56,290 nucleotides of DNA from Perkinsus marinus ATCC 50983. Its lineage: Eukaryota > Perkinsozoa > Perkinsida > Perkinsidae. The DNA lies in contig NW_003206281.1 in the NCBI RefSeq assembly GCF_000006405.1, forward strand, positions 127,916 through 184,205, given 5' to 3'. Below the pieces are notes generated by a model, which made no database searches, had not been told where the DNA came from, and saw nothing but the letters and a program-made list of their open reading frames with translations. Shown piece after piece: positions 1 to 56,290 of the stretch (positions are counted from its first letter, which is position 1; every line of letters starts with the position of its first letter). A program made the translations under genes and the position numbers.

Positions 1-2
1 AA

Positions 3-77
3 GGTCTAAATATCTTGGATGAAACAGGTGACTCAGTCGTGACAGTCACCGCCACTGTCGTCCCATGGATGACTCTG
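3..77 (+). other. Short open frame at window edge, possible 3' exon end
   Basis: The frame starting at base 3 is open for 25 codons and reads like protein (rich in V, T and A). It runs straight into GTAAGT at 78 and a pyrimidine-rich stretch ending in CAG at 106, which would make a 29-nt intron. Joined to 107 the frame stops six codons later. It could be the end of a host gene or of an older retroelement cut by the window edge. I do not recognise the peptide, and 29 nt is very short for an intron. Confidence 0.2.
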
Positions 78-217
78 GTAAGTTCCTTATATATTTTTAT
101 TCTCAGCTAGCGATACCTTCATGAGGGTACAGGGGCGTACTCTGAAGATCTGACCATCTTGGGACCCTGGACAAGAATAACCAGTGGGCCCCTAGAGGGC
201 CCATTGCTGTGAGCTCT

Positions 218-554
218 TGTGAGGTGTTGTCCCCGGTCAGGAGATATCTTGTGATAGTACACAAAGCTGATGCTATTGATCTGTCCCTCTAGCGGGAAAA
301 TTACCAAGGTTACACCCTTACTCCAAGCTCTTGCCTGTAGTCCAAGCTCGTCCCCTCGTTCCAAGCTACTCTTGACGCTTGAGCCAAAGTACCCCTTAAT
401 CCAGTAACACAAGCGAGCGTAGCGACCTCTAGCGCCCCCACGCTATTGTTCTGTAGAACTTTATACTACTAAGTTTATGGATCAAGTTTGTATTTCCACT
501 AATCCCTTATGTCGCTGAGTTCTAGAGGTCATGATTCCGCTGCTACAGCTGACA
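218..554 (+). repeat. RT-1 5' LTR, interrupted by an insertion
   Basis: It begins TGTGAGGTGTTG and ends CAGCTGACA. It matches the 197-bp right LTR except for one G/T difference and an extra 140 bp (131-bp insert plus a 9-bp duplication). The PBS starts at the next base. Confidence 0.93.
295..425. mobile_element. 131-bp insertion in the 5' LTR with 9-bp target duplication
   Basis: This piece is missing from the right LTR. It is bordered by CCTCTAGCG at 286-294 and again at 426-434, so it behaves as an insertion with a 9-bp target duplication. No terminal inverted repeats or poly-A are visible. The minus strand carries three imperfect copies of an AGCTTGGA-centred motif and the string TTTGGCTCAAG, which resembles the end of the alveolate spliced leader. 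Its class is unknown; a 9-bp duplication would suit a Mutator-type cut. Confidence 0.75.
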
Positions 555-572
555 TGGTACCCGATGCAGGAT
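555..572 (+). promoter_or_regulatory. RT-1 primer binding site
   Basis: TGGTACCCGATGCAGGAT begins directly after the terminal CA of the left LTR. The leading TGG pairs with the CCA tail of a tRNA. Which tRNA it is cannot be told by eye. Confidence 0.7.
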
Positions 573-588
573 CTACCCCTAGAACTCT

Positions 589-2118
589 ATGGGATTTTTA
601 TATTTTACTGGTTTTGTGCCGAGTGTTGTATGGGAATCTGTCGTTGATGACTCTCCCTTACGAAATGAGCTCGTTCGGTTGGCTTGTGAAGACTTCTCCT
701 TTGAGCAAGAGGAGGTCGATGGTATATTTGAGAGTGCCATTACTGCTTATGTGCCTCATCGCTCTACCGCTGATGCAGAGGCTGACCGGTTGTATAAGTA
801 TATTAATGACTGGTCTCAGTCAGAGAGTATGCCCGGGCTAAGCAATCTACAAAAGCGACTTTTTGACGATTGGTCTATTATTCGAAGTCCTTTTGTTTCT
901 GGTCTTGCTAGTCACTCTCTTGAGCCTCCATTGAGATGTTTGGTATTTGGCCTATTTGTCTCGGATATAATGGATAAGGTGCTTGCTAAGCTGATTGGAG
1001 ATGAGGAACATGAAGGTCGTGAGCCCATTCGGAGAACGTTCTCTGCAGCACTGATAACTGTGATCCTTCCCGTCGATCTGCTCCCTCCGAATGGTCGTCG
1101 GTTGCTCCGTTCTGTAAAACGTCAGATGACGAAGGACCTTCATGAATCTGGTTGGTCACCAGTAGGTGTCTATTGGCGTGATTTTGGTCTAGCTATTAAT
1201 GAAGGGTATGGAGATGATGACGTTCTCTTAGAGACTCCCCAACCTACTAGAGTTAAGGAGGTTGTGGCATCTAACTCTATTCATAAGCTGGTTGATCAAG
1301 AAGTCCCTGTTCGGGCTTTGAAGTTTACTGAAGATGTTGTGGATGAGGTGCCTCGTCCAGCAGTTATGCAGCAGATAGAGGGCGGCCCGAGGTCACCTTG
1401 TTTGGATCACATGTTGCATCCGACATCCAGTAAAGCTCCAGTTCGCGATCGTCATAAGTCTAAGTATTATCAGCCGGCTGCTGGGGGTCGTACTGACGAT
1501 ATTCGTGATGCCCGAGCTATCCAGGAACCTGTAAGAGAGGGTGTTGTTTCCCCAAGCGATAGACATAAGGCCATCACTGCTGCTAAAGGTTTATCTCAGA
1601 TAACTCCTCCCTATAAAGGACAATCTGACTCGAGACGGTTTTCTTGGTTGAAGGCAACCATTCGTAAAGCGCTGCGAGCGGCGACTGCTGATGTTCCTAC
1701 CCATTGGTATAACTTACGGCGCAGTATTGACATCAACCTCTTCAACCAGATACCCTTACCGCGTTTTGATCCCTCTGATTTGAGCTCTTTCTGTCGGGCA
1801 ATCAATTCTGTTTGGGAGTATATGGATACAATTTGTGAGGGCAAGTATGCGCTTCAGCAACTTTTAGATGAGAAGCCTGACCTCAAGCAACGTGAAGATG
1901 AACATGTTTCTTCTTTTGTGGCAAGATGTGCTCAGTGGTTGCATGAGGCTGAAATCTGCAATCATTTGGTATATACGTATGAGATCCGAATGATAGTGAG
2001 TCGAGGCCTTCGCAACACATATCTATCTATATGGAGTGCTGATCTGGGTGAAGATCTATCTTTCATTGAGTTCTGTTGTGAGCAAACTGAGCACTTGATT
2101 TTAGGGCGTACGCGGTAG
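589..2118 (+). CDS. gag: RT-1 Gag (capsid-like) protein
   Basis: Open frame of 509 aa starting at the first good ATG, 17 bases past the PBS, and ending TAG. This is the expected place for Gag, the structural protein that forms the cytoplasmic particle and packages element RNA. The C-terminal third (about residues 370-500) has the look of retrotransposon Gag: LPRFDPSD, a helix-rich stretch with repeated Trp, and a cysteine pair near the end. No zinc knuckle lies in this frame; three occur in the next open frame after a 234-bp gap with stops. Gag and the knuckle-protease frame are both in frame 1, so they may once have been continuous. Function is assigned by position and composition. Confidence 0.7.
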   Translation: MGFLYFTGFVPSVVWESVVDDSPLRNELVRLACEDFSFEQEEVDGIFESAITAYVPHRSTADAEADRLYKYINDWSQSESMPGLSNLQKRLFDDWSIIRSPFVSGLASHSLEPPLRCLVFGLFVSDIMDKVLAKLIGDEEHEGREPIRRTFSAALITVILPVDLLPPNGRRLLRSVKRQMTKDLHESGWSPVGVYWRDFGLAINEGYGDDDVLLETPQPTRVKEVVASNSIHKLVDQEVPVRALKFTEDVVDEVPRPAVMQQIEGGPRSPCLDHMLHPTSSKAPVRDRHKSKYYQPAAGGRTDDIRDARAIQEPVREGVVSPSDRHKAITAAKGLSQITPPYKGQSDSRRFSWLKATIRKALRAATADVPTHWYNLRRSIDINLFNQIPLPRFDPSDLSSFCRAINSVWEYMDTICEGKYALQQLLDEKPDLKQREDEHVSSFVARCAQWLHEAEICNHLVYTYEIRMIVSRGLRNTYLSIWSADLGEDLSFIEFCCEQTEHLILGRTR

Positions 2119-2352
2119 TGTTTGCTCTGTGTGATCGTAGACATTCAAGCTAAGTAAGCTAGAGCTTGTATGTGAAGTGTAGATAAGATTAAGAGTTCTT
2201 TTATTGGTTTGTGGTCCTTACTGGTTGGACCATCCTTACGTGAAGTTACTTCACTGAAGTACTATCGTTGCAACCCAAGGCTTGGTGGGTTGATTATTAT
2301 CTATCCATTAGTATTAATTGGTATTATCGACTGGTTGTGTTAATTTAGTGGG

Positions 2353-3144
2353 ATGAGTGTATCTTCTCGTGACATTGAGAACATTGACGTGGAGGCCCAG
2401 AACGGCTCCCAACAGTTCTGTTCCGCCATTGTGCAGAAGGCGGCATCGCTTCGTGCGCTGGGTTTGGCTGATGACTATAAGGGTGGTAAGGCCAAGCTGT
2501 TAGCTGCATCTTCCCCTTCTGATCAAAAGTCAAGTCGGCAAGGTCAAGTACAGAAGAAGCGGTTCTCTGGACCCTCTTGGGTTTTTAACATTGGCTCATG
2601 TCAGAGGTGTCGTGAAAGAGGTCATTTTGCGAGAGAATGCCCAAAGCCTGAGCCAAGCAAGGTACGAGAGCGATGTGAACGTTGTGGTGCCCTATCTCAT
2701 GGTAAAGATGACTGTAAGTTCAAGCTGAAGGCTCCGTGTAAACGTTGTGGCGAAGAAGGTCATTCTGAGTTTATTTGCCCTGCTCGTGTTTGTCGCCAAC
2801 AAAAAGTTGTTGGTACTGAGGGTACTGCTCTCGTAATGAGGTTGAGTCAGGATTACCAACATCAGCGAATACCTCTGCAATCTGACCGTTTAAATCGGTG
2901 TTCTACCCCTGCCGAAATCGCTAATCAGATTGATAATATGAGTCAACTTCCCCCTAGTTGCGGTATCCCAGCCTTCTTTGTCGATCTGTATCTTTATGGG
3001 CCTCAAGAAGGCTTCAAAGTGAGGGCATTAGTGGATGTTGGTGCTGATGTCGACATTATTAATCATTCGCTGGCTCTACGATTGGACGGCTTGCCTCTCC
3101 ACCGGCCAGGGCATGATGCCGCATCAATGCGCGAATATCGTTAG
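2353..3144 (+). pseudogene. RT-1 nucleocapsid zinc knuckles and start of protease
   Basis: The frame has three consecutive CCHC knuckles (C-x2-C-x4-H-x4-C): CQRCRERGHFAREC, CERCGALSHGKDDC and CKRCGEEGHSEFIC. These bind element RNA in the nucleocapsid. They are followed by a retropepsin-like segment, VRALVDVGADVDIINHSLAL. The active-site triplet is DVG where working enzymes have DTG or DSG, so activity is doubtful. The frame ends at 3144, but the protease-like sequence (SLGNGTEALAL) continues in another frame from about 3130, showing a frameshift within the domain. Confidence 0.75.
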
Positions 3145-3812
3145 GCAATGGCACTGAGGCTTTGGCTCTTATGTATGGAAGAACGGTGGCCACAACGCCG
3201 ACAAGCACTTTCGAGGTGGCCTATTGGTCCATAGCTGATTTGCCTTATGAATATGTCTTGGGGCGAGAATCAGTTTCTCATTTGAACCCTGATGATTTGG
3301 TGCCTACCTCTTCTGGTGATTGTGATGCTGCCTGGGACTCCTTCCTTCGTCTGGCTTGTTCACAATGCGAATCAGCAAGGTCTTGTCGTCAAAAAATGTC
3401 TTCAACTCTTGATGACGTTGGTGATATAAGTTCTGATTCTGGTGATCATCTTGATGTTGAAGCCCATGTTTCTATAGATCCTGTTGAGAAGGTTGAATCA
3501 GTTCTAGTCAAGGAACTATTGAAACCACCACGATGGGCATCGCTTGATGAAGGTTGGGAGATTGAGGAGGTCGTTGCTTATGAAGAAGAAGCTGCGATAT
3601 ACTATGTCCGGTCAAATATTGGAAAGAGGTTCTATGTTTATGATGTTTCTCCTTCTTATGTTGAAAGGGTATCAAGGGCATCGTTTAAACGAGAAATTCG
3701 TTCTCATACCAAGTTTACACGAGCACCTGCTGAGATACGGGTAGCAGCAGCTGATAGTATCAGCCTGATACCTTGCGTGAGATGGTTATTGCTGGTAAGT
3801 TGGAGCCTATAA
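3129..3812 (+). pseudogene. RT-1 protease tail and protease-RT linker, shifted frame
   Basis: Continuation of the Pol polyprotein in frame 0. The first residues finish the retropepsin fold (SLGNGTEALALMYGR, then YVLGRESVSHLNP). An acidic linker follows and leads toward RT. Around 3750-3770 the sensible reading moves to frame 2, where REMVIAGKLEPI begins the RT fingers. It is not a separate gene; the apparent start at 3162 is a TTG, not an ATG. Confidence 0.65.
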
Positions 3813-4236
3813 TGTCTGATGATAAATTTGGTACTTATTGTAATGGTCTACCACCTGGACTCGTTGCTTGCTCTAATACTTACCCGGTTGGTGGAAATGA
3901 TTCAGGACGACGTGTTCGACCAATCTTTCCATACTTGGTGCTGAATAAGACGGATGTGAAGGCCTTTAAGTTCCACCAGCAAGAATTGGTGCAGATTCTT
4001 ACCAAATCCCGTTATTATGCGGTGTGTACTTGGACCAATATTGCTGATGCCTTCATGTCTATTAGGTGTTCACCTCGCGCGCGTAGTTGTTTGGGTTTAT
4101 ATTGCCCGGAAATAGAAACCTGTAAGGGAAAAGTGAGTTATGAGTCACCGCCTCAGGCTATTAAAGCTGGTTTCGTTTTACTCGTACTCCGTATGGCTAC
4201 TCGCCGTCCCCTTGGGTTTTAGAGCAATGTGCTTAG
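3773..4236 (+). pseudogene. RT-1 reverse transcriptase, N-terminal half
   Basis: RT fingers and palm, split over two frames. Frame 2 reads VRPIFPYLVLNKTD and then the motif A region TNIADAFMSI. The first catalytic aspartate (D in the usual DIxxAF) is asparagine here, so this copy should be unable to polymerise. Near 4170 the frame changes to frame 1, giving motif B as RFTRTPYGYSPSPWVLEQ, and then hits TAG at 4234-4236. The same frame reopens right after the stop and carries motif C (YMDD) in the next feature. Confidence 0.75.
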
Positions 4237-4317
4237 CATGCTCTACGGAGAGGCTCAGTTGAATTCAAGCTGCCAAGTACCGTTAGCTACCAGCCAACTA
4301 TTCCCGTCAACGATTTT

Positions 4318-7239
4318 ATGGACGAGCCGACCACTGAGATGGTTTCTTGTGAGAGGCCGCAAGGTGCTAGCCCGGAGCTGCTGAACTATATGGATGACTG
4401 TCTGGCCATGTTTGGTTTAACCGTAATTCTATTGCCTAGTGTGCTTGGTGAGCTGTGTTCGGCTATGGTTGAGTATGTGAGGTTGATTCTGCTGGATGCT
4501 GACTTGCATTTGAAGGATCCCAAGACCATTACCTTTGAGAATAAAAATTTTACGGTTAATGGTGTTTATTATCACTCTCCGTATGTTATTGGTTGGCCAC
4601 CTGAACGTCTTCGTGCTGTGAAGGATGTGATTTTATCGGCACCGGTGTCCTATCGTCAGGCCTTGGAGTTTCTTGGTATTCTTCATGTTGTGGCATGTTG
4701 GCTACTCCCACCATGGATTATACTTCGCAAAAACTGTTTGCAGAGCTTGTTACAACAGAGACTGCATGAAGATAATGCGGAGTGGGATGATGCTATTGAC
4801 GACGATTGCTATCCCCTATTGGATGAGTTCATGAGTTCACTCCAATTACCGCAGTTGGCGCAATATAATGTGTTTCGTCGAATTATTTGTTGGGCTCCAC
4901 TGCACATCTATTGTGATGCTTCTTCGTATGCATATGGTTATGTGGTTGGGCAATATTATGAGGAGATTTCGGCTAATCTGAATGAGCGGCAAAAGGAAAA
5001 ATTGAGTGCTGAATTGGCTACTATTCATGGTGATCTTGCCCCGCGTCAAGATGATACAGGGCGATTATTCATTCCACTATGGTTTCGCCAAGCCCTGTTT
5101 TCCCGTGTTGGCCAGCTCACTGCTCATATCAACACCAAAGAAGTCTTGGCTGCGACTTCTGCTATTGTTGGTGTGATATGGACTGTTGGTAACGTACATC
5201 AAGCTCGCTTGGAGATCTACACCGACAAAGCCACTTGTCTGAAGGTTTTGCGTATGTGGAAACCAGCTCCACCAGGTGATAGTGTTGTTGATGTTGCGCA
5301 GTCTATCATGCAAGAAAGGCTTCTTCAAGCAGTATCTTCATGTGTGCCCGAGCAACATTTGCGAGCTCTCCGGGTTCATTTCGTCCCCGGGACCAGTAAC
5401 CCCGCGGATAGCTTAACCCGTGACGCATTCTCAGAAAAAATTATCATGTTGATGCCTCCAAAAAAGTCTATTCGTCAACATCAACAACAACAAGTTCGTC
5501 AGATGTTAGTCCCAAGTTTTTTAAAGCTCTCATCAAGCCCACCTCAACCTCCTGATGTTTTGACTGCTCATCCCGGTATTCTGGGGAGAAGCTTGATTGC
5601 TGCTCGGTTGTCAAGCCTATGGAAGCTGGCCCGTATCTTACGTGCTTGGCACTTAGCTTCTCGAAAGAAGGGTGAAGAAGATGTGAGGCTCTCGGATGTC
5701 AATATTCGTCTAGGATTCCAGCAGTGGTTATGTGAGAAGCAAGGTCCTCTGCAGATCGACCAAAATGATAACCGCTTCTTGAAGATTGGTCTTTTATGGT
5801 ATCAGATTACATTATTCTCACCAGCTGGAGATCTCATCCCGCAACTAGTATTCCCTAGTTTAAAAGATGAAGAGGGTATCCTAGCCAATTTGGTATGGTA
5901 CCTCCACCACTCTACAGCCCATGCCTGCCCTGCCATAGTGTTGGGCCTGCTTAGGAACTACTGTGTTTGGCAAATACAACGGCGCTTCGTCCAAGACCTT
6001 TTGCGTAGCTGCGATTATTGTCAACGGGTTGCAAGAGATAGGATTCGTGATTACTGTGGTGTCCGGCAAATCCACACTATCCCGTGGTATCGAGTTGGTT
6101 TGGATGTATACGGCCCCGTTTATAAGGCAGCTCGTTATGATAAGCAAGGCAGAGCGCCCTATAACTACGTTTTGAGCTATACTTGTTATTATACCAATAA
6201 GACTATTCTCCGCCCTCTACATCATTGTTCGGGGAGTGAGATTGCTATGGTGCATAAACAGGTGGTTGCTGACTTTGGTCGCATGCCTTATCTCTCGGTC
6301 GACTGCGGTTCGGAGTTTATGAACCAAGATTTCCTCAGTGTGACTGTTGAAGAAGGTATTGAAGTCCGTTATGATTCTCCTAATTCTCCATGGAGCCGTG
6401 CCCCAGTTGAAAGAAGGCACTCTGTGATATCCAAGTTATTGAGGGTCTTGGCAATATCGGGTCGATCTAGTGAGTGGCATCACCACCTTGATGAGGCTAC
6501 CATGGCTATCAACAGCTCCTCGCTACTACGTGGAGAGCCGCTGCTTACTCCTGACATGCTCTTTTTTTCATATCGTCCCTGTTCGTCTCTTTCTTTATGG
6601 TTTTCTCCATTTAATGATGGTGCTAAATCTACCAACCTACAAGAGCAGTTGAAGTTACGGCTCATTTATGATGCACAATGGATGAAGAACCGAGAAACTG
6701 ACCGGCTTGAGGTTGATAAGAGAGGGCATGTGCCGAGGCTGCGCTCCGAAGTTGGTGACGAAGTCCTGGTTTGGGTTGATTCTACCGGTGACAAATTCAA
6801 GTATTCGTGGCGTGGACCCTACACTGTAATGGACTATACTGATAAAGGTCAAGTTGTCCTTGAAGGATTGAAGCGTCCTCAAGCTATATCTAATGTGAAG
6901 GTTTATTACAGAAACACTACTATTGATGGCAGCTTGACTAATCATATGGGTGATGCCCCCTCTAAGGAGCTTCGTAGACTCGATGGTGTTACTCAGAACG
7001 ATTTTTTGATGAATAATGGTTCGTTGTATCAGGTTGTTTCAGTCAACTATAATGAAGCTATCATAAAAGCGGTAAAAGTGACTATTGAAGATTCAGTTTT
7101 AATTTATAGTGATGAAGTCTGTGAATTTGATATTATATGTAATGATACTCTTCTAGTCCCAGGAATTAGAGTGACTAATGGGGCTGTGAGTCTTTCGAGG
7201 ATGGCTCGACGGATGTTGAATGATTCCGTATTGCACTAG
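4318..7239 (+). CDS. pol: RT-1 Pol: RT C-terminus, RNase H, integrase
   Basis: 973-aa frame; the open reading actually begins just after the TAG at 4236. RT motif C is YMDD near residue 24. RNase H residues follow: CDASSYAYG (about 199), NTKEVLAATS, IYTDKATCL and NPADSLTR. Integrase starts with an H-H-C-C zinc site (HHSTAH ... CDYCQ, about 530-570). The core has acidic residues in GLDVYGPVY (about 596), SVDCGSEF (about 661) and APVERRHS (about 698), a complete DDE set. A GPY-like C-terminal fold (WRGPYTVMDY) comes next. RNase H and integrase therefore look intact, although the upstream RT is broken. Confidence 0.85.
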   Translation: MDEPTTEMVSCERPQGASPELLNYMDDCLAMFGLTVILLPSVLGELCSAMVEYVRLILLDADLHLKDPKTITFENKNFTVNGVYYHSPYVIGWPPERLRAVKDVILSAPVSYRQALEFLGILHVVACWLLPPWIILRKNCLQSLLQQRLHEDNAEWDDAIDDDCYPLLDEFMSSLQLPQLAQYNVFRRIICWAPLHIYCDASSYAYGYVVGQYYEEISANLNERQKEKLSAELATIHGDLAPRQDDTGRLFIPLWFRQALFSRVGQLTAHINTKEVLAATSAIVGVIWTVGNVHQARLEIYTDKATCLKVLRMWKPAPPGDSVVDVAQSIMQERLLQAVSSCVPEQHLRALRVHFVPGTSNPADSLTRDAFSEKIIMLMPPKKSIRQHQQQQVRQMLVPSFLKLSSSPPQPPDVLTAHPGILGRSLIAARLSSLWKLARILRAWHLASRKKGEEDVRLSDVNIRLGFQQWLCEKQGPLQIDQNDNRFLKIGLLWYQITLFSPAGDLIPQLVFPSLKDEEGILANLVWYLHHSTAHACPAIVLGLLRNYCVWQIQRRFVQDLLRSCDYCQRVARDRIRDYCGVRQIHTIPWYRVGLDVYGPVYKAARYDKQGRAPYNYVLSYTCYYTNKTILRPLHHCSGSEIAMVHKQVVADFGRMPYLSVDCGSEFMNQDFLSVTVEEGIEVRYDSPNSPWSRAPVERRHSVISKLLRVLAISGRSSEWHHHLDEATMAINSSSLLRGEPLLTPDMLFFSYRPCSSLSLWFSPFNDGAKSTNLQEQLKLRLIYDAQWMKNRETDRLEVDKRGHVPRLRSEVGDEVLVWVDSTGDKFKYSWRGPYTVMDYTDKGQVVLEGLKRPQAISNVKVYYRNTTIDGSLTNHMGDAPSKELRRLDGVTQNDFLMNNGSLYQVVSVNYNEAIIKAVKVTIEDSVLIYSDEVCEFDIICNDTLLVPGIRVTNGAVSLSRMARRMLNDSVLH

Positions 7240-7288
7240 TGCAACTTGGTTTACTTTCATTCTCTTACAGAGCTTGAAGAGGGGGGCA

Positions 7289-7485
7289 TGTGAGGTGTTG
7301 TCCCCGTTCAGGAGATATCTTGTGATAGTACACAAAGCTGATGCTATTGATCTGTCCCTCTAGCGCCCCCACGCTATTGTTCTGTAGAACTTTATACTAC
7401 TAAGTTTATGGATCAAGTTTGTATTTCCACTAATCCCTTATGTCGCTGAGTTCTAGAGGTCATGATTCCGCTGCTACAGCTGACA
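7289..7485 (+). repeat. RT-1 3' LTR
   Basis: 197 bp, TG...CA, preceded by the polypurine tract at 7276-7288 (GAAGAGGGGGGCA) and followed by the CTCT target duplication. It is uninterrupted and is the reference for spotting the insertion in the left LTR. Confidence 0.95.
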
Positions 7486-8339
7486 CTCTGTGAATCACAT
7501 CCTCCACTGAAGGATTTGGATAGGACCACTCCTGTTCTTGGTCACCCCATAGAGGGACAAGACGGTGTTACCAATCTTTCTGGGTTCCATGCCAAGCACA
7601 TCCGATCTCGTAAATCGGGTGTGCTTGGCATGGGCCCCATGCCATGGGGTCCCCAAGCCCTTCCGGGCCCCCTGTTCGGCCAACCAAAATCATTAGACTA
7701 CTCTTACTGAGGGTGCCTGGAGATGCCTGGGTGGTATTGATCACGGCCCTGATGGGGATCAACTGGGAGATCCTTGGACCTCTCTGGCTAGAGAAAGGTA
7801 CCACATTCCCCAAGTTCTAGTCTCGCTTTGAGAGCTTGCCCCGTGAGCTGGCAAGATCATGCAATGATCTCCGAACAAGAATTAAGCTGTCATATGCTGT
7901 CGCTGTACTCTTCACCGTCCGCCTGCTGTACTACAACCGGTACTGGAATTGTGTAACATCGCCGTCGATCACTCTAGCACTCCATCCCATCCTGATCTGC
8001 ATGATATGGATATCTCACCCGAGGACCTACTTCAAAACTCAATCAATGCGGCCCAAAGCTGAAGAGTCTACCTCGGTTGCTGCTCCTTCCAACGACTCGT
8101 TGGAAGATTACTGTCGTGGCAAAGGTCTCCTGAGGAAGTCTGAGGAAGTCCCGATGAAGACTTTCTCATTGACAACGAGAAAGATCTTTGCCGAAACAGT
8201 GACCGCAACCCTGAGCTCACTTGGGGATTGCTACCTTCGTCTGGCGACGTTTCTCACGGACGGTTGAACCGTCACGGTTCAAGCTTCACGTTCCGTGGAA
8301 GAGTTCTGAGTGACCTACGTCCTCAACTAAGGATCAAAA
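7486..8339. other. RT-1 right flank, no gene recognised
   Basis: The stretch holds two hairpins in a row (7589-7631 and 7623-7658) and a plus-strand frame at 7836-8267 with no recognisable domain. The frame is probably decayed retroelement sequence belonging to the older pol relic that becomes visible from about 8340. Confidence 0.4.
7589..7631. repeat. 18-bp-arm hairpin
   Basis: Arm ATGCCAAGCACATCCGAT (7589-7606), 7-nt loop, arm 7614-7631, with one mismatch. The second arm overlaps another imperfect palindrome (7623-7658, GCTTGG...CCAAGC around GGCCCCATGCCATGGGG), so three pairing partners compete here. Confidence 0.85.
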
Positions 8340-8854
8340 CCTTCGTCGAGCCATGAAAGCTGGATCAGGAGCGTGCATCAGAGGTAACGATGCTCGTTTA
8401 TCCGCTAAGCAAAGAGCTATCGACTGAAGCCGGTCCCTTGTACGTATTGAGGAGCGTTACTGGTGTTTACGGACCTCATGGTTCATACCTAAAAAAGAGC
8501 TGTATAGTCTATGGCGGTCAGTTCACCTATGTGGAGATGTTCTAAAGTATGTTGATAACGTCGGAATACCAATATCCTCTATCGACTCGGCAATTACTCT
8601 ATGGCGTTTGAAGCGTCCAAAGTTGGATGTCATCCAATGGATAATGATCTATGGCGCGTGAAGAAAAAATGCGTTAAGGATACAAGATAAGTCTGCTCGA
8701 AGTTATTCGGCGAAGGTTTAGGAGGTAAGGTGGTGCATATGAGGTCTGCCAACAATCTGGCAGATGCGGCTACCCGGATGAAGATCGATTCTACTACTGT
8801 GGTCTTGGCTGAAGTAGCACGTAAATGGGCGTTAAGGCCATCGTTCGTTATCTT
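8340..8854 (+). pseudogene. Older retroelement pol relic, RNase H part
   Basis: Plus-strand fragments read as the end of an LTR-element RNase H: DSAITLWRLKRPK near 8586, then GKVVHMRSANNLADAATR from about 8725, matching the HxRS-NLAD-TR ending of BEL-like RNase H. The frame continues to 8854, where RT-2 has inserted. It resumes after RT-2 at 14760 in the same frame. Stops and frame changes show it is dead. No start, LTR or gag for this element could be identified to the left. Confidence 0.65.
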
Positions 8855-9058
8855 TGTGCCGATGTATGCAACTCAATACGGCCTTGTTACAGATAGCAAG
8901 ACTTGATTATACACCAATAACTTATGAGTAACGAATGGGATGGTATAGCTTAGCTAATATCTTAGCTGATACAAACGGGGACAACGGAGACACAGATGTG
9001 CATACCGCAACAGTCTCAACTGACAACAGTTAACGTAATATGTTCCCATATCAGCACA
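8855..9058 (-). repeat. RT-2 LTR (3' LTR of the minus-strand element)
   Basis: On the plus strand it begins TGTGCCGATG and ends ATCAGCACA. I see no difference from 14552-14755. It interrupts the older pol frame at 8854. Confidence 0.96.
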
Positions 9059-9100
9059 CTCCCCCAAGTTGCCAGTAAATGGCAACTTGTATACTAACAG

Positions 9101-12100
9101 TCACTTTTTACGAGCAACTTTGTTAGACTTCAACATATCTGAGACTCTGTCGACTGCTCTCTTGCGGCTTCGTGTCATGACTCCAGCACCGTCATTCATA
9201 ACAGCCTCTTGCCATATCTTCAACTCTTCTCGGCTCACTGGAGGTTCGTCCTCATGCACTTCGGGCTCAACCTCAGCTTGCACACCCTTTTCCAGGAAGG
9301 TGGGAGAAGTAGGACCCTTATCAGTCTTAATAGGTCTTCGTCCTTTCTTCAACTGGTTTACAGGGCATTGCACGGTCACATCGTCATCTGCCTTCTTCAA
9401 ATTTATAGTTGCTCCATCACGGTCAACAACCTCATAGGGACCAGAAAATAAGGTACCATATTTTTCAGCAGTTGGGTTACGACGCCAGACAGTATCGCCA
9501 ATTGTTATAGAGTCTTGGTCAGTACGTCGGATCTTGGCCAGTCGTCTTCTAGTTTCGCCCTTCCGGCGGATCCACAATGACTTCAGCTTTGATAAAGTAC
9601 GGATATTGTCGTTGAGGTAAGCCTCCTTCAAGGAACCAAGTGGTTCAATTAAATCATCATACAGCAGTCCCGATCCTAGCCATTTCTTAATTTCAGCGAT
9701 AGCAGATTGGTCACGTGTCAACAGTGTGGCCGTCAGACCACCAGTTGGTCTCATGCATAGCCATGGACATAAGTCATTGTCAGCTTCATAGGGGATGTTG
9801 TTCACGACATAGGTAGCCTTGCTCACCAAACACTTCAGGTCCCTGACATCCTCAATAGATCGACCACGATCATTAGTCATACACCTTATAACTGATGAAA
9901 ACTCAGCATGTGGACGCTCAAGCCAACCTCGTCGTGCCGCATCGAACCCAAACGTGTATACATGGACAACATTGTGCTCGGCAAGGAGCTGCTTAAACCT
10001 TATAGACATAAAGCAGCTTCCTTGATCAGTTGCTATTACACGAGGCCACCCATTGGCATTCAGTAATTCTATAGTCGCACAGGCCACATCCTCAGTGCCT
10101 GGAGAGTCGATAACCGTAGCAGCTACAAACTTGCTAATGTAGCATACCAATAGAAGGACCCAATGTTTAACACCGTCAGCATCTTTGATGGGTCCTGCTA
10201 GATCAGCACCAATGACACCCCATAAGAGAGGCACCCATGATTTAGATGTTGATATAGCTTTAGTGAGGGTACGGCCATACTTGGCTTGACAACAGACGCT
10301 ACAGGAAGAAATCCAATGTTTTACTCTCCTATGAAGTCCCTTAAAGTCACAGACTCCACGTAACAAGCCGACCGTCTTGGTGATACCGGGGTGACCAAAA
10401 TCTCGATGAAACCTGTCAATCACCTCATCCTTCAGCTTGTCGTCATCCGGAATGTATACCACCCAAGTGTCGTCTTCATCTGAATTCCATCGTCTGCTCA
10501 TCAAAGTACCATTTTCATCATCAAGATGGAAGAACTTAGACTGAGAACAGGACGGGTCAGATCGTAGCTTGGACATAATAGATACACAATTAGGATCGGC
10601 GGATTGAGACACCTTAACACGTGGCAAGAACTGCTCTATCCAGGAAGCGGTTGTGTCTTGAGTAGCAACACAGCAAGACATCTCATTGATCACAAGGGCT
10701 TCTTCAATGTCATCCTCATCGGACAAATCCTCTTGCTTGTCGTCGGTACCCAAGGAACCATCGTTGAGGTTAAAGTCCACGAGGCAGTCATCTGTTAAGG
10801 CACTGCACACAGCTTCCCATGAACACTGGACTGGCTCACAATTCCCACAGGGCCGAGTAAGACGATCCGCTAGATTGTCACCGGAGCGAATGTGTCTGAA
10901 TTCAATCTCAGGCACTACCTCTTGGAGCTTGATCTTGTTCAACATGGCCCTTATGTGATTCAGCCTCCTCTTCTCCGGAGATGGAAGCTTCTCAATTTTG
11001 CTACTCTGTGGATGGCAAATCACCAAGCGTAACCGATATAGGGTGATGCTGCTATCATTGACGATGGTAACATGCTTCACTCTGGAAGTGAATGTAGATA
11101 GGATGGTTGAAACAGCTTGTACACCCATACGCAGAGACTCCAATTCACGTCGGGGGATGGAACCACCAGGGTGAGTTGATATTCTCGAGAGTAATCGTCG
11201 CCCATTAGCACGTGAACGGACATCGACAGCCATAGCGAACTCACTAGCATCGACAAACACCACCAGACCTTCTATAGGAATGTATCGAGGAGGCACCATC
11301 CTCGTGGAGCAAGTGAAGTACTTCTCACACTGTTGTAAACACTCTTGAGAACGGAGCAGATAATCACCGGTGATAGCATCATTTTTCACTAGTCCGTGAT
11401 GTACCTCACCAAAACCAGCATTGTGTAGTTGTCGTAGTAAGGCCTTTATCTCCAAACTGGCCTCCGCCACCAGACCCAAAGGGTCGAAAAGCCTCGCTGT
11501 AATGGATCGTAGGGACGACATTCGGACTTCCCTAGGCAGACGAAAGTTTGGTAGTTTAATGTCCACATTATCACAGTTGGGACCAATAAACCATCGATAG
11601 CCGAGCCACGAGGCCATTTGTAAACCATCCATACCAGTAACATCACTGACAGTAACATCTTGGCCAATAGAAGAACGTGCTGTTTCCAGATTATGGAAAC
11701 GTTTCCTCTCGTTGATGTCAAAGCCTCTTCGTTTAAGAGCTTGTACAACAGAGATGCGGGAAGCTTCAACCTCAGAGATAGAAGATGCTCCTATAAGCAC
11801 GTCATCGACATAATAACCAACACCATCCCGTATCTTTGCAGGCAGGGAGGAGAAAATTTTCTCCAAGCTGCTGCCCAATGCCCATGGTGACCAATTAGTT
11901 CCAAACGGTACTCGAGAAAACTTAACCAAATGACCAGCCACTACCAGTGCGAGGTAATCGGTGTCCTCGTCATCGACCTTTCCTCCGCGAACCAGGACTT
12001 GCCAGAACGCTTTAGAAAGATCGTCACATGATGCTCTCTCAAAGCTTCTCCACAACATAAGCGTGCCAAATAAGTCCATAGACGTACTGCCCGTGCCATC

Positions 12101-14476
12101 ACCAGTGGTAGTAGTATAAGTATTAAGTGGTCTGGCATCCAAACAGAGTCGGCATTTGGTGCTTGTCCGGTTGAGATTAAACACTGGAACCACAGCCGTA
12201 TAGAACTTAGCGAAGTCGTGCGGAGACTGATCAGGAGGTTTTTCAATAACAACGCCTGATTCCAATAGTTCATGTACAGCAATTAAATACGCCTCATATT
12301 TCACAGGTTCATCCTTCAAACGAGTCAACACCTTGCGATCTCTGGCCCACACGTCCTTGAAGTTATACCGTGGTCTCGCAGAGCTTTTCCATGGGATAGA
12401 AACAGACAAGCGATCTGCTGCAACTTCAGCGTGGTTGCACTGGATAGCGAGACTGTTATCCTGAAGCCATCGATCGGGTATACACGAATCATCATCAAAT
12501 ATGCCCATAGGACGGAATATTATACGGTCTGGGCAGTGAGACTCGGCCGATACCACCCAGGTGCATGGACCCAGAAGACTTTTCGGTACGATGACATCAT
12601 ATTTGCTATGTTCAATGACATAGCAATCACACTGTCGGACTTGATGACTAGCTAGGTGAATCTTAACACCAATCACCTTGTCAACAATCGCACACGACGT
12701 ACCATTTATCATAGTCAACATGCTTGAAGTAGCAGTAGTAGTGGTACTGAGCTCAGGGATACTCTCTTTCATACTGTTGAAAACCCTTCTTGTAATAAAG
12801 ACGTCGGTGGCACCAGAGTCCAGTAAAGCATAATATCGATGTTCATCACCTTCGAACCATACCGGTATCAGAGGCAAGCCATTGGAAGCCTTTTCCAAAA
12901 CTTGGACATCCGATGATCCTTCATTGCACTCTACCATTGATACCATACAGGCTGAGTGGTCCTGAAATGAGTCACTGACAGTGGCTGTTGGCACAGGTTG
13001 ATCACAGCTGCCATCATGAAACTCAGCAATAAGACAATCAGGGCTCTCACCTTCTTCTTCTTCACAAGATTGACTTCCTCCTTGAAAGAAAACTTCATCA
13101 TACGGCACCTGCACAGCGTTACCCTCCGTTGTAGGAGCAGCAGTAGTTGTAGGATTAATAGTAGCATCTTGGGATTCGAACTTGTCAAAACGAGCCCTTA
13201 TTCTTTTGCCACCAATATCAGCACCATTAGAAGCTTCAATGAATGCTTGCGCTGGTTTATGTTCATTGAACTTCACTGTGACAAAACCCCTACGGGGTAA
13301 AAGTCTCACATACACATCAGTATCATGCCCTAACAGTCGAGACACAAAATCTTTTACATCCTGATAATTCCAAGCTAGCGGAACACCAGAGAGGAAAACC
13401 CGTTTAGCATCTGGACTCGTGGAGAACTCGATGACATTAGCTTCCTTGTCAGTCTTCTTCTTGTCCTTCTTACTAGGAGTAGCACTCTTGACCTTAGCAG
13501 AGGACGCACCACGAGTCGTGGAAATAGTAGGATTACTTATCGCTGTAGTGGGAGTTCCGACCAACGAAGCACCATAACGAACTCGTAGCTGAGCCCACCT
13601 TCTAGTCTCAGAAATCATACTCTCCATAGTTGATACAGAAGTCATCGGCATCCTATCGAGATAGAGACGAGCTTCAGTTGGCAAACCTGAGTATAGCCGA
13701 GCTCGTAACTCACTGTCTGTAAGAGGACATTCGCGAACTTCACCGATCTGGTCTTTCATGGTCTGAATGGCGGCGATGTAAACTTCCAAAGTAGTAGGGC
13801 CATCACACTTCAGATTCTCCCATTTCCGGTGGAGCTCCATTTCGCTACCGAGATCACTATATAGTCGTAAAACTCGCCATGCAGTAACAACCCGTTGACT
13901 GAACAAAGTGTTCCCCTTCACATGGCATTGCTCATTAATCAGTTGTTGTAGAGGAGTAGATACATTATTGATGATATAGAAGTATTGGTAAGCACTTGAC
14001 AGCTCCCCCGTGCCAGAAAATTGGATCTCTGGCTGATTCATAATAGTCTTCTTGAAAATCATGTAACCCCTCTTATCAGTCACACCAGAGAATCGGCCTC
14101 CCTCTATAACACCAGCAGACTTAGCTTGTTTGCTAATCTTCATGATAACCAAAGGCTCTATCACCAACGACGATTTGGCACTTCGGTCAGATTTAGTGCT
14201 ATCGAGCTGTTGTTTGACCTCCTCAACAATACCATGCACTGTATTAGTAGGACCATCCTTGCTGTCATCGCCAGTAGCACCAGTAGTACCATTTGCATCA
14301 TGTCTGGTCTTGTGATCAGCGTTGGACTCAAGCTGTGACTTAATACCTGCAATCGACTCCGTCAACGAATCTAGCTCCTTCTTCAGCTGCCAAGCCCACA
14401 CAGGTGGGGATTGCTCAGTACTGCTCTTCTTATTGTCATCAGTCAGTACTGGGTCAGACGCCTTGGGAGATACCAT
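9101..14476 (-). CDS. gag-pol: RT-2 Gag-Pol polyprotein with an RRM-like domain in Gag
   Basis: 1791 aa from ATG at 14476. Gag fills the first ~500 residues and has no CCHC knuckle. At about 355-430 it has an RRM-like fold instead: KRVFLSGVPLAW (RNP2-like) and RRGFVTVKF (RNP1-like). The protease has DSGATDVF (about 552). RT has ASCDDLSKAF (motif A, about 816), VPFGTNWSPW (motif B) and YYVDDVL (motif C, about 889). RNase H has VFVDASEFA, PRRELESL, IVNDSS and NLADRLTR. Integrase has an HHCC zinc site (HRDFGHPG ... CSVC, about 1352-1395), catalytic acids in IGADLAGP, ATDQGSCF and GWLERPHAEF, and a FSGPYEVV C-terminal fold. All catalytic positions are present. Gag and Pol share one frame, so there is no sign of a frameshift or stop-readthrough control of the Gag:Pol ratio. 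Confidence 0.93.
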   Translation of the reverse strand: MVSPKASDPVLTDDNKKSSTEQSPPVWAWQLKKELDSLTESIAGIKSQLESNADHKTRHDANGTTGATGDDSKDGPTNTVHGIVEEVKQQLDSTKSDRSAKSSLVIEPLVIMKISKQAKSAGVIEGGRFSGVTDKRGYMIFKKTIMNQPEIQFSGTGELSSAYQYFYIINNVSTPLQQLINEQCHVKGNTLFSQRVVTAWRVLRLYSDLGSEMELHRKWENLKCDGPTTLEVYIAAIQTMKDQIGEVRECPLTDSELRARLYSGLPTEARLYLDRMPMTSVSTMESMISETRRWAQLRVRYGASLVGTPTTAISNPTISTTRGASSAKVKSATPSKKDKKKTDKEANVIEFSTSPDAKRVFLSGVPLAWNYQDVKDFVSRLLGHDTDVYVRLLPRRGFVTVKFNEHKPAQAFIEASNGADIGGKRIRARFDKFESQDATINPTTTAAPTTEGNAVQVPYDEVFFQGGSQSCEEEEGESPDCLIAEFHDGSCDQPVPTATVSDSFQDHSACMVSMVECNEGSSDVQVLEKASNGLPLIPVWFEGDEHRYYALLDSGATDVFITRRVFNSMKESIPELSTTTTATSSMLTMINGTSCAIVDKVIGVKIHLASHQVRQCDCYVIEHSKYDVIVPKSLLGPCTWVVSAESHCPDRIIFRPMGIFDDDSCIPDRWLQDNSLAIQCNHAEVAADRLSVSIPWKSSARPRYNFKDVWARDRKVLTRLKDEPVKYEAYLIAVHELLESGVVIEKPPDQSPHDFAKFYTAVVPVFNLNRTSTKCRLCLDARPLNTYTTTTGDGTGSTSMDLFGTLMLWRSFERASCDDLSKAFWQVLVRGGKVDDEDTDYLALVVAGHLVKFSRVPFGTNWSPWALGSSLEKIFSSLPAKIRDGVGYYVDDVLIGASSISEVEASRISVVQALKRRGFDINERKRFHNLETARSSIGQDVTVSDVTGMDGLQMASWLGYRWFIGPNCDNVDIKLPNFRLPREVRMSSLRSITARLFDPLGLVAEASLEIKALLRQLHNAGFGEVHHGLVKNDAITGDYLLRSQECLQQCEKYFTCSTRMVPPRYIPIEGLVVFVDASEFAMAVDVRSRANGRRLLSRISTHPGGSIPRRELESLRMGVQAVSTILSTFTSRVKHVTIVNDSSITLYRLRLVICHPQSSKIEKLPSPEKRRLNHIRAMLNKIKLQEVVPEIEFRHIRSGDNLADRLTRPCGNCEPVQCSWEAVCSALTDDCLVDFNLNDGSLGTDDKQEDLSDEDDIEEALVINEMSCCVATQDTTASWIEQFLPRVKVSQSADPNCVSIMSKLRSDPSCSQSKFFHLDDENGTLMSRRWNSDEDDTWVVYIPDDDKLKDEVIDRFHRDFGHPGITKTVGLLRGVCDFKGLHRRVKHWISSCSVCCQAKYGRTLTKAISTSKSWVPLLWGVIGADLAGPIKDADGVKHWVLLLVCYISKFVAATVIDSPGTEDVACATIELLNANGWPRVIATDQGSCFMSIRFKQLLAEHNVVHVYTFGFDAARRGWLERPHAEFSSVIRCMTNDRGRSIEDVRDLKCLVSKATYVVNNIPYEADNDLCPWLCMRPTGGLTATLLTRDQSAIAEIKKWLGSGLLYDDLIEPLGSLKEAYLNDNIRTLSKLKSLWIRRKGETRRRLAKIRRTDQDSITIGDTVWRRNPTAEKYGTLFSGPYEVVDRDGATINLKKADDDVTVQCPVNQLKKGRRPIKTDKGPTSPTFLEKGVQAEVEPEVHEDEPPVSREELKIWQEAVMNDGAGVMTRSRKRAVDRVSDMLKSNKVARKK

Positions 14477-14551
14477 AGAGCAATTGAACCGTTACTTGTT
14501 GAACAGAGTGGTCTTTACACAAGAGCTTGAGGTAGTTGCTTCTCGGATGAT

Positions 14552-14755
14552 TGTGCCGATGTATGCAACTCAATACGGCCTTGTTACAGATAGCAAGACT
14601 TGATTATACACCAATAACTTATGAGTAACGAATGGGATGGTATAGCTTAGCTAATATCTTAGCTGATACAAACGGGGACAACGGAGACACAGATGTGCAT
14701 ACCGCAACAGTCTCAACTGACAACAGTTAACGTAATATGTTCCCATATCAGCACA
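14552..14755 (-). repeat. RT-2 LTR (5' LTR of the minus-strand element)
   Basis: Identical by eye to 8855-9058. Transcription of RT-2 should start here and run leftward; the leader to the Gag ATG (14476) is 75 bp. Confidence 0.96.
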
Positions 14756-15998
14756 TCTTCGACCCAGCTGTATCGGCACTACCTTCTAAAAATGCATCGA
14801 TGATTCATCTGGCCTACAGTGTATGACCATTATCACCGACTTCACTAATGGTAGTGAGCCCTCTACACTACAGCCGGACATATCTGAGTCTGATCGGCAT
14901 GTTGATTGGGCAGAGCTTGCCCGAACAAACCAGAATTCATCGTTTTTCCTTACCGCTCTTCGAGAGCTTCTACTCCATGGGAAGGCGACCGATGGTTGTT
15001 CTATTCCGCGTCGAGTTCTCAACAATGCTTCCAAGTTCCATACGGTCGAGGATGGTATATCATATCGGTGTATAAGATCAACTTCAGAAGGTCAACCTCT
15101 ACACCAAGTGGTATTGGACCCCGAAGTCGATGATGAAGCGATGATTAGCCGTTTGATTTACCACAATTATTGTGGCACAATATTACTACTCATCTGGGGG
15201 ATGAAGCCCTACAATTGAAAGGTGAAGGTGCAAGAATGGCCATCACGGTTGTGTGAAAAGCAAACCAGTAGTCGTTCTGTTCTTTCATTTGAGTCTCTGA
15301 GAAAAGTGTCATGGTAGTATTATTATCATTACCATCTTGGCTCAAGAGCTTTTCCGTCCCTCTGGTATTTGCCATCAGTTCATACAATCTGGTACCTGCA
15401 ATCGTCCAAGACCGTAGGATTTCTACAGATGAAGTCCACTATAACTGGTCAAGTGCTAAGGTTGGATCATGTGGTGAACTTACCTACGGGTGACGGTAAT
15501 TTCCATCACGTGTTGAGCCTTGTCTGTGCAGCTACAGGCTTCACTTTGTTTCGAGCTACAAAAACTACCAGGTCTATCGAGACTACAAAAATCCTAGATA
15601 GCATCTTTAGTGATGCATCTTTCCCTATCTGTCTCGTGGTGGATGGCGAATTTAATTCGACTCATTTCCAAGAGTGGTGTACTACTTGCCACATAATGGT
15701 TGCGACCCTTCCTCCGCATCATCGGAGCTATGTTGGTGGGTTGGAACGTTGCCATCTACATCTGAGACAATATTTCGCTACTAAGCACGCGTCTGGTGAG
15801 GAGATGAAAGAATGGCCATCATGGTTAGGTGATCTGCAGTTGGTTCATAATCTTACAGTCTTTCCTGGTTTGGGCTTTGGTCCTGCTGATCTGTTCTATG
15901 GCCGTCGGTTGATGAGACCTGCGAAATTGGTTTATTACAAGCAGAAGAGGTTATTCCAAGCAGGGACTGCGAGAGCCATGCACAGCTTGTTATTCTAA
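14756..15998 (+). pseudogene. Older retroelement pol relic, integrase part
   Basis: This resumes the frame cut at 8854: across the empty TCTT site the reading is ...RPSFVIF then DPAVSALPSK without a shift. The integrase region follows. LHQVVLDPEVDDEAMI and IYHNYCG (about 15100-15175) stand where the zinc domain begins. A core in the frame of 15369-15998 has LRLDHVVNLP, LVVDGEFNS and VGGLERCHLHL as the D, D, E positions. Stops and frame changes lie between 14820 and 15370. The start at 15369 is a convenience; the true protein is the 3' half of a Pol. It probably belongs to the same family style as RT-1 and RT-2. Confidence 0.7.
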
Positions 15999-17553
15999 GC
16001 AGCGCGGTATGCTTGGGATTACAAGTAACTATTGTAACTTGCTTCGCCGGTGATATAAAATCTGTTACATACTGCGTCAACTTCATGTTTTCGTTGTCAA
16101 ATGGAGCACCAGGTATATCACTCAATCAACTCGGAGCTGAACAGTACCCGCATATATCATGAAACATTTTTTACATTCATTTCGCAACGGGATCTCTTAG
16201 GAATGGCAGTTGACATGAAACAGTATTGATATCCGTTATCACAGTATTGAGGGGTACACTAATACCCAGGTCACAAGCTGCAGACTTTGGGGTCCAATTC
16301 ATACATATCACCAGTGATCAGCCACGGGCCAGATTAAACCTGAGAGCTTCCTTGAGGTGTAAAGAATACTCATTCTACAGATGATTCCTCCTGTACTCCT
16401 TACTTTGCTCTTCGGACGAACAAGGACTTATGTTCCCTTCATTTTGCCAAGCGACGCTCGGAATAGATTCATTCCGGAATTGCATCGACGAGCAGCTTGC
16501 GCTCACCGAGGTTGCTTCATCACTGTTTGCTTCGTCGTCTGTCGGCATTGCGGTATCAAACCCTGTGTCACCTTCTTGCCAGTCACCATCGTCTATATCA
16601 TTTGGGAGGCCTGAGTCATCAACCTATGGTGTGTAAGCACTGCTACCAACGATCGTATTTTATACTGCGCCGAGCTCGTAACATCCCGATTCTCCTGACG
16701 AATTGCTATCTTGTAATAGAGATTCCCCATCGTTGACCGAGGCAGTTGCAGTTCTACCACTCCAGTGGGAACTACCTTCGAGGGATGCTATCGAGCGCAC
16801 TCGTCCTAAAAACAGAGCATTTTATGCCCCACATGGCCGGCAATCCCCTGCAAAAGTTCACCATGCCTGGCATGCATGACAAGATAGAAAAGTTTGAGAA
16901 ACAATCTTGTTGACATAATCACTGCTATCTTTCCCATAGGGAGTCCACATTCAATAGATATGTAATCATTAAGACATGATGTGCTCACGTCTCTCTCCAA
17001 TGCTAGATTCCGAGTCTCTGCCATCACTGTCGCCTGCATAAGTCTCCTGTCTTATCTGGTCCCGGTGAACAGAGACAGGAACTGCATGACGGTCATTAAC
17101 AATGCGAGTTGCGTTATCCTCATGTCACCTGCACGCGGCGCCGAAGCAGCGGAATGATACCGACCTAGAGCACCGACCCGTCGCCTTGTTGGGCGGCCTC
17201 TACGGACAGTGGGAAGTCCCCGATTCTCTGGATGATATCTGATGTGAACGGCAAGTGTTAGGCAGGCGTAAAGTCGCAAACTTACGGGTCCTGCGTGCCC
17301 CTGAGCACTTCCACTGCGTACCCATGAGAGCATGTCCCCCAGTCACGCCAGCTTTTACAGGTACACGACACTATTGCGGACTCACCGCTAAGTCGATGAT
17401 CACCAAGGGGAGCTTCGAGGGTGATCAGGTTGAAGCTGAAGTACGTTCGCATCAAGAATTCTAGTGTAGGGGCATCATCTGAAGAACAACATACATCACC
17501 TTCACGGGGATTAATGGGGTTAGTTCGGGGTTCAGCGTCTTTGTGTTAAACAC
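15999..17553. other. Region with no secure gene
   Basis: No convincing coding frame is seen. On the minus strand an ATG at about 17124 opens a 23-residue hydrophobic peptide (MRITQLALLMTVMQF...) that looks like a signal peptide but stops at once. A plus-strand frame around 16430-16636 is Ser-rich and unrecognised. The stretch probably contains the 5'-truncated body of the element whose LTR-like end starts at 17972. Confidence 0.4.
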
Positions 17554-17871
17554 ATGAGTATCGTTCCCGGAGACAAGGTGTTCGAGTGGTCTAACTTCAT
17601 CGATCGAGGAAGCCGTCAGAAGTACTTAGTCGTCAGTCTGGAGGACGACTGGTATGCGGACGGAGAAGATCCGCATCTATATCGTCTACGAGGAGAACGT
17701 GACGGAACGGAGGTGTTGGTTGATGGAGAAGAAGACCTCTGTCCATTAAGTGGAGAAAAACGGATACTTTGCGGACGAGCTGAATGCTGGATGAGCTTCA
17801 AGGACAGAGTGACAAATGAGGAATGCTTAAAGCACCTCCTGAAAGTGAATGGGAGTTGGGTAATTGTTTAG
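17554..17871 (+). CDS. Possible Pol C-terminal fragment
   Basis: A 105-aa frame with ATG start. The opening, VPGDKVFEWSNFIDRG followed by a Tyr/Leu-rich strand pattern (YLVVSLEDDW, HLYRLRG), resembles the small beta-barrel after an integrase core. It ends 100 bp before a G-rich tract and an LTR-like TG start at 17972. That spacing suits the end of pol in a retroelement. The protein itself is not recognised, and it could be an unrelated short gene. Confidence 0.35.
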   Translation: MSIVPGDKVFEWSNFIDRGSRQKYLVVSLEDDWYADGEDPHLYRLRGERDGTEVLVDGEEDLCPLSGEKRILCGRAECWMSFKDRVTNEECLKHLLKVNGSWVIV

Positions 17872-17971
17872 CTCTTACTTAACTGTCTCCCACGTTCTCG
17901 AGTCCATGTGACGTTTGTTGCGCTGTTACCAGATAGGTCGTTTCGGGACGCAACGACTAGTAATGGGGGAA

Positions 17972-18300
17972 TGTGACGGTCAGCTAGTCTCATACCTTAT
18001 TATGCATCGTTGTTATCCTGGTAACAGACCTATACTGGAATTGCTCTCTTAACGATAGTAAATTGCTAGGGTTAGGTACCATACCTGTGGGTAATGTGGA
18101 TAACCACCTGTATGGGATGCACTTAAGGTGTGTCTGGCGCCGTTAGCCACTGATGAGTCCCTGTGGTGGGGACGAAACACTACCTTTGGAGAGGAGTAGA
18201 TTTGAGGTAACAGACCTGAATGTCCAACCGATCTCCCTAGATCGGCAGGGCTTACAGGGCTTGCTTGATTTAACAATGACTGCTTGGATTAGCCCTGCCA
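17972..18300 (+). repeat. LTR-like sequence carrying a hammerhead ribozyme
   Basis: The left edge is TGTGACGG directly after a polypurine tract, TAATGGGGGAA (17961-17971). The proposed right edge is ...AGCCCTGCCA at 18300, after which an integrase-like frame starts at 18301. Inside are the hammerhead (18125-18186), a 12-bp direct repeat GGTAACAGACCT flanking it (18020-18031 and 18206-18217), a 7-bp-arm hairpin (18228-18245) and a 9-bp stem pairing 18244-18252 with 18291-18299. No second LTR copy is in the window, so the right edge is a proposal. Confidence 0.55.
18125..18186 (+). ncRNA. HHR: Type III hammerhead ribozyme
   Basis: Every core element is present. Stem III is AAGGT-GTGT (18125-18133) paired with ACAC, one bulged T, and ACCTT (18177-18186). 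The cleavage triplet GTC ends at 18134. Stem I is TGGC/GCCA (18135-18138 and 18146-18149) with a 7-nt loop. CTGATGA (18150-18156) is followed by stem II GTCCC/GGGAC (18157-18161 and 18169-18173) with loop TGTGGTG, and then GAAA (18174-18177). Self-cleavage is predicted after C18134. Stems I and II are closed and stem III is open, which defines type III. Loops I and II could make the usual tertiary contact. Confidence 0.93.
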
Positions 18301-18837
18301 CGCATGAGACCTTGGCGTACTACATCATCCTCAACTGAGACAAATAAAGACGTGTTGCAAGGTGTTCGTCAATTATTCTGTCCTGAAGAAGAGTCCTTTC
18401 TTGAAGACTTATAAAGATGCCGATGTGAGGAAACTCGTTTACGCTTCGAGAAGTATAAGAGATTTTGGGAGGATGTGAAGGAAGTACAACAAACATGGTT
18501 GAGTCGAAGAGTGAACAATCATTCTCTGAGGTCTCCTGAGTTTCCTGTCGGTAGGAAATGTCTCGTCTATTGTCCGGAGGCGAATCAGTCTAAGCATTCT
18601 CTGAAGTTCGCTGGTCCTTTCGAGATCGAAGAGGTGGTTTCTGATTCACTCCGTAAGATTAAGTCCTCTGGTCAAGGTGAACATGGTAGCAAGAATATAT
18701 CGCCGTTACAAAGTGTTCACAACCTCTCCCCCTACTACACTCGTGATGATGACGAGGTCAATGTTGGGTACAGTGTGATCTGTGTCAGAGGTGGATTCCT
18801 GTTACACCGTCTCTTTAAGGTAGATTTTCTGCTGTAA
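18301..18837 (+). pseudogene. Integrase C-terminal relic
   Basis: From 18301 the frame reads RMRPWRTTSS, then DVLQGVRQLFCPEEESFLED, then a stop at about 18411. The frame of 18475-18837 continues with TWLSRRVNNHSLRSPEFPVG and LKFAGPFEIEEVV, a GPF/GPY-type integrase C-terminal domain, and ends at TAA 18837. It may be the tail of the older pol at 14756-15998, split by the hammerhead-bearing element. However, both pieces contain an MRP-like stretch, so they could come from two elements. Confidence 0.6.
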
Positions 18838-18941
18838 CTACTCGTTTCAGCTGTCGTCTAGCTGGTCTTACTTGTCGTGTGGCAATGTCGCCAAACGGCG
18901 AGCGCAGAAGTGATGAGCACGCAAGTGCATAGCGAAGTTTG

Positions 18942-19541
18942 CTAAGGAAAAAGCAAGACTGTCTTGCCATCCTTAAGCTTCTTCATCGCCGGGTCACGAG
19001 GCCTCTTCCATTTCACATGTCCTTGATAGATGATCAGTCGGGCCAATTCTTTTCTTGTTTCGCGACTGGGTTTCTTTTCTTTTGCGTCACCGCCAGCATG
19101 GGTTTGCAGACTTCTCGCAGTCTTGTCCGCGAACTCGGCTGTGAGACCAATAACGACATTGTCCTGCGGGTCATTGATATCAAAGAGGTCAACAATGGCT
19201 GTCACTTGCTTCTCTTTATCAGCTGTATTGCGTTTGCCGTGGAAGCAGTAGTACCTGTTTTCCGGGCGCTCATCCGGTGTACAACCCGGCGGATATGAGG
19301 AGCTACCATCAGCCGAAACTGCTGCTAGCTGAGGACCTTCATGGTATGAGGCAATACGCTCCTCATCTTGCTTGATGAACTCGACCTCCAGCTCCTTCAG
19401 TAGGTTGATGAGCTCCGGTGTTAACTCTAGGTTCTGGATGCTACCGAAAAGGGGCTTCTCATCACCAGTTGAACGGCCGACCACGATGCCTTCAGCAAGC
19501 GAGATGAAGGCTATCGTAGCTACAGAGATCCTGACGAACAT
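18942..19541 (-). CDS. Secreted-protein family member 1, short and divergent
   Basis: 199 aa from the ATG at 19541, chosen because MFVRISVATIAFISLAEG is the signal peptide shared by all four copies in the window. The next ~140 residues follow the family: LTPELINLLKE, AAVSADGSSSYPPGC, YYCFHGKRNT, DPQDNVVIG and HAGGDA. After HAGGDA the similarity fades and the protein ends about 100 residues early with a Lys-rich tail, where copies 2-4 have a beta-rich second half. It is outside the duplicated A/B/C units, so it is an older relative. Function is unknown; a secreted or surface role is inferred from the signal peptide. Confidence 0.7.
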   Translation of the reverse strand: MFVRISVATIAFISLAEGIVVGRSTGDEKPLFGSIQNLELTPELINLLKELEVEFIKQDEERIASYHEGPQLAAVSADGSSSYPPGCTPDERPENRYYCFHGKRNTADKEKQVTAIVDLFDINDPQDNVVIGLTAEFADKTARSLQTHAGGDAKEKKPSRETRKELARLIIYQGHVKWKRPRDPAMKKLKDGKTVLLFP

Positions 19542-19654
19542 TCGTGGAGGAGTGGATGAAGCTGAGGTAAACATGTTCAGTATGATGCTGATACTACCTC
19601 TACTATTCGATTCAAATCTCATAACGGGAGTTCGGTTTTGAGATGTTCATGATT

Positions 19655-19662
19655 TCACGTGA
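19655..19662. promoter_or_regulatory. Palindrome TCACGTGA upstream of family member 1
   Basis: TCACGTGA in the context GATTTCACGTGATGACG, about 115 bp before the ATG. The same block sits upstream of the other three family genes. It contains an E-box/G-box core (CACGTG). Confidence 0.45.
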
Positions 19663-20131
19663 TGACGCGGACGCACAACTTTGTGTTAGAAATTCCAACT
19701 TGTAATGTCTCATAATTAGGTTCACGCGCGTAATGAAAGTTTTATTCGATTGATTGAAACTAGATTCCTAGTCTTGAAGTGAGACAGTAATGCGCAGTAG
19801 TGATACAATGGTGAATCTGAACTCGCGCCCAGGAGCGGCGGGCTTGGATCTTTGTATTAAACTGATATGTTTGGTTGCACACTCTGCGTATGTGTTTGGA
19901 GTGTTTTTGGTCCTTCACACGCGCTACCGGTATTGCATTGTCGAGGAACAGCGTGCATGTAATGTAAAGGTCGTGCGGACGTAGATGCCTGGGGATGTTT
20001 ACCACTCACGCGAACGATCACGGCAGTCGAACAGAAGACCCATCCTGCTAAGTAACGAATTCTGTTCCGAGACTCTTTTAAGCCTCAAAATCCCGGGAAG
20101 GAGTTGGACTTCCTCCATGGACTTCTTCGCT

Positions 20132-20156
20132 CACGTGGACTCCTGCAGTCCACGTG
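20132..20156. repeat. 10-bp-arm hairpin
   Basis: CACGTGGACT (20132-20141), 5-nt loop, AGTCCACGTG (20147-20156); perfect arms. Confidence 0.85.
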
Positions 20157-21001
20157 GGCACAACTGCTCAGGCTCCGCACAACGCATCCGCTGCATCGTG
20201 TCTTTGCATACTGAGTTAGACTACTGAATCGATACATGAGCAACCTATACCCGGTTTTGGAGCGTGTATAGTGTCGCAGATTTTTCCACAACAGCTTGGC
20301 CTCTCCTCCTGATCAAGAAGCCCTGAGCTCAGAGCAGTGAGCTGTAGTATAAAACCAACACTCGGTCACCGTGCCCGACACTCCACGAGCGCTTGGGGAG
20401 GGCGGTCACAGCCTGCTGGCGAAAATGTACGAGTAAAAATGTAGTTTTCTTGCGCCGACACCATGATATAAGCAACAACAACTCTCGTGATCGGTAGCAG
20501 TAGAGGCAGGCGAAGACAGATTATCTCCATATCTATCACCAACTACCATCGGGCAATACCCGCCGGGTAATTGTCGATTGGCCCATTGGTGATTGGTATT
20601 AGTAGACATCACTAGGTTCTCGTTGGCCTTCCTCGCATCGTAGAAAATCCGTCATTTGGTTGCTCGTGAGGATCTCTAGATGATAAACCGTGCTGATAGA
20701 CGAACGAGTAACTCACCATCTGCGGGTTTCTAGTTGGACGCTGGATCCTAGGATCGTTGAACGATCATCGTTCCCTCAACCGCCTCACCCTCAGAATATG
20801 GTCGACGTTACGTCGACGACCTACACAAGACGCAGTAGGTGGGCGCCGCCCACTGGGCGGGTCGAACCTTTCATTGACATGGATAATCTATGTCACACAT
20901 TTGAGTGCTCAAAGTCAAGCTCAGTTGTAACACCATCATTCTTGCTCGCTCACTTGTCAAACCTGCACGGGAAAAGGTGTAGAAGTATATGCTTCTGCCA
21001 A

Positions 21002-21048
21002 CGAAAAGTCCATACTCTGGCATAATATGCCAGAGTATGGACTTTTCG
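21002..21048. repeat. 22-bp-arm perfect hairpin
   Basis: Arm 21002-21023 (CGAAAAGTCC...GGCAT), loop AAT, arm 21027-21048. All 22 pairs match. No similarity to the other hairpins in the window. Confidence 0.92.
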
Positions 21049-23070
21049 AGTCTGTATGATGCTTGGGGTCAAGACACTGTGACAAATGCTTGTGTGCCGT
21101 GGTCGTACACAGCCCCCGCAGTTGTGGACGCGGATCCTGCCGAAGGGGAATGGAGTACATTGACAGAGGTTACAGGATGAAAGTAGACAATTCAAAAAGC
21201 TAGAACTGATCTCTCGGGAGCTAATTTGCATCGATGCGAGTCCAACTAAGCCGTGTTGTCGCCGACAACTTGTCGGCGTTAGACTTCAAAAATAACATAC
21301 TTATCATTTATAGAAATTCGCGCGAGCGCGAAATAATTCGTTCTTCGCACCCAAATCGAGTGACCCGATAATTCAGCAGGCAAACACTCCGGAAAGACTG
21401 AGTCATGAAGAGTCGTTGAGACTTATCACAACAGGTATTGATTTCCTCCCGTGTCATGCGCAAAGGCATGCGGTCTACTACTTATTTGGATTATTTGGAA
21501 TGACAGTGACCTGCTTCGAACGACACAGATTTCCAGCATCCGGATTCGCAACAGTTCGAACAACATTCATGCAGATTCCCGAAATAATTCCGTCACTTCA
21601 TCATGGCAGGATGAAGATTGCACTGGGAGTCCCAGTCTGGATCACGCTACGCGATCGCGATGGCCATACCACTCGTTGAACAAATCACATGAGATGCACG
21701 ATCTGATCCGATGAATCCTCAAAGCTAGAGATGGGATACAGAATCTGTATTACAGATAGCTAGGTCCTAGCTGCTAGGAGGACACTACTATATGTTTATT
21801 CCGTTGAATACACCAATGAAGATAGATCGAGCGAATAACACCACAAAAATGCTCATTAATAAAAGCTGACCAGAGCGAAACTATCGCTGAATTAGAGGGA
21901 TTCATAAAGTGAAGAATGCTGACGAGGTCCTGCGTGTTGCTCAAGTGACAACGTCTAGGAAACGCAGATGTCACGTAAGTTCGTGAAGTGTGCTTGTTGC
22001 AAGTGGTGCAAGTGTTGCCTTCGCCGGCCCGCTCTCGGAGTGGCTGTATGCCACACAGTGTGTGGTTAGAACTCCATCACTTACTCACCGTGAAGTGACC
22101 CTGATGAGCTGAAAGCTGATTCATGTGTTGGTTAAGTTCACCGTGAACTGTTCACGGGCCACTTGTAAAAGGATACCATGTCGTAGAACACGTTGTCTCC
22201 GGTGATGATGTCTAAGCACACTCATGCGTGACCGCCTCGTGAGCACGGCTCACTGAGCCGCCAGACGGATGAGAAGTAGATCGGCAAAGCAGATGTTTTC
22301 CGAGTCTCAGAGAAGAGTTGCTTCTGTGTGGGGCTTACGGTATGGGCTGAAGATTTGAAGATCTATTAGATCCGACCTAACTGAAAATGGATCTTAGGAG
22401 CAGAGGTTCGATCAATCTCAGGACTCGATCTCTCGCTGTCCGGACATTCCATCGGACCGATGTAATGCATTTGCACCATCTAGATCAGCAAAGAATCCTT
22501 ATGACACCAAGCTCGTCCCCATTCACCCTCAAATGTATAGGTAATGAACTTTTCTCTACTCCCTCTGATCAACAAGAATCGTAACTGTTGGGTTATTAGT
22601 ACACATCTCATTTGTTCATTTCTTTCTCCCAACTCTCTGCCTTGTCGAGAGAGTCAAGTGATGGTATATTGTATGCCGTATATTTACTATTTAAATACAT
22701 GACATGGTTGTCTCACGATCAGTTTTGGACCCACAGGCTGTGCGGCTCACAGCCCATATGCTCTTATCAATAATCCGCACTTCCTTGATATGCCATCACA
22801 CTTCCCCAATATACCATCAGGTCTCCTCACTGAGCGAAACGCAACAGGGTTGCTTGATTGATAGCCTAACAGCTCCAAGGTCAAGATGGTTGAGGCTTTT
22901 GATACAACGAGTCTACAATATAGCTGCGAGCAACTCTTGGCTCGTAGCATGAGTTTTGGACTCATGTTCGATCAACCTCCATCTGGAGCGATCCTACGAC
23001 ATAGGAAAGTAGTACGGAGTGTCTCGAAATAATCTTGACATAATAAAAAGACTCATGGCGACTCGAAGAC

Positions 23071-23232
23071 TCCACTCATCTCGCACCGATGAAAAAAACA
23101 GCATAGAAATAACGAGGTATAAATGGTCGGGTGTCCGGATATCAAGATAACTCCACTCATCTCGCACCGATGAAAAAAACAGCATAGAAATAACGAGGTA
23201 TAAATGGTTGGGTGTCCGGATATCAAGATAAC
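23071..23232. repeat. 81-bp tandem duplication
   Basis: Two copies starting at 23071 and 23152 (TCCACTCATCTCGCACCGAT ...), with one clear C/T difference. Units B and C have this segment once, so the doubling is specific to A. It lies in the 3' flank of family member 2. Confidence 0.9.
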
Positions 23233-23346
23233 GCACTAACGAAATATTAGCTCGCTCCAGAATGTGCTGAATATGGAATCTGAAGCACCTATGGCGGACC
23301 GAGACGAACCATCCCCAAAACCTCGTTAAAAGAAGCTGAGCGGAGC

Positions 23347-24231
23347 TTACTGTGGCAGGACGATCTTGTCATTAATGAATGTCACCGGGATGTTGAGCTT
23401 GATGAGTGGAATATTGACGAAGGCCATCCCTGTACCCTTAAGGATCCATACGCTGTCATTGTTCTTGTAAGTGTCCAAGGTCAAATGGAGGGAAGCACCA
23501 GCGGTACCAAGCTTAATCTTATTGGTAGTCCCTGTTGACACGTTGAAGCCCATAGTCCCAGGCTTTGTGGCGTAGACGTAGCTAGCTTGATTGCCGGTAT
23601 GTTCCACGTTAATAACTTGGTAACCGAGAACATAGATTTTAAAACGAGGATCAACCTTGACCTTGGTCTGTAGACGACCGAGTAGACCGGGCTTGGAGGA
23701 GGCTTGCATATCGTAGGTCGCCAAGGATATGGCCGCGCCAAGCTTGTTTCTGTTACCAAAAGCTACCACCTCTGCTTCACCGCCAGCGTGGAGGTCCAGA
23801 TATGTCGCTCTCTTCGCATCGAAAGTGGCCGTCATGCCCAAAGCGACATTGTCCTGTGGGTCTTTAAGATCAAAGACATCAACAATGGCTGTCACCTCCT
23901 TCCCTTTACGAGTTGTATTGCGCTTGCCATGGAAGCAGAAGTACTTGCCTTCCGGGCGAATGTCCGGTGAACAACCCGGGGGATATGAAAAGCTACCGTC
24001 AGCCGAAACTGCTGCTAGCAGGGAGGTTGCAGAGGATGAGGCAATAAACTCTTCATTTTGCTTGATAAGATCGGCCTCGTACTCCTTCAGTAGGTTGATG
24101 GCCTCTGGCGTGAGCTCCAAGTCGTCGAAGCTACCCATAAGAGGCTTCTCATCACCACTTGGACGGTCGACCACGATGCCTTCAGCAAGTGAGGTGAGGG
24201 CTATCGTAGCTACAGAAATCCTGACGAACAT
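23347..24231 (-). CDS. Secreted-protein family member 2
   Basis: 294 aa from the ATG at 24231. The open frame runs further upstream, but the four copies agree only from MFVRIS, which starts a signal peptide (hydrophobic core VATIALTSLAEG). Domain layout: signal peptide; acidic helix ELTPEAINLLKEYEADLIKQ; SYPPGCSP...YFCFHGKRNT with two conserved cysteines; DPQDNVALGMTA; then a beta-rich second half with TMGFNVSTGT, ASLHLTLDTYKNNDSVW and a NDKIVLPQ end. Several N-x-S/T sites. No transmembrane segment or known enzyme motif. Likely a secreted, lineage-specific protein; function unknown. It lies in duplication unit A. Confidence 0.85.
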   Translation of the reverse strand: MFVRISVATIALTSLAEGIVVDRPSGDEKPLMGSFDDLELTPEAINLLKEYEADLIKQNEEFIASSSATSLLAAVSADGSFSYPPGCSPDIRPEGKYFCFHGKRNTTRKGKEVTAIVDVFDLKDPQDNVALGMTATFDAKRATYLDLHAGGEAEVVAFGNRNKLGAAISLATYDMQASSKPGLLGRLQTKVKVDPRFKIYVLGYQVINVEHTGNQASYVYATKPGTMGFNVSTGTTNKIKLGTAGASLHLTLDTYKNNDSVWILKGTGMAFVNIPLIKLNIPVTFINDKIVLPQ

Positions 24232-24328
24232 TTGTGAGGGACTGGATGAGTCTAAGCTAAATAACTTCACTCTCTGCTGTTCGATTCTAATATCATTACC
24301 TGAGTTCAGTTCTGAGATGCCCACGATT

Positions 24329-24336
24329 TCACGTGA
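24329..24336. promoter_or_regulatory. Palindrome TCACGTGA upstream of family member 2
   Basis: Same conserved block (GATTTCACGTGATGACG) about 100 bp upstream of the ATG at 24231, followed upstream by the shared TTTCACGCGAGAT and CACTTGAAACTATG strings. Confidence 0.5.
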
Positions 24337-25351
24337 TGACGGGGACGCAGAACGTGCGATGAGATGTCTCAGGGTTAGTTTCACGCGAGATAAAAAGTCG
24401 ACTCGATCACTTGAAACTATGTTGTAGTCCTGTGAGTGACATAACAATGCCAAGTAGTGAAATATTTAGTAGTGGATCTGAATCCATGCCCTGGAATGGT
24501 GAGCTTTAGATCTTTGTGTTAATCTGGTATGTTTGGTAGTCACACGCAGCATGTGACACCGTTGCGTATGTGACACCAATATCTGGACTTGCGTGAGAAT
24601 AGTGTGACGCTGTCGCATGTGTCTGGAACGTCCTTGTCATGAACGTGCGAATCACACCGCGTGATGCACACGGCGTGTGACACACGCGTGATCAGCGTGT
24701 GTTTTGTCATGTGCAGGTGCTTTAACATTGTCTGAGCACAGCATGCATGTAATGTGAAAGCCCTGTGGACCAAAGCCGGACTATTCCAATCCAGCCTTCG
24801 TGCGCAGGGCCAGTTCGGCTAGACTGGTTTGGGTTCCTGGCTCCTATGGTTTTGAATAAGCAGTACCTGCCGCTACTACTGACTCTCAATATCCTGAAGG
24901 CTTCGATGTGCTTTATAATGTGGGTTTTTCTACAATGAAGGGTGAATATGCGAGGAGAACTATAGAGAATACGTATTAAAGCAAAATATACTATTCGTTC
25001 GAACCTCCTGCCATCCCCATCGGACAGGTTAGGAATTCTCAAAGGAAACACAGGAGGGGGAAACCAGAATATCCTCCGAATCGAAAGCGGTTCAAATTTC
25101 AAACTTCGAAATATTCCCGGTTCCGGGTAGACTGAGTCTATTAGACTCCGATGAATAAACAAGTACGAAGTGAGCGAAATGCTATCAAAGTTCGAGTGAC
25201 CCCTAGACAACGTACCAAGAGGGGCATCTCGACCCTAAGGCGACCGTGACACCAGTAGCGACGGTCACTAAGCGACCAGAGCGTGCGAAACGTGAAGACA
25301 AATGTATTGAATGAGGTTCCCCGCTCAGAGGATCAAAGAACTACAGCATTT

Positions 25352-25374
25352 CCCGGTCATGTAACATGACCGGG
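25352..25374. repeat. 10-bp-arm perfect hairpin
   Basis: CCCGGTCATG, loop TAA, CATGACCGGG. It lies just beyond the right edge of unit A. Confidence 0.9.
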
Positions 25375-25404
25375 CATCGATTCGGGTTTTCGGGTTTAAA
25401 TAAA

Positions 25405-25608
25405 TCAAGTTTTGAGGCGACAAGACAATGATCCCATCGAGAAACCGAGATAGAAGAACTCACCAGCAAATGCACAGTTCATCTGACCAACAGGATTACC
25501 CCGGGGAGCCTCCAGAGGAAACTGCTGGATAGTCATTGGCTCCTTCTTCTGACTAACTCGACCGATGAACTGCGCTAGGATGAGACCAGCATCAAGCATC
25601 ATAAACAA
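25405..25608 (-). other. Unassigned minus-strand open frame
   Basis: A 67-codon frame with protein-like composition (IQQFPLEAPRGNPVGQMNCA). A GTGAGT follows FAGEF, as if an exon ended there. It lies downstream of the ATPase relic but does not look like a P-type ATPase segment. Not recognised. Confidence 0.25.
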
Positions 25609-25704
25609 CTAGATGATTACGATGTTTTTAATGAAAAAAACGGCAAAACATTGAGCACCTGGTGCTCGGTCCATCGGTGACCGATGAACTGGGAAACATA
25701 CATG

Positions 25705-26735
25705 ACATCACAGAGCTGCGCCAGAAGACTCTGGTCTATTTGATTTTTTTATTTTGCGCCATCTGCTCAAGACTATTTCCGGTACCCTAACTCTGATAGC
25801 ATTGGGACCGATGACCTTCTGCATATTGTTGGCCTCTTCGATTGTCAACCACCCTTGAGCAAAGCGTGAGCTTCATCAGGGGTCTTCTCAGCAGTGCCAA
25901 CCGGACGGAACTGACCGTCCTCCTCATCGTACAGATAGCGTACACAGGTGTGTTCGAACCCACGATGTTTGATCTGCTTGTCAACCATAGCAGGTACCAG
26001 AGTAGTGCACGAAGCCTTTTCATACTTGCTCTTAATGTCATTCTAACCATCGACAAATTAATGCCTCAACACACCCGGGAGAACTCTATCGTCAGTCATA
26101 TCAGGGTAAACCATATCGTTTTCGTCGATGGCGTCCATTTCGTCCTCAAGAAGAACTTGAGGAGCTTCTCTCATCCTGACTTCGGGCAACACAATATTAC
26201 GGGGAAGAACGTGATCATTATTGTAGCCAATACATGGAAGAGAACGAATATATAAAGGTATGATACCATTCCAACCCCCCAGATAGTACAAACATCAGAG
26301 AAATACGATATGAACGAGAAAAACACCATGCTTAGTAAGCATTGCTTACCGTTTGTCACTAGCGACTTCCAGATCGATTGCAGAGCGGGTTGGGGCTCCC
26401 AACTTGAAAGGTATCACAGTCATTCTAAGTCCCTTCAGATTGAGAGGTAAGTTGCTAGACATACCGTGGGAATGCGACATCAGCTTATTAGCCACTGTTT
26501 CCACAGTGATCCCGGCCGTTTCAGACTCAAAGCGCGCTGTTCTTGCAAGTTGCATGAAGCTAGCAGAATCTGCCCCGGCCGAGGATCGAACCTGTGCCTC
26601 ATCTTTGGATGAATATTTCTCTCTTGCCACTACGTGACTTAGACTTGTAATGAGTGGAGTAGCAAAAGCGGGCTGCAGGCCCGCGTACTCACGCATGTAT
26701 ACGCAATTTTCGGGTGGGCGCAAGTTGGGACCCAA
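25705..26735 (-). pseudogene. P5B-type ATPase (ATP13A-like) N-terminal relic
   Basis: Three pieces read as the N-terminal cytosolic part of a P5B cation/polyamine-transporting ATPase. One open piece ends near 26351 at CG|GTAAGC. An acidic piece follows (MREAPQVLLEDE, from about 26180). Then comes the diagnostic part near 26047-25740: FEHTCVRYLYDEEDGQFRPVG and GLTIEEANNMQKVIGPNAI ending RVPE. The first junction fits a GT-AG intron of about 170 nt in the right phase. The acidic piece connects to the next either by a ~30-nt intron or a small lesion. One base is missing at LLKGG|LTIEE, and the rest of the enzyme (phosphorylation DKTGT, membrane domain) is absent. It is therefore a 5' fragment. 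Confidence 0.5.
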
Positions 26736-27480
26736 GGCTCGTCACGCGCCACAAAATTAAGCGCGCGCCCAAACGCGTTGAATGCGTTGTACGGACGGTA
26801 GTCGCTATAAATGAGGGGTGCCAACGAGTTTAGTATCGATCCGGCGCGGTATAGAGAGCTAGACACCACTGGCATTCATAGCGGGCCGAAGGCCCGCGAC
26901 TCTCCTCGCACAGCCCTCCGTACAAGCTTTGTCGAGAGTCGGACCACTTTTTGTCGACTGTCGGACCGGTAAGCTTCTAGCACGGCTCACCGCCCGAAAC
27001 GCTGAGCTCAATCCTGCGCACGCCCGCTTAATCGATAATCTTGAAGAAAGCATAGTATGGCAAGTCCGGTAAGCTACGCATTGGTTTCCAAGTCTGCATT
27101 TGATGAACTCTGCTGTAGAGCTTCACTGACCCCCTACTAGCCTTTCTCGCTTCCCTTCCGGCAGTGTCGTCTTTTGCGTCCAGTCTCTCCTCTATCAGCG
27201 GACTGTACTCCCCCAAACGAGTAGCCAACACTCTTGCACTCATACACCCACTTACTCATCCCTTATTCTATTGGCAATGAACACACATCAAGTTTGCTCT
27301 ACCTTGCCCTTAAACCAGGGTTTTACCTTCCCGAGCGCTATTATTTCTTTCCAATTCTTTCTTGCTGGAAAGAAAGGAAAGAAACAATGTTCGGTTTCTT
27401 CCTGGCATCATTGTGCAATAATTGCAAAAATTGCACTGCAATTTTGCGGAAAGAAATGCAACAAAACTTGCGGAAAGAAT
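26640..27480. other. Gene-poor stretch with GC-rich hairpins and A/T-rich simple repeats
   Basis: Two small hairpins of the same kind, GCGGGC-TGCAG-GCCCGC (26668-26684) and GCGGGCC-GAA-GGCCCGC (26881-26897), are 200 bp apart. From 27340 to 27490 there is a run of TTTCTTTCC/GGAAAGAAA inverted pieces and TGCAA/TTGCA words. The minus frame 27028-27243 is unrecognised. Confidence 0.4.
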
Positions 27481-27483
27481 TGC

Positions 27484-27560
27484 ACTGCAATGCGATGGTC
27501 TAGTGGTAAACTTCACTGTTATCAATCAGATGGCCGGGGGTTCTACCCCAGAAAGTATTA
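27484..27560 (+). pseudogene. tRNA-derived pseudogene
   Basis: GATGGTCTAGTGGTAAAC resembles a D-arm with an A box, and GGGGGTTCTACCCC contains a perfect B box (GGTTCNANNCC), 37 bp apart. The anticodon arm, T stem and acceptor do not pair, so this is not a working tRNA; a SINE head or tRNA relic is more likely. Confidence 0.45.
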
Positions 27561-27846
27561 ATTCTATGCAATAAATGTGTTGTCGCTACCAAATTGGCTG
27601 CGAGTGTCTGATACCACAAGAATCACAGAGTTGCTACTGGGGCTTGTGCGATGCTCGCATTCAAGTTGATAATCAACACAATTCCAGCATGGATTGTCAG
27701 CTTCGATAAGAAACTTATGTTCGAGCCCTGGGCGGCCTGCTGCCCGTCACTGTGTACCATAATGTGGCGGTATGCCGCTACGACGTCGCCGCAGGTCATG
27801 AGCACGCAGGACTTCCTCCCCAGTGACTGTGAATCAAATAATGAGA

Positions 27847-30521
27847 CTAATTAAATTTTCTCGAATCAAGCTGCCAGCGCACCACACCACGGCGAAGGAA
27901 CCCGTTGGTATCCGGCCTGTAAAAGAAGTAGCGTGCGATCCTCGTACAGGCGGCCTGTAACAGGTCGCTTCAGGCACATACTGTGTGCCTTACAGTAACT
28001 CACATGCTTCTCGGTATTTTGTCAAAGAGCGCAGCAGCTGCCGAGGTGCTCGCCGGCACAGTGCAGAGGATGGACATGAACGTGGCGAGCGTGCTCACAT
28101 CTCGATGCAGGAGGCAGAACTCGTCAGGGTCCATGCTCCGTAGGACCTCCACGTCTATGTTGGCGTAATCACCTACGACAGAAGTTTGGAAAGCAAAAGA
28201 ACCTACTGTAGGTTACCTACAGATAGCATACGAATGAAAATAACGAGTCTCTATTAGGGAGAGTAATACATGGAATCCGGGTCGTGGAGAGCATTCAAGA
28301 ACTCAATTTGAACGTGGATTACTACCCTCACGGAAGAAGAATTGAACAGCGTCTTTCCCCGTTTGCTTCAAATTCCTGATGGCTTCCAAGGAACAGTCCT
28401 TAGCTTCCTTAGAGAAGATGTTCAAACTCTCTCTCTGCCACTTTGGATCAGTCTGGAATGAGCGCGGGTCGAATCTCGATATCCACAGAAGATCAGCTGC
28501 CGCATAAGATAACCTGAGGTTGTCAAGTCATCCCGGGGCTCCACTAAGTTACTTCAGCATACGAACAATCACCTATTCGAGATAGTAGTCTTAGTTTCCT
28601 GGTTCATGTTGCGCGTGCCGCCTATCTCATTCACAGCTTTGTTGATCTCAATCACTGCTTCGAAGATGGACAGGTCATTTTCATCAACTTTATTGCGAAG
28701 ATCGATCAAGGAAGATAGGACCGATGCCAAGGCTGTAGCCTCACAGCGCTTCGTGCCACTATGGAGAACCTCCAGGAGACTTGTATGGGCTTGCCTCGCC
28801 TCCGCGTCCAACCTGAGGAAGACGTAGGTCCAATGATGAGAGACCTATGAGACACAGGGCCGGTGTGGTATTTCATCAGCTGCTGTTCGAAAATGTACTC
28901 TCACTTCTCCCAGCAATCCTCTTTAGTATTCGCGGCGAAAGCGTCCTGTATGTCAGTCCAGGAACGTACAAGTTGCATGATGAGTTTCGCTTGTACCAGC
29001 GAGGTGTCACAACCCGCAGGATCCATCAGATGACCTTTATCACAAGCTGTCAAGTACCCTCGGAGGCTCTGGCAGAGATCGGTCCAGAAGCTCAGGTCGC
29101 CGTCGTCGTGGGCAGTCAGCTTCTGGAATAGGGTTTGCAACCCCTTGGAGAAGCAGTCCACCTCAATATGCAACCTTGGCTTCCCCTCGTCCGAGTAACG
29201 ACTATCCAGACGGTTCAGCAGCTCTTCTCTTATGCCGCGCAACAGAGGAAGATCCTTGCACACTACAGCTGTAATATGAATGTCAGCTGAAGAAAAACAC
29301 CTGTTCAGGAATGATAGATTTAAGTCTAATGAGGCTACACTCTATTCCTCTCGAGAATCTCTAATCGATCAATATATGCCAACATCGAAGCAAGCGATAC
29401 AATTACCCAGGTTTGAGGCCTACCTTCTTGGAGCTCCATCACGCAGACGGCCTCAGTAAATCCAGCTATCTCTTCGATAACTACCTCCTCATCACTCGCC
29501 ACCTTGACCGCCTTGTTTGAGGCGAAGCCTCGCAGAGGTACAGTATAGAAGGAGTAACCTTTGCTCCCAGAGGATTGATAGGTGCTCGCACATACGGTGA
29601 CCACGATGTCACTATTAAGCTCGTGATAATCCAAGATGAGGGACACCTTGCCGTTCAGACTTGACGCCTTCTTCAGTTTTGCCACATCCATACGCACGCC
29701 TTCTTCCTCGACGGTAAGCTCTAGACTCCTCAGGTGATCTATGGACCACTCGTATGCTATGCCAGGGAGGTGAGCATCCAGGGCATGATTGAACCAGGAT
29801 GAGTTGTTGGACAGGACTTGGCAGTCGATACCACACGCGACGAAGAAGCTCACTATGCGTTTCTCGAATGCTGACTTAGCAGCCTTCTCACTCTGCAGAA
29901 CTGGCACGAAGAGATTCTTAAATGAGGAACGAAGATCGTTCGACGACACAGCAGAGGGCGCCTGAGCGGCCCGGCCTCTCTTCTTCGCGGACTGCGTCCT
30001 AGAAGACGATCTCTTTTTTTGACAGATTGCGTCCTAAATGGCGAGCTTGTCCTCTTAGCAGAGCGTGTGTTAAATGGCGAGCTTGTCCTCTTCGCAGAGC
30101 GCGTCTCAGATGGCGAGCTTGTCCTCTTCGCAGAGCGCGTCTTAGATGGCGAGCTTGTCTTCTTCGCAGAGCGCGTCTTAGAGGGAGGGGTCTCGAAGCG
30201 AGAGGATGAGCTCCTCCTTGCAGGAGTTACGCTCTTCTTGGGACCGCCAGCTAATTTGGTACAGCGCTTCCTCTTAACCATAGGAGAACGTTTTCTTGTA
30301 GCCGTCGGAGGATAGCGGGCTAGTGCCTTGCTTCGCCAGGGCTCCGGGAGCTCGGGACCATGGTGCTTCATCAAGTGGGTGCGTAGCTTTGTAGGGTTTC
30401 GGTCCACATAAGGATAGTTACAGAATGTGCAGACCCATCTCTTGTCGTCTCCAAGTCCAACAGGTTTGACAAACTTATCAGGGTCGATCTCGCCTGGAGG
30501 CGGTCGTCTGCCAGGAGGCAT
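27847..30521 (-). CDS. hAT-derived gene: BED finger, SP/K repeats, DUF659-like and hAT C-terminal regions, six exons
   Basis: Exons (minus): 30521-29424, 29268-28905, 28812-28573, 28513-28326, 28172-28004, 27916-27847. All five introns are GT-AG (155, 92, 59, 153 and 87 nt) and keep phase. The N-terminus has a BED finger, RWVCTFCNYPYVD...HLMKHHG. A basic region with five ~12-residue repeats like KTRSAKRTSSPS follows. A hAT body comes next (FFVACGIDCQVLSN), then SYAAADLLWISRFDP and a hAT dimerisation-like end, LATFMSILCTVPASTSAAAA. I cannot find the hAT TDNA motif or a clear DDE set, so a domesticated DNA-binding protein is likelier than an active transposase. A run of seven A's (30014-30020 as T's) shifts the frame between the repeats and the body: a sequencing indel or a real lesion. 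No TIRs or 8-bp duplication were found around it. Confidence 0.7.
30040..30185. repeat. 36-bp tandem repeat inside the hAT-derived gene
   Basis: About four to five copies of a 36-bp unit (GCAGAGCGCGTCTTAGATGG ...) encode the KTRSAKRTSSPS peptide repeat on the minus strand. Basic SP-containing repeats of this kind occur in DNA-binding tails. Confidence 0.85.
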
Positions 30522-31048
30522 GATTGCCGCAAAAGATAGAACAGGATAACTGAGACGATCAGAGATGTATCCTTGCTGAGAGCTCCAATGCCATCGTAGC
30601 GCTTATTATCCACGTTCCCCGGAGAGCGACGAGAATAATTTATCATACTATCAGCAAAATAAGACCCCGTTATAAGGTTTTGTTGAGAATCTATAAATTC
30701 GACAATTGGCCATGGATAGTTGAATGAGCTATTCGCGAAGTGAGAGAAGAGTGACTCTCCCGACCAGTGCCTCCTCGAACTTATACCTCTCTCTCAAAAT
30801 CAGCTACTGTCAGTCGTCACAACAACCTCCTCGTCGTCGATCATTCGTCTCAAGTCCTTCAAGCTGAAGCTTTCGGAATTCCCGCTCTGAGCTTGCCCTC
30901 CTCGAACCAGACAATACCGACGCTTAGAGGCTCTCTGAAGCCTTCCACCATCTCCGGCTAGGACTTCTATGCGACCAGTTAGACAATGCGACTTCACGCA
31001 CGAGAGAGGAGAGAAGATCAGAGGGGGTAGAGAGTTTGGACACGGGCG

Positions 31049-31070
31049 GTGCACGGTGCACCGTGCACCA
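31049..31070. repeat. 22-bp perfect palindrome
   Basis: GGTGCACGGTG followed directly by CACCGTGCACC, with no spacer. It lies in the gene-free stretch 30522-31390, where nothing else was recognised. Confidence 0.9.
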
Positions 31071-31389
31071 TGGTTGGTGACACCAACTTGGTGCCTGTCG
31101 CAGACACAGAGGTTCTACTTCCGACTCTACTATCCGACTCTTGATTCTCAACACTACTACCGGACATTTGGTAGAAAGATCTATAAGTGATTTCCAAGTC
31201 AGTCACGGATAAACATAGCTATAAAAAGCTATGAGCACAGCCAACGGAGACAGTCTATTATTAGTGATATCGATTACTAGGGCGAGCGCAGATAACGCCT
31301 GAAAATAAGGTCATGGCGACTTACAGCGGGTTATCGTTTGCAAGCCCAAGGCAAATCTGTTTAGTGACATTAGGTAGACGAACATAAAT

Positions 31390-32740
31390 GACTCAATTAA
31401 AAGGCAATTTATGCTCATTTAAAATGAGCAAGTCTTTCGTAACGGATATATCCGTTTCTTCATCACAGGTCACTGCCAGTACAGGACTCGAATCGCATAG
31501 TTTCTTGACAGCCTCAGCTTGGGAGGTCTGGAATGAGCGCGTAACGACGAACGGGTACATAGGAGGGAGTCAACTTTCGGGCACCGAAACACCATGGCGG
31601 CCCATGAGCTTTAGGAGACCGGGAACCTTTCTCATTGCAATGTATTCCTTGGCGGCGAAGTCAACACTGTTGACTCAACAGCGTCGAAGTACGGCAGCAT
31701 CAGGGTATTCTGCTTCTCCTCACGCTTACGTCGTTTCTCCTCCAACTTGACTCTGCTCTTCTCAAGGCTCGCANNNNNNNNNNNNNNNNNNNNNNNNNNN
31801 NNNNNNNNNNNNNNNNNNNNNNNNNNNNNNNNNNNNNNNNNNNNNNNNNNNNNNNNNNNNNNNNNNNNNNNNNTCGACGAGTCTGTCATGCGCGAGAACG
31901 TAGTACTTCTCGACAGGCGATGCTGCCTCATGAACACTCTGGAGACATTCGGAATACGTGCGCTTACAGCTAACAACAGCTGTAACGGTACGTTTATCCT
32001 CAACAGAATCACCACCAAGCTCTTCAGCACTATCTTCGTTGTTCACTGATTCGCCTTCGTCATCAGCGTCGTTGTCGCCACTAGCAACTATGCCTTCGCT
32101 CAAGGAGACTGCCAATTGTTCCATGGGAAGTGCTGGTTGGAAAGATGATGAGCTTCTAGATGTCTTACGATTCTTCTTAGCAGCTAATCGCATTTTCTCA
32201 GGTGAAAGCGGCCCACGCTGCTTCCAGTTCCACACGAAATCGCGTATACGTGCAATGCCATCTGCTTCGCCCTCTCAATGATCTAAAAGATGCAGTAATA
32301 ATTAGTGGACAACCTGAGGCTACTTGGGAAATGTATGCGGCCCTCAAAGTCGATTGGCATTCGACGGTTGCTGAGCATTACCAAAGTCAACTCAGCGAAG
32401 GCGTTCATTGTGAACTTCAACTTAGCCACTCTATCCTGACAGGAACAGCGACACGATCGCGTGCTTGGCGGCGTACCACTGTAGCACAAGAAATGATGCA
32501 CATACAGGTGATAAATCCTCTACCCAGGAGGCCCCCTCACAAGCTAACTCTTTTCAACAAGAAAGTAGCGAGGCGTAATGATCCATTACACCTCTCTTAG
32601 ATTGTCAATACCTCTCTGCTGGACTTGACCGTAGCCAAATATTGGTCGCCGTTGGCTAGATAGCCGCTAGAAGCACTAGAATGAGGCGACAAGGTACGAG
32701 TACGCTTGGTTCGGGTTCTACTAGCAACTCCAGACATGGC
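31390..32740 (-). CDS. Hypothetical multi-exon gene broken by an assembly gap
   Basis: Minus-strand pieces look coding. A start region from an ATG at about 32737 has MSGVASRTRTKRTRTLSP and ends at a GAGAG|GTATTG donor. A longer piece before the gap (about 32275-31874) includes ARIRDFVWNWKQRGPLSP, a Ser/Asp-rich acidic stretch and VEKYYVLAHDRLV. Beyond the gap come LEKSRVKLEEKRRKREEK (coiled-coil-like) and, in another frame, YIAMRKVPGLLKLMGRHG, then one in-frame stop, then MYPFVVTRSFQTSQAEAVKK. I do not recognise the protein. With the gap and the stop it may be a damaged gene; exon borders are not settled. Confidence 0.35.
31774..31873. other. Assembly gap (100 N)
   Basis: Exactly 100 N, the usual placeholder for a scaffold gap of unknown true size. 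The reading frames that seem to cross it are artefacts. Confidence 0.99.
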
Positions 32741-33354
32741 TGGAGGGGAAGTGCGTACTAAGACTGCACAGAAAATAGAGAATGTAGTAAGGTATGACAA
32801 GACAGATAGAGAGAGTAGTGATGTTGCACGTACTAGAGACGAATGGATACGCAGATGCGCAAGCTCAACTGGCGCCAGCCAGCTGATGCGTGTGTGCGCC
32901 GCACAGAAGCAACAAGCATCAGCATTGTCATACCTTGTCTCAAGGTCCTATCATTTTTCCCCGTAGGATGAACGTCTCAGACCGGGATATTTCTTACAAT
33001 AATGTACTTAGCCGTCCGTTCCAAGATTAGTGTGATATACAAGGCCTGTATTACAGGCTCGTTATGGAGCGAGTGGTGTGACTACACCACACTTCACGAA
33101 TGAAACAATACGCGTGGAATTGATCCATGCGTATCACGAGAGCATCTCCATAAACCGCGATAAGCTAGAATGCATTTGTTCGATGAGATAGGGCTATCAC
33201 TGGGTTGTGATAATGGGTTGAGTAATAATCTTATAAGTCAGTAATAGTCGTTCTTTATCCGCGTTAGGTATGAGCATCGAGTTGAGAAGCATAACTGCTT
33301 TGAGTCGAACAGAAGCTTTGAACCGAAAAGTTAGTAGCTTCGTTAATCATCCCG

Positions 33355-34995
33355 ATGTTGAACATTCTCCTCGTCGTCCTATTGATACGTGGTGGGGTAT
33401 GTGCCTTCAAGATGGGCAACGTTCGTATGCAGATGAAGACGACACATTTCTGCAATCTTGACTTGAGGGACGTCAAAGGGAAACCAGTGGCATGCCACAT
33501 CTCCAAGGCTATGGAAACTGAAGGGCTGGTTCTACCTGGTATGGATGATAACAAGTCGTTCACCGTTCATCGAGATGTCTTCATCGCCAAGGACGGTCAA
33601 GCGGTAGTTCAAGCAGCGCCAAGTCATCCGTATCTGTATATCCTCATGAGCCATAACGACACGCACTTCAGCACCTCCCAACTCTTCGATAGGCAGTCAT
33701 TCCTCCTAGAGCAGGGAACCAGGCATAGGAATGATGCACCCAATGGTCGCAGGCTCAATGCCAATCTTACACTCGAGGATGATGGTTGGGTCTATAAAGG
33801 TTTGGTAGACGAAGGTGGACGGAAGCTTAACAAATGGGTCAGGAGTGGAATAGAAGGTGTTGATCCCAAGTCGGGTCTCAACTTCACTGCCCTCGCTCAG
33901 ACTGGTGTGATCACTAACGCTTGGGTTCTCTTCCTTGACAAGGATCAGAAGCAGATGGTGAAGCTCTTGGGTATCAACACCTTCGAGAATGATAAAGTCT
34001 ATCTCGAGTCCGAGGTCACTCATTGGGAAGAGCTCGATGATGCATTAACTTTGGATGTTGCCATGAAGGATATTCACGCGGCGTATGATATCGTGAAGAG
34101 CCACGATGTGGGAGCAGCCAAAGAAGAGGCGCCACAACTGGACGTTGAGTTCATCAAGAGCCGCTTGGTTAGCGAAGAGGCTCGTCTATTCTTTAATGAC
34201 GGGAAGAGCCACGACTGGAGGTCGAACAAGACTCATATTCGTGGAGATAAGTCGGTAGCACCGATCGATTATTTTCGCCTCCCCAATGGCACCGCTGCGC
34301 ATAAGTTCTTCCTGTACAAGTATCACTCTCCTCTACAGGGGAAGGATGAGGAGTTCCAATTACCACCGGCTTGCACGACCGGTGTGACCAAGTCGGTCAG
34401 TCAATTCTGTCTTTACGTTGGTTATAACTCTAACGACACGCTACTGGCCCTCGAAGTATATATGGCTTATACCGATAAAGTCATCAAGGAAAATAGAGCA
34501 TACCTCAATGTCACAGTCCATTTGAAGCAGCCGGAGACGGAGGTGATATTCTTTGCTTTCGAAGCCGCTGGATGTGCTCTGGTTTGGGCTACTGATATTG
34601 GCTTCGCAGGCTTGCACATTCAAGTATGTCTCGCGGGTGCAGGCAGCGGTGGAAATGGCACTTACAGAGGGAGAATAGCGATGTCAGTTGAGGTCATAAT
34701 CAAAATTGAATTCTTCCCCGTGTTGAGAGCCACACTCTCTGGTCAAATTGCGGTCAATGCGTCAGACAATGGTGATGTCGAAGCATATGGTAGTCTGGCC
34801 CTTGATGTCTCGGCGATAGTTATCGGAGCGGGTATTTCTATGGACATCTTCGGAAACACCGTTGATCATAAATCGGATATCTGGGAATTTAAATCCCACT
34901 TCAACCTCCACGTATGGGTCGATGTCCTCTTCTATGATCATGACTGGCCATGGAGTTGGACTATTTGGGAAGCTGGTCCTGTTGATTTGCGATAG
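33355..34995 (+). CDS. Secreted orphan protein, 546 aa, single exon
   Basis: The ATG at 33355 opens a clear signal peptide (MLNILLVVLLIRGGVCA, cleavage likely after CA). The mature protein has no hydrophobic anchor until a long beta-rich C-terminal half with alternating hydrophobic strands and a Trp-rich end (DHDWPWSWTIWEAG). Recognisable blocks are a helix around HWEELDDALTLDVAMKDI, a cysteine-containing middle (PPACTTGV, SQFCLYVGY), and VWATDIGFAGLHIQVCLAG. Several N-x-S/T sites (NLT, NFT, NDT, NGT, NVT) suit a secreted glycoprotein. No known enzyme motif was found. The frame is intact and is the best-looking host gene in the window. Function is unknown. Confidence 0.85.
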   Translation: MLNILLVVLLIRGGVCAFKMGNVRMQMKTTHFCNLDLRDVKGKPVACHISKAMETEGLVLPGMDDNKSFTVHRDVFIAKDGQAVVQAAPSHPYLYILMSHNDTHFSTSQLFDRQSFLLEQGTRHRNDAPNGRRLNANLTLEDDGWVYKGLVDEGGRKLNKWVRSGIEGVDPKSGLNFTALAQTGVITNAWVLFLDKDQKQMVKLLGINTFENDKVYLESEVTHWEELDDALTLDVAMKDIHAAYDIVKSHDVGAAKEEAPQLDVEFIKSRLVSEEARLFFNDGKSHDWRSNKTHIRGDKSVAPIDYFRLPNGTAAHKFFLYKYHSPLQGKDEEFQLPPACTTGVTKSVSQFCLYVGYNSNDTLLALEVYMAYTDKVIKENRAYLNVTVHLKQPETEVIFFAFEAAGCALVWATDIGFAGLHIQVCLAGAGSGGNGTYRGRIAMSVEVIIKIEFFPVLRATLSGQIAVNASDNGDVEAYGSLALDVSAIVIGAGISMDIFGNTVDHKSDIWEFKSHFNLHVWVDVLFYDHDWPWSWTIWEAGPVDLR

Positions 34996-36102
34996 ATCGG
35001 CAAGCTCGTGTGGACGGTATATCGGGGGCATAGTTCCAGGCCCGTGTTAAAGCCTCATGGTTATCTCATACAAAAAATATTACGCCTTTGTCATGTATTA
35101 AATATTCTTGAAAAAATTTCGAGCACACATGTACTCGTGAAGTAGCATATTCAAGTCACAATGGTCATGTTAGTCGATGACTGGCTCATGATGAGCCGAT
35201 TCTTTTATTTCACTTTTGTTGTCCTAGATGATGCACTACACTGCAAGTGAATGATCCGCTGCGGATCCGAACCGTAGCGCTCAGGAGAGTTGCAGTCCAG
35301 AAGTTAGCTGACTCTTTCCAGATTGCTCTGTCGTGTTTTGACTAGTCGAGTTTGTCACATAACTAACCACATCATTCGGCTCGGGTTGATGACCTATGTC
35401 AGAGCTTGACGACAAGCTCTGAACTTGTGAGATCCAAAAATCTCAACCTCGAAGTTCTGTCGAAAAACTCTCCGAAACTTGCAACGCTGGATGCTTCGCT
35501 CCGCATAAGTAGCAGCGAGGTTATGGGATACTCTTATCTGCCACAGAGAGTCAATTCGGTGCTCTCTGAGCCAGAGCCTCTGGCTTCTGACCCTCGCTTG
35601 ACTACTCATGCTTCCCAAACCAACTTAAACCGGATGTGGGTGGGTGGGTTCAGGAAAGTCCCCAACACAGACCATTCGCTCGTTTGTTGACCTAGCCCAA
35701 TGAATTGATCTTCATATACAAAAAATCTATCGGATTGTGATTCAAAAGAGGTGGTGCAGGCGAAATGAAAGAGACTCAAGACTATCTTCCCCATGGCTCA
35801 AGGCTAAGAAGGATCCGAGTTCGAGTCGCGGAAGTTGCATATATCATATATAGTATATATGATATATGCGACTTCCGCGAATTTATCGTATTACGACAAA
35901 TGCGAATACCACAGTTACTACCAGTTCACGGCTGTGAAAAGAACGCGATAACGCGACATATCATGTGATATAACGTGATATACGATTCGTGATTTTTTGC
36001 GAGAGAAAAAGCGGTTTTCAGTAGCGTTTTTTTGCGATGTGATACAGTCGATTATCACTTCGCGTTTTCCACGGGTGCGTCCCCAACGTTATAGTTAGCC
36101 GA
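34996..36102. other. Intergenic stretch with hairpins
   Basis: No gene recognised. It contains a 10-bp-arm hairpin TCAGAGCTTG/CAAGCTCTGA (35399-35422) and the long palindrome at 35827-35879. Confidence 0.5.
35827..35879. repeat. 53-bp palindrome, 26-bp arms
   Basis: Arms 35827-35852 and 35854-35879 around a single G, with one mismatch (GTTGC against GCGAC). The ends are CGCGGAAGT/ACTTCCGCG and the middle is an AT-rich TATATCATATATA core. Confidence 0.92.
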
Positions 36103-36388
36103 ACCATCGAGAGAATGAACAGGTACGCATGATTCCCACATTGTCACGGAGAGTCGGTGACAATGTCACCGACTCTCCAGGATCGATTTCTCACTGTCCG
36201 ATGTAATGCATATCATTTGTTCCTTTCTTTCTCCCACCTCCCTGTCTCTCCCTGTCGAGAGAGTCAGGTGGCTACATATTTCCTATTTAAATAAATGACA
36301 TGGTTGTCTCACAATCAATGTTGGACCCACAGGCTGCGCGGCCCACAGCCCATATGCTCATCTCAGTAATCCGCGCAATCCCCTCACT

Positions 36389-36480
36389 CAATATGTAATC
36401 AAGCCTTCCCAGTATGCCATCAGGTCTCCCTAATATGCCATCAAACTTCCTTAATATGCCATCAGGCCTCCTCACTGAGC
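36389..36480. repeat. 21-bp minisatellite (AATATGCCATCAGGCCTCC-like)
   Basis: Four imperfect copies here; units A (about 22785-22835) and C (about 50565-50610) have two each. On the minus strand it would read as DGILGR-type heptads, but no gene covers it. Confidence 0.8.
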
Positions 36481-36824
36481 GAAACGCAACAGGGTCGCTT
36501 GATTGGTAGCCTTGATTAGAACAGCTCCAAGGTCAAGATGTTTGAGGTTTTTGATTCAACGAGTCACTCGTTACTAGTCTGCGGCAAAGCTGCGTGGCGA
36601 CTCGAAGACTTCACTCATCTCGCATCGATGAAAAAATTATAGCATATAAATAACGAAGTAAAGTTGGTTGAGTGTCCGGATATCAAGACAACGCACTAAC
36701 GAAAGTGTGTTCGCAATGTTCGCTCACCCCAGAATGTGCTGAATCTCGAGCACCTACGTGAGGGATACATGGCGGACCGAGACGAGTCATCCACAAGCTT
36801 TCGTTATAAGATCCTGAGGGGACC

Positions 36825-37706
36825 TCACTTCGGCAGGACGATTCTGTCCTGAAGGAAGGTCGCCGGAAAGTTTAGCTTGAGGAGAAAATTATTGGCGAAG
36901 GCCTTCGCTGTACCCTTAAGGTCCCATACGCTGTCATTGCCCTTGAGTGTATCCAAGGTCAAATGGAGGGAACCACCAACAGTACCGAGTTTAACGTCCT
37001 GGGTGATCGATGCTGTCACGTTGAAGCCCATATTCCCCCCATTTGTGGCGTAGACGTAGCTAGTTCTACTGGGCACATGCTCAATGTCCATAGCTTGGTA
37101 GTTCAGAACATATACTTTAAAGTGAGGATCAGCAACCATGTTTTGTTCCAGGCGACCGAGTAGCCCAGGCTTGGGAGATTCCAGATCATAGGTCGCCAAG
37201 GATATAGTCGCGCCAAGTCTGGTTTTGCGACCAAAAGCTACTATATTTGCGTCACCGCCAGCGTGGGCTCGCAGAGTTCTCGCAGTGTTGTCCTCGAACT
37301 TGGCTGTGAAACCAATAACGACATTGTCCTGTGGGTCTTTAATATCAAAGACATCAACAATGGCTGTCACTTCCTTCCCTGTACCAGTTGTATTGCGCTT
37401 GCCATGGAAGCAGTAGTACTTGCCTTCCGGGCGCATCTTCGGTGTACAACCCGGGGGATATGAAAAGCTACCGTCAGCCGAAACTGCTGCTAGCTGGGGG
37501 ACTCCAGAGTATGAGGCAATACGCTCCTCATCTTGCTTGATAAGATCGGCCTCGTACTCCTTCAGTAGGTTGATGGCCTCTGGCGTGAGCTCCATGTCGT
37601 CGAAGCTACCGAAAAGAGGCTTCTCATCACCACTTGGACGGTCGACCACGATGCCTTCAGCAAGTGAGGTGAGGGCTATCGTAGCTATAGAAATCCTGAC
37701 GAACAT
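36825..37706 (-). CDS. Secreted-protein family member 3
   Basis: 293 aa from the ATG at 37706 (MFVRISIATIALTSLAEG, signal peptide). An upstream GTG-led extension is conserved in sequence but has no ATG, so it is read as 5' UTR. The family blocks are all present: ELTPEAINLLKEYEADLIKQ, AAVSADGSFSYPPGCTP, YYCFHGKRNTTG, DPQDNVVIGFTAKF, then the variable half from HAGGDA to RIVLPK. Compared with member 4, the first ~155 residues are almost the same, but the second half differs at roughly a third of positions. Lies in unit B; function unknown. Confidence 0.88.
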   Translation of the reverse strand: MFVRISIATIALTSLAEGIVVDRPSGDEKPLFGSFDDMELTPEAINLLKEYEADLIKQDEERIASYSGVPQLAAVSADGSFSYPPGCTPKMRPEGKYYCFHGKRNTTGTGKEVTAIVDVFDIKDPQDNVVIGFTAKFEDNTARTLRAHAGGDANIVAFGRKTRLGATISLATYDLESPKPGLLGRLEQNMVADPHFKVYVLNYQAMDIEHVPSRTSYVYATNGGNMGFNVTASITQDVKLGTVGGSLHLTLDTLKGNDSVWDLKGTAKAFANNFLLKLNFPATFLQDRIVLPK

Positions 37707-37796
37707 TTGTGAGGGACTGGATGAGTCTAAGCTAAACAACTTCACTCTCTCTGCTATTCGATTCTAATATCATAACTTGAGTTTGGTTCTGAGATG

Positions 37797-37862
37797 TCCA
37801 TTGGACATTGTCCATGAAGGTCATCACGTAAAGTCGTGGACATTGTTCACGATTTCACGTGA
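37797..37862. promoter_or_regulatory. Promoter block of family member 3
   Basis: Contains the palindrome TGTCCATTGGACA (37797-37809), a second GTGGACATTGTTCAC element, and TCACGTGA (37855-37862). The last is about 150 bp upstream of the ATG and shared with all family members; the TGTCC elements are shared only with member 4. Confidence 0.5.
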
Positions 37863-38155
37863 CGACGGGGACGCACAACGTGCGATGGAATGTCCCAGGT
37901 TTAGTTTCACGCGAGATGAAAGTTTGGTTCGATCACTTGAAACTATGTTCAAACTCTATAAGTGACATAACAATGCACAGTGGTGATACGTTCAGTAGTG
38001 GATCTGAACTCAGGAGTGGTGAGCTTTTGAAGTTTGTGTTAATCTGGTATGTTTGGTCGCACACGCAGCGTGTGACACCGTTGCGTATGTGACATCAATA
38101 TCTGGGACTGGATGATTAGGGTGTGACGCGGTCGTAATGCGACCGTCGCAAGTGT

Positions 38156-38452
38156 TTGGAACGTCCTTGCACTATCGCACTGTGTGATTCAGTTGACTCT
38201 TGGTATCCTGAAGGCTTCGATGTGCTTCATAATGTGGATTTTTCTACAATAAAGGGTGAATATGTGAGGAGCGATCTAAAGAGTGGTGCCAAAGCAAAAT
38301 ATATTATCCGTACAAACTTCCTGTCATCCCTATCCGACAAGTTAGGAACTCACAAAGGAAATGCAGGGGGGAAAACCAAAATATCCTCCGAATCGGAAGC
38401 GGTTCGAATCTCAAACTTCGAAACATACCCGGTTCCGGGTAGACATCGATGA
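38156..38452 (+). other. Conserved plus-strand frame in units B and C
   Basis: The frame WYPEGFDVLHNVDFSTIKGE...YPVPGRHR is open in B and C (C 52642-52956) and broken in A. It lies divergently upstream of the secreted gene. Since B and C are almost identical here, conservation says little; it may be a short gene or chance. Confidence 0.25.
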
Positions 38453-39434
38453 ATAAACAAGTACGAAGTGAGCGAAATGCTATCAAAGTTCGAGTGACCC
38501 CTAGACAACGTACCAAGAGGGACATCGCGACCCTAAGGCGACCGTGACACCAGTAGCGACCAGAGCGTGCGGAACGTGAAGGAATAAACGGAACTTGGAT
38601 GAGCTGGAGCTACGACGTCTTGCCAAAGTTACATAGAAACAGACGTATAGAGGCTGTATTCGACGCAACCTGTAGCCGCAGATAGCCAAAGATTGAGGTT
38701 TGCAGCGGTTTACGAGTGTCTCGCGTCGAGAGAAAGAGACAAACGTTATAAATGTGGAAAGGTTCCCCGCTCAAGCGATCAAAGAACTAGATTACCTGTG
38801 CCATGACTATCGCTCAACAAGAGAATAGCAAGGGTGAGGTTCCACACTCCGGACGAACTCTTTTTCTTTAGTGCCATGGGACGTAAAGTGCGCCCGCGTT
38901 CCCAAGTGATAACGTCCATCGGCAGTGGAATCTTCATTGCTTTATAGACGGGCGTCAGCGACAGGACCTTAGGACTCTCAGCTAGCTAGCTAGCCATTGG
39001 TCTCCAAGCGTTTCACCATACAGATCCTAAGATGTCTGTGTTATCTAGTATATTATGTTTCATTTATCTACGAAGTGGAGGCAGTTCTGCGACACGCGCA
39101 AACCTCGGCCATCTTTCGTCTATTAGTTTTCATTAGTGCTTAACTCTCATGCATTATAATCCCTCCCATCCGCAAACCGAGACTAAGGGCGAGCGGGAGT
39201 CTATACGCGATACACGAGTTAAGACTCTTGCTGGGCTACCTGCTACGCGTCTAGGGCTGTGTATCTGCTGTGCATAGCCAATCGCGAGATATGTAGGCAT
39301 GAACATTCACAAAGCAACGAGGAGCGTTCCCGCTGGCCTCTAGCTATCGTAATCGACTATAGTTTAGTCGACTCTCAGTCCCGTAGTCTGGGGTTTCATC
39401 GCGTAGATGCGAGAAAGAGGTTCAGTGCACGGGC

Positions 39435-39626
39435 AAGGCGCCCGTCTAGGACGAGTCTCGTAGTATTGCAGTGGTACCACAGTAGTTGGCAAACACTATC
39501 TTCCAAGGTGTTTACAGATGACGAAAGGTGTTGTATTATTAGAACGGATGCTGAAATACTGTCTTTCCTTAGAGAATAGTGAAAATGGTGAGTACTAGTA
39601 TGGATAGTATTCACTAGTAATACCAT
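39435..39626. mobile_element. 192-bp segment present in B, absent in C
   Basis: Unit C goes straight from GTGCACGGGC to CCCAAAA at 53938, while B has 192 extra bases. Imperfect inverted pieces (GTATTGCAGTGG near 39457 and CACTAGTAATACC near 39611) hint at a small MITE, but a deletion in C is equally possible. Confidence 0.45.
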
Positions 39627-40214
39627 GCCCCACCCAAAATTTCATATCTGAGATTGACTTCTCAGCGGAGCGGAGCACAACACGACCCGTAATTTCCAGG
39701 GGCCGTATGCGGATCCTGATGCAGCAGGTGAGTCAGAGTATTTACTCAGATGAAAAAATCAGATGGTGAGTAATAACCCCTGATTCACTGATTTTTTTCC
39801 TCTGGAGCGAGAAATCAGGATCATCGCGAGGATATGTGGATCCCTGAGCTGATTCGAGAATCTAAAGTTGATTTTTTGGCTGATTAATACTCTTACTCAA
39901 TATGCCCCGCTCATGATTTTTCGGGTTATTCCATTGAATCGGAGTATTTTCCAGAATCAGGGAATCAGAGTTTGAATCAGACATTTTTGACAAGAAGAAG
40001 ATTATAGTCGCTACGCCCCAGAACCGAAAGTTACAATTTCAAGAAAGGAAGAAAACGTCACCCTACGTGGGTAGAACCTGGCAGATTCGCCCCGAAGGCA
40101 TGTACATCTCCCGTTACGCTACAACAATGATAGATTCTTAGAAGAAGATCTTTTGTCGCACTTGCACACATCCGTACTTCAAACTTTTCAATATGTTCAC
40201 TCGGAATCAACTAA

Positions 40215-40423
40215 TTGGAGGTCACCAGATACGGTGACCAAAGTTGTTTGCAATGTAACAAAAGGGGGAGGATAGTCTAGAGTCAAGGCAAACGCTGATC
40301 GAGGCGAGCGCTCATTGAAGTTTTGTATGACCAGGAAGCTAGGCTAATAACTAATGGGGCCAATAGAAGTTGGATGTTGCCTGTCGTTTTAATTGATAAT
40401 ATTTTTTCCTACCAACCCACCCA
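40215..40423 (+). repeat. Split direct repeat A1
   Basis: Starts TTGGAGGTCACCAGATACGG; matches A2 (45586-45797) with a few differences (for example TTAATTGATAAT against TTAGTTTGATAAT). It supplies the leader just before the Gag ATG. Confidence 0.92.
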
Positions 40424-40432
40424 TCATCTCAA

Positions 40433-41461
40433 ATGGCTGACTTCGACCAAAATATGCAATCCTTACTGCTATCGCTGAAAGCCAGTGATGCCGTCCGAGG
40501 GAAACTCTCAAAATTAGGCCTTACTACGGTACATCTTATGGCAGCAGTGGGTGATGAAGATCTCACAAAGGCGTTTTCCTCAGAGGCGGACACTGTTACT
40601 ACACGAACCACTGCGTTCGCGTTGAAGGCTGCTGCAAAGTTGTTGGTATCTAGGAACGACGATGTAGTCCCACTACCCGGTCAGCCCGATGCCTTGCTTC
40701 GATCTCTTGTCGAGGCCTGCCAAAAAACGGTGAAGGATGGTCCTCCACCAGAATTCTTCCCTCTGCCAAGGCATATGAAGAGGTTATACGTGGCTCCCTT
40801 GACTTATTTGGACTTTGCAGAATTGGTCCCGTCTCGGAATCAAACGCCGGCCTCAGCTATCAGATATGAAGTCAGCTTGGACGGATCAGTGGTGGCAGTC
40901 CAGAACAACAACAAACTGGGAAAAATTAGTTCCTGCAGCGACTGGTTCTCTGCCTTCTGTGTCTGGGCGACAGGTCTACTCATGGTTAGCTCTAAGGAGA
41001 GAGAGGACAAGTTCTCGGTAGATCCGTTCAGTCTTTTAGTATATGCTAACCGTATAATGAGGTTTGCGACTATTGGAGGCTTTACTGGGGCCTACAGATA
41101 TGATGCGGCCTATCGTGCCAAGCTAAATGGTTATTATCTTCAAGGTTGTGAAGTGGCAAGCCTACTCCGTTCGGAGAAAGATCCGTCGTTGTGGTCATGG
41201 ATATGCGCAACAAATCAGTCACAGGCGACTTCAAGCATTCCTTCTTCAAGTTCGGCAGCGCTGTCGTCAACAAACTCTCGAGCGTCACATCTTCCGAATA
41301 AGCGGAAAATATGCTATGCACTACGTTATGGTGGACAATGCAAGTTTGGTGATGCATGTGCTTTCTCTCATGACTTTAGCAAGAAGGAGAGTCCTACGCC
41401 GCCGCCATCTAAGAAGCCTTCTTCTACTAAGCAGTCGTCGAGTTCTTCATCACGTACGTGA
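40433..41461 (+). CDS. gag: Ngaro-like Gag with CCCH finger
   Basis: 342 aa, ATG start right after repeat A1. The N-terminal ~280 residues are helical with no named domain. Near the end is one CCCH zinc finger, CYALRYGGQCKFGDACAFSH (C-x8-C-x5-C-x3-H, about residues 294-313), an RNA-binding type that stands where retroviral Gags have CCHC knuckles. The tail is Ser/Pro/Lys-rich and disordered. Role: packaging of element RNA, inferred from position and the finger. The next ORF starts 167 bp downstream in a different frame, so how it is translated is unclear. Confidence 0.75.
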   Translation: MADFDQNMQSLLLSLKASDAVRGKLSKLGLTTVHLMAAVGDEDLTKAFSSEADTVTTRTTAFALKAAAKLLVSRNDDVVPLPGQPDALLRSLVEACQKTVKDGPPPEFFPLPRHMKRLYVAPLTYLDFAELVPSRNQTPASAIRYEVSLDGSVVAVQNNNKLGKISSCSDWFSAFCVWATGLLMVSSKEREDKFSVDPFSLLVYANRIMRFATIGGFTGAYRYDAAYRAKLNGYYLQGCEVASLLRSEKDPSLWSWICATNQSQATSSIPSSSSAALSSTNSRASHLPNKRKICYALRYGGQCKFGDACAFSHDFSKKESPTPPPSKKPSSTKQSSSSSSRT

Positions 41462-41628
41462 GAAGAACCTTGGTCCTGTGCAGCTAAGTGCTGCGGACAG
41501 GAAGAGTTAAAAAATGTGTCATAAGTTCGCACATTGGATGTTATTTTCTGTCTTAGTGATAGAGTAATGTGTTGAGATGAGGGGCTAGTTGAACTGGTTT
41601 TTCTCTCTAGTTACAATTTAAGGCCACG

Positions 41629-43884
41629 ATGCCAAGACGAGGCACATATCCAAAGATGCGCCGTTCGGTAAAAAAAGTTCCGCATTCTGTTGCGGATTCC
41701 TCTTCGTCGGGCACCAGTTCTGTGATGTTACAGGATCCTCTGTGGATCTCGAGCCATGTGGAACACATTGTCCGCGAGTCGCATGAGCTGCTGACTTCGG
41801 AAAGATCCGAGAGACAAGCCAAGTTCCAAGACGGATCCGGTTTCCGTTTTGTCCCCGCTCAGAAGAAGACCCACCACTGCCCTCTCTTACTGGCTCTGAT
41901 TTCTTCGGTTCTTCAATCAGAGTTACCGGATATCCTTCGGCGGTCGTCTGGTCAGCTATCACCCGAACATCAACGTCAAGTTGAATTCTCTACGTCACAG
42001 GTAGCGGCGGAGGTTCTCTCGACTTGGGAAGGCTCTGGGCTGTGCACAAAGACAGCCGAGGTTGGAGGTTCTCTCCGACCCTGGGTATTGTCAGCTCTGG
42101 CGACGGAAATAGATGATGTCGACGTCTCCTTGAGTTCAGCCTTGAATGAAGGAGTCAACGTGGGCTTTCGTTCTGAAATCCCCCCTATATCATCCGATAA
42201 CCTATTGCCACCATTCCAGCCACGCAGTCGGCTAGATGAACCACCATCTCTAGTGTGGTCAGAAGGCAATTATAGGTCGGCGTCTGACCCATCAGTCCAC
42301 CAGGCAGTGTTAGATGTCATTCACAAGGAAGTGGCCCTTGGTTATCTAGTGGTGGTGGCTTCAAGTACGGTCCAACATAAATGTAGGTTGGGAGCGATAC
42401 CAAAAATGTCTGGAGGGTCCTATACTGGAGCTGTTAGACTTGTGGAGGACCATCGTCGGTCTGGACTTAGCGGGTTACTACACCAGTCTGAAAGCTGGCC
42501 TTTACCATCCTATCTTGATTTATTCACTCTAATTCAGTCTGTTTTGTCTGAGCACTCAGGTATATCAATAGCGCAAATAGATATTTCGAGTGCGTTCAGA
42601 CACATTTTTGTTAATCCTTTGGATAGACCCTATCTATGCTATACTTATGAAGGTAAATGGTTCATGAACAAGGCCCTCCCGTTTGGGCTACGCACAAGTC
42701 CATATTGGTGGTGTAGATTCAGTGGTCTTATGCCGAGGATAACCTTGTATCTTCTACGTTTAGCATGTGGAGATAAAGTTGGTATGTTCGGTTCCTTGAC
42801 GTTTGTGGATGATATCACAGTGTTACTCTCATTACTGGCGCATTTAGACATCGCTGCCGTATGTGCTCTCGTTATTGTTTTATGGACAGTTGTTGGAGTC
42901 CTAGTCTCTTGGCCGAAGTTATTCTTGGGCTCCTTCATGCCTGAACAACAGGGTTTCGCCACCAAAGTGTTAGGTTACATGCTGAATTGTTCAGACTCTG
43001 GTTCGGTATCACTATCGATCCCTCGCGAAAAACTACATATGATGATTCAGACTTTGCAAGATCTTGTGGCACCAACTACAACGATGGTATCGGTCAGATC
43101 CCTGCAACAGACGGTCGGTCGCCTACAATGGTTTGCAACTTTGCTCCCCTTTGTTCGCCCAATGCTGGCTTCCTTCTATGCAGCGTTAGGGGTATGTACC
43201 AGGAAAAACCTACATTTTTTCCCGTTGCCACGGTCAGCAGCTGTTCGAAAAGATAGTGGCAGACTGCTGAAGTTGCTTACGAGAGATGAAGAATGTCTAC
43301 TGGTTCCAGTCCCGCTTCTCCGCTCTGCTGTAAAGGATTCGATCATTGTGGTGTCAGATGCAAGCATCTTCGCACTGGGTGGCTTCGTTGTTCTTCCTCA
43401 GAAGTCGGCTCATGGTGGGAAAGTTCTCTTCTACCAATGTATCATTGCCGACTTACCTTCTACGATTCGTCAACATTTGCTGGGTAATCCTTCTCGGGCT
43501 AGTTCGAGAGATATAGCAACGTTGGAGTTATTTAGCGCTACACTCGGCGTTCTCGTGGCTGGCGACCTCCCGGGGATCCCTTCCAATGCTCCTATTATTC
43601 TGAGGAGTGACAATTCAGCAGTCATAAGCATGTTCGCTAAATTTCACACTAAGTTGACGCGAGCTTTGCCTTTCCTCCAATGTATCTCTCACAGTTTTGG
43701 GAGCTTGCAGCGCAGAATCCATGCCTATCATCTCAGTGGTGTGCACAACGGCCTGGCTGACTGGATAAGTAGATCTGAAGCGTCTTGTCTTACGTTGTCA
43801 TCTAATGATTTTCTCAATGAGTTCACTCCAGTGGATCTTTCAAGGGTTATCCAAGAAGTTTGTAGGTTATTTGAATCTATATAA
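41629..43884 (+). CDS. pol: Ngaro-like reverse transcriptase-RNase H
   Basis: 751 aa with ATG start. RT motifs: QIDISSAFRHIF (motif A, about 317), LPFGLRTSPYWW (motif B), FVDDITVL (motif C, about 391). RNase H: VVSDASIFALGG (about 576), ATLELFSATLG, RSDNSAVISM, and GLADWISR (about 707). All catalytic acids are present. No protease and no DDE integrase, as expected for elements that use a tyrosine recombinase. An active enzyme is plausible. Confidence 0.92.
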   Translation: MPRRGTYPKMRRSVKKVPHSVADSSSSGTSSVMLQDPLWISSHVEHIVRESHELLTSERSERQAKFQDGSGFRFVPAQKKTHHCPLLLALISSVLQSELPDILRRSSGQLSPEHQRQVEFSTSQVAAEVLSTWEGSGLCTKTAEVGGSLRPWVLSALATEIDDVDVSLSSALNEGVNVGFRSEIPPISSDNLLPPFQPRSRLDEPPSLVWSEGNYRSASDPSVHQAVLDVIHKEVALGYLVVVASSTVQHKCRLGAIPKMSGGSYTGAVRLVEDHRRSGLSGLLHQSESWPLPSYLDLFTLIQSVLSEHSGISIAQIDISSAFRHIFVNPLDRPYLCYTYEGKWFMNKALPFGLRTSPYWWCRFSGLMPRITLYLLRLACGDKVGMFGSLTFVDDITVLLSLLAHLDIAAVCALVIVLWTVVGVLVSWPKLFLGSFMPEQQGFATKVLGYMLNCSDSGSVSLSIPREKLHMMIQTLQDLVAPTTTMVSVRSLQQTVGRLQWFATLLPFVRPMLASFYAALGVCTRKNLHFFPLPRSAAVRKDSGRLLKLLTRDEECLLVPVPLLRSAVKDSIIVVSDASIFALGGFVVLPQKSAHGGKVLFYQCIIADLPSTIRQHLLGNPSRASSRDIATLELFSATLGVLVAGDLPGIPSNAPIILRSDNSAVISMFAKFHTKLTRALPFLQCISHSFGSLQRRIHAYHLSGVHNGLADWISRSEASCLTLSSNDFLNEFTPVDLSRVIQEVCRLFESI

Positions 43885-43962
43885 GTCTACTCACCGACTG
43901 CACTATAGTTGCGTTGGACATTGAAGGAGTGGTTTTTCTTTTTGGTTGATTTCGATCATTGA

Positions 43963-45297
43963 ATGGCAGCCCCGTTGGATTCACCATTGGATGCGGTAAC
44001 TGATGGCGATTTACAGCAAGTTCTGCGGCAGCATGACTTGTCCTCATGGTCCTTATTAGCAGCACTCCTGCCTGCTGATGCGAAGGCTATATCTACTCAT
44101 CTCTCGCCGGAGTCACAAGCACAGTTGACGATGCTTTTGATGAGAGCTCGCACTCATTTGTTGGCTAACCCTGGTCCGTCATCTATTGTCTTACCTACGG
44201 AATCGATTACGCCCGTGGTGCGGCTCCCCGGACCTGCCATACGACAATTTCGCCGATCGATGGTATTCAAGTCTCGTAGAATGATGAGGCGCAGTTTCTC
44301 CTTGCAGTCTGCCGTTTTATCACGCCCGACTGTCTTGCAGGGTGCAAGCTCATCTGGTGATATCTGGTCTTTCGTCGAGCAAGGCTTAGAACCGTCAACT
44401 CGCTATCAATATTCTTTAGTTGAACGCTTATATCTCAGCTCCGTGCCAACAGATGAGCAAGGGTTTCCTCTCACCGGTCCATCAGTCGTGCGCTTTGTGA
44501 TGTATCTGTCCAAGGCAGGGTATGCCCCCAGTACTATAAGTACATACTCCCGTTGTCTCCGAGCGGTAAACTCGTATCGTGGTGGCTCATTATCTCCATC
44601 AGAGACACTCCTCATCCAAGGCAGCTTACGCACCGCTCGCAAACGGTACGACGGATCCTTTGATCGCAAGGCAAAAGTCTTTAGTGCTGTTCATCTCGAG
44701 AACTTGGCGGCGTTTGATGATGATGGTTTGGTGCCCATTGATGTCCCAGTCGCCGGTCTGGTAGCGGTTTTCGCCTTATTACGTTCGGAAGAAGTGCTCA
44801 ATCTAAACCTTGGTGATGTCCGGTTTACTTTGTCTCCCCCTAAGCTATCCATGGCATTGACCATTAAGCGATCGAAAACAGATGGTGCAGCTGTGGGGCA
44901 CGAAGTCACGGTAGCGTGTATAACTAACTCGGTCTCCTGCACGGACAAACTGTGCCCCATGCACCGGCTCTTTCACGTAGTCAGATCGAGAATGGGATCT
45001 ACAGAGAATGAGTCTCCTCGAGATCTTCCTCTTTTCGTGAATCGCTCGGGTTGCAGGTTAACATACTCTGCCTTCCTCGATGGCATTCGCGTCGTTACCG
45101 GTGATCCATCTGTATCGACACATTCGTGTCGTCGTACCGGTAGTCATTTGATGGCCAGGAGTGGTCTATCAGTAGATCAGATCCGTGATTATGGGCGATG
45201 GAATAGTGACGCTGTACTTGGTTATCTACAGGGGGCCAGTTTGGGTGATGCCAGTAGTTATGCATCATTGATGGCTACGTCCGCCCGTAGACACTAG
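43963..45297 (+). CDS. Ngaro-like tyrosine recombinase
   Basis: 444 aa, starting 78 bp after the RT stop. The C-terminal half has the catalytic residues of tyrosine recombinases: Arg in LLRSEEVLNL (about 272), Lys in TIKRSKTDG, the H-x-x-R box in THSCRRTGS (about 386), Trp in YGRWNSDAV and the nucleophile Tyr in VLGYLQG (about 420). The N-terminal SAM-like half binds DNA (FVEQGLEPSTRYQY...). It would integrate a circular cDNA at a short matched site. It ends 141 bp before repeat B1. Confidence 0.93.
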   Translation: MAAPLDSPLDAVTDGDLQQVLRQHDLSSWSLLAALLPADAKAISTHLSPESQAQLTMLLMRARTHLLANPGPSSIVLPTESITPVVRLPGPAIRQFRRSMVFKSRRMMRRSFSLQSAVLSRPTVLQGASSSGDIWSFVEQGLEPSTRYQYSLVERLYLSSVPTDEQGFPLTGPSVVRFVMYLSKAGYAPSTISTYSRCLRAVNSYRGGSLSPSETLLIQGSLRTARKRYDGSFDRKAKVFSAVHLENLAAFDDDGLVPIDVPVAGLVAVFALLRSEEVLNLNLGDVRFTLSPPKLSMALTIKRSKTDGAAVGHEVTVACITNSVSCTDKLCPMHRLFHVVRSRMGSTENESPRDLPLFVNRSGCRLTYSAFLDGIRVVTGDPSVSTHSCRRTGSHLMARSGLSVDQIRDYGRWNSDAVLGYLQGASLGDASSYASLMATSARRH

Positions 45298-45438
45298 ATA
45301 GTGTGAGCAGTTTGCTAGCTAATCAATTTAACAGTGAACCTTGACAAGGTATTTCTTGCGTTCGAGTTAGTACAATGGCCTACAAATACAATAGTATGGA
45401 CCTAGTACACAAAGGGGTGTTTGGAGTGTGTGGCCAGT

Positions 45439-45585
45439 GGGAGATCTGAGTTCAAGTGGCTGAGAAGAATTATTCTGTCAGCCTCTTGTCTCAGATTGCG
45501 GCTCAGATGAGCTTCTGGTCTCCGAGACCCGAAAACTCATCTGACCAGCCACACAACCCATACCCCTTTGGTGCAGGTCAAACAA
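45439..45585 (+). repeat. Split direct repeat B1
   Basis: 147 bp starting GGGAGATCTGAGTTC; repeated as B2. The bases before it (AAAGGGGTGTTTGGAGTGTG, from 45411) and its own end (CACACAACCCATACCCCTTT) are imperfect inverted complements, so B1 can fold into a long stem. Confidence 0.93.
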
Positions 45586-45944
45586 TTGAAGGTCACCAGA
45601 TACGGTGACCAAAGTTGTTTGCAATGTAACAAAAGGGGGAGGATAGTCTAGAGTCAAGGCAAACGCTGATCGAGGCGAGCGCTCATTGAAGTTTTGTGTG
45701 ACCAGGAAGCTAGGCTAATAACCAATGGGGCCAATAGAAGTTGGATGTTGCCTGTCGTTTTAGTTTGATAATATTTTTTCCCACCAACCCGCCCAAAGGG
45801 AGATCTGAGTTCAAGTGGCTGAGAAGAATTATTCTGTCAGCCTCTTGTCTCAGATTGCGGCTCAGATGAGCTTCTGGTCTCCGAGACCCCAAAACTCATC
45901 TGACCAGCCACACAACCCATACCCCTTTGGTGCAGGTCAAACAA
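45586..45944 (+). repeat. Split direct repeats A2 and B2
   Basis: A2 is 45586-45797 and B2 is 45798-45944, directly joined. B2 ends GGTCAAACAA, the same junction word as at the B1/A2 border. Confidence 0.93.
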
Positions 45945-46129
45945 CTCTGAGTTTCTAACTCAGAAGTTCTAAGAGGAAGCTCAGCGCTAGAGCTTCCTTC
46001 TAGAGCTTCTCGAGCTTCCTTTGAGAACCGGTAGCGTGATCGGGTGAGCGTTATCGGACAATCCCTCAAGAGGATCGACGAAGGGCATTAATTGTTTTTA
46101 TGAACAATTAATTGACTTAAGGAATGCGT

Positions 46130-46400
46130 AGTTCACAGCGTGTGGTTGCATGTACTACATGGGCTATACCTCCATACATCGTTTTGTATCATATGACCTC
46201 ATAGCTGAATAGGATAAAATGATACTTTCATGTGCTCGAAGCCGAGGTTCTATTCCCGGGCGTGGTTACACTGATACCCTGTATGTATTACGTGCGCTAT
46301 ACCTTCTTACACCGTCTTGTATCGTGTAATCTCACAGCTCAACTGGATAAGGATATGCTTCAACTTGGTCGAAGCCGAAGTTCTATCCCCCGGTTCAGTC
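46130..46400 (+). mobile_element. Tandem tRNA-like dimer (SINE-like)
   Basis: Two diverged ~130-bp units in a row. Unit 1 has a perfect pol III A box TAGCTGAATAGG and B box GGTTCTATTCC. Unit 2 has CAGCTCAACTGG and AGTTCTATCCC at the same spacing. Both contain TCGAAGCCGA before the B box and TGTATCATATGA or TGTATCGTGTAA before the A box. Tail and target duplication are not seen. It lies in the right arm of the TIR element. Confidence 0.55.
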
Positions 46401-46479
46401 ATTCTAAGAACCTACTCGCAGGGAGCCGAGAAGGTCTACCGTGGCGCGCGCTGAAGTCGAGAATCAGAATCAGGGTTTG

Positions 46480-46505
46480 GTACCGGGGGTCCGGACCCCC
46501 GGTAC
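46480..46505. repeat. 26-bp perfect palindrome
   Basis: GTACCGGGGGTCC followed directly by GGACCCCCGGTAC. It lies between the tRNA-like dimer and the right subterminal array of the TIR element. Confidence 0.92.
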
Positions 46506-47020
46506 AGAACCAAGATTAATCCCCGTGTTAAACTGTGAGCTTGTGCATCATGCATATGATCCCAGATCATGCTCAAGGTGAGATTGCGATCTTAAATCTG
46601 AGCAGCTTTGAGGTTGAGTAAAAGAATCTCGACTCCTGAGAATTAATCTCGAATCATGAGTAAAAATCCCAACTCTGAGTATTTAATCTCGAATTGATGA
46701 AATACTCTGTCTCAGTGCCAAAAACTCTGAATCAGCCATTGAGTATAGATTTGAATCTCGAATCGTGATTAAGGATCATGAATCGGATTCAGCGGCTGAT
46801 TAAAATCAAGGATCAAGGATCTTGCTCATGTCATGAGCCTCATGATTACGTAATCTGGCTCTGTCTCAAGTATTCATACTCACAAATCTCGACTCGTTCT
46901 GCAAAGCTAAGAATCTGGATCAGTTCTCTCGAATCAAGGTGCGACTTGAATCATGAATCAGGATCAGAGCGTGAGTTGAATCATGGACTCAGATTCGTGA
47001 ATCAGGATCCGCATACGGCC

Positions 47021-48145
47021 CCAGGAAGCTTAATCACGTAGCCCGAGTAGTGAGTTTGGCGCTCTTCGTCGGCCGTTCAGTGTCCGGAGACCAAAATATA
47101 TCTCACGTTGCTCTTAACATCTTGCAGATGAAAGGCACCTCTCCACTGGAGAGTCTCCAGGGCATCTTTCAATCAGAAAGATACTCTTCATCTTTCTATC
47201 AGCTCTTCAGTCCGCTCTTTCTCGTCATTCCGGAGATCACCGTTGTTGCTATACATCAACAATCTCTACCCGAACTTCGCACCAATCGGTCGCCATTTCT
47301 GAGACCAAATTCGAATCTTAGCAACGGTGACCTTGGATATGCCTGGGCAGTATAATCTAGAGTGCCACTCGAAGAGTGGTTGTAAAAGACCGAGTGATCC
47401 AACAATGAACAACATCACAGGTTGGGCTCTTCAGCCCAGGATTGGGAGAATATATGTTTGGTTTGCTTAGCTGAGCTAATAAGTTCCAAAATTATGAGAA
47501 TATTCTTGAATTATGGGAATTCCTGAATTGTGTTGATCTATGCGTACTGTGGACCTAGTCGGGACTACTATTCAGAATTCCTATTCTCAGTCATTACTGA
47601 GTACAATCATGAGTCCTCATCCATCAGCGTCTGTAGGTGTCCCGGATCTGGAAGCTTCTATTATAATAAAAGATACAGAAGGAGTGTTGGACTCAGGAAT
47701 CCTCACACCAAGATCCGCTCGGAAATTGTCAATTTTAAATTGAGAGGTCGTCTAGTTTGGTATTCACCCACCGCTTGCGTTCTTACAGTGGGCCGCTGGC
47801 AGCAGCCATTGTACATATGGAAAAGTCTAATCGGGAGACAACCACTGTGGGATCCACTCTCCGTGCCGTTCTTTTGCTATGGAGGGTTCGCATCTCTTCT
47901 CTAAAATATGTCATCGTACCTGCGTCAACAACGTCTGGGGTCATGTGTACATTTGGCGTGTCCACTTTGGGAGCGGGTGGTGGCTGGATCTCGGTACTAC
48001 CAGAGTATAGCAGTCTCGTTGTATATAACTTTCATCGGGAACTGAAGACCCTCCCGCAATCTCTACTGGATCTAGTTCTGAGTGATCCACCCCTAGGCAA
48101 GCCGGATGGTATGGTTCCATTAGAGTTGCTTGTAGGTTGTATCTG
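47021..48145. repeat. Segmental duplication unit B, right part
   Basis: Continues unit B after the TIR element and matches C 54006-55084. It has a small extra piece near 47150-47195 (ATCTTTCAATCAGAAAGAT, self-complementary) that breaks a minus-strand frame still open in C. Homology with C ends at TTGTATCT. Confidence 0.85.
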
Positions 48146-48244
48146 TTTGTTTGGCAATTGATCACTCTTCCGAGGGTAGTTTGATCATAAAGTTTTCTGA
48201 TAACGAACCCTGTGTGAAGGTTATGTGGCGATGCTATAGGCTAT

Positions 48245-49740
48245 AACCTATAGCTCTGCTCCGAGGATCTCGCTCCTACTACGACAGTTTGCTCTATTTC
48301 TAGCCAATTTGTCAGTGCCAGCATCTTATCGCGTAGAACATATTCCAGGAGAGTGGAATACGGCTGCTGACCATTTGAGTCGTAACTTTCATTCGGATGA
48401 GATTCCATGATCCTGGAAGAGTCAAGATATTTCCAAATATTTGGAGATACTCGACCCATAATCATAATCACTTCCTCTCTCGCGCTACTGTGTTGAGCAA
48501 AGCGTCTGGCCACCAGACATCTTTGTGCTGCCATCCCCACAACCCTCGCTCCACGTAGTTTATGAGTAACCCGAATTGGTCCCCGCTTACTTCTGTCACA
48601 TGGCGGCCCATAGCCAGATCCAATCCTTCCAAGACCGTCACGGCTGGCAGAAGTTCAATGCCGAAGGGACCTGCGTTAAAGGCTCGTAGAGCATTTATCG
48701 GAGCCTCAACATCCGATAAGAAGGGAGTGCAAAAGTTTGTCTCGTCTGCATTCGCTGATAGCACTCGAGCACAGATGAGATCAGCGTCGGCACTGTACAG
48801 CTCCATTTGCGAAGCTAGGGAGTGTGCCCCTTACCCAGTTGAACTGGGCCAGTTCGCCTGGATAGTCTATTATCCTTGGTACATGCTATGACTGAAGCTA
48901 ATAGCTTCAAGCTATGTATGCTTTTAGGACAATACAGAAGTATGTTACACAGATTTGAACTCAGGCTTCTCGTTCTAGACTCATTTCTATGGATGAGGTG
49001 GATGATTCGGTGCTCGGTTTGCCCCTACGAGCAGCGAAAAAGCTGCGCGGCTGCCATCAGATGCATGCCGAAACCCTATCCCGTGAAGACGTATTTGCTG
49101 TTGCCTCAGCTCTCCGAGCTACAGAGCCTGGAGCCGCAGACCTTTACCTGGTAGGCGTCGCAGGGTTGTTCCGTCTGGGTGAACTTCTACAAATGCAGGC
49201 GGGTGACACAAATCCAACATGGATTGCTGGTCGTTTTGCTGTCTCGGTCTTTATACGTCACTCTTAAGCTGATGTTTTTTGTAAAAGTTGTTACCGTGCA
49301 ATTCCGTGTATTCTTGGAGGGACCTGAAACCCATGATTGTACATCCGAGCCTTGCAGCGCTCATTTGACCCTTTGACGCTCGCACTCAGCTGGTGCTCCG
49401 GATGAAGTACTATTCTCTATCTCTAGAAGTAGATTTTCAGCTATGCTCAGTCGAGCAATCATCTCGGTACGAGGTGTGACACAAGGTCATTCTACAAGTC
49501 ACTCTATGAGACGATCGGGTGCTGTAATGTGTTTTGAGGCCAGGATGCCTCTAAATTTGTTAGACGAATTCGGTTGATGGTCCTTGCCTGAATGTATGGA
49601 GAAGATCTATCTCCGTGATGATCCACATTCTCAAGCTATCTTAGCCAAGTATGTTCGAGGCGCCTGCGTTGATGTGGCCCACTTAAGACTGTCTTCGAGA
49701 CTTCTTCATCGACTGTGGTAGTGTTGTGAACTCATTTATA
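48245..49740 (+). pseudogene. Decayed tyrosine-recombinase retrotransposon
   Basis: It starts with an RNase H end, YRVEHIPGEWNTAADHLSR (near 48320). In the frame of 48989-49267 a recombinase-like middle follows: REDVFAVASALRA and LVGVAGLFRLGELLQM. Near 49490 comes the box HSTSHSMRRSGAVM, with the H-x-x-R pattern, then SQAILAKYVRG with a candidate Tyr. Frames change and stops intervene, so it is dead. It is diverged from the intact Ngaro-like element and lies between units B and C. Confidence 0.6.
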
Positions 49741-50309
49741 GAGTGACCGATTCGGTTCAACCAAGTTCTCTATCGTTTCTGAGTATGGTGGTGGATTTGA
49801 ACCTCTGACCCCTCCTTGTGGCAGGGTTTGGTGGTAGGTCTAGGGGCACTCCAGGTAGCAAGCTTCAGCTGGATCGAAGCAGGAGGTGCAGAACGAGCTC
49901 GCGCCTACTCTGAACGGTAAAGATAACCTATCAAACAAGGAAGAATAAATCTTTCGGACATGATCACATAACCCACTTCAGTGCGAATGCAGCGGTTTTC
50001 TCGCCTAAGGCGTCAATGACGGGCTTGGACGGTGCAGAGATGATCCAATTCATTAGATTGAGAGTTGAGCGATCGATACTCCCTCTCGGCCTCTTAGAAG
50101 GAAGAAAAGCCGTCTCCAGAAACGCAAATATAATCTCCTGTGCGTGGCTATTTCACCCTATGTACCTGAAATTCCGGTCCTGAATGGTGCTCCTCACTTT
50201 CCACCAGCCTAACACTGTCCGATTTAGCGCCTCCGGATAAAGTGACCAATGGTCCGCCTTTCATGCAATCTGCATTTTTTTCTGAAAAATTCGACAATGT
50301 TATGATTAC
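49741..50309. other. Short intergenic stretch
   Basis: Nothing recognised between the recombinase relic and unit C. Confidence 0.5.
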
Positions 50310-50769
50310 TCGAACCATCGAGGGAATAAACAGGTACGCATGTTTCCCATTTTGCCGCCGACTCAAGAGTCGTTTTCTCACTGTCCCGTGTTATGCATAT
50401 CATATGTTCCTTTCTTTCTCCCACCTCTCTGTCTTGTCGAGAGAGTCAGATGACGGTATATGTACTACGTAAATACATGACATGGTCGTCTCACAATCAA
50501 TGTTGGACCCACAGGCTGCGCGGCCCACGGCCCATATGCTCATCTCAGTAATCCGCGCTCCTTCACTCAATATGCCATCAAGCCTCCCCAGTATGCCATC
50601 AGATCTCCTCACTGAGCGAAACGCAACAGGGTCGCTTGATTGATAGTCTAACAGCTCCAAGGTCAAGAAGTTTGAGGTTTTTGATTCAACGAGTCTACAA
50701 TATAGCTGCGAGCAACTCACGGTCTGTAGCATAAGCTTTGGACTCCATGTTCGATCAGCTTCCATCTGG

Positions 50770-51048
50770 TTTGATAACACAGATCGCCTAGTATTCTTGC
50801 TTTCTTTAGAACTCAACAGTGACAGGTCTTACGAATACGGCGTTTGTATGATAGTGGATTAAAAATATATACATACTACGGCGTTTTCATTACTTTCGAT
50901 CAATCCACATAGCTAACAAGATAAGCGCCACACCTACGGCGTGGCATCTCAAAAAGCCTCTATACTCTAATACTCAAATTTGTGGTTAATATCATAACTC
51001 TTCAATTCATCATCATTCTCTTTCATCTATAGCTTTCAATGATCTACA
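50770..51048. mobile_element. 279-bp insertion in unit C
   Basis: Unit A reads CCATCTGGAGCG at this place. Unit C has CCATCTGG, then 279 bases, then CTGGAGCG, so CTGG is duplicated (50766-50769 and 51049-51052). No coding frame and no obvious terminal repeats. A 4-bp duplication matches that of RT-1 and RT-2, but the ends are not TG...CA. Confidence 0.65.
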
Positions 51049-51337
51049 CTGGAGCGATTTCCTGACATAAGAAGGTAATACGCCGTGTCTCAAAATAGTC
51101 TCGATATAGTAAGGACTCGAAGACTCCACCCATCTCGCATCAATGAAAAATCATAGTATAGAATTAACGAAGGTAGGTGGTTGAGTGTCCGGATTTTGAG
51201 ACAACGCACTAACGAAAGTGTGTTCGCAATGGTCGCTCACTCCAGAATGTGCTGAATCTCGAGCACCTACGTGAGGGATACTTGGCGAACCGAGACGAAT
51301 CATCCACAAACCCTCGTTAGAAGATGCTGAGGGGAGT

Positions 51338-52225
51338 TTATTCTGGCAAGACGATCCTGTCCTGAAGGAAGGTCACCGACTCGGTGTGGTTCAACTTGAT
51401 TGATTCAGAATTGACGAAGGCCTCCGCTGTACCCATAATGTCCCATACGCTGTCATTGCCCTCGAATGTATCCAAGGTCAAATGGAGGGAACCACCAAAA
51501 GTACTGATTGTATCATTATCCACAATCGCTGTTGTTACGTTGAAGCCCATATCCCCACCATCTGTGGCGTACACGTAGCTAGTTTCAGTGGGCACATGTT
51601 CCATGTCCATAACTTGGTAGTTGTAGATATATATTTTAAAGTGAGGATCAGCGATGATGTTCTTCTGCAGGCGACCGAGTAGACCAGGCTTGGGGGATTC
51701 CACATCATAGGTCGCCAGGGAAAAGGTCGCGCCAAGCTCGCTGTTGTCACCAAAAACTACAATCTCCGCATCACCACCAGCGTGGGGTCGCAGCGTTCTC
51801 GCAGTGTTGTCCTCGAACTTGGCTGTGAAACCAATAACGACATTGTCCTGTGGGTCTTTAATATCAAAGACATCAAGAATGGCTGTCACTTCCTTCTCTT
51901 TACCGGTTGTATTGCGCTTGCCATGGAAGCAGTAGTACTTGCCTTCCGGGCGCATCTCCGGTGTACAACCCGGGGGATATGAAAAGCTACCGTCAGCCGA
52001 AACTGCTGCTAGCTGGGGGACTCCAGAGTATGAGGCAATACGCTCCTCATCTTGCTTGATCAGATTGGCCTCAAACTCCTTCAGTAGGTTGGTGGCCTCT
52101 GGCGTGAGCTCCATGTCGTCGAAGCTACCGAAAAGAGGCTTCTCATCACCACTTGAACGGTCGACCACGATGCCTTCAGCAAGTGAGGTGAGGGCTATCG
52201 TAGCTACAGAAATCCTGACGAGCAT
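51338..52225 (-). CDS. Secreted-protein family member 4
   Basis: 295 aa from the ATG at 52225 (MLVRISVATIALTSLAEG, signal peptide). The first half is almost identical to member 3, with the ELTPEATNLLKE helix, SYPPGCTP and YYCFHGKRNTTG. The second half diverges strongly: for example NSELGATFSLATYDVESP against TRLGATISLATYDLESP, and the VNSESIKLNHTESVTFLQ region near the end. Both keep GGSLHLTLDT, GNDSVWD and a RIVLP end. Several N-x-S/T sites. Lies in unit C; function unknown. Confidence 0.88.
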   Translation of the reverse strand: MLVRISVATIALTSLAEGIVVDRSSGDEKPLFGSFDDMELTPEATNLLKEFEANLIKQDEERIASYSGVPQLAAVSADGSFSYPPGCTPEMRPEGKYYCFHGKRNTTGKEKEVTAILDVFDIKDPQDNVVIGFTAKFEDNTARTLRPHAGGDAEIVVFGDNSELGATFSLATYDVESPKPGLLGRLQKNIIADPHFKIYIYNYQVMDMEHVPTETSYVYATDGGDMGFNVTTAIVDNDTISTFGGSLHLTLDTFEGNDSVWDIMGTAEAFVNSESIKLNHTESVTFLQDRIVLPE

Positions 52226-52315
52226 TTGTGAGGGACTGGATGAGTCTAAGCTAAACAACTTCACTCTCTCTGCTATTCGATTCTAATATCATAACTTGAG
52301 TTTGGTTCTGAGGTG

Positions 52316-52381
52316 TCCATTGGACATTGTCCATGAAGGTCATCACGTAAAGTCGTGGACATTGTTCACGATTTCACGTGA
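52316..52381. promoter_or_regulatory. Promoter block of family member 4
   Basis: TGTCCATTGGACA and, at 52374-52381, TCACGTGA; about 150 bp upstream of the ATG, same spacing as in member 3. Confidence 0.5.
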
Positions 52382-54087
52382 CGACGGGGACGCACAACGT
52401 GCGATGGAATGTCCCAGGTTTAGTTTCACGCGAGATGAAAGTTTGGTTCGATCACTTAAAACTATGTTCAAACTCTATAAGTGACATAACAATGCACAGT
52501 GGTGATACGTTCAGTAGTGGATCTGAACTCAGGAGTGGTGAGCTTTTGAAGTTTGTGTTAATCTGGTATGTTTGGTCGCACACGCAGCGTGTGACACCGT
52601 TGCGTATGTGACATCAATATCTGGGACTGGATGATTAGAGTGTGACGCGGTCGCAATGCGACCGCCGTCCTTGTACTATCACACCGTGTGATTCACTTGA
52701 CTCTTGGTATCCTGAAGGCTTCGATGTGCTTCATAATGTGGATTTTTCTACAATAAAGGGTGAATATGTGAGGAGCGATCTAAAGAGTGGTGCCAAAGCA
52801 AAATATATTATCCGTACAAACTTCCTGTCATCCCTATCCGACAAGTTAGGAACTCACAAAGGAAATGCAGGGGGGAAAACCAAAATATCCTCCGAATCGG
52901 AAGCGGTTCGAATCTCAAACTTCGAAACATACCCGGTTCCGGGTAGACATCGATGAATAAACAAGTACGAAGTGAGCGAAATGCTATCAAAGTTCGAGTG
53001 ACCCCTAGACAACGTACCAAGAGGGACATCGCGACCCTAAGGCGACCGTGACACCAGTAGCGACCAGAGCGTGCGGAACGTGAAGGAATAAACGGAACTT
53101 GGATGAGCTGGAGCTACGACGTCTTGCCAAAGTTACATAGAAACAGACGTATAGAGGCTGTATTCGACGCAACCTGTAGCCGCAGATAGCCAAAGATTGA
53201 GGTTTGCAGCGGTTTACGAGTGTCTCGCGTCGAGAGAAAGAGACAAACGTTATAAATGTGGAAAGGTTCCCCGCTCAAGCGATCAAAGAACTAGATTACC
53301 TGTGCCATGACTATCGCTCAACAAGAGAATAGCAAGGGTGAGGTTCCACACTCCGGACGAACTCTTTTTCTTTAGTGCCATGGGACGTAAAGTGCGCCCG
53401 CGTTCCCAAGTGATAACGTCCATCGGCAGTGGAATCTTCATTGCTTTATAGACGGGCGTCAGCGACAGGACCTTAGGACTCTCAGCTAGCTAGCTAGCCA
53501 TTGGTCTCCAAGCGTTTCACGATACAGATCCTAAGATGTCTGTGTTATCTAGTATATTATGTTTCATTTATCTACGAAGTGGAGGCAGTTCTGCGACACG
53601 CGCAAACCTCGGCCATCTTTCGTCTATTAGTTTGCATTAGTGCTTAACTCTCATGCATTATAATCCCTCCCATCCGCAAACCGAGACTAAGGGCGAGCGG
53701 GAGTCTATACGCGATACACGAGTTAAGACTCTTGCTGGGCTACCTGCTACGCGTCTAGGGCTGTGTATCTGCTGTGCATAGCCAATCGCGAGATATGTAG
53801 GCATGAACATTCACAAAGCAACGAGGAGCGTTCCCGCTGGCCTCTAGCTATCGTAATCGACTTTAGTTTAGTCGCCTCCCAGTCCCGTAGTCAGGGGTTT
53901 CATCGCGTAGATGCGAGAAAGAGGTTCAGTGCACGGGCCCCTCCCAAAACTTCATATCTGAGATTGACTTCTCAGCGGAGCGGAGCACAACACGACCCGT
54001 AATTTCCAGGAAACTTGATCACGTAGCCCGAGTAGTGAGTTTGGCGCTCTTCGTCGGCCGTTCAGTGTCCGGAGACCAAAATATATC

Positions 54088-54905
54088 TTACGTTGCTCTT
54101 AACATCTTGCAGATGGAAGGCACCTCTCCAGAGCATCTTTTCATTAACTCTATCAGCTCTTCAATCCGCTCTTTTTCGTCACTCCGGAGATCACCGTTGT
54201 TGCTATACATCAACAATCTCGACCCGAACTTCGCACCAATCGGTCGCCATTTCTGAGACCAAATTCGAATCTTAGCAACGGTGACCTTGGATATGCCTGG
54301 GCAGTATGATCTAGAGTGCCACTCGAAGAGTGGTTGTAAAAGACCGAGTGATCCAACAATGAACAACATCAAAGGTTGGGCTCTTCAGCCCAGGGTTGGG
54401 AGAATATATGTTTGGTTTGCTTAGCTGAGCTAATAAGTTCCAAAATTATGAGAATAGTCTTGAATTATGGGAATTCCTGAATTGTGTTGATCTATGCGTA
54501 CTGTGGACCTAGTCGGGACTACTATTCAGAATTCCTATTTTCAGTCATTACTGAGTACAATCATGAGTCCTCATCCATCAGCGTCTGTAGGTGTCCCGGA
54601 TCTGGAAGCTTCTATTATAATAAAAGATACAGAAGGAGTGTTGGACTCAGGAATCCTCACACCAAGATCCGCTCGGAAATTGAGAGGTCATCTAGTTTGG
54701 TATTCACCCTCCGCTTGCGTTCTTACACTGGGCCGCTGACAGCAGCCATTGTACATATGGAAAAGTCTAATCGGGAGACAACCACTGTGGGATTCACTCT
54801 CCGTGCCGGTCTTTTGCTATGGAGGGTTCGCATCTCTTCTCTATAATATGTCATCGTACCTGCGTCAACAACGTCTGGGGTCATGTGTACATTTGGCGTG
54901 TCCAC
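54088..54905 (-). pseudogene. Hypothetical minus-strand gene relic
   Basis: The frame 54372-54088 ends with a helix-rich tail (SDEKERIEELIELMKRC) preceded by RIWSQKWRPIGAKFGS; a CAG acceptor-like site precedes it near 54302. Upstream, 54905-54723 reads MDTPNVHMTPDVVDAG and VNPTVVVSRLDFSI. Both pieces are also in unit B (47783-47965 for the second), where the first is interrupted. Possibly an old spliced gene; not recognised. Confidence 0.3.
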
Positions 54906-55084
54906 TTTGGGAGCGGGTGGTGGCTGGATCTCGGTACTACCAGAGTATAGCAGTCTCGTTGTATATCACTTCCAGCGGGAACTGAAGACCCTCCCGCAAT
55001 CTCTACTAGATCTAGTTCTAAGTGATCCACCCCTAGGCAAGCCGGACGGTATGGTTCCATTAGAGTTGCTTGTAGGTTGTATCT

Positions 55085-55270
55085 CAGGGTTTGTCCATTG
55101 GGAAAATGGGAAAAGTTTCCCTTCGGAAATTTCCCACTTTCCCGTTCCCGGGAAAACTGCCAGTTTTTCCCTTGGGAAAAATGCGAAAACACCTCGTTTT
55201 TCTGTCCCTGAGCAGCGTAAACTACGGGTCATACTCATAAAGCGATCATTTTTATCCCAGTGTTCTTAAA
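55085..55270. mobile_element. hAT-like transposon terminus
   Basis: CAGGGTTTGTCC begins exactly where B/C homology ends. It is followed by GGGAAA/TTTCCC-rich subterminal sequence. hAT termini commonly begin CAGGG. The other end is not identified; a similar CAGGGAAAAAC start in the same direction is at 56239. Confidence 0.45.
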
Positions 55271-55422
55271 TGTCCATAGTAAAGTGCAAAAGCAGTGTTC
55301 TAGCCGTGTGAGCGATTTTTCCCACCCTGGGCGCGCGCTTCTCCACAAGTCTCTGAGAGACTGTCTCTCTATAGCGCGCTTATCATCGAACATTACTCTC
55401 ACGAAATCTGACTCAGTTTTAG

Positions 55423-55683
55423 TTATCCAACGGTTTGGGAGTCCAAAACTTCGATATATACGATATCAGTGTTGAGTTGGGACATTGTTGAGGGCCAGTT
55501 GGCCGCAACCAAATGAAAATGATGCCTGCTGAGATGTTGTCGTGCCTTCCAGCTGTTCCAAATACCAAACGCTTCGAGTGGACGTTGGCAAAAGTGGCAT
55601 GTGTACTTCCATCCATCAGGAGTACAACACATCTGGTAGAAACCATCAGGCTTTAACTCTCCCTTCGATGGATGGTCCATCAT
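55423..55683 (-). CDS. BED-type zinc-finger fragment, hAT-like
   Basis: 86-aa frame from ATG 55683. It has a BED-like finger, WKYTCHFCQRPLEAFG...ARQHLSRHHFH (C-x2-C then H-x3/4-H), preceded by KPDGFYQMCCTPDG. It resembles the N-terminus of the hAT-derived gene at 30521 in type, not in sequence. Only about 340 bp separate it from the CAGGG terminus, so no full transposase follows; it is probably a first exon left in a deleted hAT copy. Confidence 0.5.
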   Translation of the reverse strand: MMDHPSKGELKPDGFYQMCCTPDGWKYTCHFCQRPLEAFGIWNSWKARQHLSRHHFHLVAANWPSTMSQLNTDIVYIEVLDSQTVG

Positions 55684-56290
55684 GAGCGATAGACGTAGCG
55701 TTTCAAAAAGCTAAGAACGAAGTCCCTAACGCAGTTAATCAATGCCCTGAATCTTCACTCAAAAACTTCGAGATTAGTTAGGATAAGGATCTCATCATAC
55801 GTATAGACTATCCACTGATTATTTGAATAAACCTATGTAAATAGCTAATTGTAATGAAAAGCGCGCGCCACACCAATCGATTGATAGTAATAACTGGAAC
55901 AATTAGTGAGAAATCATATCTAGGGTAAGTACGACATGGCCGCTGCCCTTGAAGACCACGAGAGCAGCATTAGGATAAGGACACCCTGTTCTATGACTAT
56001 AGACAGCAACGGGTAGCAAGTTCTATGGTATTTGTCACTATTGATCGCCATTCTTGTAAGTTACAATGTACCCTGTTGTGTACAAGTTGTAACTATTGAT
56101 ATGACAATTTCTTCATCATCATAGTTCGGAAGGAACAGTATGTTCATGACCTTGACTTTGAAGGCGTTTCTGATCTGTCGATCGAAGTTCGATCATCGAA
56201 GTGTATCAGATGAAAAAGCCAGCCAGTAGATCCTCTTATCAGGGAAAAACATTTTTTCCCATTTTTCCATATGGGAAATTTCCCGCAATT
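55684..56290. other. Right edge, no gene seen
   Basis: AT-rich, no coding frame. The last ~55 bases are GGGAAA/TTTCCC-rich like 55100-55160 and run off the window. Confidence 0.5.

What the first reader, a model, noticed from the sequence alone, without database searches (positions are those of the whole stretch)
17961..18300. Type III hammerhead ribozyme inside an LTR-like sequence of a protist retroelement
The hammerhead core is complete and all three stems pair, including a 9-bp stem III. It sits about 150 bp inside a sequence that starts TG right after a polypurine tract. Plant retrozymes are known to carry type III hammerheads in their LTRs; a coding LTR element in an alveolate with one would be a new context. 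Self-cleavage within the LTR could yield defined RNA ends or circular RNAs.
Basis: partly seen in the sequence, partly recalled or inferred. Interest (0 to 1): 0.92.

Follow-up and report, generated by a model that had tools for sequence, protein, structure and literature searches.

The report
Hammerhead ribozyme in protist LTR-like repeat
An oyster parasite carries a sequence with all the marks of a self-cutting RNA (a type III hammerhead ribozyme) inside what looks like the long terminal repeat of a retroelement, and the first bases of that repeat could pair with the ribozyme and switch it off, which would be a new setting for such ribozymes if confirmed.

Summary
The hammerhead is real: 18125-18186 +, cleavage predicted after C18134, Rfam Hammerhead_3 36.8 bits (gathering score 48.5), E=2.3e-4 for the window; 0 complete motifs in 22.5 Mb of shuffled strand. 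Contig lengths point to Perkinsus marinus. Six loci hold the ribozyme or a piece; four have an intact core.

The LTR reading is plausible, not proven. For: a 276-bp TG...CA module, recurrent ends at unrelated loci, and a hairpin-GGGGGA-TGTG junction like that of the BEL/Pao LTR in this window. Against: no copy with two LTRs was found. In the window the module is not a resident LTR: it lies in a fragment inside a DNA-transposon-like insertion, 15921-18304, with an 8-bp target duplication and empty sites.

New: module and ribozyme (17972-18186) are 98% identical to a copy whose adjacent ORF is near-saturated at synonymous sites, and the module's first 37 nt can form 27 pairs with the ribozyme's 5' strand. 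I propose a self-locking LTR hammerhead. Cleavage and locking are untested.

The parts
18125..18186 (+). type III hammerhead ribozyme, cleavage predicted after C18134
   Evidence: Rfam RF00008 36.8 bits, E=2.3e-4; intact core in 4 genome loci; 0 in 22.5 Mb shuffled strand
17972..18247 (+). 276-bp LTR-like module, TG...CA
   Evidence: 276 nt from TG to CA in C304, C99 and C118; right end near 18247 at four independent junctions, left end at 17966-17970 at three others
17974..18008 (+). proposed lock strand, pairs with 18116-18145
   Evidence: 27 pairs; duplex -35.2 against -18.6 +/- 3.4 for shuffles, 1 of 1000 as low; no covariation
18116..18145 (+). strand with two alternative partners: stem III/stem I of the ribozyme or the lock
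18228..18247 (+). terminal hairpin ending in CGGCA at the module's 3' end
   Evidence: present with some changed letters in C304, C99, C1, C118 and C255, not in C327
17965..17971 (+). polypurine tract GGGGGAA
   Evidence: sequence; same place and form as the BEL/Pao tract
17920..17959 (+). conserved hairpin block before the polypurine tract
   Evidence: 37-39 of 40 bases kept in eight related loci that lack the ribozyme; the eight share a common right flank, so they are not independent
17524..17868 (+). small ORF (115 aa; Met at 17554)
   Evidence: 13 matches at 11 loci; dN/dS 0.09 against C99 with pS 0.70; no Pfam family beyond a chance-level match at E=0.21
17507..18247 (+). 5'-truncated fragment of the ribozyme-bearing element
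   Evidence: C146 follows the surrounding insertion from 16295 to 17506, C99 is homologous from 17512 to 18248
15921..18304 (.). DNA-transposon-like insertion that carries the fragment
   Evidence: 8-bp duplication TGAGACCT, three uninterrupted paralogues, left end shared by four other copies; weak SWIM finger on the minus strand, E=0.054
15913..15920 (.). target duplication, left
18305..18312 (.). target duplication, right

Best explanation
The module 17972-18247 is the LTR (seen here without its partner) of a low-copy, integrase-type retroelement of Perkinsus marinus, and it carries a full type III hammerhead with both loops. The window copy is a 5'-truncated fragment of that element inside a DNA-transposon-like insertion. 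Proposed action: RNA that begins inside the module, downstream of the lock, folds the hammerhead and cuts after C18134, giving a fixed 5' end at U18135. RNA that contains the first 37 nt of the module, as the 3' LTR copy of a genomic RNA must, pairs them with the ribozyme's 5' strand and stays uncut, keeping its 3' end. Shown: the motif, the module's recurrent boundaries, its conservation, the complementarity. Inferred: LTR identity, cleavage, locking, start site.
For: Motif. Boundaries: similarity stops at or within a few bases of CA 18247 in C304, C99 (= C1), C118 and C255; left end at 17966, 17967 and 17970 in C327, C343 and C25/C26, the last beginning AATG, as unintegrated retroviral cDNA ends do (recalled); 276 nt from TG to CA in three copies. 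Architecture: hairpin, GGGGGA(A/G), TGTG as at the BEL/Pao LTR in this window, which has two identical 205-bp LTRs. Integrase C-terminal-like tail upstream of the small ORF in C99 (Integrase_p58_C E=0.0019, below cut-off). Constraint: 211 of 215 identical over 17972-18186 against C99, beside an ORF with 39 of 57 synonymous sites changed and dN/dS 0.09. Lock: the start of the module pairs with the ribozyme's 5' strand better than any other of 912 non-overlapping 45-mers of the window from 15001 on, and 1 of 1000 shuffles is as low; folding the whole hammerhead costs 8.5-10.9 kcal/mol if RNA starts at the module's first base and 0-3.6 if it starts at base 29 or later, in all three complete copies; 17972-18147 folds with z=-3.90, 0 of 200 shuffles as low.
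Against: No copy with two LTRs, no gag and no primer-binding site seen; poly(A) signal and start site were not determined. Truncated copies with one fixed 3' end are also what target-primed retrotransposition gives, and C255 and C99/C1 share five more bases past the CA. C343 and C327 start with three and four extra G of the polypurine tract. Lock pairs show no compensatory change and C327 breaks 3 of 27; hammerhead covariation is one pair, no better than shuffled (250 of 500). C99 and C118 each have a mismatch in stem II, C118 one in stem III, and C327 a 5-nt insert in the core. For C304 the model still disfavours stem III after the lock is removed, and stems I and II are poorly formed in C99 and C118. 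A second module stretch, 18017-18062, also pairs better than most shuffles (16 of 1000 as low). The whole 276-nt module is less remarkable (C304 z=-2.11, 6 of 200; C118 z=-1.46, 17 of 200). The conservation contrast rests on one pair of copies and could be recombination.
Confidence: 0.5

Rival explanations
1. The module is the 3' end of a non-LTR (target-primed) retroelement or short retroposon: reverse transcription starts at the terminal hairpin, so copies share a 3' end and vary at the 5' end. The hammerhead trims or circularises that RNA, as in retrozymes without LTRs.
For: Fixed right end and variable left ends in C304, C99, C118 and C255; duplication of 26 bp with one mismatch round the C343 fragment; terminal hairpin.
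Against: Fragments with the opposite pattern (fixed left end, variable right end) in C343, C25/C26 and C327; polypurine tract and TG...CA as in an LTR of this genome; no long poly(A) or simple repeat at the right ends, only two to four A in some; integrase-like tail upstream.
Confidence: 0.25
2. A relic: the hammerhead is a decayed passenger that no longer acts, conserved only because fragments spread recently or by recombination.
For: Every copy seen is a fragment; C118 and C327 have defects beside or in the core; the window copy is cargo of another insertion.
Against: 98% identity over 17972-18186 beside near-saturated synonymous sites, with lower identity on both sides; the hairpin block is kept in eight further loci, two of which were measured for coding divergence (pS 0.62 and 0.58).
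Confidence: 0.2
3. The hammerhead works but the lock is a coincidence; cleavage is constitutive, as in plant retrozymes, and may give circular RNA.
For: No covariation in the lock; free-energy models ignore the loop-loop contact of natural hammerheads (general knowledge).
Against: 1 of 1000 shuffles as low and best of 912 segments; gap of 8.5-10.9 kcal/mol in three copies; no copy with two hammerheads that could release a circle.
Confidence: 0.35

Closest known systems
Plant retrozymes (Cervera et al. 2016, PMC4918200; abstract and passages seen)
   Same: type III hammerhead inside an LTR of about 300-400 bp that follows a polypurine tract
   Different: retrozymes are non-coding, have two LTRs and 4-bp duplications; here an ORF under purifying selection and an integrase-like tail adjoin, no second LTR is seen, the host is an alveolate, and a lock strand is predicted
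NbRZ1 retrozyme LTR (PMC12029980; passages seen)
   Same: an LTR transcript whose 5'-proximal part is cut off by its hammerhead
   Different: there a point mutation was used to stop cleavage; here a strand of the same repeat is predicted to do so
Penelope-like elements and Terminons (PMC7761336, PMC6431247; passages seen)
   Same: hammerheads in terminal repeats or 3' ends of retroelements that encode proteins
   Different: theirs are minimal type I motifs lacking helix III or the loop contacts; this is a type III with both loops
Avsunviroid hammerheads (PMC11722881; passages seen)
   Same: hammerhead strands paired with other strands in a rod
   Different: there hammerhead sequences face each other (of the two polarities, recalled); here the partner is the start of the repeat
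BEL/Pao element at 8854-14755 of this window
   Same: hairpin, GGGGGA, TGTG at the 3' LTR start; LTR ends CGGCACA
   Different: no hammerhead, two identical LTRs; no convincing relation of its protein to the C99 tail (best E=0.21)

Membership tests
Hammerhead ribozyme, type III | CUGAUGA and GAAA core, NUH cleavage site, three stems, open end at stem III | tested here: met
   score below Rfam's gathering score
Hammerhead ribozyme, type III | self-cleavage | not testable with these tools
   no wet work
Hammerhead ribozyme, type III | covariation of stems across copies | tested here: inconclusive
   4 distinct copies, one pair changed on both sides, 250 of 500 shuffles as good
LTR retrotransposon | two direct LTRs flanking a coding region | tested here: not met
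   none among 11 matches at 9 loci; the assembly held may be partial and some stretches read N, so absence is not decisive
LTR retrotransposon | TG...CA ends, polypurine tract before the 3' LTR | tested here: met
LTR retrotransposon | primer-binding site after the 5' LTR | not tested
   no 5' LTR with its internal region was found
LTR retrotransposon | integrase and reverse transcriptase | tested here: inconclusive
   integrase C-terminal-like stretch in an 80-aa tail of C99, E=0.0019, under cut-off; of 11 matches to the tail only C99 itself covers all 66 residues
Plant retrozyme | two LTRs with hammerheads, non-coding centre, 4-bp duplication | tested here: not met
   one module per locus, coding flank
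Penelope-like element | minimal type I hammerhead in tandem pseudo-LTRs | tested here: not met
   type III with 9-bp stem III; RF00163 0 matches at E<=1 in the assembly, 1 of 14 control genomes rang
MULE-type DNA transposon (carrier 15921-18304) | 8-11-bp target duplication (recalled) | tested here: met
   TGAGACCT and empty sites
MULE-type DNA transposon (carrier 15921-18304) | MULE transposase and terminal inverted repeats | tested here: inconclusive
   SWIM finger only, E=0.054 and 0.086, below cut-off; imperfect terminal similarity

The most novel reading that the evidence does not exclude
An LTR retroelement of an alveolate carries a self-locking hammerhead: the start of U3 pairs with the ribozyme's 5' strand, so the 3' LTR copy in genomic RNA stays intact while a 5' copy that starts downstream of the lock cuts itself and fixes the RNA's 5' end. 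This would answer how a coding LTR element can keep a self-cutting ribozyme in its repeats without destroying its own genome.
Probability: 0.2. Interest if true: 0.85.

Novelty: new variant of a known kind. Interest (0 to 1): 0.6.

Why it matters
In the papers seen, type III hammerheads in LTRs belong to non-coding plant retrozymes, while coding retroelements with hammerheads are Penelope-like with minimal type I motifs. The held library has no paper naming both hammerhead ribozymes and Perkinsus (0 papers) and, by their titles, only unrelated ones for dinoflagellates (4 papers); most subscription papers are not held. A type III hammerhead in an LTR of a protein-coding element of an alveolate would bear on where retrozymes come from, and a built-in lock would be a testable answer to how such an element protects its genomic RNA.

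Tried and rejected
Rfam at gathering scores: nothing. Hammerhead_1 in the assembly: 0 matches. Protein search with the small ORF: 2 candidates, none at E<=0.001. Pfam on the small ORF: only DUF359 at E=0.21. Pattern scans: hairpin block in viral contigs 0, ribozyme core in genome contigs 0. Hammerhead model over the window and 33 of the 77 loci held: only the six known places. Duplicated ends round the C291, C342 and C305 copies of the carrier within the stretches held: none. Relation of the C99 tail or the small ORF to eight or nine proteins of the window: none convincing. An empty site for the C99 insertion: C164 and C23 share its left flank but then differ, so no clean empty site. My first descriptor scan missed the real motif because of the bulge in stem III (complete = 0) and was corrected. 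The dN/dS script stopped with an error after five pairs; only the printed pairs are used. Considered and rejected: that the hammerhead region is native to the surrounding insertion (the junction at 17506/17507 and the homology to C99 speak against it); that 17972 starts a resident LTR of a complete element in this window.

Full report
What was checked. The motif is there as described. 18125-18186 can be drawn as a type III hammerhead with a 9-bp stem III (one bulged U), a 4-bp stem I, a 5-bp stem II, loops of 7 nt each, a complete core and a GUC cleavage site. Rfam's Hammerhead_3 matches at 36.8 bits, E=2.3e-4 for the whole window over all families and 5.3e-5 for the 54.5-Mb assembly with that family alone. 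It is below the gathering score of 48.5, so Rfam's default search reports nothing, and at the loose threshold the family also rang in 3 of 14 control genomes, none over the cut-off. A descriptor of core plus three stems gave 1 match in the window and 0 in 200 dinucleotide shuffles, 22.5 Mb of strand.

Host. A DUF6740 protein of the window finds 13 proteins: 8 named Perkinsus marinus, 4 P. olseni, 1 P. chesapeaki. Two of the P. marinus ones lie on contigs of 347,146 and 249,143 bases, the exact lengths of contigs C304 and C25 of this assembly. The best match is only 87% identical, so the window's own protein was not itself listed. The assembly held is 54.5 Mb in 347 contigs; I recall the published one as larger, so absence here is weak evidence.

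Copies. The 285-bp module region has 11 matches at 9 loci. Four keep the core pattern exactly: C304 (window), C99, C1, C118 (the reversed control pattern gave 0). C327 has a 5-nt insert in the core and C255 only the 3' half. C343, C25 and C26 are left-hand fragments without the ribozyme. C99 and C1 share both flanks and count as one event; C25 and C26 likewise.

Ends. Right-hand similarity stops at CA 18247 or within a few bases of it in C304, C99/C1, C118 and C255; C255 and C99/C1 share five more bases (AAATA or GAATA), so this end is not perfectly sharp. Left-hand similarity starts at 17966, 17967 and 17970 in C327, C343 and C25/C26, that is, with four, three and no extra G before AATG. C343 is flanked by a duplication of 26 bp with one mismatch, and C25/C26 hold a fold-back. 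In C304, C99 and C118 the module is 276 nt from TG to CA. The BEL/Pao element of this window has two identical 205-bp LTRs; its 3' LTR is reached through a hairpin, then TTGGGGGAG, then TGTG, and ends ATCGGCACA. The module is reached through a hairpin, then AATGGGGGAA, then TGTG, and ends GATCGGCA. This is the best argument for an LTR. The best argument against is that no locus holds two modules.

What lies upstream. A small ORF (17524-17868) has 13 matches at 11 loci. Between window and C99, 39 of 57 synonymous but 36 of 219 non-synonymous sites differ, dN/dS 0.09 with synonymous change near saturation. In C99 an 80-aa tail upstream contains a stretch like an integrase C-terminus (Integrase_p58_C E=0.0019, under cut-off). 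Its last 66 residues have 11 matches in the assembly, of which only C99 itself is complete. Eight related loci carry the small ORF or part of it and the hairpin block but no hammerhead; they share their right flank and are copies of one arrangement.

Where the window copy sits. The repeat family at 14800-15920 and 18305-18946 is uninterrupted in three paralogues (C103, C346, C137; C103 has one changed base in the site). In the window it is split by 15921-18304 with an 8-bp duplication, TGAGACCT. The left end of that insertion recurs in C291, C342, C305 and C103. C146 follows it from 16295 to 17506 and then differs, and C99 homology begins at 17512. So the ribozyme fragment (about 17507-18247) is cargo in a DNA-transposon-like insertion, possibly MULE-like (SWIM finger, E=0.054, under cut-off).

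Constraint. Against C99, 17972-18124 is 150 of 153 identical and the ribozyme 61 of 62, while 18187-18247 is 46 of 61 and the ORF 270 of 339 with 14 gap columns. Against C118 the figures are 144 of 153, 58 of 62 and 47 of 57 with 9 gap columns. The hairpin block is likewise kept in the eight loci without the ribozyme. Either the module and its ribozyme are strongly constrained, or that stretch was exchanged recently; one pair of copies cannot decide.

The lock. Folding the whole module of C304 gives a probability of 0.00 for stem III, because 17974-18008 pairs with 18116-18145 in 27 pairs, covering the 5' strand of stem III, the cleavage site, the 5' strand of stem I and loop I. The duplex energy is -35.2 against -18.6 +/- 3.4 for shuffles (1 of 1000 as low), and of 912 non-overlapping window 45-mers only this same segment, shifted by one base, is as low; a second stretch, 18017-18062, reaches -25.0 (16 of 1000), the other two stretches nothing unusual. 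The energy cost of folding the whole hammerhead is 8.5-10.9 kcal/mol for RNA from the module's first base, 1.6-4.3 from base 13 and 0-3.6 from base 29 on, in the three complete copies. For RNA ending just after the ribozyme, the probability of stem III rises from 0.00 to 0.95 (C99) and 0.87 (C118) when the first 40 nt are absent; for RNA to the module's end it goes from 0.23 to 0.53 and from 0.01 to 0.93. In C304 it stays at 0.00-0.02, because other pairings compete, and stems I and II are poorly formed in C99 and C118 under this model. The helix shows no compensatory change: 27, 27, 26 and 24 of 27 pairs are kept in C304, C99, C118 and C327, and shuffles do as well. So the complementarity is beyond chance in this window, but its function is a hypothesis.

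Most likely working. If the module is an LTR, genomic RNA carries its start (U3) only at the 3' end. A ribozyme in R or U5 would then be free at the 5' end and, if in R, locked at the 3' end. In Nicotiana retrozyme NbRZ1 the LTR transcript loses its 5'-proximal part by the hammerhead (PMC12029980, passages), which shows that the first half of this scheme occurs in nature. Whether this Perkinsus RNA is transcribed, cut or circular is untested.

Compared with what is known. Type III hammerheads in LTRs are the mark of plant retrozymes, which are non-coding with two LTRs (PMC4918200, abstract and passages). Coding elements with hammerheads are Penelope-like, with minimal type I motifs (PMC7761336, passages). 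A review mentions type I hammerheads in satellite DNA of protists (PMC6155905, passages). This case matches none of these on all features, hence 'new variant of a known kind'.

Noticed in passing
window 8854-14755 (-): BEL/Pao retroelement with a 1791-aa ORF (Pao peptidase, RT and integrase zinc-binding over cut-off; protease and integrase core just below), two identical 205-bp LTRs and AAGA on both sides; looks young.
   Followed up: partly
window 40207-45944 (+): DIRS/PAT-like element with split direct repeats (40207-40394 with 45578-45765; 45434-45585 with 45793-45944), an RT-like ORF (751 aa) and a tyrosine-recombinase-like ORF (444 aa, Phage_integrase E=0.001, below cut-off).
   Followed up: partly
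window 18942-19622, 23347-24453, 36825-37745, 51338-52264 (-) and 33355-34995 (+): Five relatives of the DUF6740 family in one window; the plus-strand one matches over its whole length, the four minus-strand ones in part (2 of 4 over the cut-off), with repeated surroundings.
   Followed up: partly
L022 (C343) near 1500-1620; L024, L025 (C26, C25): 120-bp left-end fragment of the module with a duplication of 26 bp (one mismatch), and a fold-back fragment (forward 17970-18036, then inverted 18102-18026): possible traces of cDNA ends inserted without integrase.
   Followed up: partly
L043-L050 and L074 (C23): The 3' flank of the small ORF is joined to an antisense piece of about 72 nt of the integrase-like tail in nine loci: a fold-back-like chimera that was itself copied.
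   Followed up: partly
window 30023-30202: 36-bp tandem repeat inside an ORF region.
   Followed up: no
window 18020-18031 and 18206-18217: GGTAACAGACCT occurs twice in the module, once on each side of the ribozyme; TAACAGACCT of the second copy is kept in all six aligned copies while its flanks vary, and it could also pair with the ribozyme's 5' strand.
   Followed up: partly
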